64,000 nucleotides of DNA, taken from the NCBI GenBank assembly GCA_000497125.2, contig CM035317.1:8001-72000 (forward strand). Direction: 5' to 3'. This document shows, one piece after another, positions 1 to 64,000 of the stretch. Under the pieces are notes generated by a model, which was not told the DNA's origin, ran no database searches, and saw nothing but the letters and a program-made list of their open reading frames with translations. The first letter of the stretch is position 1. Each line of letters opens with the position of its first letter. Position numbers and translations under genes: made by a program. Origin of the DNA: Spironucleus salmonicida. Taxonomy: Eukaryota; Fornicata; Diplomonadida; Hexamitidae.

Positions 1-691
1 ATCTATTAGACATTTGTTACTAATATTTAAAAAGTATGATGTGATATATTCATATACCCATAACACAACAGAATATTATAACTATTTATTATTTGAAGTG
101 ATTCTTCAACTTGATCCATAATTTGGATTTGATACCTTAATAGATAATAACAAACTACTAAATCTATAAAAAATTATAGATTTCTAAATACTCATTTATA
201 ATCATACCATTACCTTTGATGAAGCTAATTAGAGAATTAGGTTAACCTTTAACTATTGTTATGTAACCTTAGTCGTATACGTGAATAGTTAGTTACTATT
301 TAAAAGCATATAAGGTTACTTACTACTATACTACTATATTATCTTAATTAGTTTATACTATATATAATATATATTTTGATAATTCTCATTAAGTAATATA
401 TTAGTTATATACTCTGTAGTATTATTTCTACTAATAAATTTATATTGTGCTGTATATTTAATAATATAATAACAATAAAATAGATAATCATACTTACTGA
501 GATTTGTATGGTGTAGTCCTGCCAGTGCTCATTTCTCATGGCTCAGTAAATATATAATAGTAATATCATAATATTATAGATAAGTACGTCCAATTAAAGC
601 TGGGTCCAGCAACTCACCTAATAATACGCAGGGAACAGACACTGTACAATTGCAAAATAATATATAAATATGATACCTCATATAAATCTCA
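1..691. other. AT-rich intergenic DNA
   Basis: No supported gene. The sequence is strongly AT-rich with many short TA/AT runs. It lies downstream of the end of NTPase copy A, whose re-phased frame stops at 692. Confidence 0.5.
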
Positions 692-1415
692 TCATTCGGG
701 TAAGAAAACTATGTGAGCGACGTCATCAACTATATTATCTAAAACTATTTTTAATCTAAAAAATAATCCACAAATCGTATCCGAATTAACTTTTTCGGTT
801 GCTTTAAATGTTAAGTATTATTTTTCTAATATAAAATTGTCACCTTCAAGTTTTATATTAGATTTATCTGTCTATATCAGCGAAATCTTTATGCGGTAAC
901 TTTTTTCATGTACTGTTTGAAGTGTAGCTAAGGTATTAAACTAGTCTTACAATAAAGTCTTACTCAAAAAAATTATATTTGGTTTATACTTCTTCTATCT
1001 TAATCCATTCAGAAGCATGATAAAGTACTAGCTCTCTTAAGTATTAAAATTAATTAACGTTGTCGAATTTATTTTAAACAATTGATTTACAAATTATACA
1101 CCATTCGTTAAATAAACTATATCGTCTTCGAATTTGGATATAATGCTTCGGTATACGGTTAGATGATCAAGCAACTGCTCCTTAGATAGCGTAAATGCCC
1201 TGTCCTTCTTTACATACGTACATGTAATTAGGTCATTCTCAAATAATCTAATATGCTCGTATTAATTTTCTTTTTCAGTTAGCATTTTCACCTTACTAGA
1301 TTATTCATAGGAATCGTAATTCTTCTTGCAGATTTCGTATAGAGGTTCTTCGTATATCTTTTTTAACATTTCCTTTTCCAATGAGGCTTCTTATTCCATA
1401 TTAGCAATATCTTAC
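692..1415 (-). pseudogene. C-terminal part of giant NTPase copy A, out of frame with the main ORF
   Basis: This minus-strand frame stays open from the TA microsatellite down to a TGA at 692-694, with TAA/TAG read as Gln. It is shifted +1 from the main copy A frame that ends at 1416. An internal ATG at 1399 would give 235 residues. The stretch is lysine- and glutamate-rich and ends in a hydrophobic motif (FRLKIVLDNIVDDVAHIV). That motif is matched at the end of copy C (TRLKAVIVAIEEGVVHVI) and near the end of copy B (TRNIIVVGIAEGVVQIV). The three-way match is good evidence that this is real coding sequence of the same protein. Whether it is ever translated depends on the repeat length, on ribosomal frameshifting, or on a separate start; otherwise it is a broken 3' end. 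Confidence 0.6.
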
Positions 1416-4400
1416 TCACCATATATATATATATACAACTAGCATGGTGTAGGTATTATTTTCTTCATTAATAGACACAATTCTTATATTTATCGATGTC
1501 AAAAACTTCAATAGATCGGTATTGGTATTGAATGTGATTTAAATCTCCTTCTTACTGTTGTCACATGTAAAATGCAATGACTAAAACTTAGTAGCCAGTT
1601 TCTTAACAACAATACTATAGTCCTATATTAACTGCAAATCTAAATTCACCATCTACTTCAGTAAGATAAAACCTTATGACACATACTAATGCAAAATGGA
1701 AGTTCCTCTCACACTACAAACTTTATCAATAGTTAAGGTAGAATCCTTAGCTTCCACACTAAATTTCTCACATATTGCATCATACTTAGTAGCACAGTTG
1801 TTCTTCTCATCGATAAGCAAAAGGTATTAATAGTCATTATCTTTGAAAATATTTATCATTATATTTTTGTCATCTAATGCTGCAAATAACTCAGTGTAAT
1901 CCAACTTGGGATTCTTTATTTTGAAAACCTGGCACTGCATCTTGTCTTCAAACTTGGGTGGCACGTTTTGCTTAGGCAGTCTTTCCTTGGTCTACTGGTC
2001 TAATACAAACTGCTCAGACTTTTCCTATATTTTTAATAACTAGTTTCCTCCTTTCTTATCAAGTCCAATCTGCAATACATTATTAAGCGTGAACGCTTTT
2101 ACCTTTTCGGCCAACACTTCGGGGACATGGTGACCGCACTCTATCGGAAGCACTTGGCAGCCATCTATTTTCTCTAAACCGAGGTCAGGGTACCCGTGGA
2201 ACGTGACGATGAAGTCAAATATTTTGTGCCTTGCTTTGTCCAAACTATCCGTAAAGCACATCTTCTTGTTGAAAGGGATCACGATAATTAGCATAGGGCA
2301 TGTTTCTTAGTATTTTAAGTTTTCCTATGCCTTGCACTGATTCTCCTGCGATATAGTTTTTATCGTATATACCTGCATTAACAACATCTTAGTACGATCC
2401 TATATTCTACTCCATATTGACTTCTGTGGTGGAGGATTCCCTTTTTTGGTGGTACTTTCAATCTAGGTTGTGCTGCTAACATCATCCTGAGTTCCACCAT
2501 CCTACTCCACAATGGCTTCTTTGATGGAGGATTCGTCCTCTTTGTTAGTACTTTCTGTCTAGGCGGGTGATCTATAACGCAGCAACTGAAAAGTTTCGTT
2601 CGCAGCTGCTACCGAATCATCCAGTACCTATTCATATATAGAAATAGTTGGGTCTTTATTAAAATTTTAGAACGCATAGTCAAAGGTGGGGTTTAGGAAC
2701 ATAAACTTATGCGGCACGGACGTTCTTTCCAGCAAATTAAAAACATCCTCGCTTTTCGCTGCAGTAATACTTCCACCATGCACGTATTAGACGTAGATAT
2801 GCCCAGTGTCCACGTACCTCATAATCAGGTAAATGTTCCTAATTAGGGTTGCCGACTGCCATGTGAGCTTCGCCATGAACAGGATGACCTGCATAAATTC
2901 AAGCAACACGCTTCTCTTGAAAAATTTAGACACTTGTTATAGCGTAGCTTAAGCCTCTGCTTCATCTATCTATGAGGTTGAATATTACTCTATGAATGTA
3001 AGCATGAGCTGATAGTTCAAAACGGATACCACCTCGTAGTTCAGAGTCGATGATGCAATGCAGCTGATATTATAATTCTGATTCTCCTGTAGTAATTCAA
3101 AATGAGCATGTCCTTTTGTGAGCTTAAATTTAGTATTTTTACTAACACCTTTGTGTATGATAATATTGTTATAGGTTTAGGTGAGGCTATCAAACTGATA
3201 CATAGTTTGCTCTGGAATTTACTTTTTACCTTCTATACAAAAACTGACTACATGCTTGCTGGTTGCATTGAAATTTAATATTTTTTAGTTATACTGAAAC
3301 CATATAGATGGACACACCGAGGAGCACATGAACTGCATCTCAACCGACTTCTCCGTCATCATCGAGTACAGTAGTGATACCAAAATTGGGGTGTGTATAG
3401 CAAAATCACTAACTGATTATTCTATATTATTAATAGAATACTTATAACTTTTGTCATCCACTACCACCCGGCGCTGCTCGTACTGAAAGCTAGACAGCAA
3501 TGACGCGTGAGGCTGAACATATCCTAATATCTATGCGTTAATATACTTTACGCCCACTCTGCTTGATAAGATATTATAGGAAAATTAATTGACTGTAAGG
3601 AAATTTATGACGGTAAGGTCTGTTCCCACCATTATAACCGTAACATAATCAAAATTAGGTGTCTCGTATTTAGTACTGTATTGTTTAACCATTTTTGGTA
3701 ATTTTTCAATCATCAATTATAGATTTTAATGTAAATTCTTTGTATTTATATTCATAAAATATTTACATATTAAAGACTGGACTGAAGAAGACCAATATTA
3801 TTTAAGCATACACTGCTAACTTATAGGGAAAGCATTCTCTCTAGTAGTTTTTTCTTCTTTTTTATCCTTAGATAACTAGTCATCCACTTAGCTCGATTAA
3901 ATGTATTTAAATGCAATAACTGAAAATGCTTTCCAAAATGCTGTTTCGGCCCCTCTGGGGTTAAATAATTAAAGAATAAACTTGAAGAAATCCACTTCAA
4001 AATCTTCGTAGTACTGTCCTCGATTCCTGTAAGACGACATTCCCGAAAATAATATCTTTCTAAAATCTGTTCTGTTCCCAGTATTCAGTATCTGCGGTGA
4101 GTGAACGACTAACTCGTCGAGAAGGTCGTAATCATCAATCTCGAGGCGAAGGTACTCCATCGCTATAAGAATGTACTCTGATTTTCCTAGTAAACTATTA
4201 AGAGATTTAAAATATTCTATTATAACTTATTGGTTGGACTGCATAATACTAAATATCTCATTTTTTTGCTTAAACTATATACTGGTTATGATGTCTTCAA
4301 GAGTTTGGTACAAGTCTATACCTTTATTTTAGAATCGACCTGTCACACTAAGTTAGTTCAGTTTTTGCTTTGCTGCTACCAACAAGTTAATGTTCAGAAG

Positions 4401-6032
4401 TTGTGAAATAACATTGATAGCTAAATTATATTTTTTGTTTTTGACATCTCCTAATATGTCTATCTTTTAAAATTCTTGAATAGAAAGTGTTGCTTAAATC
4501 TTAGCATACCGTTTCTTACCTAACTTGATTAGCTTCTCTTCGTAATATTTGAACAACGACTGACACAACTTAACGCATTTCGAAAACTTCTCCTTCTATG
4601 ACTGCAAGCACTCATCTACCAAAATAATAGGGTGCTTCAATTATATATTATTTCGCCTTTGTTATTCAAGTAATACTTAGTCTATATCATTTATAATATT
4701 TGCAGTATCTATAATGAAAAAAGAAGCTAGTTTTAGTTAATCGAATTGCAACTATATAGAATTATCGTATTTTAGCTTTTGAACTAATTACAAGTTGCCC
4801 TGAATTTTGTTAATAAATAGAATCATACTCTAGTAAATAAAAGACATCTAGTCTAAGCTTTCCAACTGAAAGGTATGGAATTTACAAACATCAGCCAGCA
4901 CCGTTTCATTGAGGTTCGCTAAATCCTGCAACTCAAATGTATTTTTATACTGATCAACTAGTTGCTCGTGAAATGAGTGTGTCCTGTATTTATATAGAGG
5001 TTACTCATCAGATCCTTTCTTATTGAGCAAAATTGGAACATTCCCCTTCAGGAGGTGGAAAAAGTACTGTGTGTAGAGAGCTACGCTTTTCCCAGACTTG
5101 GAGCTCTGGCTTATGACAGCATTCGTAAGATTGTCGTTAAGATCATTTTTAACCAACGAGAATAATGTAAAATACTCCGCTTTGAAGAGGTAGGACACGT
5201 GGCAGAGCTGCTGGAACATGAACAGGCAGATCCCGGTGCCGAGAAAATGGAAGGGGAGCTGGAACAGGTTGATAAGGTCAAACTTATCCAACTATGGTTT
5301 TTCTTTCTCTGTGAATGCCTCTCCATTGTAAATCTTATTCGATACCTCAAATATCTTTCTAAGCATATTCAAATCCTATCCATATATTTTTTTCAGGTTA
5401 GAATGTTCCTTTAAATCATTAAACTAAGCATAATACAACCTGAATGCCGAGTAGCCAAAAATCAATGGTAGAATTAGAGGATACTTACCTTCTGACTGGT
5501 ACTTAATAGCTGCTAGCTGCAACAGTACCTGATTTTCATGAAAATTTAAATCTTCTATAACTTCAGGCTAGAGAAGCTATTCCGTGTCGAAACTATTGTA
5601 AAAAGAAAAATACTGCAAATGGTAGTCTTTAATGCTATTTGCAAATTTATCAAAATCAGGGTTTCGTGTGGAGTTTGTCGAAAGCACCCTAAGCCCCATC
5701 TGTGCTGCAACTAGGCCTATATTATCCCAAAATTTTGGATCTCGCGAGTTAATTATCTTTTCAAACTGTGATATCTAAAACTGAAAATTCTGAGCAATTT
5801 TCCCCAGCTTCTTGTAGAGCAGGACTACCTATACCGCGCACAGCTGCTCCTTGGTGGTAATAGCTGATCGGAGTATGTACCTGCAACTCATGTCCAACTG
5901 TCTGGACTATCTGATCTCGCTGCCTTCTATGGTAAACGTGAGCAGCTCCTAGGTATTTCTTTCTACTTTTACTTTTCCATCACAAATCGCGTATTGGTGC
6001 ACTGCGAAGTCTACTGATAGTGGATTTGTCAT
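1416..6032 (-). CDS. Giant P-loop NTPase family protein, copy A (1538 aa as read)
   Basis: One frame runs from ATG at 6032 to TGA at 1416 with TAA/TAG as Gln; no in-frame TGA interrupts it. A Walker A motif (SQSSKSGKS) lies near residues 309-316, a Walker B (ILVDEC) near 470-475 and a possible sensor (VTGRF) near 563-567. This order resembles AAA+/STAND-type or RHS/Crinkler-type P-loop ATPases; that assignment is inference. A conserved C-terminal block near residues 1247-1330 contains KIFDFIVTFHGY and GHHVPE and is also present in copy B. An acidic Ser/Thr-rich linker near residues 1150-1220 has two imperfect copies of an ESTxK-type unit and is absent from B. No signal peptide or membrane span is evident. 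The ORF ends inside an (AT)7 run, beyond which the protein continues in another frame. The start context taaATGAC is shared with copies B and C. Function unknown. Confidence 0.72.
1421..1434. repeat. (AT)7 microsatellite inside the coding region of NTPase copy A
   Basis: Fourteen bases of perfect AT alternation lie immediately before the TGA that ends copy A. On the minus strand the frame enters the repeat as GTA TAT ATA and leaves as TGG TGA. One extra dinucleotide unit, or two fewer, would connect it to the open downstream frame. Confidence 0.9.
3455..5270. repeat. Core block of copy A nearly identical to copy B
   Basis: This 1.8 kb block matches 13153-14967 in the same orientation, with long stretches identical (for example 4180-4540). 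Two patches have drifted (about 3965-4110 and 4885-4940). Outside the block the proteins are clearly homologous but much more diverged. The pattern fits gene conversion within the family rather than a recent whole-gene duplication. Confidence 0.85.
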
Positions 6033-7280
6033 TTAGAGTAAAACCTGTGTAATTAAATATGTTAGGTAGTAAGTAATTGCACTTTCAGCTATATATCATA
6101 TAAACTGGTAGTATTGTATATAATACTATATTTAATAATATATTAAAAATTGCAGACAAGGTCTCTATTGGCGTGGCCCTCTAGGCAGATTGGCGTGCTA
6201 CCCGTCCTTCAGCGCAAGTCAATTATAATATTTATTGTGCATCCTGTATGTATTTCCTGGCACAGTGATCTGCCTCTCCTTGCGTTGTATGGTAGAGGTG
6301 AGTATCCAGCTCTCGTGCACTGTGGACTGCGTCACTCACTCCACTACGTCCGCGGCATCATATATCAATAACATAACACTCTGGACACCGTTATCAGGAA
6401 GTTCGCAGAATTTTGTTTATGAAACTTCTGTACTATAGACCTTCCACCACCCTGAGACCTCAACCAATAATTATGGAAACAAGCAAATTGCAGGAAACTA
6501 GCCCTCGTAGCAGCTACTCATGGTATAATCTTCTAAGATGGATATATCTGCATTTCCAATAAATTTCTGGCGATGCACTCAAATGGTGCGCCAGCGCTAA
6601 AATATCACGATGCTCTGCTTCTATATTACCATAATGGTAAAATTGATTATATCGCACATACTATCGCCTTTCTGTTCATATAATACTATTATCAGGCTAG
6701 TTCTTTCAGCATTCCGATTTGGCACCATATCCCATCTCAGCTTGCATTCTTTCCAATTATGTATTACGAACCTATTATATATTAGTATACAATATAAAAT
6801 AAACGCATCAACTCAAGTCGCCCTGCATCTCCAGCCCAGCGTCGGTAGGCATCACTAAACTAAATGAATAATGCAATTCTAATTTAGCTACCCTTTTATC
6901 ATTCAAGCACCACCCCACCACCTTCGTCTTCCGAACTGCTACCTCCCTAAATATACAAACCAGCAATAAACCATAATAGTTGATACTCCCAATGCAGACT
7001 TATCACCCAGTATTCCCATAGTATCCTAAATCGCAAATTAACCTAAGCGATATTCCTATACGCGTCAAATATTCCTGCGTTCCGTATGTATTTTGGTGCT
7101 ACATACCGCTGCTACCTTGCTGAGGTTACTGGGAACTTTGGTCAGTTTTTAAATTACTCATGCACTTTCCACAGCAATCGCATCTTTACTTCTTACTGCA
7201 ATTACCGCGATCAGTGAGAAGTTTTGCTGAACTAACATTTTTACTGCCCAAATTACGCCGTTTCTGATTACGCCCTTATC
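6033..7280. other. Intergenic region with no supported gene
   Basis: AT-rich DNA upstream of copy A. Short ORFs on either strand lack recognisable motifs. A stretch near 6160-6380 loosely resembles 24495-24690 (shared words such as ttggcrtggcccty and tggcacagt), suggesting an old dispersed repeat; this was judged by eye only. Confidence 0.35.
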
Positions 7281-7570
7281 ATATTCCTCTATCTTCCTGC
7301 TAGCAATTCAATTGAATGAAATCCTCAATACTGGAAAATTAAGATTTCCCAGCAATCCTTTTCCCATTACCACCTCCCGTATCCCCCCGAGCCGTATTCC
7401 CCAAACCCGAAATTCCACCCACTGCTCACCTTCACTTTACCTGTCACCTACCCTAGTTAAAATGCCCCCATTTCCATAAACCACACCCCTCCTCCTCTTT
7501 AAAATCCATTTTGCAATCCAAATTCCCGCTCCAATACCCATCACAATCCTACCCAAACCCGCCGCCACTA
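7281..7570 (-). pseudogene. Possible C-terminal relic of a membrane protein
   Basis: On the minus strand this C-rich stretch (G-rich on the coding strand) encodes a hydrophobic glycine-rich helix followed by a basic cluster (WILKRRRG). That looks like the membrane anchor and cytoplasmic tail of a cysteine-rich membrane protein. The frame is cut upstream at the edge of the 1.35 kb direct repeat (7571) and has no start. Low-confidence call based on one helix and the strand composition. Confidence 0.25.
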
Positions 7571-8917
7571 CCTAATAGCCACATTTTCACTTGCCCTGTC
7601 CGCTCCCAAATCTCTAGATTTCGTGCAGCTCATGCAAACTTCGCCCCTAATAAATTCCCTTCAGTGTAAAATTCGCTCTCGCGCTCTCGAGATTCCATGC
7701 AGTTATGGACCAAATTTCCGCTGAAATTTCACGAATCTATCAACTTTAAATCGGTGCAATCGGCGATTGTGTAGAGTTCCTAACCGTACCGCTTGGGACA
7801 TCTTGACGATGCTGCTTTTAAACTTCTGAGGATCGGCTTGCAGGGTGCTTTGGATTTACTCTTGGTGGTATCAGGCATGATGAAATAGTGATAAATGGAG
7901 GTATGATAGGTACATTCGATATGTAGTGGATAGCATTAGCCAAATGGTGCTTGTGAATTGTCTGGGGAGCATCTTCAACGCATTTTGAAAGAATAGCATT
8001 TTAATTAAATTTAATGTATAATAAAATATGAAATCTCGATTTTTAAAGCGCTTCCGCTATCGATGAGAGGCTCGACATTTAAGACTTTAAAATTACTGCT
8101 CTGATAATTAAAATTATATTATATGATATATTATAAAAATAGGCATAGCTAGTGTTATTATATAGGGAAACTCAAAGTATGCATATGAAAAGATTTAGTT
8201 ATATTTATATTTACTTGTGTAGGTTTTTGTTTACTGAGTATACAATATTAGTATTTAATATATATTGTAAACATTTAGCATTATTTTAGATCAAAAATTC
8301 AGGTTAAAACTAAGGAGCTCTAAATATTTGATATTCTTATAATTCATAGCATATTTTCGACTCAAAACCAGAATATTGTATCCTATGGAATGCATTAGCA
8401 ACAATTTAATGCATAGTGTTAGGGGTAAATTTGATACTGTGCAGGATTAGTTAAGTTAAATACATCATGTCTAATACTGAGCAAACGATCTTTATCTAAA
8501 CTATTATTGTAATTATTACCAACTGCATCGAAATATACTAATTATGGGTAAGCTTTTAAATCTATTTTGTATTTAGTTTCTGTATGCCAGCTAATTACCT
8601 ACTGTGCGCCTTGCTAATATATTATATATCTGCATAGTTATAAAATACCCAAGTAGTAAAATAAGCGCTCTAGCAGCCCAACATAGCAGGATCACTCCTT
8701 TCAAATACATAGAGTCCTGTAAAGCCACACGAATAATATATTTAGTAAGATCTCTTTACATCTCTTGGCGAATCTCACATCCTGAATACCTACCGCTGCA
8801 TCTTGCACAAATAATTTCACTTGCTTTTATTATTGTTACTCTGATTCGCTCTGCTAACTCCTATCTAATAAAATAATAGTATATCCTACACTATCACGGA
8901 TGTTCCAAAGCAGAGAA
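7571..8917. repeat. 1.35 kb direct repeat, copy 1
   Basis: Matches 16714-18062 in the same orientation with only scattered substitutions and small changes. Both copies start at the word cctaatagcc and end near cagagaa, and the DNA on either side is unrelated. The first 350 bp are GC-richer and contain short minus-strand ORFs starting at a shared MPDTxKSKSKAPCKP segment; the rest is AT-rich. The frames differ downstream between copies, so coding is not supported. Each copy lies beyond the start of a giant NTPase gene (A or B), so it may be part of the duplicated unit. Confidence 0.85.
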
Positions 8918-10185
8918 CCTATTGCTCTATTATGAGTTTGATTACCTATTTGCTACACTAGTTCGGTATAAATTTTGCAAAGCTTACAGTTAGTATAATT
9001 TTTATACTTGCTTACCCTAATCCATATAAGATGTATCCCAACTCAGCTAGTTCCGTTGAGTGTGTGATAGCAGTATCTCATATATTGTCATAAGTGGTTA
9101 GTCTTTAACCTAAACATTTCGATAATCTAGATAGCTAGTATCTAGTGAACGTGAAAACTGCTAGGCTTAAGATAACTGCTAATTTATTATGTATTATTTA
9201 TTTTAATATATAAGCAATAATCAGTTATAAATTTTCCAAACCCTCGCTCGATTTAGTTTTGCTAGATTATCGAAATATCCGGTAATACTTTCCAATATAT
9301 AGCATAACAGTATAACATAAGTACAAGTGAACATCAGATTTAATAATGCTATAGTCATTACTAAGCATTTAACAAATTAGTCTTTGCATGATATGCATCT
9401 TTCCTAGTCTAAATCAGCCGTACTTCTAGTTATAATTTTATTTTATAAACTGTTACAGTCTCGCGATCAATTACTATAAATTGAAATAGTTATTATGTCA
9501 TTTTAATCATCAAAATAATATTTTTGATAATATTCTAAATATTTTTACTTAATTTTATATTCCTTTATTCGTATAATTTTTTCAAAAACTTCTCCGGTAA
9601 TGATGGTAGTACGATTTCTAGGGTCTAATTTAATCTGGTGTTGATTTTAATAAAATGATTTGTGTTTCCTTTGCTGCTATGAATAGATCTATAAATTAAC
9701 GAATTAGTATACTTTCACCTACGCCTCCCAGACGTCTAAACAATTTACCATTTTCGTATTCCGTTAAAATCATAGTTACGAAACATGTATATATTAATGA
9801 GATTTATGCAAACTAGAGACTTTACACTAAATAATCAATTAACTCTATACTTGTGCATCCTTTGGTGGCTGCCTGTGAGTGCTAACCATTAGGCTTAAGG
9901 AGTCTTATATATGAAAATGCTGTAAATCATGAATGTGATCCAAAATACTTTATCCTCAGCACTTCTGTACATGTAGCACCAAGCATCTAGACTCATACTA
10001 TTTTTAACCCACTAGACTTGATTAGCATAACCTACAATTAAAATACTGTTCATTGTTAGTAGTTACGGCAGAAAGTCTTTCGACTGAGCAGCTAGATGTG
10101 CACAGAGGTTTCTTTTCAGCTAATTATCGTAGTCAATTCTGCTAAAATTAGCATAAACATTTTTACTACTGTACTATAACTTAGA
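8918..10185. other. AT-rich intergenic DNA
   Basis: No gene supported. AT-rich, with no long frame of convincing composition on either strand. Confidence 0.4.
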
Positions 10186-10515
10186 ATGCTAGTAAAGTCA
10201 CTTATTCTTATACACAACTCTAGAACTCCACATGGCTCTCGGGAATACAAAATTCTAGTAAACAATTTATATAGGAATTTAGAGTTAGATATAGTTACAT
10301 TGGAGAATACAATGTTAATGGTAACATTCTCGACAGCACTGCGCAACGACCTAGTAAAAACATATCTTCCCCTTAGGTATTTGATTTTCGCAAAGCATTC
10401 AGTTACAATTTGTAGACATTATAATAACTATATACTTGTTAGATAGGAGATAAATGATTCCATTTTTTAGTTGAAGCATATGATTAATCCTGCCTATACC
10501 TGCTAATGGTATTGA
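10186..10515 (+). CDS. Hypothetical small ORF, 109 aa
   Basis: ATG at 10186 to TGA at 10513 with one TAG and one TAA read as Gln. It is not recognised and has no signal peptide or clear domain. It would be convergent with the tail of NTPase copy B (ends at 10548). An overlapping minus-strand ORF of similar quality exists at 10116-10346. Because only TGA stops translation, AT-rich DNA here produces long frames by chance; treat as weak. Confidence 0.22.
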
Positions 10516-10547
10516 AACTATCTCATTTGATTATTTATTTTTGAAAA

Positions 10548-11289
<742 letters not shown>

Positions 11290-14200
11290 TCAATCCTTAA
11301 TCGATGGCTTTTGCACTGGTTCTTATCGTGTATCAAAACTTGACATATGCTTGACGCAAAATATAGTCTAGCTTTTAAATTTTCGCTAAAATACTACACT
11401 TAATTACATTTAGTCTAAGAGCTAAGATACAGCAATCTTCTCTTTGAAAGTAAACTAAAAGTAAGTAAAATTATTTTTAATTTTCAGTATGCTAAATAGA
11501 TTATTTAATTTTGCAATCATAAACGATGGATCTTTAATAAATCTAAGATCTAGTAAAATAATAGTGTAGGGTTTTTATTTTAACAAAAACCTATCGCAAC
11601 AAAAGATTGTTTGTCTAGAATCGAATACCTAATTAAAAAAGTTTAGTTCCTGTACGGGCTCTACACTCACCAGACCGGTTAAGTTAGGCAAGCTAGTCTC
11701 AATGTTTAGGTCTTCAGATTTCTTGACAAATATGTAAATCTTGCCTAAATAGTTGACTATGCTAAATTCATGCTTCTTCTGAATAAAACTATCGAAAATA
11801 GTGCTGTACTCATCTTCTTATGTCAACTAATAGAACTGATACTGTCTACTTTTGTCGGCTAGGTCGAAAATTTTTTTAATACGCTCAACCCTTTTAGCGT
11901 TCTCTTTCTCTTGCTCCTGCGTAACTAACGCAGATGCACTAATATAGAGCATATCATTATCATTTTCCTCACCAGTATATTTAAAGATCAAATCTGCCGT
12001 TTTTGAATCCAGACCTATCTGTAATACATTTTTAAGGCCAAATGGCATGATTTTTTAGTTCAGGAAGTCCGGTATATGGTGTCCATACTCTACTGGCAAC
12101 ACATAACAACCTTCTATCATTTCTAATGGTAAAGTAATATCGTCATACCCATGGAATGTGATGATGAAATCAAAAATTTTGTGATCTTGATCTAGTACAT
12201 GTTAAAAACACAACTATTTATCAAACGGGATTATTATAATTAACGATGTAATTTTTTCTTATCTTACTAAAATCTCGAATGCTTCGCGCGCAGCCTATAC
12301 TGAGTCTTTGAGTATTTAGTTATATACAGCTGCATCATCCCCTTTGTGATCATAAGCCCTGTTGTTATCACTAAATTCATGTAGCGCATAATCTAGCGTT
12401 GGATTCAAGAACATGATTTATTGATCGTCTTGCGCAAATGCTTCCACCAGATTTTAATAAAAGGTTATTTTTATCTTATTATTGACAATAGCCTGTACAT
12501 ATACACTTCTGCAGTTTAGAGTCTGCATAACCTTCTTTAAATTATCGAGTAAAGTATTAGACTGCCTGGAAATAATCATAACTAGCAAAATGGCATTCAA
12601 AAACTCTAATAGGATGCTTCGACTAAAAAACTTGGAAAGGTCTTATGAAAAGAACTTGATTTATTCTGCGTTGAATATATTTTACGAAAACGTTTCAATA
12701 AATTTCGTCATCAGCTGATAGTTTAAAACGGCCACTACTTCTGAGTTTAGCGTTGTCGATGCTATACAACTAATATTGTATTGAGCACTATTATCCAATA
12801 AATCAAATTTGTGTGTACCTTTATTCAGTACAAAATTTTTAACTTCATCAACATCTTTGCTTATAATAATATTTTCGAAAGTCTAGGTAAGACTGCACAT
12901 CTAATATACGTCGACTTTCACATTGTTCACAGTAATTTTGTGACGCTTAACGCCATTAAAATTATTAAGTTGCTTTGACTCTTTGTCTTTGAGGAACCAT
13001 ATAGAAGGGCATATGGAAGAACACATGAACTACATCTCAACCGACTTTTCCGTCATCATCGAGTACAGCAGCGATACCAAAATTGGTGTTTCTTCAGCAA
13101 ATTTATTGACTCTACCTGGTATAGCATCTACAGCCTAGGTATAACCAGCAGCATCCACTACCACCCGGCGCTGCTCGTACTGAAAGCTAGACAGCAATGA
13201 CGCATGAGGCTGAACATATCCTAATATCTATGCGTTAATATACTTTACGCCCACTCTGCTTGATAAGATATTATAGGAAAATTAATTGACTGTAAGGAAA
13301 TTTATGACGGTAAGGTCTGTTCCCACCATTATAACCGTAACATAATCAAAATTAGGTGTCTCGTATTTAGTACTGTATTTTTCAACCATTTTTGGTAGTT
13401 TTTCAATCATCAATTATAGATTTTAATGTAAATTCTTTGTATTTATATTCATAAAATATTCGCATATTAAAGACTGGACTGAAGAAGACCAATATTATTT
13501 TAGCATGCCCTGCTAACCTTTAGAGGAAGTATTCTCACCAGTAGTTTTTTCTTCTTTTTTATCCTTGGATAACTAGTCATCCACTTAGCTCTCTTCAATT
13601 TTCTTAAATGCAATAACTGAAAATGTTTTCCAAAACGCTGTTTCGACCCCTCTGGGGTTAAATAATTAAAGAATCAATTTGTAGAAATTCGTTTCAAAAT
13701 CCTAATAGTACTGAACCCGATTCCTGTAAGACACCATTCCCTTAAAGAATATTTATCTAAATTTTGTTCTGTTCCTAATATTCAATATCTGCGGTGAGTA
13801 AACAACTAACTCGTCAAGAATGTCGTAATCAGCAATCTCGAGGCGAAGGTACTCCATAGCTATGAGAATATACTCTGATTTTCCTAGTATGTTATTAAGA
13901 GATTTAAAATATTCTATTATAACTTATTGGTTGGACTGCATAATACTAAATATCTCATTTTTTTGCTTAAACTATATACTGGTTATGATGTCTTCAAGAG
14001 TTTGGTACAAGTCTATACCTTTATTTTAGAATCGACCTGTCACACTAAGTTAGTTCAGTTTTTGCTTTGCTGCTACCAACAAGTTAATGTTCAGAAGTTG
14101 TGAAATAACATTGATAGCTAAATTATATTTTTTGTTTTTGACATCTCCTAATATGTCTATCTTTTAAAATTCTTGAATAGAAAGTGTTGCTTAAATCTTA

Positions 14201-15705
14201 GCATACCGTTTCTTACCTAACTTGATTAGCTTCTCTTCGTAATATACGAACAATAACTAACACAACTTAACGCATTTCGAAAACTTCTCCTTCTATGACT
14301 GCAAGCACTCATCTACCAAAATAATAGGGTGCTTCAATTATATATTATTTCGCCTTTGTTATTCAAGTAATACTTAGTCTATATCATTTATAATATTTGC
14401 AGTATCTATAATGAAAAAAGAAGCTAGTTTTAGTTAATCGAATTGCAACTATATAGAATTATCGTATTTTAGCTTTTGAACTAATTACAAGTTGCCCTGA
14501 ATTTTGTTAATAAATAGAATCATACTCTAGTAAATAAAAGACATCTAGTCTAAGCTTTCCAACTGAAAGGTATGGAATTTACAAACATCAGCAAGTACTT
14601 TTTCTTTGTAATTTTTTAAATCCTGCAACTTGAATGTATTTTTATACTAGGCAACTAGTTGCTCGTGAAATGAGTGTGTCCTGTACTTATATAGAGGTTA
14701 GTCATCAGATCCTTCCTTATTGAGCAAAATTGGAACATTTCCCTTCAGGAGGTGGAAAAAGTACTGCGTGTAGAGAGCTACGCTTTTCCCAGACCTGGAA
14801 CTCTGGCTTATGACAGCATTCGTAAGAGTGTCGTTAAGATCATTTTTAACCAACGAGAATAATGCAAAATACTCCGCCTTGAAGAGGTAGGACACGTGGC
14901 AGAGCTGCTGGAACATGAACAGGCAGATCCCGGTGTCGAGAAAGTGGATAGGTAGTTGGAACAGGTTCATGTATTCAAATTTATTTGGTAATAATTATTC
15001 ATTATAAACAGTATTAGACAGCTCAAATATTGTTTTCATGACTACTAATTTTTATTACGTTACAACTGATAAAACATTTTGATTTACAATTTCATCCATT
15101 CTATTTGTATATAACTTAAATCCTGAATAACCAAACACTAGAGGTAAAATCAAAGGATAATCGCCGATGCTCTAATATTATATTGCTGCCAACTGAGTCA
15201 AAATCATATCCTGATGAAAGTCATTCTGAATAGTACTTAATGGTTTCAGTATTTTCAATGTGTCAAAGTCATCATAGTAAGAAAAGTACTGAACACCATA
15301 TAAAGATATATCTTATAGTGCACTCTCATAATCAGCATCACCCTCTGTTTTAATTGACTTAACTTTAATTCCCATTTAAGCAGCTACTATTCCAATATTG
15401 TTCCAAAAAAAATCCTGCTCATATTTTACTATTTCCGTAGGTTACACTAGTTAGAATATTATATTCTAGGCTATTTTACCCAGTTTTTAATAAAGTAAAA
15501 CAACTTATACTGCGCAAAGTTACTATTTTGTGGTAATAGTTGAGCGTAGTACATACTTTATTTGATTTAATTATACTGACTGCTTTATTTCATTATTAGT
15601 AATTTTAAATTCCACATTGAAGATATCATTTTTTGCATACCTCAATTTTCCATTAAAAGCTTCAACTTAATAAACATCAAACTCGATAGATAAATCTGCA
15701 GTCAT
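11290..15705 (-). CDS. Giant P-loop NTPase family protein, copy B (1471 aa as read)
   Basis: ATG at 15705 to TGA at 11290, in one frame with TAA/TAG as Gln. The N-terminus aligns with copy A (shared RSxITTKxQLCAVxVVLLYxK). Walker A (SQSSRSGKS) is near residues 307-314, and the Walker B and sensor regions are nearly identical to A because they lie in the shared core block. The C-terminal block (KIFDFIITFHGY, EYGHHIP) is conserved, but the acidic linker of copy A is missing. The last 30-60 residues before the TGA may be read in the wrong frame, since the shifted frame there continues into the conserved family C-terminus. Cellular role unknown; probably cytosolic, as no signal peptide or membrane helix is seen. 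Confidence 0.7.
13153..14967. repeat. Core block of copy B nearly identical to copy A
   Basis: Partner of 3455-5270. It spans the Walker A, Walker B and following helical region. Divergence rises abruptly at both ends (near 13150 and 14967). Confidence 0.85.
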
Positions 15706-16713
15706 TTAAGAAGGAAATAGGAAAGATGTAAAGTAAAATATATCAATATTATACATTAATATAATATTATACTATGAATAAAAAACTCTACTTGCATTTA
15801 TAATACATAATTTAATACATATTATAATTAATGAATGTTAAGCGTTTTACGAACTAAAAAGTATGAAATAAAATAGTGTAGTTTTTCTATCTGTATTTGA
15901 CCGCTAGTAAGGAATTAGCAATATATAATACTACTTAACTATCACGCATTCTTAGTGAATGTATGAGGTTCCTAAAAATACATTAGCTCATCCGCTATGC
16001 ATGATCCCACGCATCCCTATCGTTACTAGATGCAATAAGTAGCATCTTCGGCTGACTTTGCTGCCCTTTGGTAAAACTCATCCTAGTGAGTCGTCGTTAC
16101 CATTTAAAACTCATCCATCCCTATGCTTCGGTGTTAATAAACATACCAAGTGAGACTGCAGGCTATCATTTTTGATAGATTATGCATCATCCGGGTATTA
16201 AAGATAGAATACATACAGTCTTCGGCATAGCCTGTGCTTGTATTACTAGTGAGAATAGCCTTCTTAGGCTACTGTGTACCTGGGCTCATAAGTGAATATA
16301 TATTAGTAAGTATAGTAGTATATTATATAAGTACAATAGTAGATATATTATATATCCTTACAAGCACCACTCCCAATGCATATATACTACTAAACTCCAA
16401 TTAAGTTATTACTATATATACTATAGTATTGCATACTCATCAATCACTACGCCAGTACCACTCACGCCTACCGTGGTGCTATCTATGGAAATACTTGGGG
16501 TACCAGTACTAGTGATACCCACTTCAGTAGCAGGCAGGTATGCCAAATCTGAAGGTTAAGCCATTATTCACTATGCCAACAGCCGCAACTCAGCCTCGTA
16601 GCACCAAAATGTGGAAGTCCTAAGCTAGCATAAGTTCAGTCCTATTCTTGCTAAATTATGATATTGCTACCTCGCTGGGTCCTGACTACCGAGCTAGCGC
16701 TATGTTCTTCACG
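15706..16713. other. Intergenic region with short tandem TA/TAG-rich stretches
   Basis: Upstream of NTPase copy B. AT-rich to 16000, then mixed composition. Around 16305-16440 there are imperfect tandem stretches of the type tatagtagtatattata. No gene supported. Confidence 0.4.
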
Positions 16714-18062
16714 CCTAATAGCCACATTTTCACTTGCCCTGTCCGCTCCCAAATCTCTAGATTTCGTGCAGCTCATGCAAACTTCGCCCCTAATAAATTC
16801 CCTTCAGTGTAAACTTCGCTCTCGCGCTCTCGAGATTCCATGCAGTTATGGACCAAATTTCCGCTGAAATTTCACGAATTTATCAACTTTAAATCGGTGC
16901 AATCGGCGTATTTTGCAGAATTAAAAACCGTACCGCTTTGGGACATCTTGACGATGCTGCTTTTAAACTTCTGAGGATCGGCTTGCAGGGTGCTTTGGAT
17001 TTACTCTTGGCGGTATCAGGCATGATGAAATAGTGATAAATGGAGGTATGATAGGTACATTCGATATGTAGTGGATAGCATTAGCCAAATGGTGCTTGTG
17101 AATTGTCTGGGGAGCATCTTCAACGCATTTTGAAAGAATAGCATTTTAATTAAATTTAATGTATAATAAAATATGAAATCTCGATTTTTAAAGCGCTTCC
17201 GCTATCGATGAGAGGCTCGACATTTAAGACTTTAAAATTACTGCTCTGATAATTAAAATTATATTATATGATATATTATAAAAATAGGCATAGCTAGTGT
17301 TATTATATAGGGAAACTCAAAGTATGCATATGAAAAGATTTAGTTATATTTATATTTACTTGTGTAGGTTTTTGTTTACTGAGTATACAATATTAGTATT
17401 TAATATATATTGTAAACATTTAGCATTATTTTAGATCAAAAATTCAGGTTAAAACTAAGGAGCTCTAAATATTTGATATTCTTATAATTCATAGCATATT
17501 TGGGACTCAAAACCAGAATCTTATATCCTATGGAATGCATTAGCAACAATTTAGTGCATAGTGCTAGGGGTAAATTTGATACTGTGCAGGATTAGTTAAG
17601 TTAAATACATCATGTCTAATACTGAGCAAACGATCTTTATCTAAACTATTATTGTAATTATTACCAACTGCATCGAAATATACTAATTATGGGTAAGCTT
17701 TTAAATCTATTTTGTATTTAGTTTCTGTATGCCAGCTAATTACCTACTGTGCGCCTTGCTAATATATTATATATCTGCATAGTTATGAAATACCTAAATA
17801 GTAAAATAAGCGCTCTAGCAGCCCAAGATATCAGGATCACTCCTCTCAAATACATAGAGTCCTGTAAAACCACATGAAGAATATATATAGTAAGATCTCT
17901 TTACATCTCTTGGCGAATCTCACATCCTGAGCACCTACTGATACATCTTGCACAAATAATTTCACTTGCTTTTATTATTGTTACTCTGATTCGCTCTGCT
18001 AACTCCTATCTACTAAAATAATAGTATATCATACACTATCATGGATGTTCCAAGCCAGAGAA
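16714..18062. repeat. 1.35 kb direct repeat, copy 2
   Basis: Second copy of 7571-8917. Its downstream end coincides with the start of the virus-like island at about 18063. Copy 1 continues into different DNA at the same point. Confidence 0.85.
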
Positions 18063-18275
18063 AGTAGATACTAGATCGTGCTATGTCAGCTTTTGGCAAC
18101 AGGCCCCTATTTTTTTCAAAACATAATTAACAGGAGGTTATTAATTAGGATCAATTAAAAGGGATTATTGCTAGCGGAGGCAAAACGAAGGACAGTAACC
18201 TCCTATTGGGCTACTGATCCCTAAGAGGGCCATGGTTAATCGTAACTAAACCCTGGTAATGATAATCTATCTGAA

Positions 18276-18554
18276 ATGTTCATCTTTTACAAGTAATGTA
18301 ATTTATAAAGTTCAATATTGACATACTATATAAATATTACTTATTATAAAATTTTAACAGATTTTAGAAATGATAAAGTACCATTGCAAATAATAAACTA
18401 TAAATATTTTAAATTGGTTTATTAAGATTCGTATGATCCTATCAATAATTAATAGCACATCCTTCCTGAAGTTGAATATAAGATGTTTTATGATTAGTTT
18501 AAATTACAATTCGATAAGTATACTATTGATCCAACAGTAAAAATATAAATTTGA
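18276..18554 (+). CDS. Island ORF 1, hypothetical 92 aa
   Basis: ATG at 18276 to TGA at 18552. The same frame is open further upstream to about 18118, so the protein may be longer and 5'-truncated. Rich in Tyr, Phe, Asp and Gln; no recognised domain. Its TGA is directly followed by the ATG of the next ORF. Confidence 0.35.
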
Positions 18555-18749
18555 ATGCATGTTTCAGCTATTAAACAAAGATAGATTTGGAGATTACAAA
18601 AACAACAGTAATTATTAAAAGATATCTTACAAGTGAACTTAATTCAGCTAAGTTCTTTAGACACTTAAATACAGTTTATATAAAATCAAATTAATGTGAT
18701 GAAACCATTAGTATCTTAATATATAAAAGTTTAATGCTGTAGCCTTTGA
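18555..18749 (+). CDS. Island ORF 2, hypothetical 64 aa
   Basis: Starts on the base after the TGA of ORF 1 (TGAATG) and ends at TGA 18747. Very rich in Gln, Leu, Ile and Lys with heptad-like spacing, so a helical or coiled-coil peptide is possible. Function unknown; could also be part of one frameshifted gene with its neighbours. Confidence 0.3.
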
Positions 18750-18775
18750 ATCGATATATATTTGTTTGGAAAGAT

Positions 18776-18901
18776 ATGACTAACAGAACTAATTAAATAT
18801 CATTTAATATTTTAAATTAAACTGATAGTAAAAGAGTTGCATCACAAGCAGAAGTTTAACAAGAATCAGTTTATATCTTTTGTAAGTTTTTGCTAAGGTG
18901 A
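18776..18901 (+). CDS. Island ORF 3, hypothetical 41 aa
   Basis: Short frame from ATG 18776 to TGA 18899, glutamine- and serine-rich. No recognised domain. Listed because it lies between ORF 2 and the ATPase on the same strand with tight spacing. Confidence 0.2.
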
Positions 18902-18946
18902 CATTCATTCATTTAATTTATTATTATTTTTGCTTCAATTAAATAT

Positions 18947-20019
18947 ATGGAGTACAATATACAATCAGACGAAATTCAATTTTTGATATAAAAACCAAAA
19001 AAAATACTTGGACGTAACCGTCCGGATCCCAGGAGGTCTAAATTGAAATAATGATTATGGCTATTTTGGACTTATGGGTTCAGCAGGAACAGTCAAAACG
19101 TATTCAATGAATAAATTAAATTAAGCATATTAAGATTAAAGTAAACTATCAAAGTATAATTCAGATGACCCTCATTTAAATAATAAAGATATAACTCATA
19201 CATTCTTCTTAGGTCCAACTATCGATTGTGATTAAACTTATTAAATATCAAAAAGCAAAGACAATAGAATTAATATACCATTTGTTGATTCGAATGGAAG
19301 GACTTCAAAATAAAAGTTATTAATGTTATGTTAAGAATTATAGAAAATGAAAACTATTATAAATCTATCATTTATAATACAAGAATAAATATGATCTCCT
19401 TTAAAAGATAAAGAAATTAAAAAATAGAGATCAAAAACTATTCTTTCAAGTTTTTAAAAATATACTTTCACAATTCGAATGGGTAAAGCAATATTATTAA
19501 GAATGTTTAGTTTTATAGAAAGATTGTTTAGGTGATGATGTTGATTAGTATATATAATTGCTGTATGAATAAATTGGTTTGCGTTATAATAAATATTGGA
19601 TACGAAGATAAAAAATAGTTTTATTATTAGATGACTTGAGTGGAAGTTCAGTATTTCAAACTACAACTGAATCTGATTTCTATAAACTAATTTTTTAAAG
19701 AAGATATCTTGGAATTTGGGGGACCATTTCATGTTTGCATTCTATTAAGAAATTGTATGGACCTTTTAGATAGTTGTTTACAGCTTTCTTGTTAATGAAC
19801 TGTCTCAAGGAAGAACATATAAAAGATATCTTTAAGGATATTGGAAGGATAACAAGTTAAGAATTCGAATCAAAATAGTTTATTGAATTGTATGATAGAT
19901 CCATTGATTATTTTGGAAACGACTATTCGAAGAGAGGCTAATTCAAATATAGTTTTTTATATATAATTATTTAACCAGACCCAATGATCTTTATAAACTT
20001 TGATAAGCAAGTTAAGTGA
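18947..20019 (+). pseudogene. A32-like (FtsK/HerA-type) packaging ATPase relic
   Basis: The coding sequence is spread over all three plus frames, so at least two frameshifts are present. In order: an N-terminal basic segment from ATG 18947; a Walker A-like motif at 19077-19100 reading GSAGTVKT, in which the glycine normally before Lys-Thr is Val; a Walker B at about 19615-19635 (VLLLDDLSGS); then a segment matching the Ser/His-Ser and basic P-x-R region of viral packaging ATPases (near HSIKKLYGPFRQ). The frame ends at TGA 20017. Packaging ATPases of this kind pump DNA into capsids of nucleocytoplasmic large DNA viruses, virophages and Polintons. The lost glycine and the frameshifts indicate a dead gene. 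Confidence 0.55.
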
Positions 20020-20079
20020 ATATCTGTTAATTTTTATCTATATTTAAAAGATAGTACCTTCATTTTTTAACCAAAGAAA

Positions 20080-20482
20080 TGGTGAAGTTCATAAACGCAA
20101 AACTGCTGATTGAAGAAAAAGAGATGACCTAGCTTTCATCGAATTAGTAATAAATAATGAACTCATAAAGATAAATAAGAAAGCTAGTACTAAATAGAAA
20201 TTTGAAAGTAATAACGTATGTAGCAAAGTTGAATAAATAAGATTGCTTAATAAAGATAGAGAAGTAATAGTTGTACTACCTTAAGAAATTGAATAATGGA
20301 ACTATTATTATACTCCTGATGTACTTCGCACTAAGCAATACTATAGCAAGTTTGTAATAATTAATAAGATTGAAACATATCACTTTGGCTCATACTATAA
20401 ACAAATCTAATATTTATTAACTAAAGATGAAGTGAAAACTATTTAAAATATTTAACCAGCTTCAAGACAACTATATTTCTGA
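20080..20482 (+). pseudogene. Island ORF 4 fragment, unrecognised
   Basis: A plus-strand frame from about 20117 to TGA 20480 with natural-looking composition (Lys, Glu, Tyr, Val) but no start; an in-frame TGA lies just upstream near 20107. It follows the ATPase relic by about 60 bases. Function unknown. Confidence 0.3.
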
Positions 20483-21030
20483 TTCAAAAGGATCCAAACA
20501 AAAAAAACAAAAGATCAAGTTCAGGAAAAGTACGAGTAGCCAGGGTTTAGAAAATCATTCTGACGAAATTTTCTGTTACTTAAAATTGAGTTCGTCACAT
20601 CGGAATCTATTAAGTTAAACAATAAATCAAAGAAAAGAATTCTAATGACATTAGAAGACAGCGAATGAATCATCACTTTACTAAACTGACTGCATACTAA
20701 ACTAATTCATCGCATGATATTTTCCCATAAAGCTCACTGCACTCAACACCTCCAATTTTTTTTTGAGAATTATTCCTCCAATAACAGTTATACACTGGGA
20801 CTTGCCAGCTAAACTGCATACAAGGCTCCACAGACATGTGACGGTGCATTCCCACCGCCCGCATATTTTACGATATTCGTTAATGAAGGATTTACCTTTT
20901 CCGAGACTTTCTGAGCACAGTTCATTTTTCAAGATATATACAAAATATAGCAAAACACATTTTCCGAGTAAACATTTACACAATATTATACATTAATTCT
21001 TATATATTATCCCCTGCCACATTTGAAAAA
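20483..21030. other. Junction region, no supported gene
   Basis: AT-rich DNA between the virus-like island and the GC-rich pseudogene island. A minus-strand frame (20702-20983) has a cysteine-containing hydrophobic N-terminus but no recognisable domain, and an equally long plus-strand frame overlaps it. Confidence 0.3.
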
Positions 21031-21350
21031 TGCTTTCCCTGTCATACGAGATCTCGGAATCCAGTACTACGATTTTCGTAGCATTCGCGCTGCCCCCACA
21101 GTTGTTGCCAACAGATATTGAGATCACGCTCACAGACTCCTAACTTCGCTGATCGCGCCCTCGCACCAGCTCGTGCTGGACTTCGCGCACCGCGTTTCGC
21201 CCAAAAACTCGGTATGCAGGGTCAAGAAGCAACAGCTGATGCTCGAGATCCAGAAGGAGGTGGACGGGAGCTGGGGCGAAATCGTCCGGTACCTCGCGCA
21301 GAGCTAGCAGCTCGCGGTCAGGAACGCCGCGTTCCGGCATCTGCACAGAT
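21031..21350 (+). pseudogene. Broken CS-domain (p23/SGT1/NudC-type) protein
   Basis: ATG at 21031 opens 39 residues resembling the start of a CS domain (a beta strand ending ITLTDS). A frame change near 21130 follows, then a clear CS-domain second half (LVLDFAHRVSPKNSVCRV and EIQKEVDGSWGEI). CS domains bind Hsp90 or act as co-chaperones. The frame breaks again at a TGA near 21348. At least one frameshift separates the two halves, so the gene is probably dead, unless the sequence carries an error here. Confidence 0.5.
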
Positions 21351-22600
21351 GACGTGCCACTCGATGAAAGCAAGGAGACGCAAGATACCAATTGGAAGCT
21401 GATGTTCACCTGGGCCTTCCGCGCTCTGGAACGAACGGTGCTGAAATATCTCGACTGGTGCTACTGCAGCGTACGACCACGATACTCGGAAAAGCGGATC
21501 TGGTGCTAGAAAATAGCACACGTTAGTAGTGAATTCTGGCGCAGTGCATTCACGGCGGCTTCGGGCTCTGCAAGTGCAAGCAGGAGCTCACGGGCCAGAG
21601 TATGCGGAGCTGCTCGAGGCGGACTGCCTTCAGTCGAATTCGAGCATTCTTATGCACTCGTTCGTGTTTCAGTGCACAGAAACTGGCAGCGGGTACACAA
21701 TTTCGACCGTCACGAGGGGCCTCTGTGTGCGGCACTTCTCGGCAAAGGTGTTGATTTCGGGAGCGGCTGCGGTGAGGGGGAGCGAGCATTCAGGTACTCG
21801 GCGCAGCAAATGATCAACATGGACGGGTAGCCGCCTGGGAAGAACGTGGAATCCTGGGTTCTGGCGCTATCGGTCTGACTATGGCCCACAAGTGCACTTT
21901 GGAGGGCGCGCGCTTTGGGCGTCTACGGGCTCTTACCGCGCTGCTCTGGCCTTTAGCGAAATATCGAATAGTGCTGAACAGATTTCGGAATTCCGCTCCA
22001 TCTGGTAATCACGGCTGTAAATCTAGTTGGGGAAACTCGGGTTACCGCGGTGTACCTTGCTCCAGTGGATCCTGTAACTTTGCAGCCAGATCTCACGAAA
22101 ACTACAAGGCTCGAATGCGGCTGTTTGTCACTCTCGGTTGGTCTTATTCCTCAGGATAAAGTTGTCGTGACTTTGGGTGGAAAAGTTAATCCAAAAACCA
22201 GGCCTATAGAGGCTGGTTCGTGCAAGCTTGTTAGCGGGCGCTTCTTTCAGCCGGAAATTGCATTTAGGTTCATAATTTGGTGGACGATGCTGCCGAAGAG
22301 GGCCGCTCTTCTTTTGGAAACATCTGCAGCCCCCGGTACACCGGTTGTACTAGCTGATGAAAACATATTGTTCTCTGCGCCGCAATTCCTTATCAAAGAG
22401 CTCGATTCATAGTCAATAAGCATGCGTGTTAGCAAGGTTATTGGGAGATGCAAGTTGCGGGAGAGACGGAGGTTGTTCACGCAGTCCCAGCAGAGATGCT
22501 GCACGTTCGTATAAAGTAATAGGTTAGTAATGTACCTGTCGCCATTGAAAAGTTTGAAGAAGTGGCGATTGATAAATCTCAAAGATAGATCACTTGTGTT
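21351..22600 (+). pseudogene. GC-rich island of frameshifted coding remnants
   Basis: Composition and codon pattern resemble the GC-rich genes of the right half rather than the surrounding AT-rich DNA. Several plus-strand segments look protein-coding but change frame, notably 21650-21810 and 21998-22255. The latter encodes a beta-rich, Thr/Val-rich stretch (for example VVVTLGGKVNPKTR) like an extracellular domain. No complete gene can be drawn. This may be the rest of the CS-domain gene plus a second, surface-type gene. Confidence 0.4.
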
Positions 22601-23442
22601 GTATGTCCCAATGGGTATAACATATTTGTAAAAATCGGGATGCCAATGAGATTGAAGAGATCACAATCAATTAATGCAAAGGTGGCATAAACTACGCTAA
22701 ACCAGAAATTGTGGAACCGTTTAGAACATTTTGTACATCTACTGCAGTTGAGAATGGCGAAGCTGTTAGACTTACTGTATAGCTTTCCAAGCCTATCCCT
22801 AAAAATGAACGCATAGAAGCAACTAAGAAACTAAGGTTAGCGTGGTAAAGGCCCCAATTATGATGTGCGATGCCGTACTTAAGGGTATTTTCGGCTCAAA
22901 GGTTGTAGCTTGCGCAGTGTCTTAGAAAAGTGACTCAGTGCTATGTTTTTCGTTCATGCTTAAATATTCAATCCGCTTACAGTAATATGCGGTAAACCAG
23001 CAGAAAATTAATACGCTGCTGAATTTAGGATATTCCAGACTATCTAATTATTTTAATAAAATTGTATTATAAATAACGCATTACTCGTAATGTTGCACCA
23101 TATACTGTGCTTAGTCTGCAATCTTGTCAAAACTCATCTTTACCAATAACTATTATAAATACATTAGTAGTCGTCACCAATATGCATCTGTACTAATTAC
23201 ATTAGTATTTACATTCTAATAAGCCTTAACATTCTTGAAAAGGCATTCGTACTGTTTCTAGACTAGTGCTCTTTTGTTATATAAATATGTTACTATGCTC
23301 GAACATTCCCACACCATACAAATTGTTAGTAATGCTCATATACATTGCAAAAATCAATTAATTTATCCTAACATAAATTTCATATTAGAAGAAACCCAAT
23401 CCAGTTGCGTTAAATACAGTATTATACGATAAAGCCTATGAA
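22601..23442. other. AT-rich intergenic DNA
   Basis: No gene supported; composition falls back to AT-rich after the GC-rich island. Confidence 0.4.
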
Positions 23443-23733
23443 ATGATATGCAAATAATACCACTCTATATATCTCTCTACACATATTTAAATGGTATATA
23501 CTCAAAATCGTGATATTATTAAGTACGAAACTGTCCAAAAATACATCACTGCTATGTATTACAAGTTTTTGATCCATTATAGTTTGTATCTAGAACTCAA
23601 ACTGTTTCAAGAATATTGCTTGGAAAATGAAATTGTGCTCAATATTTTTGAAAGCACCAATGGTTATTATTTTACATTATTAAACGCACAAATGGGTGCA
23701 TAAATAGTTTGGCAGTTATTGATAAGCTTTTGA
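23443..23733 (+). CDS. Hypothetical ORF, 96 aa
   Basis: ATG at 23443 to TGA 23731 with three TAA codons as Gln. Rich in Tyr, Leu and Ile, without signal peptide or known domain. Just past the end, another frame reads as plausible protein to about 23820, so this may be a frameshifted remnant of a longer gene. Confidence 0.25.
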
Positions 23734-24575
23734 AAAATTTAGGTTAAATTATTGATATATAGCGTTTCAGATAACGTATTTCGTGGATATAACTATTATG
23801 AGTAGTAGAAGTCGTTGTTGCGTCAGTAATAATCTACCGTAGGTAAAATAAGCAATGAGTTTTATAGTTTGCATAGTTTATTACCTCATGTATGCGATGA
23901 CTTAATAGGCTAAAAAAGACTAGTGACGATGTTTCGGTATAATCTTTTTAAATATTTCTATCAATAACTATTATATAGCAAATAAGTATGTTCCTTCAAT
24001 AGCAATCTCTCCAAGTATAGCTATTTCATGTAATAGGATGCTATATATTTATATGAATATAATTATATTAGAGTACCTAAATTTAATTATAAAAATTTCA
24101 AAACCTGCATACTATTATCGAGATAATATGACATATGTAAGTATTATTCTTGTTATTCGCGATTTGAATTTGAATTTCGCAATTATCGTAAGACTATGAA
24201 AAACGCAAACCTGGTTCTAAGTGTACTGATAGCCTTGCCAAGCCTGATCAATACACCTCTAACTACAAAACTGATCCAAATGTGAGATTATATATTTTTC
24301 TTCCTTCGCTACTGCTGACAGTTCTATCTGTCCAGCCTACTTACTGGTACTTGTATACAAAGATAAACTGCGTGTTGCTTGGTATTCTAGGTGATTGTAC
24401 TTGTATAGTTGATATGATTTCTTATTATTCGCCCAATTAGCTTTGTACTCGACAATGTATTATCAGTCAGTTCCGCTCTAACCAACTTTATTGGCATGGC
24501 CCTTGGAGTCCATACTTCCAGCTGCTCCTTGCATGACAAAATTTTATTTATTTCCTCTTTCGTAGTAGCTAATAT
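23734..24575. other. AT-rich DNA, no supported gene
   Basis: Scattered short frames only, with no recognisable motif. Confidence 0.35.
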
Positions 24576-25412
24576 TCATATATATTTATGGTCAATATGC
24601 TTCTTTATAGATCTAATATTTCTTGGCACAGTATCTTGTACCGCTAGATACTGCTCGAGGAAAGCTGACAACCAATAGACACGCACTACCACCATACGGC
24701 AGCGAAATTATATATTTCCTCGCTTTGAGATGCCAGTCGAGAGTCTGTGTATGCGCCTCTTTACACAATCCTCTATCCTGATAATTTGCAAGCTTGCAGG
24801 CTGTGCAGTCGCAACACTGAAGAGCTAGATCTTATTCTACGCTAACATACAATATAAATTGGTATAGTAACATGCTACAACTCCTACGTGGCGGTTTGTG
24901 TTCAAAAACTTGAAAAGTATATGAATGCAAGTCGTTTAAAAGTTTTAAATAACATATAACTCCTCAGAAGTACTACAATATACACTACCTGCTGCCTATC
25001 TACATTTGCCATGTGTATCTTCATCTACTGCACTACTACATTATCTGCGTTGGTATTCAGCATTCCTAACCACTGTCAGCGGATGTAGTCTGTAATTTTA
25101 TTAAAAGGCCACGTGTATCTTCGGAGGAAGAAAGGCCATCTCACAACAGTCATCAGCTACCCGCTGCTCAACCCATAAGTTGTGTACTATGCATGGTATG
25201 CTGGAATTCGTTTCTACAATAATTATGGATTTCGCGCTGTCCAGTTTATTGCTGTAATATGCTTCTGCGTCACGAGGCCTCCTAACCAGATTCTCTTCCA
25301 CTATTATGGTAATTTGACTTACCTGAGTATCATCATAGTATGCCTGTAGCATTATTTCTTACTTAAGTTGTAAGTAACATAACTGCAATTAGGCGGGTGA
25401 AACTTCCTGCAT
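24576..25412 (-). CDS. Hypothetical ORF, 278 aa
   Basis: From ATG 25412 to TGA 24576 the minus strand is free of TGA for 278 codons, with TAA/TAG as Gln. The first 110 residues have balanced composition (for example VEENLVRRPRDAEAYYSNKL); the rest is less convincing. No signal peptide, membrane span or known domain. Such a frame can arise by chance when only TGA is a stop, so confidence is low. Confidence 0.25.
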
Positions 25413-26730
25413 CCTTTGATAACATCATTACTGATCGACCGATCGCCAAATAATAGTTTCAGATGCACTAAGTATGAATATGGTCAGGAACGTCACATGG
25501 TGCGTCTTGTATATCGGTTTTACCTCCAGAATCGAGGTACATTCCAGGAGGCGAGAATTATAGGAATTCTAATCTTCTAATAATGCGTAGCATGCTTAGT
25601 CATTATATTAACTCCTTACGCTATCGCAATACTAGCATACGGAAACAAGTTACTGTTGCTAGAAATATTTGTCTGCTCTATTAACCTACAGCTACCTATG
25701 GCAAATAGTTTACATGACTGTGTTTTAAGTATTACGAACGATATCCAGCTATTTTGATCTGTCAAAGTCATGTTACATAATCATAACACTGACGGCTAAC
25801 CCAACCTAGAAGTTATAGCCAGCCCCAGCCAAAAAATTAAAGGGACTCGATACCTTAGTAGTCCCAGGAACGAAGATCTCTGCTAATGGCGAAAACTGCA
25901 GATATAATGTGTCATCATTAATATACCATAAATCAGCTCTATGCAGTATGGTGCATTTGCAACCACTTTAATCAGCAAAATACACTATCGTGTTAAATCA
26001 CTACTCCTTCTAATTGAAATTGCAGGCACCAATATATTTAAGCTTAAATTCAGCACCACTATCCTAAATTTTTTAAATTTGCAGATGCGCTACTGGTCCA
26101 GCACAAAATTGCCATACCGCTCTGTTAATACTCCCGGAGTAGTACATGAAGCTAGACTTTCAGCACAGAAATTTCATTTTTCAAAATAACATGAACCGCA
26201 CATTTACCTATTTTGGGTATCTATATTGTACTTCAGACCGGCTTGCCGGACCAGCTGTCTTTTATCACTTGATCGGCAGTTTGAGTTAAGATGGTAAATG
26301 CGCTTGAAACGGAGCAAACTTTTTTGACGCCATAATGGAAATATGCGCCATCTTAAGACGCAAAAAGGCCAGTGCAGAAGAATGTTTAGCACACTCGACC
26401 AAGGATATTCATCATTCTAAATCGGAAACAAAGTTATGCAAATGCTGCATCCAATATTTAGCAATTGAAGTACTGGAAGCAGAGTAGTTCTTGTAAAGTG
26501 TCATTTAGCCAAAATGTTTAAAAATTATCTGAACACTGAGATGTTTTACAGAGGTTCGACCTATTCTTAAAAACTTACTTATTTAGGAATTCCTTATTTC
26601 CAGCTTAAGGAAGCCGTTCAAAATTCTAGAATATGATATATACGAAACGGTTAATATAAATAAGCAGTTATTTAGCCCACCAGTTTCCCATCCAGTGACC
26701 TCAGGCAGTAGAACAAATAAACCCTCACTT
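25413..26730. other. Intergenic DNA, no supported gene
   Basis: Mixed AT-rich sequence downstream of NTPase copy C. No long frame with recognisable features. Confidence 0.35.
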
Positions 26731-29700
26731 TCACTCAAGAATTATCACGTGGACGACGCCTTCCTCGATGGCCACTATAACAGCTTTGAGTCGTGTGAAC
26801 GTTTCCAGTAAGTTCCTTTGGATTCGTAAATAGTCTCGAAACAATCCTCCTTAAAAGATGTTCTCTACCTTCTCGTAATAGACATTTAGTATTAATATTT
26901 TACGTTAAATGCAAAAAATCCATCATCAAATTATAGTAACGCGCATGCTGCATCAAAAACTTTGTCTTCCTTCTTTTGCAGGAATTCGATATCGCGCTCG
27001 GAGAGTTTGCTTTTATACGTTTCGATTGCACTTTTGCACAAAATTTCGTATTACGATTCAGTGTATTCAACCTCAATTTCTGACTGACTGAAAGCTGGAG
27101 GATTGAACTGCTCATGATCAGTGGTGAGCTTGCAGACTATTAACGTTTAATCTACAACCTACACTGGGAACAGATGTAGGCGTGAAAAGTATGTGAAAAT
27201 GTCAGTAGCACCAATGTCAGCTTCGACCTCTTGGTATCCTTGATAGCCTAGTCGCTAAAGAAGGTTTTGTAAGTCACCTTGCTTTTGTCTGTACAAGAGT
27301 TTACTATTTTGGCGAGCTCTTTAAGAATCAGTGGTGGTAGCGTATGTTTTCTGTCCTAGAGGAATTCAGTAAATTTGGGACCCAGTCGTGAGTCTGTAGA
27401 TGAATGCAGGTCCTGGCTTCTTCTACTTTCTCCTGAATATCACCTAATGGCTAAACAGATATTTATACTCCTCAATAAACTAGTGCACGTCTATCTGACA
27501 AGTCTATCTGTACAAATTTGTCATTTGACTCGAGTGAGCCTTGGAACTTTCTTAGATTATAAATATTTTAAGACCATCTTTTAGTCTTTAAACGCGTCTT
27601 AGATAGCTTGACCTTCCTTTAAGACAACATAAACCTGCTTCTACGTGTGATCCATGAATACGTTATTCAAGATAATTTTTAGTTTTTCGTATGCATAGTC
27701 TTACACAGCGAAATATGTTCTTTCTTCCTTGACACGTAAATCAGTGTTCTCTTCTATAAGTTTATCTTACTACTTTTTCCGGTTCTATTATTATGTTGCA
27801 TCTTTGCATTTTTGCTTTGTTTAGCTAAAGCTAATTGGCTTGCTTCATTCTCTTTGATAATTTCGCTCAGTTTTTCAGTTAGGGATTTATATTCCTCCTT
27901 AGAGCCACTAAACCCACCAATCTAACCAACTTTAGTCAATAGTATATCTTATTTTTGGATCTATTGTTCTGCATATGCGTATTTCTTTTCTGCCTGCTTC
28001 ACCATAGCAGTTACTTTTGCAACGGTCTCAGTTTTTGCGTTTTATTTAGATTCCACATCTAAGAGTTAAGCTTTCAGCTTTTCCACATTCACAGTAGCCT
28101 TTTCAAGGTCAACATATACTTGTTTTCCTCTTCCTTTAATAGCTTCTGAGCCTGCAACTCTCCTTCTTTTGTAATCTTCCGCCTTGCTTGATTAGGTCAA
28201 TTTATGGTACTTATCCCGGGTACATTGGTGGTTTAGAAGCATATGTTAACTCCAGTATCATTTGACTTATTGAAAACTGACAAATTACCATGATTACCAG
28301 ATTCTAGAAGAAAGTTGAGACTCTGAAATTGGCGTTCCTTAACAAATGCTAGTGCACTGATAGCATATCATTGTACAGTACCTCTTAGTTTGTTCTTCTG
28401 TGGTTCCGAATAACGATATCAAGTAGTCTGGCATTGCAGGAGCGGGGTTGAAAAACAAATTTGAAATTTGAGTCTTATCACAATAGTAACAATTGCTATT
28501 TTTTGATTGGGTTTTAGTAATTCATTTCCAGTAGCGTAGCATAGCAATTGGCTGCATTTGCTATTGCATGCTAAATATAGCTTTTCATGTTCCGCTTATC
28601 TGCTAACTGGAAGAATATGTCAAAGGATTGTTGTAGAAACATGAAAGTGGCACCCTAAAATAAAGTTTACAAATTGTCATAAATTGTTTTTAGGGGAGTG
28701 GTTATATCGTAGCTGGTGACATACACCGGGTTAAAGTATATTTCTAGAAACTGCTCATATTACTTAAGCTCCCTCATAAGCTTATTAAGTAGTAACATAG
28801 GACTGTCGCTATCTATATTCAAATCAGAGCTTGTACTATCTTAAGATTCAGAGCTTGTACTATCTTACGATTAGGGCAAGATAACTGCATAACAAGAAAT
28901 ATTGCCGCAGAGATTTCAGATATTTATTACTGTTTGAAGAAACACAGCATCTGATCGATGCCACTTTTTTCTCTAGAGTCTGTTTATACTACATCCGATT
29001 CTAAAAGTCTTAGACTTGTCAAGAATTATTAGCTCGCTAAGAAATTTAATACGAACACCACATCTCGATTCAGCGATGAGGAAGACGTGAGATGTAAATG
29101 TTTATTAAATTCTGCAATTGACTACGCTCTAACAATACCGTTGGTCACTAATTTATTAACTAGTTAGCTCCAACTAATTACCTTATTCCATTATGAACAA
29201 TGAATTGTAAATTTACATATGAGAAGAAATCTAATTCAAAGGAATAGACTTTTAATTAATAGTTAACTAGAATTATTGTGTAGAATTGAAAAAGTACGTA
29301 TTTGCACCCTCATTAATAATTATCTATGGGCACACAAGGGGCATAGGAACTGCAGCTCTGCGGCTAGCTCTGGCATCATCGTGAGGTAGAAGTCCTTGAT
29401 GCTCATATTTTTACCTTATCTTTTACCTATTATATCATAGAATCGTCAGTTTAGGTGTAATTCGCATATCCTGTAGTAGCTTTAGGTCAGACAAGAAGGG
29501 TGCATTAGGAGGTCCCAGGATATTAGATTGAGTATATTGAACTTAGCCTCTACTGCTTTCAGAAGTATAAATAAATTAATTTTATCTAATGGAGTTTATA
29601 AGTGCTAGATCGGTCCCAGCTGACAAAAAGTTACAGTTACCATGCGTTATTATTTGTATTTCTTGATAATTTAAACTAGAACTTAAGTCAAATCTTATCT

Positions 29701-31943
29701 AAAAAATAGAGTTTAATTACACAATAATTTATCAAACGAGTTTGAAGAATCAATAAAATAGCATAAAGTTTGTAATTAATTGAATCAATACCTGAAATCT
29801 GTGTGGCTAGTTGGTTTAATTCATTGCGTAAGATAAATTTCTCCAAAATATAGTCTCCATGCTTCTTGGATTATAGAGCATTATTAGAAAATGATATAAT
29901 TATTGCTTGAAAACAGCTCTATTTGGATATTCCTTCAAATTTATCATCATTTCAGAAAAAAATTTATGGTTAATAATTGATGTTTTTACATGAATAAAGT
30001 TTGGGGAAGAAATAACTATTAAATCTACTAAAGCAGATGCATTGTATCAATTAATAAATCATAGTAACAAAGCTATTTGAAAAAATATTCTTCAACTTAA
30101 TCAGAATCAAGTATGGATTTTATTTTTTAAGCAAGCTTTTCTTTATGTTTAGTAGACTTTAATCACATTATAATCTACAATTGTATTTTCATCCAGCCAT
30201 TTTTATATTTAGGGAACGTGTTAAGTACCTGTGGTACCTACAAGTATTTTTAAAACATATTCAATACAAGATCTAGCCTAATCAATAAACTTGTTCATAT
30301 ATTAATCAACAAGCTATACAATTATTTTTTCGACTTGATAGTAATTATCTTTCTAATGATTTAGGCATTCGTCTACTAAAACGATTACTTTTTGCGTTTT
30401 ATCATACTTCTATCCTTGAATAAATAATTTATAAGATTCTTTTAATTCTTTTAATTAGATACGATCTTTTTCATTTAATCCTTTTTCATAATAAAATTCG
30501 TAAGGTTTATTATTAGTTTAAATTCTTGTTGCTTCGCAATAAGCCGTAGAATTTATTTAAAAAAATTATCTAAAGATATATTTTTAAATGTATTAAAGTC
30601 TGTTTATCCACTAAAATATTGATCAAATGCACTTCTTATTTAATTAGTTTAAGCTTCCTATTAAAAACATTGGATATAAATATTAATTTTAGAAACCAAA
30701 TAGGATAGGTAATTGTAGCTATAAGTCCCTAGTTTAAATTAGACATAGCAATAGTTTCAATAGATATATTTGTACTAGATGCAAAGATATTCTTGAGATT
30801 ATCTCCTAAATTAATAGAACTTCTATTATATAATGGTTGCAGTTATAAATCTGAATTCTAATATTAGTGTCCTATATTTATTAATATGGGAATTTGCAGC
30901 CCCGAGAACAGGTTGAAGTAGAAGATGGTGTGCAGGGTGACGGTTTTCCCGCTCCTCGAGCTCTGGCTCAGAACCGCATTATCGAGGGGGAAGAAGGCTG
31001 AGAACACCGCAAAGTACTACGCCTTGAACAGGTAGGACACGTCGCACATTTGCTGGAAGATGAACTTGTTGGTATCGTTAAATCTAATATTTTTAGTAAA
31101 TGCACTGGGAGCTCAAAGAAGTTTTAAAAATTTGTCGACATAACAGCATCATTGTAAATTTACTGATTAGTGTTAAGAATAGATTTACCAGCCGACTAAT
31201 AAATAGTAGCAGGATCTATAGCGTTTGAATATAACATTTGCTGATAAATAAGGTAAGCACTATATCCAAATATCATGGGCAGTAGATGCGCATATATTTT
31301 AAACTTATGTAATGCTATACCAATTATTTGCAGGATAGCCTATTTCTCGACAATGCTAAAGTTAGATGGTATTTTAAACTGGGCTAAGTTAGTTTGTAGT
31401 CTTCGACTTAGTTATCTTTTTCATTCTAATCTTACTACTTACTTTCCTTTTTACTCACAATACAATTGGAAATAATTTAGAGTCATTGCTGAATTTTTAG
31501 AAACTATAACAATCTCGTGATCTGATTTCATGTTTCTACTTATACCTCTGCTAGTTTTTGTATTTCTTCATCGCCTATTACTTAATATGATAAAACTGAA
31601 AATCCCATTTGGATAGATAGTGAGACCAGGTTAGCCAGTAGTCAGATACTGATACACTAGGATCCTTCAGGTCATCTTGTATTATGATCAGTTGGATGTC
31701 GCTTCTGAGTAGCAGGCCTTGCCTGTGCTGCCACATGAAGAGGTGGAGTAGGCTGAGGTTCACAGTATCAATGGTTATCTTCAGGTAACGTACAGTATCG
31801 TCAACTTCGCTTATCTTAAATTAAATTCCGATAAATGAAAACACCACATCCTATTGAAGCTCCAGCAGATCTTTGTCTAGCGAGGAAAAAGTGAGCTAGG
31901 TAGGCTTAGCTTCTGCCTTGGTATTCTAGTCTTGATCGGTCAT
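26731..31943 (-). pseudogene. Giant P-loop NTPase family, copy C, decayed
   Basis: The start (ATG 31943, context taaATGAC), total span (5.2 kb) and motif order match copies A and B. Recognisable pieces: an N-terminal segment to about 31500; the Walker A (SQSSRSGKT) near 30945-30975; Walker B (VLVDEC) near 30385; a segment near 29330-29400 homologous to the MMTEKSVEMQFMC region of A; a coiled-coil-like lysine/glutamate-rich segment at 27780-28130; and the shared C-terminal motif (TRLKAVIVAIEEGVVHVI) ending at TGA 26731. At least four frame changes and in-frame TGAs (for example near 31458) separate these pieces. The Walker A segment is GC-rich compared with its surroundings. Confidence 0.6.
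28824..28871. repeat. Two tandem copies of a 24-base unit
   Basis: The unit beginning tcagagcttgtactatctta occurs at 28824-28847 and again at 28848-28871, with differences only near the end of the second copy. It lies in decayed copy C; 24 bases equals eight codons. Confidence 0.85.
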
Positions 31944-34360
31944 TTAAGGAGGGATAATAAAATTTATATCTAAATATTATTAATTAATTATAATATAATA
32001 TATTGTATAGAATAATATTATGCTTATTCTGGTAGTGAATATGAAAAATACCATTCACAAATAATTCAATCAAATTATGTCATAAATAATAGACATATAT
32101 CATGTATAGTGTAAGAAAACATACATAATATCTTCTTTCATCAAGTATCAGATAAACTTTTAGTTTTCATTTTATATGCTATGTCTGTGTTCATAACGTA
32201 TTGTAATATGCTACAGTAACTAAACTGATTGATAATATTGTAACTGAAATATTGTTTACCAAATCATATAGTCTAATATCACTATTATGAAATATTCTCA
32301 AATATTAAATTGAAAATGAATTACGCCAGATAAGAAGCACTATAAAATATTTTCAACACAATAATTATATTGCTTACGCAATAGTAAATTATAGAATATT
32401 ATGATTATGTAAAACAAGAGCAGAATAACTAATATTTAGTTATGGCATCGGCCAAACATAAGGTAAAATAATTTTTCACTACTCTTAAAATTTCTCCGTA
32501 TGTTTCAACATTTATATATATTCTCATTTACTGGATAAAAAGTATTTCCTGCTCTCAAATAGTATTATTATTTAGATTATTCTAAAGTTTTTTGAGTAAA
32601 TTTAGCTCTAACACCCTGAGATAAATTTAAGCATATTATTAAAGCAATATTAGAGTGAAATAACTTCATAAATATTATTAAAATGATTATTTTTATTATA
32701 TTAGATTTGTTTAGATTCAAATAGACTATAATTAGAAATATATTATGATAAGTATGTGCAATATTATTTCTTATCTCATACTAACTTTGTTACTTATATA
32801 AAATATTATATTCAATATAGATTATATTAATATAAACATCATAACTTGTGTTTCTGGTGAATTTCTCGTTACTTTTCATTATAATGTGATCCGATATTCA
32901 GCGAACATTTACCAGTTATGATAATAAGCTAATTATTAATTAATTAATTAATTAACAATATTCACTGTAATATCTACCTTCTACTATTTCTAGACTGTTT
33001 ATGCATGTTATTGGCCAGTTTTCATCCTGGAAGAATCAATAAGGACTATCATATGGTATCATTTTTCTCATCTTGTATGACTTTATTTTTTATAGTTACT
33101 GGGAATATATAGACCATAGAAGTCTCCTTTAGATCAATTTTTTCAGAATAATGTATGAAAATTATTATCCACCACTGCTTATTTTCCCCTTAGAAAAAAG
33201 CATAATGCATTATGAAAGTATCTTTAAATTAAACAGATGTATCAATATATTATGAATCGATAAGAGCTATCTGGTTATTGTATGCCTTGATTATTAAAGA
33301 ATTAGATATTTTTAAATAATTTAAATATATTACTATTTAATTTTAATAATATATCTACGTTTCGTTTTCATTAATTTTGAATTATATTTATTTAAATATA
33401 ATATATATTCAATAATAATATTTAAAAATAATAATTAAGTATAACTCAAAACAATATTTAATTAACTTCAATGATAAAATAACCTAAATTTAATAAAGAT
33501 TAAAACCACATTAATTTAGCATAACAATTTAAATTAAAGTTCTTGTTATATATTAGCAATAACCATATTTTCAAGATGTTAATTTATAAAAGCCTAATTG
33601 AAAAAATTATAATTTATATTGTTGTTTATGGGTCTCAAACTGTGATAATAATTGATACTTAGTATTTGTAATATTTATATTTTATCAATATATTTTACTA
33701 TTATCAATTATAATGTTTACTAATAATATTTCAATATTTTCAATTACTAATTAACATTTGATTCGTTTACAACTACATTTTAATCAAGAAAAGAATCTTT
33801 AACTCTATATTCTGCTATCTATATTCCCTGCTTAAATATATATTAAAAAACTAGGAATTCTTATTACAATCACTCAAAAAAGATTAGCATCATATTTGAT
33901 TTTTAAATCAATCATAGTAAACAATAACATTTAATATTAAATATAAATATTATTTTTTTTAACATTTTAAAACTTATTGTTTATTTACTTGTTTAAAATA
34001 TAAAATTTACTATTCATATACATGTTTATACATAAAATAAGTAATACTTTAACTATCTTAATACATACGATCTTAGTATAATTAGTACTGTTATTCATCT
34101 TATTTAGCTAATTTTTCATTTTCCAAAATTATAATCATTTATTCACTCATTCTTATATATTTTATTACATATAATTACTAAATATAAACACTTATACCAG
34201 TCATGTAAATTCAATAAATGTAAACTGAGCTGTTTTTCTATTCTGTATTGCTCTAAAAATCTTGTGTTAATTGAAATAATTAGCCTCATCACTATGGATA
34301 TTATGTATATATATGTAAATATCCAATACTTTGTCTAAATTATATATGTTAACAACTTTG
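31944..34360. other. AT-rich gene desert
   Basis: About 2.4 kb with very high AT content. Contains a short (TTAA)-type tandem run (ttaattaattaattaattaa) near 32935-32956. No gene supported on either strand. Confidence 0.5.
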
Positions 34361-34561
34361 TCATATCGAAAAACTAACCATTCCATGAACTGTCACCACA
34401 GAGTTGATCTGTAAAGTAATATTATCTCTGGGACTACTGATAATGTAGATATATTTGGATATAATGGATTGTGATGGAACGTTTTCAAACATAATTGATG
34501 TGGATATAGTAGCTCTGATTAGTGTAATATCCAAAATTGTTATCATAAGAAGAGTAGCCAT
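34361..34561 (-). CDS. Hypothetical small secreted-type ORF, 66 aa
   Basis: ATG 34561 to a genuine TGA at 34361 with no TAA/TAG inside. The first 25 residues form a hydrophobic N-terminal segment like a signal peptide or anchor. It stands alone in AT-rich DNA about 600 bases from the left arm of the large inverted repeat. No homology recognised. Confidence 0.28.
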   Translation of the reverse strand: MATLLMITILDITLIRATISTSIMFENVPSQSIISKYIYIISSPRDNITLQINSVVTVHGMVSFSI

Positions 34562-35171
34562 ATCTTTTGGTTTGGGCCATATAATAAATTATTAGAATTA
34601 AATGCTATATGTACTTAATGACATTATACCTGCACCAAATTGAATTTCTAATTTCCGTCCGTTTTAAGATGAATTGGATCTATATTAGAAGTAAAAATGT
34701 TTTGCTTCTTTTCCAAAAAAATGTAGTAGTATGTATTTAGTACGTATTACATACTACTAATATATTTATAATACTAATAAAGTTTTTCTTTTTATTTGTT
34801 CAAGAAAAAATAATATTACTTATACAACATCATACGGCTTATAAATGTGGTTGTCTTGCTTGAGATAACAATCATAATGTATGTTATGATATAGACTTAT
34901 ATTTTAAATTAAAATATTCAATCATTAGTTAGCAAAACGCATCTGATTATTCAAAAATAATGTGAATATTATTTTCATTGACATTTTATTCAGAGACCCT
35001 AGTTGATACTGAAAAAACTTGAGTATAAAAATTTGTTGAGATAGATGCTGCTTATTAGTATTAATAGAATGTTGATACGTCACATATCGTGAGATTCTTA
35101 ATTTTCATAATACTTATGGTAAAATATAATATATCTTACGCATAGAACTAGAAAAATAGAGATACTGCCTA
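34562..35171. other. AT-rich DNA up to the edge of the inverted repeat
   Basis: No gene supported. The frame of the truncated gene that follows can be traced back to a TGA near 35070 without meeting an ATG. Confidence 0.45.
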
Positions 35172-38012
35172 GATTGCACTCAAGGAAACTGCTTTTTGAC
35201 TGAGAATGGACCACTGTGCACGAAGTGTGCCCTGGGCCTTATTGGCATATAGTGCGACTCATGCGCTGAAGGTTTCGTGTAAGACTAGGCTAAATGCTGG
35301 CCAAAGGTGGGGCAAAACGATTGTTATCTAGATGAACTGTAAGCGCTAATCTGCGTTGGCTGTGCGGCAGACTACCTGCTCATCGGCAGTTCGTGCCTCG
35401 AAAAGTGCACGCTGCCAGAGTGCACCGGGCGCTGCTACATGCTACCAAACGACTACAAGTGCCTCGACTGCTTTCCAAATTTTGTGCTTTACGAAGAAAA
35501 GTGCTACGAGCAGGACTCGAACCCCCACGGGGTGTGTTTTACGACAGAAACCGAAAAAATCTGCTCCTGCTACGAAGGCTACAAAGGACCAACTTGCGAC
35601 GAGTGCACCGAGCTGTAGCTACGAGATTCGTGCTATATTGATGCAAATATTCCCACTGGAGACTGCTTTCAGAATGCCGCAGACCCCTCCGATCTGTTCT
35701 GCAGCGTTTGTGCTGCGAACTTCGCCCTACCGCTCTGCGACAAGTGTGCGGAGGGCTACGAGACTGATTTTTCAGGAGTCTGTTAAGGCTGCTCGTCTGG
35801 GTATTTCAGCTCAAACTTGCTCCCAGACGACCAAAAACTCTAAATTGGAGAGGAACTCTGCCTCATGGCATGCTAAAGCTGCAGCTACGGCGTCTGCTTC
35901 TACTCTGGAAGTAGGATAGTTTGCGCGAGCTGCCAGATCGGCTATAATCTACAGGATTCGTGTTAAACGTGCGATACCGGCTTTCTGAGTTTCGGAGTAT
36001 CTTGCATTTAGCAAGTTAACGAGTCCTGCGGCACAGATTGGGATGGAAATATTTACTGCTTCGAGTGTGGTAATTTGCAGCAGTCTTTTAACTGCTAGCA
36101 GTGCTCAGTTCAGTTCAATTTCCAGGGTGTTTGCAAACAGCACGCGAGCAATTTCGCCGATTCATGCGCGCTTGAGGGTTCCAATATAGTATGCGCAGAC
36201 GGAACTTGCAGGAAGTTTGACAAACTGAAAAATATGTGCGTGGAGTGCGATAGCACGTTGGTGAACATTAAGGGAAATTGTGGTGTTCTGACGGTTCCAT
36301 AGAATGGGAAGCTGCGGGGCCGGTGCATTGCGTCAGTATAGCGTTTCTGGTGCGATTAGTGCGATGAAGGATGGAGTGGAAATGTGTGCTCTGAGTGCGC
36401 GAAAGGCTACATGCCGTGCAAATGCACGAGTGGGTTATTTGCGCTCTGCTGCTGCAAAGTCGAGCTAGGGCTGAACGGCGTGTGCTATAGCAATGAGGCT
36501 GGTCGTGCAATTTGCGTTTCTTGCAGCTCTAGGTACCAACTTAGTAATTAAGAATGCGTTAAAATTGGCCTGACCAAGCAGTACGTGCTTAGTTTTTTTG
36601 TTCCTGCCTCACTAGGATTACTAATTTTACTTGCTTTAATTTTAATTATATTTTTAATTGGGAAGGAAAAGCGAAAAGATTTGTAAATTTTTGTCAAAAA
36701 GCTGGTTAAGCGCCTCGGAGTTCACCTTATATTCGTCATACTATCATAGATTTTAGCTGTCATAGTAGCTATATAGGATGTCTACATAGATGATTTTTTC
36801 ATGCAAACAGCGGTTAGCATATTCTCGATGCTGCCATTTGCCTTGCTATTCGTGTTTTTAGCGCCTCCAGTATACAAGAGGTACTTTTTTAACATGGCGT
36901 CTCATTTTTATTTGTTTATTCTGGCAGCTGCTATCTAGGTTTCGTTTAATGCTGTTTAGTACCTAGCTGTAACAGATATTGTCTAAGACTTTGGAGAACA
37001 GATCTATAAACTAGCAGGTCCCCCAATAACGCTATTATTGTGCATATTTCTAGCAAGATTCAGATTCAAACCCCAACAGAAGCTAGCCCTGTTCATAGGC
37101 TTAGGGCTTCCGCTAGCAACATAAATATATTATGCGATCTAGGATTCTATGGCAGCTGGGTACTTTACTGGCTCCTCGGCAGGAAATGCTATCATAGGCC
37201 AAGCTATGGTTCTTCTAGCTATAATATTAAGCGGTACGTAATTTTATGTATTTGATTTGATTCTCGGACGATATGGCGAGGTTGGCGCTATTTACAGAAT
37301 TTCGCTTTCGTCTTTCTGCATTAATGCAGTCGTTGGATTGTTATACCCTGGTGAAATATTAACTGCGATTCTTTAGTATGACATATTTTTCTCCAGCTTG
37401 CTCACCTAAATGTTATTTAACGTTGTCAATATTATAGTAATGATGCGAATATCGGCAGTTGAGTTTTCGATAAACCTAATCTCATCAGCAATTTGGGCAC
37501 AGTTTATAGCAGCGGTAGGGGATTATTATTATTCATAAAATAATAACTACCTCAGTACGCCCATTCATGTTATTCTCCAAACTTTTGCTTTAGTTATTGT
37601 TTTTGTTAGTTTAACCTACTTTAATATCAGAAGCTCTTACTGGTATCATAGAAAGAATGTGAGGTAGGCAAAAGAGCTAGAAACTGAAGTCAGTGGAGTT
37701 ATTCCGTTCATTAAAACCGCAATACTGAAGAAAAAGGCTCGATCATAGACGGAATCTGACTAATTTAATGATAACGTGGAAAGCTCCACATCCTAGACGA
37801 GACGAAACATAATGAATCTCGATGGAAATTTGCCAAGGAAAGGTACAAGGAAACCATTTATTAGCAGCAAAAACAACGTATTAGATAGCAATCAACTTTT
37901 TGGAACAAAATAATACAAATCTCAACAAAATTCACAGAACTCGCTTACTGGTATAGATTCAAAGCTTTAGCTGGCTTCCTTTGAGATACGATCGCCAAAT
38001 CCTGTGGAGTGA
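35172..38012 (+). pseudogene. 5'-truncated copy of the polytopic cysteine-rich protein
   Basis: 947 codons (946 aa plus TGA) collinear with the right-arm gene (58132-62010), without indels or in-frame TGA. The first 346 codons, including the start and signal peptide, are missing because the repeat begins here. Upstream DNA offers no in-frame ATG; the first in-frame Met lies about 90 codons inside. The remaining ectodomain keeps its cysteines. A cluster of replacements relative to the right copy lies near 35830-35885. It is either a silent donor copy or is expressed as a shorter protein from an internal start. Confidence 0.7.
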
Positions 38013-38701
38013 CAAATTCGTATCGTAAATCTCTTATCCACATAAATGCATTTTCAATATAAAGTGTATATTATATAATGATAGTATTAATTTAATTGAA
38101 TAATATATTAATGATATTAAATTCATTTTGTTATTTTCCCTTCTTACTTGTAGTTATGATTTATGATATTAAATAGTTAGTTCTATATAATATTATACTT
38201 TATTTGTTATTCATAGTATAAATTATTTAATAGAGTAGAATTCATATATTCTAAGTTATAATTATGATAACATTATTTTATTACAAATAGAAGTTACTAA
38301 TTTTTGCTATGCACAGTAGTTTGATATTATATGAAAAGTGTTAAGAAAATAGTAAAATCAATATAATATGTCAATATCTGTTTTATATAATTTTAAATAA
38401 AATTAGCTGCTATTATAACTATTTGCAGATAACTGAAATCTTTAAATTACTGAGTACCTTTCAAAAGATTTTCTATTTTTTACATTAAGCTATCTTTATA
38501 TGTGATATTAAAGTAAGTAATTATTGTCTTATACATTAAATTGTATAGTTAGATAATTTATTAATATAGTACCTAAACAATTTATTTTTAGGTTTTGGAC
38601 CAACTTTAATAAGAAAAATATACATACTTTATAAAATTTAAAAAACAGCGAGAATAGTGTTTTGGTGATTAACTAATATAATATTTATCATAATCTTCAA
38701 A
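38013..38701. other. AT-rich intergenic spacer, left arm
   Basis: 689 bp between two surface-protein genes, almost identical in sequence and equal in length in the right arm. It ends in cttcaaa directly before the next ATG. No gene seen. Confidence 0.6.
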
Positions 38702-39361
38702 ATGGCCCCAGATAATAGCAATAAGCAAGTAAATAACGCAGATACCAAGTGTACACGACATATCGACTGTTCTAGTTAAAAGAAAGGATATTGTGATGGA
38801 AATACCCTAACGTGCAAACCATGTTAGATGAATTGCATTGTATGTGAATCCACCGCTTCGTGCAATTCCTGTGAGCCTGCTACCCACGTAACAACAATAA
38901 CAGGTGAGTGCACCCCAATTTGTCCTGGTCTCCAATATCGTTAATTTTGTGAGAATGGAAAACCTAAAGCTTGCACAGAAGGAGCCACCTCGCCGTGTAA
39001 ATGTGGAGTAAGTAGTAACTGTGGGACCTGCACAGGTGATGTTATGCCAACATGCGCCACCTGTTTAAAAGGAATGAAGATGGACGATAACGATCGCTGT
39101 ATGGATTGTGCAGTAGGCTATAGAAAATTTGTCGGAAGGTGCTGGCCTATTGTTCCTGAGCCAGATATCCCAATTGCCCCGGTAGATCCAGAGGTCCCAG
39201 TTGTCCCAATAGTTCCAGTTGTTCCGGTGGACCCCGAAGCCCCTGCCAGCAACAAGCTAGGCGGCGGGGCGGTTACCGGAATTGTCATCGGTGTGATTCT
39301 TGTCGTTGGCGCCGTTGCTGGCGGCCTTGCCTATTATTTTATCAAGAGGGGTAAAAAGTGA
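38702..39361 (+). CDS. Cysteine-rich membrane protein, 219 aa (left-arm allele)
   Basis: ATG 38702 to TGA 39359, four TAA/TAG as Gln. An ectodomain of about 130 residues has cysteines in CxxC pairs; next come a proline/valine-rich stalk (repeats of the type VDPEVPVVP), a glycine-rich membrane helix (about residues 187-211) and the tail KRGKK. This matches the layout of diplomonad cysteine-rich membrane proteins, surface proteins related to Giardia VSPs. No classical signal peptide is seen at this start. The right-arm paralogue (56783-57442) has the same length but differs strongly in a short ectodomain block. The start is preceded by the cttcaaa element found at other genes here. Confidence 0.85.
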
Positions 39362-40214
39362 CTGGAATACTAACTTGTGGTAGGTCATCTGCAGTAAACT
39401 AATTATATATAATATACCCATTTACACGAAATAACCTCCCGTGCTCGAGTAGCTGTAAAGTATCAACGTGGGGTGCGATGTGTATACGAAGAAACAGCCA
39501 ATGGCCCTGTACCAATACAATCGAAAGCGCTACCCATTGGAACTTCCTCGTGCCAATTGCGTGCTTTCCGAGTGGCCAGCGCCAACTCCAAGACGCCAGA
39601 ACGCGCCCAAACACGGGGGTGCCTCCCAGACCTGCACGCCCTGTTGCACTCTTAAGAACCAAGCCTCTCGCATGGGCACCATTTCGGTAGCAGCGGCACC
39701 TCGAACTCGCTGCGCTGCATCAAATTTGCACCCTACGGCACAGGAGCGCAGATTTCAGAAGTTTGCCCGCTAGCCGGCTGTTCGCGGCGACGAGAGTTCG
39801 GGTGCGGTTCGCTGAAGAGCTGGGCATCTGCTCATTGCAAGGCAGTGCGCACGTGCAGGTAGAACTGCAGCGAGAAGCTGGCGAATGATATTTTTATGGT
39901 AGTAGCTATAGTAGGACATAATACTATTAATAGTTTTCACCTAAAACTAGTTTCGCTGTATGTTTCCAGTAACAGTAACTAATCCTCATTCCACTCCGCA
40001 GTTTTAGATTATTGTACATTTGGTATAATATCAACAATAGAGTCTATGAAACTCGCTTAAAATAGAAGATACCATAATTAGTACTTCTGCATATTTTGTT
40101 TCCATTTCATAAATACTATATATTACCGTTAGTTCCCCTAATCTATTGAAACTAAAAACCCGGCCAAGCTGAATACTTTCTAACCTCTGTTGCATTCGCC
40201 TCGGGTCTTCAAAA
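39362..40214. other. Spacer with a GC-rich, possibly coding block, left arm
   Basis: Between two surface genes. The middle (about 39440-39890) is GC-rich. In one frame (from ATG 39473) it gives a cysteine-containing sequence with motifs such as GTSSC and CKAVRTCRQNC. That frame runs on without TGA into the next gene, so no protein end is defined. The same block exists in the right arm with few changes. Likely a gene relic or an unusual small gene. Confidence 0.3.
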
Positions 40215-41744
40215 ATGTTGGCGGTATTAGCAGGGTACGCGCAGCTCCAGGCGTGCTACTCCGACCTGACCACCCTGGAGGTGTCCCAGGTGCAGGGTAC
40301 GTTGATCATCCACATCGAGCCGACCGGTAGCGCGGCATGCGGCAACCTGCCGACTGCGGTGAACGTCCGACTCCTGTTCACGCGGAAAGACCTGGACGTA
40401 CAGACCGTGCTCACGGACTTCGCATACGGGACTACGCTGCTGATCCAGATCCCAGTCGCCGACATCAAGCTATACGTCGACGTCAAGGCAGCCCAGCTCG
40501 AGATCCGCAGCTACAGCGAGGTCTTCATGCAGCAGATCTCCCAGATCACGCTCACCCGCAACAGCGAGGCAGAGGTTTTCAGCAACCTCCTGGTGGAGTA
40601 CGACCAGAAAGTCTTCACCGCGACCGCCTCCTTCCCGAAGGCATTCACAACGCTGGCCGTGACTAACGCCACGCTCATCGTCACCAACTTCATACAGTCG
40701 TACCCACTCTCATATGATAGTTCATCAGTGAAGACTGAGACCACTGCTAAAACCATATCCATCGGCTTCTCCAATAAGGATCTGTCCCCCATCCTCTACA
40801 ACACCGGGATCCTCTCCATAATGCTGGTATGCACCTACGGCTCCAACGACATCGAGGCCACCGGGAAGGTGTCCACCATCACCCTATCGTATAAGGGCCA
40901 AGACTCCCCAGGGGTGATATCGGCAGTGAGCGCGTACGGCAACAACCTGTTCCTGATGATAGACAGCTCCGAGAGCTTGAAAACGGAACTAATGAAGGCT
41001 GCCTAGGTTAAGCTGGTGATCGAGGTGAACGACTTCGCCTGTACCCTCGTCGCGCAGTTCGCGGCAGCACTGCTCTCGGAGAACATCAAACTGAATGGAA
41101 AGCTCCAGCTCAACATGGACGAGCAGGTCTTCTCCCCGGTGGACGATGGCTTCCTGCAGCCGCCTGAGTGCCTGCAGCTGGTGTTCGACAAGGGCGAGAG
41201 CGTGATCGTCAGCATGGCCCTGTACAAGGACGAGGTTCCACTGAACCGGTTCAGCTTCACCTTCGCCAACATCCGCAAGACGTGCTTCTCGGACACGCAC
41301 ATGGTGCTAGAGGCCGGCTTCATCCGCGTAACGTCAACGAACAACTGCCCGCAGCCAAAGCCCTACAAGGCCAATGTTACCATCTAGCTGTTTCCTACGC
41401 AGGCGAACTAGGTTACTAACAGTGTCACCAATGTGGCAACTGCCGAGTTTCTGCTGGACACGCACCTCGACATCGAGATTCGCATCCCGGAAGCGAAGAC
41501 GATCCGCTAAATTCAGGACGCGTACAACTACTAGTTGCTGATCACGAGGGCCAACGGAGACTTCGTGGACTCGCTTTACCCCGACTTCTAGACGGTGACG
41601 CTGATGGAGATAATATTCTACAATATTATCATAATTGCAGCATCGATGGTTGCCGGCGGGGCGCTCGGCGGCGTTATCATATTCGGAAAGACCAAGCTAC
41701 GGATGAAGAAGCTGCGGCCAAAGCCCGAAATGGACGAGATATGA
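40215..41744 (+). CDS. Type I membrane protein, 509 aa, unrecognised (left arm)
   Basis: ATG 40215 (context cttcaaaaATG) to TGA 41742, with several TAG codons as Gln. A short hydrophobic N-terminus (MLAVLAGYAQLQAC) may be a signal peptide. About 450 residues of Thr/Val/Ser-rich, beta-strand-like ectodomain with few cysteines follow. A membrane helix lies near residues 472-496, then a basic tail (KTKLRMKKLRPK). Strongly GC-rich codons. Probably a surface protein of a different class from its cysteine-rich neighbours. The right-arm copy has the same length, and the differences noticed between them change amino acids. Family not identified. Confidence 0.82.
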
Positions 41745-41755
41745 CTGTTTGAACT

Positions 41756-42465
41756 TATAATTCTAAGTATAATATTATAATATAAATATATAATTTAATC
41801 TCAAAAATTTTAATTATAATTAAATTTAACATACTGAATTATTTAAAAACGGAATTATTATTATTTTTATTAAATAATTATTAAAAAGTGGTAGTATTTT
41901 ATATTTAGTATAATTAATCTGAAAATATTGAACTTTAAATTTATATATAAATAAAGTGTATAATTATAATTATAGACACGCTTTTAAAATTTCAACATTA
42001 AAAATAATGATTGGTTTTTATTTTATTGAATTAAAAATTATTTTAACTGTCTTATAAATAAATATTACACCATTGTCTAGATTTGTTGATATAATGAATT
42101 TTATGAAACTTTGATGTTCCCAAGTGTAATACTACAATTGCTAATAAAATTATGAGTATAATATTAATAATAAAGTTGATTATCAAAAGTAAATATTTTA
42201 TTAGCAGTGTTAAAATTATAGTTATAGTCATCTTTAAAATATTATTTTGAATAATAACTAATTTAATATAATAATTGTAATATACATTTAATGATTCAAT
42301 CTTTATATAGTAATAAATATATAGAATAATGAAATTAGTGATAATCCATCATTTAAAAATCATATTAACAGATGTATATAGGACATATAAGTTTTGCATC
42401 TTTATATAACTTCTCATTCTCAACATGCAATATTAGTTCTCTTAGGCTAACGATTTACTACCTAA
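41756..42465. other. AT-rich intergenic DNA
   Basis: First 700 bp of unique sequence inside the inverted repeat; very AT-rich, no gene seen. Confidence 0.55.
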
Positions 42466-42654
42466 ATGTTACTGACAACTGTGATCGACCCGGTGACGAT
42501 CATCGCGCACGATATTCTGCACCTGACCCAGCGGTTCACGTCCATGGAGAATGACGTACTGGGAACGGCGGACCAGCTCGGGATGCGCGACGCGCTGCAG
42601 CGGCTGGACGCCGGGATTCGCATGGCGGCGGAGTACCTGGGCGAGAGGGAGTGA
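42466..42654 (+). CDS. Small conserved-looking ORF, 62 aa
   Basis: ATG 42466 to TGA 42652 with no TAA/TAG inside. GC-rich coding pattern in sharp contrast to the AT-rich upstream DNA supports a real gene. The protein is mostly helical and charged (for example MRDALQRLDAGIRMAAEYL). It converges on histone H2A with only 19 bases between the two stop codons. Not recognised; no signal peptide or membrane span. Confidence 0.55.
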   Translation: MLLTTVIDPVTIIAHDILHLTQRFTSMENDVLGTADQLGMRDALQRLDAGIRMAAEYLGERE

Positions 42655-42673
42655 CAGGGTAAACAAGAATATA

Positions 42674-43033
42674 TCACTGGTCCTGGGACTTCTTGGACTT
42701 GGAGGTGTGCTTCTTCTCGTCCTCGAGTCTGGCGACACCGCCGTCGCGGATGACGACGTCCTTGAAGATCTCGTTGAGCTCCTTGTCCTTGCGGATGGCG
42801 TTCACGATGTTGTTGGGGGTGATACGCTTGGTGGACTTCTTGTCCTTCTGGTTGAGGGCTTCCTTGAACACCTCGTCGATGACGGACTCGAGGATGGCGG
42901 CCATGTAGACGGGGGCGTCGGAGGAGATACGGTCGGCGTAGCGGCCCTCCTTGAGATGCCTGTGGATACGACCGACGGGGAAGATGATACCGGCACGGGT
43001 GGATCTGGACTTGGCTTTGTTGTCAATGGCCAT
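42674..43033 (-). CDS. Histone H2A
   Basis: 119 residues, single frame to TGA 42674. The histone fold is clear: FPVGRIHRHLKEGRYADRIS (alpha 1/L1), APVYMAAILESVIDEVFKEA (alpha 2), TPNNIVNAIRKDKELNEI (alpha 3). It is diverged from canonical H2A: the usual GAPVY is DAPVY and the docking region is unusual. The C-terminus ends KSQDQ, a Ser-Gln site of the kind phosphorylated in H2A.X; whether it serves that role is inference. The start is preceded by cttcaaaa and a short G/C-rich upstream block. Nucleosome component, nuclear. Confidence 0.93.
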   Translation of the reverse strand: MAIDNKAKSRSTRAGIIFPVGRIHRHLKEGRYADRISSDAPVYMAAILESVIDEVFKEALNQKDKKSTKRITPNNIVNAIRKDKELNEIFKDVVIRDGGVARLEDEKKHTSKSKKSQDQ

Positions 43034-43110
43034 TTTTGAAGGGGAAAATCGGGGGAACGGGGGTGCCGGGCCTAGCGACTCGCGCAGGTTCGAATTTCTG
43101 TAAATCCCTT
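43034..43110 (-). promoter_or_regulatory. GC-rich upstream block of histone H2A
   Basis: About 75 bases of G/C-rich sequence directly upstream of the H2A start, ending in ccttcaaaaATG. Most other upstream regions here are AT-rich, so this block may be the H2A promoter. No specific factor site is claimed. Confidence 0.35.
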
Positions 43111-44755
43111 ATCCTTACTATTATATATAGTATGTAATTATATAATATTAGTTAATTATATTGATTATAAAAAAGGTCTAGTTTTTTATTATATTTAAAA
43201 CTCATCAGATAGGTATAATAATATTCTTTTACATATTTATCTGTTTCTATTAACATCATTATTATGTATAATAAGTTTAAGAAAACTTTTTATAAGTTAA
43301 GTAAATTATTTTACTTTTAGTCAATGTTAACGGGATTAAATATTTTGATGTGTTAACTGTTAATTATATATTTATTATTCTTAGTAAAGTAATAGAATCA
43401 TTTTACATTTCATTCAATGTTTATATGCTATAAAATATCTACAAATTAATTCTCATCATTAGACAACATTTATGAATCCGATAGAGAAAGATTGCAAAAT
43501 TCTAATTTGAAGTCACAAAATAAAATTAGCTTAATTTAATCACAGAATAAATTTTCTGATAGTGGGATTTTCATTGATTTATATGTATTAGGCATCTGTC
43601 TTCTTTTCATGTGCATCAACTTATTTCCTTTCATTCTAAACAATATAAGGAAATAATAGTATTATCAGTGTTCAATTTAATATAAATTATTCCATATCAG
43701 TTAGTTCTTACCAACTTCAGATAACTGATACTTTAATAAAATGCTTAATATTTTTATAAATGTTAAATATATTTTTACTTGGTTTAAATTTAAAATATAT
43801 TACTAGATGTAATATTATTTTGATTTTGAATTTAAAACTTGAGTTACATTGATTTAAAAATAGAATGTATAATAATTGTAATTATTAATAATATGAATTC
43901 ATATAACTTGTGGTGTATACTTTTTATTAGTGTGAGTATTATATATTATTATTAAATAAAAAGTATTCCTTTAAGTTCATATTTATAAACTAATGATAGT
44001 TAAAAATAATAATATACAATAATAATCTTATTATTGTGTCTATTTATATTAAATATTTAATATAATATTTATTTCGTTTAAATTCTGATTATCTTATTAT
44101 AATTAGGTTAAAATTACAAATAATAATTATGTTTTAAGTTTAACTTAATTTTAACATAATTAAAATAACTATGATATGAATATATTGTTTAAGATGAAAA
44201 ATATAAAATTTAAACTAAAATATATCATAATGACTAGATTTATTCAAAATCTTATGATTATTAGTCAAAATATTCTGAACTAGATTTAAATATTGAAATA
44301 AATAATTATTACAATCTTGGATTTTATTTAAAAAATCAAAATATATTAATTGGATAATAAACTATAGTCCTCATAATAGTAATTTATAGTTTATAGCAAT
44401 GATTATATACTAATAACCATATTTGAGATATTGTATAATTTTATTTTCCTATCACTTCATTTTATTATATTTGAAGATAATTTATATATAGATAATAATT
44501 CATGTGTATAAAATGTCATTATTGTAAATTGACAATTATGCTAGAAATAGTGTGTTTAGATAACTATTAAAGAATCGTTATCAGCAACCTTATAGAAGCA
44601 TAATAACTCGGGAAAGTCGCCATTAACAATCTATTCAAATAATATTGTCCACTAAGAAATCATAAAACTTAAAATTTATGCAAAGTTAATATTATCTTTA
44701 CCAAGTTATTCAGAAACAAATATTAATTTTATGAAGAAATTATCGCAAACTTCAT
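43111..44755. other. Long AT-rich intergenic region
   Basis: 1.6 kb of very AT-rich DNA between H2A and the next gene. No gene or RNA recognised. Confidence 0.55.
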
Positions 44756-46165
44756 TCAAAAAACTTAATTGCTAGAATTGTTAGCCTTCTCCAACAATGA
44801 TCGCTCAAACTATTATTTATTCGATATCTTACGCTTTTTTATCACCAACACGGTAATTACGATACTCATTATCACTGTAAGTCCCGCAATGACGCCGACC
44901 ACGATGTAAATAATTTGATTTCCCGCATTATTCTCTATGCATAGCTGAGGATTTACAATACAGTCCACACATTATCCACCTCGCAAAGTTAACCCCTGCA
45001 CGCATCTCTCGCATTAAATATCTGTACCACACTTGGTGCAATTTTTCAGCAAGCTACCGCAGTTGCATGCCTCACCAGTCTGAAGATCCTCACAACTGAT
45101 ACAAGCACCAGCTCGCAGTGTGTTAGATTATGAGCACGAACTGCAAATTGTCCCCTCGCATTTTAAGCATTTTTCGATCAGATTCCCTCCACAATTGCAG
45201 TATTCGCTCCTAATATTTTCGCATTTTTCGCACTTCCCACTCCTTAAAAAATATCCAATTTTGCAGAAATCGCACGTCCCGGACTAAGTACATTTCTGAC
45301 AGCCAGGATCGCATGCCTGACACATATTCAGCTCCCCATCCAAGATGCTGCAGAAGCTCCCAGCGGCGCATCCCGCGTTATTCTGGCACTGGTCCAGCGT
45401 ACAGCGCCCACCTATCAAGTTTAAACCACTTGAACAGACCGTGCATGCGTCATTTTCGCACTATATGCAGTTCTCGACAGCCTGTGTCCCGCAATTGCAG
45501 ATCGCTCCGGACGGTTAGTTGACTGTGCAGGGCGTGCAGGTGCCGGAATCCAAGAAGTTGTTGATTTTGCATGAAACGCACGTTTCCGGCGTGTTCGCGC
45601 ATAGGACGCATGAAGCCGAACAAGCCTCACAGCGATTCTGCTCGGTGAGGCTGACCACGCAGATCTCGCCTTTTTGGCACTGGTCGTCTGCTTAGCACTC
45701 GTCTAGGACGCATGAGCTGTCTGCGAGCCTGTAGTTCGTGCGGCACTCTAGGCAGCTGTCGAAGTCGCAGGTGATGCAGTTAGCAATTTGGTTGGTCGCA
45801 CAATGGCATTTGCTGTCGACTGGCATCGCGTTATCGCACTTCTGGCACTTTTAGGGCGTATCGTACTGCCCGGAAACGCACTGAATGCAAATCTCTAAAG
45901 ATTCGCATCTTATACAGCTTTCTTTGCAGAATCGACAGGTTTAGCCGCTCAGGAAAGACGAATTTGCGCAGGTAGTACATTTTTCTGCCTCGCAGGAAGC
46001 ACAGTTTGGAATGGGGCTTATGCTCTCAGAACACTTGCAGGAAGCCAAAAAAGGCTGGGTTGGAGAGCAAGGGATGCACGGAGTATTGTTTTATGGTCTT
46101 TGAGGGCAAAAATGAGACAGTGAGCAGTTGTTAGTGGAGTTTGAGCATGTTCCTGGGTCTGCCAT
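44756..46165 (-). CDS. Cysteine-rich membrane protein, 469 aa
   Basis: ATG 46165 to TGA 44756, many TAA/TAG as Gln. Nearly the whole ectodomain is built of CxxC and CxC pairs in repeating modules (for example CNCGTQAVENCIQCENDAC), as in diplomonad VSP/CRMP surface proteins. A membrane helix lies near residues 416-438, followed by KKRK and a cytoplasmic tail of about 24 residues, longer than usual. No signal peptide at this ATG. An upstream ATG in another frame opens with a hydrophobic string but hits TGA after seven codons. It shows no close similarity to the arm-encoded 219-aa protein. Confidence 0.82.
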
Positions 46166-47361
46166 AATAAATGATGGAATGGAAAGTATAGTTGCTTTCA
46201 AATGAGAAGGAGGAAATACATGGGTTGAACGCGATATTATCGAGAAACTAAAACTAGAAATAGGAAATTACGAGGATTGCTAGTGTTAGCTTGAATAGTA
46301 CAGTAAAACTGAAACTGCACCTTATTTTACAATGAAATATAAATATAATTAGATAAGTTACGATACTGAAATTTGAGATTAACAAACCAATAAAATGAGT
46401 TTATGAGTATATATTACATGTTTATTTATAAATAATTTAATATTGTATAGTTAATATTAGTTTTAGTAGCGTTTTTATAGTAGTGCAATAATATTAAAAT
46501 ATTATCAACCAGTTATAGTATTTATGTAAAGCTGCTTAGTTCAATTAATAAACACTACTATTTTATTCACATAATAAGTATTTCATAAGGATATAGTAAA
46601 CTAACACTATTAGTATTGATATTACGAAAACTACTATTCTAATAATTTTTTATTAAAGTCTTTAAATTTAAGAATATAAGAATATTAATCATATTCAAAA
46701 ATATATAATACATATTATACAGTATATAAACGTATTCCATAAACAATGCAAAAAAAATAATAGAAATTAATGAGATGCATATTGCATTTATGTTTGCAAT
46801 GTTGCCAATTTACTAGCTATGAATAACTCAAGTCTTAAGAAATATATCCTATTCAATTCAAAAAAAAAATCTTTCAAACAAGTTTGCGGTAAATATAACT
46901 TGACAAATTGCTTGATTCATGTGTCTTTTCAAGTGATTCTAATTACCGATTAAAACAATATCTACAATATTTAATATTATACATTAATATCTTATTATTT
47001 TTTGCTTTTATTTTCATTTTGATTTAGAAACCTTTATACTAAAATAAAATCAAATTATACAAGTAAATTTATGATATCTTATTACTACGATTTGCAGCAA
47101 TTTTCTCTGAATGAAAAAACTATCTGACCTTTACAGTAAATACTCATATATTTCCACAATTCACTCACTATTATTCTCTAAATACCCGCACCCCACGTAC
47201 TATTTTATCACCCTATTTATCCTATTAAATAACATTGTTCTCAAACTATAAAATTTCGCAATTAATTTTAATCTAATTCCATTATATTTTATATATATTA
47301 TTTTATCAAAAAATTACTATCATTTTAAAACTACCAAATACGATTTTTCGTAAAACCCAAA
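46166..47361. other. AT-rich intergenic region between divergent genes
   Basis: About 1.2 kb between the divergently transcribed 469-aa surface protein and the hydrogenase, so it should hold both promoters. Very AT-rich; no gene recognised. Confidence 0.5.
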
Positions 47362-48897
47362 ATGGGATGCGGCTCGGAAATTGCACCCCCAGCGACAATT
47401 CTAAGCAACGAATCGACCCAGAATCATACCCCCATCCACGGAAAATCCTCAACCAAACCAGCTGAGGAGCGTTTTGCGCTGCACACGAAAACGCGATTCC
47501 CAGTGGCCACAATCGACATCACAAAAGGCCCAATCGACAAGACTTTCTCGGTCCAACTGGACTACTCGAAATGCATCGGCTGCCACAACTGCGCCCGCGC
47601 GTGCGACGAGTGGCAGGGCTTCCACGTCATCACGAAGGGCCCCGTGAAGATCCCGCCCTATATATAAACCTACGCTCTAAATCGTGAGCTGAACGACGAA
47701 ACGCACCGCATTCGCCTCGACACTACCGACTGCGTGGGCTGCGGGAACTGCGTCTCCGCGTGCCCCACGAACGCCTTCCAGCCCAGAAACCAGGTCCAGG
47801 AGGTGCTGGAGGCGCTCCAGTCGAATAAAGTGAAGGTTGCGGTTCTGGCACCTGCTACACGCGTGGGCCTCGCGGAGGCGTTCGGGATGGGCGTTGGCGC
47901 AACTTGCGAGCGCCAGCTCGTAAAAGCGCTCCGGGGCGTCGGATTCCAGTACGTTTTCGATAACCTCTACGGGGCTGATATAACCACACGCGAGGATGCT
48001 GCTGAGGTGCTCAAAGCCAAATCGGAGAAAAAGGGGCCAGTATTCACCTCTTGCTGCCCTGCGTGGGTTAATTTGTGCGAGCGAAAGTACCCGCAGCTTT
48101 TGGGTAGGCTATCGACTGCAAAATCACCGCATGGGAGCATCTGCACGCTAATTAAGAGGTAGTTTGCAGCGTCGATAGGCAAGAAAGCCAAGGATCTGTG
48201 TGTGGTAGGGTGCATGCCCTGCACGGCGAAAAAGGACGAGGCCGCTAGGAAAGAACTCACCACCGATGGGGTGCCTGACTGTGATATCAGCATAACTTCT
48301 CGCGAGATTTTTGACTTTTTGAAATCTAAAAATATTGAGTTCACAAATGAAAAGGAAAAAGAATTAGAACATGATGAAATGGCTAAAATAGATGCTCCAT
48401 ATGCTTAGGTGTCTGGGTCTGCTTATATTTATGGTAAAACCGCAGGCGTTACTGAGTCTATTGTTAGGTATTTAGGAGCAAAACTAAACACGGAAGTTGC
48501 TTTCGGAGAGATTGTCCCTAAAACTATATTCTTAGACGAGAAAACTAAGCATTCTGTAAAATAATATGATGTGCTTTTATCTGGGTAAGTGTATAAATTT
48601 GTTGTTGCCACTGGTGGTTCGGCTCTTCGTAAAACGGCTGAAATGGTAATGGCTAATGAACTAGAATGTGACTCAATTGAAATGATGGCATGTTTACATG
48701 GATGTCAAGGTGGAGGTGGTCAACCTAAAAATATGAAAAAGATGGAGATTCCAACTAGAGCAACAGGGCTAAATGAAGCAGATACTAAACTCAGAAATAG
48801 CAGTAGTTTTGATAATAAATCTCTAGATGCTGTTTATGATAAGCTAGGAAAGTAAGTTCACGAATATTTTCATACTTAATATAGCGTTTGGAAGTGA
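47362..48897 (+). CDS. [FeFe]-hydrogenase, 511 aa
   Basis: ATG 47362 to TGA 48895, one frame with five TAA/TAG as Gln. Two [4Fe-4S] clusters: CIGCHNCARAC (from residue 71) and CVGCGNCVSAC (from residue 124). H-cluster motifs: TSCCPAW (L1, residue 231), CMPCTAKKDE (L2, residue 284) and MACLHGCQGGGGQP (L3, residue 444). The C-terminus EYFHTQY, with a TAA-encoded Gln, lines up with the HTHY end of the family. It produces H2 from ferredoxin electrons in anaerobic protists, in the cytosol or a hydrogenosome-related organelle; the N-terminal extension of about 60 residues shows no clear organelle-targeting signal. GC-rich 5' two thirds, AT-rich 3' third. Confidence 0.96.
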
Positions 48898-49159
48898 TTC
48901 TAATTGTACATGTTTATTATAATTTCTTTTATTAATATATGAATTAGAAAACACTAATAATATGATTTTACATATTACTTTAGACCTGATTTATTAAAAA
49001 CTATATTCGCATTATAAAAAATTTTGCATAACCAGTATATAATTATATAACTAACGAATTCTAAAATGTTTAACATTACAAATCACAAACAATATTATCT
49101 GCCTTTTATATGTTATACACTTAATTCTACTTTCTACAAATATTTCCACTCCCAATACA

Positions 49160-49534
49160 ATGACTACTATTTGCTAACCTTCTTAAATCCTCATAGAAGG
49201 ATTTTGCTACGAAGACAATTGTGGTGATTGCAATACACATGGAAAATGCACGCCTTCTCCTTTTATTGCCGGAACTGCTTAGTGCGAATGTGAAGCTAAC
49301 TTCACTAATGCTTCATAATGCTCTGAGTGTGTATTTGGTTTTGTTATAAAGGAAAATAGTTGTGTTGAGAATAAAACACTAGATATTGAGCTTATTGTAG
49401 GTATTTTTGGTGGATGTTTGATATTAGCTGTTATTATAGGTGTTTCTGTCGTTATTTGCTCCATTATCAAAAAGAAGAAATAGGCAAATGCTGATTACTT
49501 AGAAGTCCCTCTTTAAGCTGATGATGTTATATGA
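49160..49534 (+). CDS. Small EGF-like membrane protein, 124 aa
   Basis: ATG 49160 to TGA 49532, five or more TAA/TAG as Gln. One EGF-like cysteine module (CYEDNCGDCNTHGKCTPS, then CECEANFTNASQC, then C-x2-C), a membrane helix near residues 76-101, the basic stop-transfer KKKK and a 20-residue acidic tail containing YLEVPL. No signal peptide. Resembles the anchor end of a larger EGF-type surface protein, so a truncated gene is possible, but start, frame and stop are all intact. Lies 262 bases downstream of the hydrogenase. Confidence 0.65.
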
Positions 49535-49832
49535 TATTCTTTGTTTATATTTAATTATGAATCATTTTTTTAATAATATGTTTTAACTTTACTAAGACAT
49601 AGTTTTTCAAACTATTTCTGGTTTTAATAAAAATATTTAATATTTTAATATAGTTTCTTATATAATACTTAATCATAATTAATCAACTTATTAACTTTAA
49701 TAAGTTTTCAAATGAATCAAATTTTAAATATTTACAATCTAAATAATAGTTACAGGTTACTTAGAATTCACTCATTATAAATATTATCTTCGGCAAACAA
49801 TAAAACAAAACATTTAATAAGAAAACGTAAAA

Positions 49833-51341
49833 TCATTTAATTAATTCTAACATATCATCAGGCTTTCTGGTATAATATCTTACAATTTCGTCAGGGAAGC
49901 ATTAATTGCACTGTTCGATAGCTTCAAAAAGTCTTGTGCCGCTTTCAGCCTCTATTTATTATAATCTAGCTAGACCGCCGCTGGTAACGAATTACCTTCT
50001 GGCTTGAACATCCTTAGGAAGTATTTTAGCATACTGAGCAACTACATGTTTCAATATCTGAGGTGGTGCCTGGTGCAATAATGGGTCTAAAGCAGGTAAT
50101 TAATTTGTCTTTTAGACAATAAACTTTATGCTTCTCTTGCACTTTTACTTTAAATCTTCACTAGAGTTCTCGCTCATGAAAAGACCTAATAATTTAGGCA
50201 AAACGTTGGCATCACAAACAGCACGAGCGTGCTCCGGTGTATGGCGACCAATTTGGCCGAGAACCCAAACGGTAGCAGCGATAATGTGGTCTTCTGACTC
50301 GCTAACTAAGCAGCTGACAAGAGGAGTCACACCCTTGGCGACTATGATGCTGAGAGCAAGAGTCTCAGAAAATGCAGAAATGAACCCGATTGCCATGATG
50401 CCAGGAAGACGGTTTTAGCCCCTGTTTACGCTAATAAACTCGATCAAAGCACCAATTCCACCTGCGCTAACGACAGTCTGGGCCAGCTCGCTGGTGTGCT
50501 TCACAATTTCGCGTATCAGAGTTGCAGCGTTACGAGCGCAAATTTCGTCCTTATCGCGAAGCAGATTGAGCGATTTGGGGAAGATATCACCGTCGATTAC
50601 GAGCTCTGCGAGCTCTACGGAGTGTTTGGAAATCTGGGCGAGGCACGCGCATACCTGGCGACGGACCTTGCAGTCCTTGGAGTTGATCAACGGGGCAATG
50701 TAGGAAATCGCACCTGCGTCAACGATCGACTGCGCGAGTTCAGGGGTGTGTTTTGCGATGTCGGAAAGGGCCGAAACGGCGACGTTTTTGAGCGAAAGCT
50801 CGGGCTCCTGCGCGGCGGTAATTAAGAATGGAATAGCACCGGCGTCCACTACGGCGGACGCGAGCTGTTCGTTGTGGCGGGCGATGTACCCAACGGCCCA
50901 GGCGGCGGACTCCTTCACACCGGCGTCAAACTCGTCCAGGCAGGCCACGAGGGGCTCCAGGGCTCCAGAATCGACTACTGCCTGCGCTAGGGTAGGAGAG
51001 TGACGAGATACCGACCTGAGTACGAACGCCGCCGCTTTCTGGTAGTGCCTGTTCTGCTCAGAAATGGAATAGACGAGCTGGGGGAGCACGTCAGAGGCGA
51101 CTATAAGTTCAGCCATTTCCTCTGAGAAGTTTGCCATACGGCCGAGAGCGGTGGCGGCAGCATGCTAGACTGCAGGTACAGAGTCCGCGAGAAGGGCGCG
51201 GCAGAGCTGAACGCCGCCAAGCTACTTTATGGTGTCAACGTTCTGTGGATGTTGCGAAAGTTCAGCAAGATTCTAAACGAAATCTTGACGAGCACGTTAA
51301 TATGTTTCAAAATGAGATACAACAAACCTGTTGGTGGTCAT
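49833..51341 (-). CDS. SPAG6: PF16/SPAG6-type axonemal central-pair protein, 502 aa
   Basis: ATG 51341 to TGA 49833 in one frame with TAA/TAG as Gln. Armadillo repeats fill the protein. Family signatures are strong: ALGRMANFSEEMAEL, AAAFVLRSVSRHSP, WAVGYIARHNEQLASAVVDA, ALSDIAKHTPELAQ, WVLGQIGRHTPEHARAV, and a C-terminus with FPDEIVRYYT. Length matches the roughly 500-510 residues of the family. The protein sits in the C1 central microtubule apparatus of motile flagella. The start context is tttcaaaaaATG. The 5' two thirds (N-terminal repeats) are GC-rich, the 3' third AT-rich. Confidence 0.95.
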
Positions 51342-51729
51342 TTTTTGAAAGAAATGTGCGCCAAATGTGGAAATGGAAATATATCAATAATATACAATAA
51401 TCAAGATGAATTATAACAAATTATATTAAATTATTATACAAAATTATATATTACATATGCAAGTTATTATCAATATTATATACTTATTATTACATATTTT
51501 GGTTTTTTGAAATCATTAAATTACCTATTTCTGAATGAAATTTATAAACTTTAAAAAATAAAAATAGTAAAGTTAAGTATAATATGTATTTGATAGAATA
51601 AATCCATTATTTGTTTTTGTTGATAAAAAAATTAATAAAAAATTAAGATTATATTCACAATATTTTATTTTAGATAATATTTATATTTGTACAATTTACC
51701 AATAAACCAATTTTTACACTCCATGGAAA
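51342..51729. other. AT-rich divergent promoter region
   Basis: 388 bp between the PF16/SPAG6 start and the start of the small cysteine-rich protein. AT-rich; presumably carries both promoters. No gene seen. Confidence 0.5.
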
Positions 51730-51978
51730 ATGTCTGAACCTAAGTGCTGTGATATCTTTTGCAAGTGTGTCCCACCTCAGATGCAATCATGCTAATGCAT
51801 ATGCGGTTTTTGCACATGCATCACATTGGGTGGTGCTCTTTGCTGTGCCTCTGCTTGTTGTTATGGATGCAAAAGACCTTCCTGCTGTGCTGTATTGTGC
51901 GCTGGTATTTGCTTCGACTTGGTAGTTATATGGGGATGGATTGCCGGTATTATAGTTGGTGTCAAGATGATGTGCTGA
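51730..51978 (+). CDS. Very small cysteine-rich membrane protein, 82 aa
   Basis: ATG 51730 to TGA 51976, one TAA as Gln. Nineteen of 82 residues are Cys, in paired runs (KCCDIFCKC, CCASACCYGC, SCC). Two hydrophobic stretches, about residues 33-46 and 55-79, the second ending GIIVGVKMMC. The composition resembles small membrane-bound or palmitoylated PLAC8/CYSTM-like proteins more than VSP-type ectodomains; that is only a comparison of style. Its stop lies 72 bases from that of the convergent permease-like gene. Confidence 0.65.
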
Positions 51979-52050
51979 TTGAACAGATTATATTTTCATG
52001 GATAATTTTTATATGCATTATAACACTAAATCACTGTATTATATTATACT

Positions 52051-53445
52051 TCATTGAGCAACCTCTATAACCATTTATGGGGCAATAACTTACTGATATG
52101 GACCATTCTATTAATCCTTTAGTATCTCATATGTCTTCATTTTTCTAGCCTTTTTCCAACTGAAGAATAATTTCCCTTCCTCCCATCCAAATACACCTAT
52201 TTAAGAAATTATTAGAAATCCAAAAATAATACCTCCCAAACAAATATAATATCTGTAACTAACAGGTATTTAAAGTATACCTTCAGAAATAACAGCTGCT
52301 AGCTTGTTTTGAGATGAAACAAATGCTGACGAATAAGGGCCATAAGGCGGCGGTGTCCCTACTGTGTTGTAAATGGCAATTGCGAGATACTATTGCTGCT
52401 ACAGTATATAAAATGGTATTGCTATATTCGAAGATTCCTGATTGACAGCTAGTAGTATAATAAAAATAACTAGGAATAGAACCTCCAAATAGCACGAAAA
52501 TTTCATTACTTCCAATATTGTAACATTTTTAATAATAAAGTAAAATGTAAGGTACAACACGAAAAGTGATATTTTTGTTATTTCCATCAAATTATCCTCT
52601 TTCTTTATAATCGCGACTAAAGGAAATATAAAACAGTCTATTACGAGCCAACCGTACTGGAAACAAATAGTGTTAAAGTTATAGCACTCGTTAAACATGA
52701 ATTTATCATTCACAAAGTAATTAACAGAAAACATTAAAAAATAACCTCCAATACCGCTAAAAACCAATATCAAGCTAATCCAGTATTACTGGTAAATTAC
52801 ACTCCCCACGCACCCAAGACATAGGGAAAAAACTGAAATAAAGCCCAAAGTAATTAAACTCCAGGCAATGACCTTTTTACTCTCAACAGGACTTGGCAGC
52901 GGGCAAACAACGAAGGCATAGCAAAGCTAAATCAGCCCAAAAATGTTAAAGACAATAATGATTATTATACTCTTTTATGTAATAATTCCACCTAGGCCGC
53001 CGGCCAAGATCGTGAAGCTGGTTGTGATGGTGACGCTCAGCGAGAACCCACCCTCGACGACGATTTGATTTGTCATGGAACTCGTCGCTGGAGTAAGAAT
53101 TCCGTACCAGAACGACGACGAAACACGGAAAAGAATGAACGAAAAGCGGTTTGGAATTGCTAGTGTAAGCAGCAGTGCGAGTTCCATCAACACCGCGCAG
53201 CCAAGGTAGCACCTTTGCATGCCGAAGTGGGCGTGGAAATCGCACGAAACTGCAGCTATTGCTGCGAGGAAGCAGAGCGAAATCTTATCGGTGATCTAAA
53301 TTAGCTCCTGCGAAATGCTGAAATATTGGCTTACGTACGCACTATGAGACGATAAATAGGATGTTATCAGGAGATATATGAACTGCGGTGGTGCCACGAT
53401 GACAGATGCATGCACGATTGAGAGCTAATTGAGGCTCAGTCGCAT
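52051..53445 (-). CDS. Polytopic membrane protein, 464 aa, possible transporter
   Basis: ATG 53445 to TGA 52051 in one frame with TAA/TAG as Gln. About 10-12 hydrophobic helices span nearly the whole length (for example ISLCFLAAIAAVS, GWLVIDCFIFPLVAI, ISLFVLYLTFYFII). The C-terminal tail of about 60 residues is charged and contains a Gly/Trp/Lys segment. Length and helix number would fit a major-facilitator-type permease, but no family signature was recognised. Upstream DNA is AT-rich. Confidence 0.7.
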
Positions 53446-54388
53446 TTTTTAGATTGTTAGTATTGTGCGAAATATAAAAATAAGTTTTGCGGGTTTGTTA
53501 TTTTGGAGTGGTAAATTTGATGAATGGTTAGTGGTTTTGGTGCGTATTGTAGTATTTTTAAAAGAAAAATATGAGGTAATGAGGTTTTGTAAACGCTTAA
53601 TATAAGTGAAAATTTTATGATTAAAAAGATAATAGCTACGTATGATGCTAGTTAAATATTATACTATATAATGTAACGTTTAGAGTCTGAAGTACGTAAT
53701 ACTTATTTAATTTAGACCAGAAATTGAATATTATTTAGTTTTAATAAAGTATAATTAAAATATAGTATAATAAATATTATAATAATTGTACATAATTAAT
53801 TAGTACCGTTGAGATGACAGAATTCATTTAAACCTTTTTATCCCTGTATATAATAGTAGTTATATAAAAATAATAGTTAATTAAATATAATAACTTGATT
53901 TACATCAAAGGTAGTGACTTAAAACTACTATTATTGGAATTTAATTTACTGATAGGAGATGATAGTTTTAATACTGCCTAAGTATTAGAAAATATTCAAA
54001 TTGAAATAAAGGTGTGCATTTTAAATTTAAGTTTATATTTAAAGGGATATTTATTAAGGAAAATAATCAAGGTTTTTATCAGGATATATAAATTTAATGA
54101 TGCGGCTTTATGCCCATTTTAATCCTTAATAGAAGAATAAAATAATAACATAATTTATATAACCTATCATTGAATCTATATTAATTTTGTAATTCCTATA
54201 TATTTCAAAAACAATTTCAATATAAAATATTATATAAATAATATAGCTCTTTATGTTATGGTATAATTTATTATAATACAAATTTATTTACTATTATAAA
54301 CTTTAACTATCTTAATCTGTTATTTAATAATATATAAGGGACTTCATGTATGATAATCATGTAAAATTAATAGTTTCGTATGTCTATC
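53446..54388. other. AT-rich intergenic DNA up to the right arm
   Basis: No gene supported; the right arm of the inverted repeat begins at 54389. Confidence 0.5.
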
Positions 54389-54399
54389 AGTTCAAACAG

Positions 54400-55929
54400 T
54401 CATATCTCGTCCATTTCGGGCTTTGGCCGCAGCTTCTTCATCCGTAGCTTGGTCTTTCCGAATATGATAACGCCGCCGAGCGCCCCGCCGGCAACCATCG
54501 ATGCTGCAATTATGATAATATTGTAGAATATTATCTCCATCAGCGTCACCGTCTAGAAGTCGGGGTAGAGCGAGTCCACGAAGTCTCCGTTGGCCCTCGT
54601 GATCAGCAACTAGTAGTTGTACGCGTCCTGAATTTAGCGGATCGTCTTCGCTTCCGGGATGCGAATCTCGATGTCGAGGTGCGTGTCCAGCAGAAACTCG
54701 GCAGTTGCAACATTGGTGACACTGTTAGTAACCTAGTTCGCCTGCGTAGGAAACAGCTAGATGGTAACATTGGCCTTGTAGGGCTTTGGCTGCGGGCAGT
54801 TGTTCGTTGACGTTACGCGGATGAAGCCGGCCTCTAGCACCATGTGCGTGTCCGAGAAGCACGTCTTGCGGATGTTGGCGAAGGTGAAGCTGAACCGGTT
54901 CAGTGGAACCTCGTCATTGTACAGGGCCATGCTGATGATCACGCTCTCGCCCTTGTCGAACACCAGCTGCAGGCACTCAGGCGGCTGCAGGAAGCCATCG
55001 TCCACCGGGGAGAAGACCTGCTCGTCCATGTTGAGCTGGAGCTTTCCATTCAGTTTGATGTTCTCCGAGAGCAGTGCTGCCGCGAACTGCGCGACGAGGG
55101 TACAGGCGAAGTCGTTCACCTCGATCACCAGCTTAACCTAGGCAGCCTTCATCAGTTCCGTTTTCAAGCTCTCGGAGCTGCCTATCACCAGGAACAGGTT
55201 GTTGCCGTACGCGCTCACTGCCGATATCATCCCTGGGGAGTCTTGGCCCTTATACGATAGGGTGATGGTGGACACCTTCCCGGTGGCCTCGATGTCGTTG
55301 GAGCCGTAGGTGCATACCAGCATTATGGAGAGGATCCCGGTGTTGTAGAGGATGGGGGACAGATCCTTATTGGAGAAGCCGATGGATATGGTTTTAGCAG
55401 TGGTCTCAGTCTTCACTGATGAACTATCATATGAGAGTGGGTACGACTGTATGAAGTTGGTGACGATGAGCGTGGCGTTAGTCACGGCCAGCGTTGTGAA
55501 TGCCTTCGGGAAGGAGGCGGTCGCGGTGAAGACTTTCTGGTCGTACTCCACCAGGAGGTTGCTGAAAACCTCTGCCTCGCTGTTGCGGGTGAGCGTGATC
55601 TGGGAGATCTGCTGCATGAAGACCTCGCTGTAGCTGCGGATCTCGAGCTGGGCTGCCTTGACGTCGAAGTATAGCTTGATGTCGGCGACTGGGATCTGGA
55701 TCAGCAGCGTAGTCCCGTATGCGTAGTCCGTGAGCACGGTCTGTACGTCCAGGTCTTTCCGCGTGAACAGGAGTCGGACGTTCACCGCAGTCGGCAGGTT
55801 GCCGCATGCCGCGCTACCGGTCGGCTCGATGTGGATGATCAACGTACCCTGCACCTGGGACACCTCCAGGGTGGTCAGGTCGGAGTAGCACGCCTGGAGC
55901 TGCGCGTACCCTGCTAATACCGCCAACAT
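54400..55929 (-). CDS. Type I membrane protein, 509 aa, unrecognised (right arm)
   Basis: Collinear with 40215-41744 and equally long. At least seven amino-acid replacements were seen (for example TDF/TDY, LYV/LYF, SPGV/SPGM, MIDSS/VIGSS, YKDE/YNDE), while the bases around them are unchanged. Same layout: short hydrophobic N-terminus, beta-rich ectodomain, C-terminal helix, basic tail. Start context cttcaaaaATG is preserved. Confidence 0.82.
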
Positions 55930-56782
55930 TTTTGAAGACCCGAGGCGAATGCAACAGAGGTTAGAAAGTATTCAGCTTGGCCGGGTTTTTAGTTTCAATA
56001 GATTAGGGGAACTAACGGTAATATATAGTATTTATGAAATGGAAACAAAATATGCAGAAGTACTAATTATGGTATCTTCTATTTTAAGCGAGTTTCATAG
56101 ACTCTATTGTGGATATTATACCAAATGTACAATAATCTAAAACTGCGAACTGGAATGAGGATTAGTTACTGTTACTGGAAACATACAGCGAAACTAGTTT
56201 TAGGTTAAAACTATTAATAGTATTATGTCCTACTATAGCTACTACCATAAAAATATCATTCGCCAGCTTCTCGCTGCAGTTCTACCTGCACGTGCGCACT
56301 GCCTTGCAATGAGCAGATGTCCAGCTCTTCAGCGAACCGCACCCGAACTCTCGTCGCCGCGAACTGCCGGCTAGCGGGCAAACTTCTGAAATCTGCGCTC
56401 CTGTGCCGTAGGGTGCAAATTTGATGCAGCGCAGCCAGTTCGAGGTGCCGCTGCTACCGAAATGGTGCCCATGCGAGAGGTTTGGTTCTTAAGAGTGCAA
56501 CAGGGCGTGCAGGTCTGGGAGGCACCCCCGTGTTTGGGCGCGTTCTGGCGTCTTGGAGTTGGCGCTGGCCACTCGGAAAGCACGCAATTGGCACGAGGAA
56601 GTTCCAATGGGTAGCGCTTTCGATTGTATTGGTACAGGGCCATTGGCTGTTTCTTCGTATACACATCGCACCCCACGTTGATACTTTACAGCTACTCGAG
56701 CGCGGGAGGTTATTTCGTGTAAATGGGTATATTATATATAATTAGTTTACTGCAGATGGCCTACCACAAGTTAGTATTCCAG
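55930..56782. other. Spacer with GC-rich block, right arm
   Basis: Counterpart of 39362-40214. It keeps the GC-rich core with few substitutions. See the left-arm entry for the possible coding frame. Confidence 0.3.
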
Positions 56783-57442
56783 TCACTTTTTACCCCTCTT
56801 GATAAAATAATAGGCAAGGCCGCCAGCAACGGCGCCAACGACAAGAATCACACCGATGACAATTCCGGTAACCACCCCGCCGCCTAGCTTGTTGCTGGCA
56901 GGGGCTTCGGGGTCCACCGGAACAACTGGAACTATTGGGACAACTGGGACCTCTGGATCTACCGGGGCAACTGGGATATCTGGCTCAGGAACAATAGGCC
57001 AGCACCTTCCGACAAATTTTCTATATCCTTCAGCACAATCCATACAGCGGCCAGCATCGTCCATCTTCATTCCTTTTAAACAGGTGGCGCATGTTGGTAC
57101 AACATCACCTGTGCAGGTCCCACAATTACCACTATTTCCACATTTACACGGCGAGGTGGCTCCTGCTTTGCAATCAGTAGCTACTCCTTCTTTACAAAAG
57201 TAACCATATTTTAGATCATTACAAATAACGGTGCACTCACCTGTTATTGTTGTTACGTGGGTAGCAGGCTCACAGGAATTGCACGAAGCGGTGGAGTCAC
57301 ATACAATGCAATTCATCTAGCATGGTTTGCACGTTAGGGTATTTCCATCACAATATCCTTTCTTTTAACTAGAACAGTCGGTATGTCGTGTACACTTGGT
57401 ATCTGCGTTATTTACTTGCTTATTGCTATTATCTGGGGCCAT
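56783..57442 (-). CDS. Cysteine-rich membrane protein, 219 aa (right-arm allele)
   Basis: Same length and layout as the left-arm gene: CxxC ectodomain, Pro/Val stalk, helix, KRGKK tail. Residues from about 72 to 94 differ heavily (CNDLKYGYFCKEGVATDCKAG versus CPGLQYRQFCENGKPKACTEG) but keep the cysteine positions. A few more replacements lie nearby (NSGN/VSSN, DDAGR/DDNDR, AEGY/AVGY). The stalk and helix are nearly unchanged. The contrast points to selection or gene conversion acting on the exposed part. Confidence 0.85.
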
Positions 57443-58131
57443 TTTGAAGATTATGATAAATATTATATTAGTTAATCACCAAAACACTATTCTCGCTGTT
57501 TTTTAAATTTTATAAAGTATGTATATTTTTCTTATTAAAGTTGGTCCAAAACCTAAAAATAAATTGTTTAGGTACTATATTAATAAATTATCTAACTATA
57601 CAATTTAATGTATAAGACAATAATTACTTACTTTAATATCACATATAAAGATAGCTTAATGTAAAAAATAGAAAATCTTTTGAAAGGTACTCAGTAATTT
57701 AAAGATTTCAGTTATCTGCAAATAGTTATAATAGCAGCTAATTTTATTTAAAATTATATAAAACAGATATTGACATATTATATTGATTTTACTATTTTCT
57801 TAACACTTTTCATATAATATCAAACTACTGTGCATAGCAAAAATTAGTAACTTCTATTTGTAATAAAATAATGTTATCATAATTATAACTTAGAATATAT
57901 GAATTCTACTCTATTAAATAATTTATACTATGAATAACAAATAAAGTATAATATTATATAGAACTAACTATTTAATATCATAAATCATAACTACAAGTAA
58001 GAAGGGAAAATAACAAAATGAATTTAATATCATTAATATATTATTCAATTAAATTAATACTATCATTATATAATATACACTTTATATTGAAAATGCATTT
58101 ATGTGGATAAGAGATTTACGATACGAATTTG
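57443..58131. other. AT-rich intergenic spacer, right arm
   Basis: 689 bp, counterpart of 38013-38701. No gene seen. Confidence 0.6.
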
Positions 58132-61100
58132 TCACTCCACAGGATTTGGCGATCGTATCTCAAAGGAAGCCAGCTAAAGCTTTGAATCTATACCAGTAAG
58201 CGAGTTCTGTGAATTTTGTTGAGATTTGTATTATTTTGTTCCAAAAAGTTGATTGCTATCTAATACGTTGTTTTTGCTGCTAATAAATGGTTTCCTTGTA
58301 CCTTTCCTTGGCAAATTTCCATCGAGATTCATTATGTTTCGTCTCGTCTAGGATGTGGGGCTTTCCACGTTATCATTAAATTAGCCAGATTCCGTCTATG
58401 ATCGAGCCTTTTTCTTCAGTATTGCGGTTTTAATGAACGGCATAACTCCACTGACTTCAGTTTCTAGCTCTTTTGCCTACCTCACATTCTTTCTATGATA
58501 CCAGTAAGAGCTTCTGATATTAAAGTAGGTTAAACTAACAAAAACAATAACTAAAGCAAAAGTTTGGAGAATAACATGAATGGGCGTACTGAGGTAGTTA
58601 TTATTTTATGAATAATAATAATCCCCTACCGCTGCTATAAACTGTGCCCAAATTGCTGATGAGATTAGGTTTATCGAAAACTCAACTGCCGATATTCGCA
58701 TCATTACTATAATATTGACAACGTTAAATAACATTTAGGTGAGCAAGCTGGAGAAAAATATGTCATACTAAAGAATCGCAGTTAATATTTCACCAGGGTA
58801 TAACAATCCAACGACTGCATTAATGCAGAAAGACGAAAGCGAAATTCTGTAAATAGCGCCAACCTCGCCATATCGTCCGAGAATCAAATCAAATACATAA
58901 AATTACGTACCGCTTAATATTATAGCTAGAAGAACCATAGCTTGGCCTATGATAGCATTTCCTGCCGAGGATCCAGTAAAGTACCCAGCTGCCATAGAAT
59001 CCTAGATCGCATAATATATTTATGTTGCTAGCGGAAGCCCTAAGCCTATGAACAGGGCTAGCTTCTGTTGGGGTTTGAATCTGAATCTTGCTAGAAATAT
59101 GCACAATAATAGCGTTATTGGGGGACCTGCTAGTTTATAGATCTGTTCTCCAAAGTCTTAGACAATATCTGTTACAGCTAGGTACTAAACAGCATTAAAC
59201 GAAACCTAGATAGCAGCTGCCAGAATAAACAAATAAAAATGAGACGCCATGTTAAAAAAGTACCTCTTGTATACTGGAGGCGCTAAAAACACGAATAGCA
59301 AGGCAAATGGCAGCATCGAGAATATGCTAACCGCTGTTTGCATGAAAAAATCATCTATGTAGACATCCTATATAGCTACTATGACAGCTAAAATCTATGA
59401 TAGTATGACGAATATAAGGTGAACTCCGAGGCGCTTAACCAGCTTTTTGACAAAAATTTACAAATCTTTTCGCTTTTCCTTCCCAATTAAAAATATAATT
59501 AAAATTAAAGCAAGTAAAATTAGTAATCCTAGTGAGGCAGGAACAAAAAAACTAAGCACGTACTGCTTGGTCAGGCCAATTTTAACGCATTCTTAATTAC
59601 TAAGTTGGTACCTAGAGCTGCAAGAAACGCAAATTGCACGACCAGCCTCATTGCTATAGCACACGCCGTTCAGCCCTAGCTCGACTTTGCAGCAGCAGAG
59701 CGCAAATAACCCACTCGTGCATTTGCACGGCATGTAGCCTTTCGCGCACTCAGAGCACACATTTCCACTCCATCCTTCATCGCACTAATCGCACCAGAAA
59801 CGCTATACTGACGCAATGCACCGGCCCCGCAGCTTCCCATTCTATGGAACCGTCAGAACACCACAATTTCCCTTAATGTTCACCAACGTGCTATCGCACT
59901 CCACGCACATATTTTTCAGTTTGTCAAACTTCCTGCAAGTTCCGTCTGCGCATACTATATTGGAACCCTCAAGCGCGCATGAATCGGCGAAATTGCTCGC
60001 GTGCTGTTTGCAAACACCCTGGAAATTGAACTGAACTGAGCACTGCTAGCAGTTAAAAGACTGCTGCAAATTACCACACTCGAAGCAGTAAATATTTCCA
60101 TCCCAATCTGTGCCGCAGGACTCGTTAACTTGCTAAATGCAAGATACTCCGAAACTCAGAAAGCCGGTATCGCACGTTTAACACGAATCCTGTAGCTTAT
60201 AGCCGGTCTGGCAGCTCGCGCAAACTATCCTACTTCCAGAGTAGAAGCAGACGCCGTAGCTGCAGCTGTCGCATGACCTGAGGCAGAGGTCCTCTCCAAT
60301 TTCAAGTTTCTGTTCGTCTGGGAGCAAGTTTGAGCTGAAATACCCAGACGAGCAGCCTTAACAGACTCCTGAAAAATCAGTCTCGTAGCCCTCCGCACAC
60401 TTGTCGCAGAGCGGTAGGGCGAAGTTCGCAGCACAAACGCTGCAGAACAGATCGGAGGGGTCTGCGGCATTCTGAAAGCAGTCTCCAGTGGGAATATTTG
60501 CATCAATATAGCACGAATCTCGTAGCTACAGCTCGGTGCACTCGTCGCAAGTTGGTCCTTTGTAGCCTTCGTAGCAGGAGCAGATTTTTTCGGTTTCTGT
60601 CGTAAAACACACCCCGTGGGGGTTCGAGTCCTGCTCGTAGCACTTTTCTTCGTAAAGCACAAAATTTGGAAAGCAGTCGAGGCACTTGTAGTCGTTTGGT
60701 AGCATGTAGCAGCGCCCGGTGCACTCTGGCAGCGTGCACTTTTCGAGGCACGAACTGCCGATGAGCAGGTAGTCTGCCGCACAGCCAACGCAGATTAGCG
60801 CTTACAGTTCATCTAGATAACAATCGTTTTGCCCCACCTTTGGCCAGCATTTAGCCTAGTCTTACACGAAACCTTCAGCGCATGAGTCGCACTATATGCC
60901 AATAAGGCCCAGGGCACACTTCGTGCACAGTGGTCCATTCTCAGTCAAAAAGCAGTTTCCTTGAGTGCAATCTGTGCATTTGCGGTAGCAGCCCCCAAAT
61001 TATAGCTCAAACCTGTCTTCCACATCGCAAGCGTCGCATCCTCGTCCAAAATACCCTAAATAACAATCCCCTAGGCAGTTCAGAACTAGCGCAATACCGA

Positions 61101-62010
61101 CATAGCAGCGGTTTCCTCGGCACGTTTCACAGTACTAAAAGCACTCGCCATTAACACTCATAAACCCAGGGGCACAATCTGAACAGGTAGGCCCAATTAA
61201 ATCGCCCGCACAAGACTTGCAGGAAATACCATCGCTCCCTGTGAAGTAACAGTCTCCATCGCAATCGGTGCATACTTTGGCGCATTTCCCTTCGAAATCA
61301 GCTGCCCCGGTGCTGCATATCTCGCAGTTATTGCCCTCTGCGAAACTCTCACATTTGCAGTTGGTATCAGGTTAGCAAACTCCGTAAATGCAGGTTTCCG
61401 TGGAGCACGAGTAGCGGCACCTTTAGTTATATAGGGTTTACCCTTCGTTGCAGGACAAACAGATTATGTCACCTTAGTATGCGATACAGTGACCGCGCAG
61501 CTCTTCAGGATCTTGTATTTAACAACACTGATTGTTGTACAGTTGAAATCCTGGTAAGCACTAATCGCACGCAGTTCCGACAGTACCATCGTGGCATTAA
61601 ATACAATTGATCTCACCATCTTTATCGTAGTAGCAGTTCCCAGTTTAACATGAATAACAGCGTTTGTAACAGTTTCCATCGACTTTTAAAAAGTCTTCAG
61701 CGCAGTCAGCGCAGTCTGGCTATCCCCAGCCAACCAGACAGGCACCACACTCCCAAGGGCCTGTGTTTCCAGACAGATAAACACAGTACTCACCTTTTGT
61801 GCAAAATCCGGTAGTGCATTGTACCTTGCAGGAGGGGTTACTTGGGTCTGTGCAGAACTGGCAGCAGGAGCCAGCAGTGTTGTCTTGGCACATACACTCT
61901 CCATTATAGCATGGAAAACCGTTACAATCATTTGATGATTGGCAATAAACATTAGAGCATATCGTAGTCTCAATGGTAATTGGCTAGAACATCAATAGTA
62001 GTATGAGCAT
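58132..62010 (-). CDS. Large cysteine-rich protein with polytopic membrane domain, 1292 aa
   Basis: ATG 62010 to TGA 58132, with many TAA/TAG as Gln. A signal peptide (MLILLLMF...) leads into about 800 residues of cysteine-rich EGF/VSP-like modules (for example CDQCLPGFQLYNNQCC, CTSGLFALCCCK). From about residue 818 there are some ten hydrophobic helices, then a hydrophilic Ser/Asn/Lys-rich tail of about 100 residues. Usual diplomonad cysteine-rich surface proteins have one helix, so this layout suggests a receptor, channel or transporter with a large sensory ectodomain; function is not known. The start is preceded by ttccaaaaaa. The last 947 codons lie in the inverted repeat; the first 346 are unique to this side. 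Confidence 0.82.
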
Positions 62011-62829
62011 TTTTTTGGAATGATATTGATAAGTAAAATGTATTTAAATATATAATTAAAAATTTAGATTATATGAAATATATAATTATTTGAATGTAAA
62101 TAATAGAATATTCGTATAACATATTAATCTAAAAATTGGATATATGCTGTAAGAAACAGGTTATATTAAATAATACTTGATAAATTACTTTATCAGTTTC
62201 TTTTAATATTCACATTATATAGTAAAATATTTTATTTTAGAATTAAAAAAATATCCAAAGTTATGTTTCATATAATAATAGTGTATTTGTAAATCTTTTA
62301 ACTTAAAGATTTAATACGAGAGTACTTAAATCTGGCAATAGCTTGAAATAACCATTAGTAATTTAAGTCAGTATAGTGAGTATAAACAAACATTTAAAAA
62401 AATATAGAAACTTACTGTAAATTTAGCAAGTTTCGTGTAATTCGGATTAAATTAAGGTATAAATGATGCATTTAATATACCTTTATAATTCAAATATCAT
62501 CTTAGTTATTATATAATTTATTATATAACAATATTAAATATACCTTTTTAATTTAGTATCACCTTAGTATACGAAAATAAAAAATTATATATCACTCAAT
62601 CTTCTAATTATAATACCTACCTTAATTTTTAGTTTAAATTTTACTAACTGAGCAGACTTAATTTAAATTATTATTTTAATATATAATATATAATTTTAAC
62701 TATTATTGCGATATTTACATATTCTATTTTTTAGATTTCACTCTATCCCATTAAATTATTAATAATGATGGAAAATCTCACATTACATAATTATATTACT
62801 ATTATCTTAAATATACTTTTATAGTTAAG
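62011..62829. other. AT-rich divergent intergenic region
   Basis: 820 bp between the starts of two divergent cysteine-rich protein genes; very AT-rich. Contains a roughly 40-base imperfect repeat around 62457-62484 and 62540-62570 (words taatatacctt and atcaccttagt/atcatcttagt). No gene seen. Confidence 0.5.
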
Positions 62830-64000
62830 ATGACAGGCTGCCATGTAGTAGGATGCATCGAGTGCCCAAATAACCCTTACGTATGTCAGGCGTGCACTAC
62901 GGACTTTAAGTTGGTGGACAATTACTGCCTTTCGCCATGTAGTGCCTGTCCAGAAGGCACCAGCTGTCAAGGCAGTTCGTCAACTTGTACTGCGTGCTCG
63001 AATCCCAACTGCCTTAATTGTGAAGGAATGTGGTGTCTGCAGTGCAAGACTGGGTATAAACTACAAGGCCATATAAACTGCAACAAGATGACATGTAACG
63101 ACTGCTCTTATGGTTTTTTCTGCGACGAAAAGGCTCTAGTAAGCTGCATAGATTGCACGAAAATTCCCGAAGGAAAATTCTGTAACTGCTATCACTCGCG
63201 AATTTAGAATTGCCTATCCTGTAACTAAATAACTGGCAACTGTTCTAATTGCCTGTAGGGGTATTTTCCAGCCAAAAATGGGTAGAAGTGCATCCGTAAC
63301 GGAACCTGCCTGGTAACACAGGACTGCGGTCTGAACCAGTTCTGCTAGGGCTCCAAGTGCGTTAAAGGGGATCTGGCGCACCCGGTCTCCTGCGGCGAGC
63401 TGCTGAACTGCACGTCCTGCGTTTCGCCGTTCTTCTGCCTGAGGTGCAGCGGCGACTACCACCTCGGGGAGGACCTGAAGTGCCTCACGCCTCGCTGTGA
63501 GACGCTTGAGCTGAACCAGTACTGCAAAGACGTCAACGTCCCCGCAGCGTGCCCTGGTCCGTTCGCATGCAGGTGCCCGAACCAGAGAGACCACTGCGCG
63601 ACCTGCGATTCCGACGGCTGTGCGACCTGTCTGGCTGGGTTCGCACTGAGCAAGCACGGCTGTACGCGGAACGTGTGCACGTCCTCGGCTGACTGCCTCT
63701 TCGGCAGCTTCTGCGCCGAGAAGGGCTGTCAGGGCTGCGAGAGCATCGGTAGCGGCGGGTACTGCAACTGCGGTGCGCTGGTGCAGAACTGCGCGCTCTG
63801 CAGCGACGGCGTATGCCTGAAGTGCTAGCACGGCTCGTAGCTGACCCAGGGCTACTGCGTGATCACGGACTCATCCGACGGCGCGGTGGACGTGAAGCTG
63901 ATGATAGAGATTTCGGTTGCTATCATTATCGTCGTGATCGGCGTCACTCTCATCATCCTGTTCGTGATATTTAAGAAGTACTCGCCTAAGCAAAATGGGT
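62830..64000 (+). CDS. Cysteine-rich membrane protein, 3' end beyond window
   Basis: ATG 62830; open to the window end (390 codons) with several TAA/TAG as Gln. The ectodomain is full of CxxC pairs (CIECPNNPYVCQAC, CNDCSYGFFC, CATCDSDGCATC). A membrane helix lies near residues 357-380, followed by KKYSPKQNG at the edge, so only a short cytoplasmic tail is missing. No signal peptide at the chosen ATG. VSP/CRMP-type surface protein. The codons become GC-rich from about 63300 on. Confidence 0.82.

Follow-up and report, generated by a model that had tools for sequence, protein, structure and literature searches.

When a long reading frame stops at a dinucleotide repeat and the conserved end of the same protein lies in another frame, the question is whether the repeat switches the gene between a short and a long product or whether the gene has simply been broken. 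We addressed this question for a locus of Spironucleus salmonicida, denoted copy A, that lies near the start of the window, that is, the whole stretch of DNA analysed (64,000 nucleotides; C2:8001-72000 of a 14.47 Mb genome). In our assessment, copy A very probably carries an ordinary frameshift, which would make it a truncated gene or a young pseudogene produced by slippage in a mostly subtelomeric, recombining family, rather than a selected switch. The long frame of copy A is open under code table 6, in which TAA and TAG encode glutamine, and is absent from the list of open reading frames (ORFs) obtained under table 11. The locus comprises three features:

1419..6032, minus strand: main reading frame of copy A, 1538 codons, with matches to the family (table 6 ORF 1416-6032, followed by TGA at 1416-1418).
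1421..1435, minus strand: 15-nt TA run that holds the frame break of copy A (seven TA units plus T on the coding strand); compared with the runs of the paralogues.
692..1417, minus strand: tail of copy A, 241 codons and a stop, which represents the C-terminal region conserved in the family and lies in the +1 frame with respect to the main frame.

The peptide translated from the main frame ends with TMLVVYIYIW, and the TGA codon that terminates it is located two bases from the TA run. The overlapping minus-strand frame 692-1498, with its stop at 692, carries the sequence YIYIYGEQDIANMEQ. The run is the sole alternating A/T stretch of 10 nt or longer in the 64-kb window; it lies inside a reading frame, at the frame break, and its unit length is not a multiple of three.

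The position of the break is defined by the paralogues. A genome search with the copy A tail alone produced 11 matches, of which four are strong (E 7e-76 or better: copy A itself and the copies on C9, C3, and C1) and the remaining seven are weak (22-28% identity). The C9, C3, and C1 copies each cross the junction in one unbroken frame, so the tail is the true continuation of copy A; because they read through with TA runs of 8, 11, and 11 nt, respectively, the break in copy A, where the run is 15 nt long, lies within the repeat. These continuous paralogues and the table 6 frames agree with the preliminary description of the locus, in which the main ORF ends at the AT run and the conserved C-terminus continues in the next frame; the extension of about 240 residues given there is also right, the tail after the junction being 241 codons long. 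The C9 copy is open over 1807 aa, and the C3 copy has a broken frame further upstream of the junction. Database proteins P0002-P0006 (1746-1801 aa) are in frame across the junction as well; of these, P0002 corresponds to the C1 copy (100% identity) and is thus not independent of it.

The same comparison bears on the possibility that the two frames of copy A are joined, either by programmed +1 ribosomal frameshifting or by an intron. An open and conserved tail is consistent with both mechanisms, but the C9, C3, and C1 copies are continuous at the same point and need neither; that is, the frame break is not conserved among these homologs. Because the paralogues are unbroken at the junction, we rejected both mechanisms as extremely improbable. 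For introns, there is the additional point that the chromosome-scale assembly paper reports four introns in this genome and a conserved-motif search that yielded no new one (PMC9509377).

The ordinary frameshift that we favor can be described as follows. Copy A belongs to a mostly subtelomeric family with multiple copies that, among the matches listed, is represented in S. salmonicida only. In copies A, C3, and C1, the TA run encodes alternating tyrosine and isoleucine just before the last ~240 codons. As the run in copy A is 4 nt longer than that in C3 and C1, the frame shifts and meets TGA at once, leaving the otherwise open C-terminal region detached. Replication slippage would be the simplest cause of the change in run length, and it presumably occurred recently enough for the tail to have accumulated no further lesion; gene conversion among the copies can spread or erase such lesions. 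Two observations count against this scenario. The window has a single long TA run, such as a switch by slippage would require, and the break falls there; and the intact tail fits a very young break and, equally, a tail that is still sometimes read.

Compared with the C9 tail, the copy A tail contains no stop and no indel in 241 codons, and the two differ with dS of 0.132 and dN of 0.073, for a dN/dS of 0.55 (all dN/dS values here derive from pairwise counts and are blurred by gene conversion). Among the polarised changes in the tail, 4 synonymous and 8 non-synonymous ones are assigned to copy A, and 13 and 18, respectively, to C9; in the 450 codons before the junction, the corresponding numbers are 11 and 29 for copy A and 11 and 26 for C9. 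The tail of copy A thus shows no detectable decay, and its own substitutions are few, as would be expected of a recent break or of a tail that remains in use. With TGA as the sole stop in this code, the openness of the tail says little for or against either reading.

Under a phase-variable (contingency) switch, the number of units in the TA run would change often enough for cells to alternate between the 1538-aa form and one extended by about 240 aa. This was the central proposal of the preliminary description, and its structural part stands: the break is in the repeat, and the run length varies among paralogues. Also in line with a switch, the tail is still open and has changed no more than in the intact C9 copy, and the family includes both short and long forms, with intact annotated members of about 1,700-1,820 aa. 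The part of the proposal that concerns switching itself did not fare as well. Only the truncated state was seen at the end of copy A, namely, in this assembly and in the database protein P0001 (V6LTH0; UniRef and EukProt; 1508 aa), whose final 212 residues are those of copy A and which has the same truncated end, VVYIYIW; judging from this peptide end, which gives the same frame as in copy A, the underlying DNA run is likely also 15 nt long. The overall identity between P0001 and copy A is only 77%, with the differences located further upstream, so P0001 is another copy or a chimera. No protein crossing the junction of copy A was present among the 12 matches of the protein search. The main frame of copy A itself was absent from these 12 matches and from the 20 profile-search matches listed, and it may have been filed as a pseudogene. 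Furthermore, the TA runs of the paralogues are shorter or interrupted, not maintained. Dinucleotide runs of small length have low mutation rates, and a fast switch of this type would be expected to have more than 7.5 units. Taken together with the family-wide evidence below, a selected switch at copy A appears quite unlikely.

P0001 is also relevant to another explanation, namely, that the break is an assembly or consensus error and the true tract length keeps one frame. The assembly was made from PacBio RS II reads with Illumina correction (PMC9509377), and short repeats within duplicated regions are difficult to correct. Against an error, P0001, which, to judge by its sources and accession, probably belongs to the 454- and Illumina-based gene set of 2014, has the same peptide end, although it is known as a peptide and might represent another copy or a chimera. 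The argument is weakened by the use of the Illumina reads of the earlier gene set in correcting the new assembly as well (PMC9509377). On balance, we regard an error in tract length as quite improbable.

Across the genome, 50 or more pieces match the main frame of copy A, a lower bound, with 30 of the 83 candidates scored. Merging of the family loci resulted in 29 stretches, 27 of which lie less than 55 kb from a contig end or on contigs shorter than 20 kb; the other two are internal to C5. When long database members were aligned, a frame change was found in 14 of the 29 stretches, and 15 remained in one frame across the matched part, several of the stretches being cut by contig ends or N; the count of 14 leaves out in-frame TGA codons within a single alignment piece, such as the one in the C21 copy. 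Thirteen break sites were examined, each placed to within the overlap of alignment pieces, with five copies that share one truncation (the B group, described below) counted once. A dinucleotide run longer than 6 nt is present at the copy A site only; at the other 12, such runs are at most 6 nt long, so that no repeat comparable to that of copy A was found at the break points of its sister genes. Runs of A6 or A7 lie near two of the 13 sites. The absence of a longer dinucleotide run at 12 of the 13 sites indicates that the frame breaks in this family are mostly ordinary indels and argues against a switch. Also in keeping with an ordinary frameshift, the chromosome-scale assembly is reported to include 194 pseudogenes, and the 3' ends of 156 genes were updated in it on account of short indels that distinguish the assemblies (PMC9509377). 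The window contains one further, decayed member of the family:

29471..31390, minus strand: decayed family relic whose fragments do not share a single frame (TGA codons in the three minus-strand frames: 9, 9, and 13).

The second long member of the family in the window, copy B, is broken in a similar place:

11290..15705, minus strand: main frame of copy B, 1471 aa plus stop; the C-terminal region is likewise out of frame, through another 2-nt difference, at no repeat.
10692..11333, minus strand: C-terminal region of copy B in the other frame, 62% identical to residues 1525-1748 of P0013.

A +1 break common to copies A and B would be compatible with a conserved programmed frameshift. This idea was abandoned because the comparison with the intact C6 copy gives copy B a different break, a frame-changing 2-nt gap that is not at any repeat. 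Copy B belongs to the B group of five copies (the others being three on C1 and one on C4) that are all cut short at QEPVQKPSIKD, in front of the C-terminal region, which is open but lies in a different frame (window 10548-15705; C1 13-44 kb; C4:1662226). Over 1532-1533 nt at the truncated end, alignments between these copies have no gaps, their main frames are 1471-1479 aa long, and the pairwise dN/dS is 0.39-0.51; P0014, a database cluster with the B-group end, has 8 members. Given that members other than copy A are truncated before the C-terminal region by different indels, loss of this region seems to be tolerated in the family. Copies A and B share identical blocks of 353 and 333 nt within a stretch of 1990 nt that is 93% identical, a pattern such as gene conversion would leave. 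Two direct repeats, 7571-8092 and 16714-17237, are 99-100% identical, about 9.1 kb apart, and lie upstream of copies A and B.

The B group and the tail of copy A raise the alternative of a gene split in two, that is, into a 1538-aa protein and a separate short tail protein (the 225-aa database entry), each with its own start. The tail of copy A is indeed filed separately, as P0021 (225 aa; a cluster of 2 sequences whose longest contig, at 1877751 bases, is as long as C2), which is identical to the tail from the 17th residue of the tail on, and in all five B-group copies the truncated main frame is intact, the tail lying in a different frame. A database entry does not, however, equal expression; the tail frame of copy B lacks an ATG before its last part; and the differences among the B-group tails, found in 7 of the 10 pairs (5-6 non-synonymous, 0 synonymous), are all non-synonymous, though few. 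We consider such a split very improbable.

One more possibility combines the features of the family with a switch at copy A: the C-terminal ~240 residues would be an optional module, the short and long forms would coexist and be exchanged by gene conversion, and the TA run of copy A would act as a reversible microsatellite on/off switch. We deem this combination distinctly improbable. Copy A does resemble bacterial contingency loci in having, inside a reading frame, a short repeat whose length determines which of two products, short or long, would be made; unlike in those loci, the run is short, a single state was seen, and the other members of the family break elsewhere, without such repeats. 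To our knowledge, no contingency genes of this kind have been described in diplomonads. In a limited literature search on phase variation, microsatellites, and frameshifts in protozoa, the titles that matched concern bacteria.

In the proteins of this family, SGKS preceded by QSS[KR], together with IILVDE, is invariant in 13 aligned sequences and is reminiscent of the Walker A and B motifs of P-loop NTPases, a hint that the family might consist of P-loop enzymes, as far as motifs can tell. The Walker A consensus is [AG]xxxxGK[ST]. The family departs from it, and hence from typical P-loop NTPases, in having glutamine at the first Walker A position in all 13 aligned sequences; moreover, the Pfam and PDB sequence searches were empty or gave matches at chance level or, for Pfam, below the curated cut-off. 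The label 'giant NTPase' attached to this gene earlier is accordingly unproven. A structure model of the C-terminal region (mean pLDDT 63.4) had no PDB fold match at E <= 0.001, and that of the core (mean pLDDT 49.8) was too poor for a fold search. All 20 matches listed in the profile search of the protein collection, in which the 7993 candidates sharing most words were scored, are S. salmonicida proteins.

Within the same genome, the closest parallel is provided by the CRMP families, for which 22 and 30 pseudo copies are reported (PMC9509377). As in those families, there are multiple copies, some intact and others broken, and gene conversion is suspected in both cases. The family described here differs in that the lesion of copy A is a change in repeat length and the detached tail is still open, and none of our searches linked the family to a named one. 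Copy A, then, illustrates cleanly how a gene in a recombining, mostly subtelomeric family can be broken by a change in repeat length, and it is a warning that a short reading frame in a family of this type may be a fragment that has become detached. Were reads to show several tract lengths, copy A would instead be a switch driven by a microsatellite, in a protist that carries two diploid nuclei.

The remainder of the window includes several features apart from this family. An inverted repeat (35166-41759 and 54385-60978) has arms of 6,594 nt that are 99% complementary and separated by 12.6 kb; one of the arms holds part of a 1407-aa frame (58132-62355) that extends past the arm. A 511-aa frame (47362-48897) matches iron-only hydrogenase (Fe_hyd_lg_C, E 5.7e-65) and contains ferredoxin domains. 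The frame at 62830-63999 runs off the window and has a weak IBR match (E 0.00037), under the curated cut-off.
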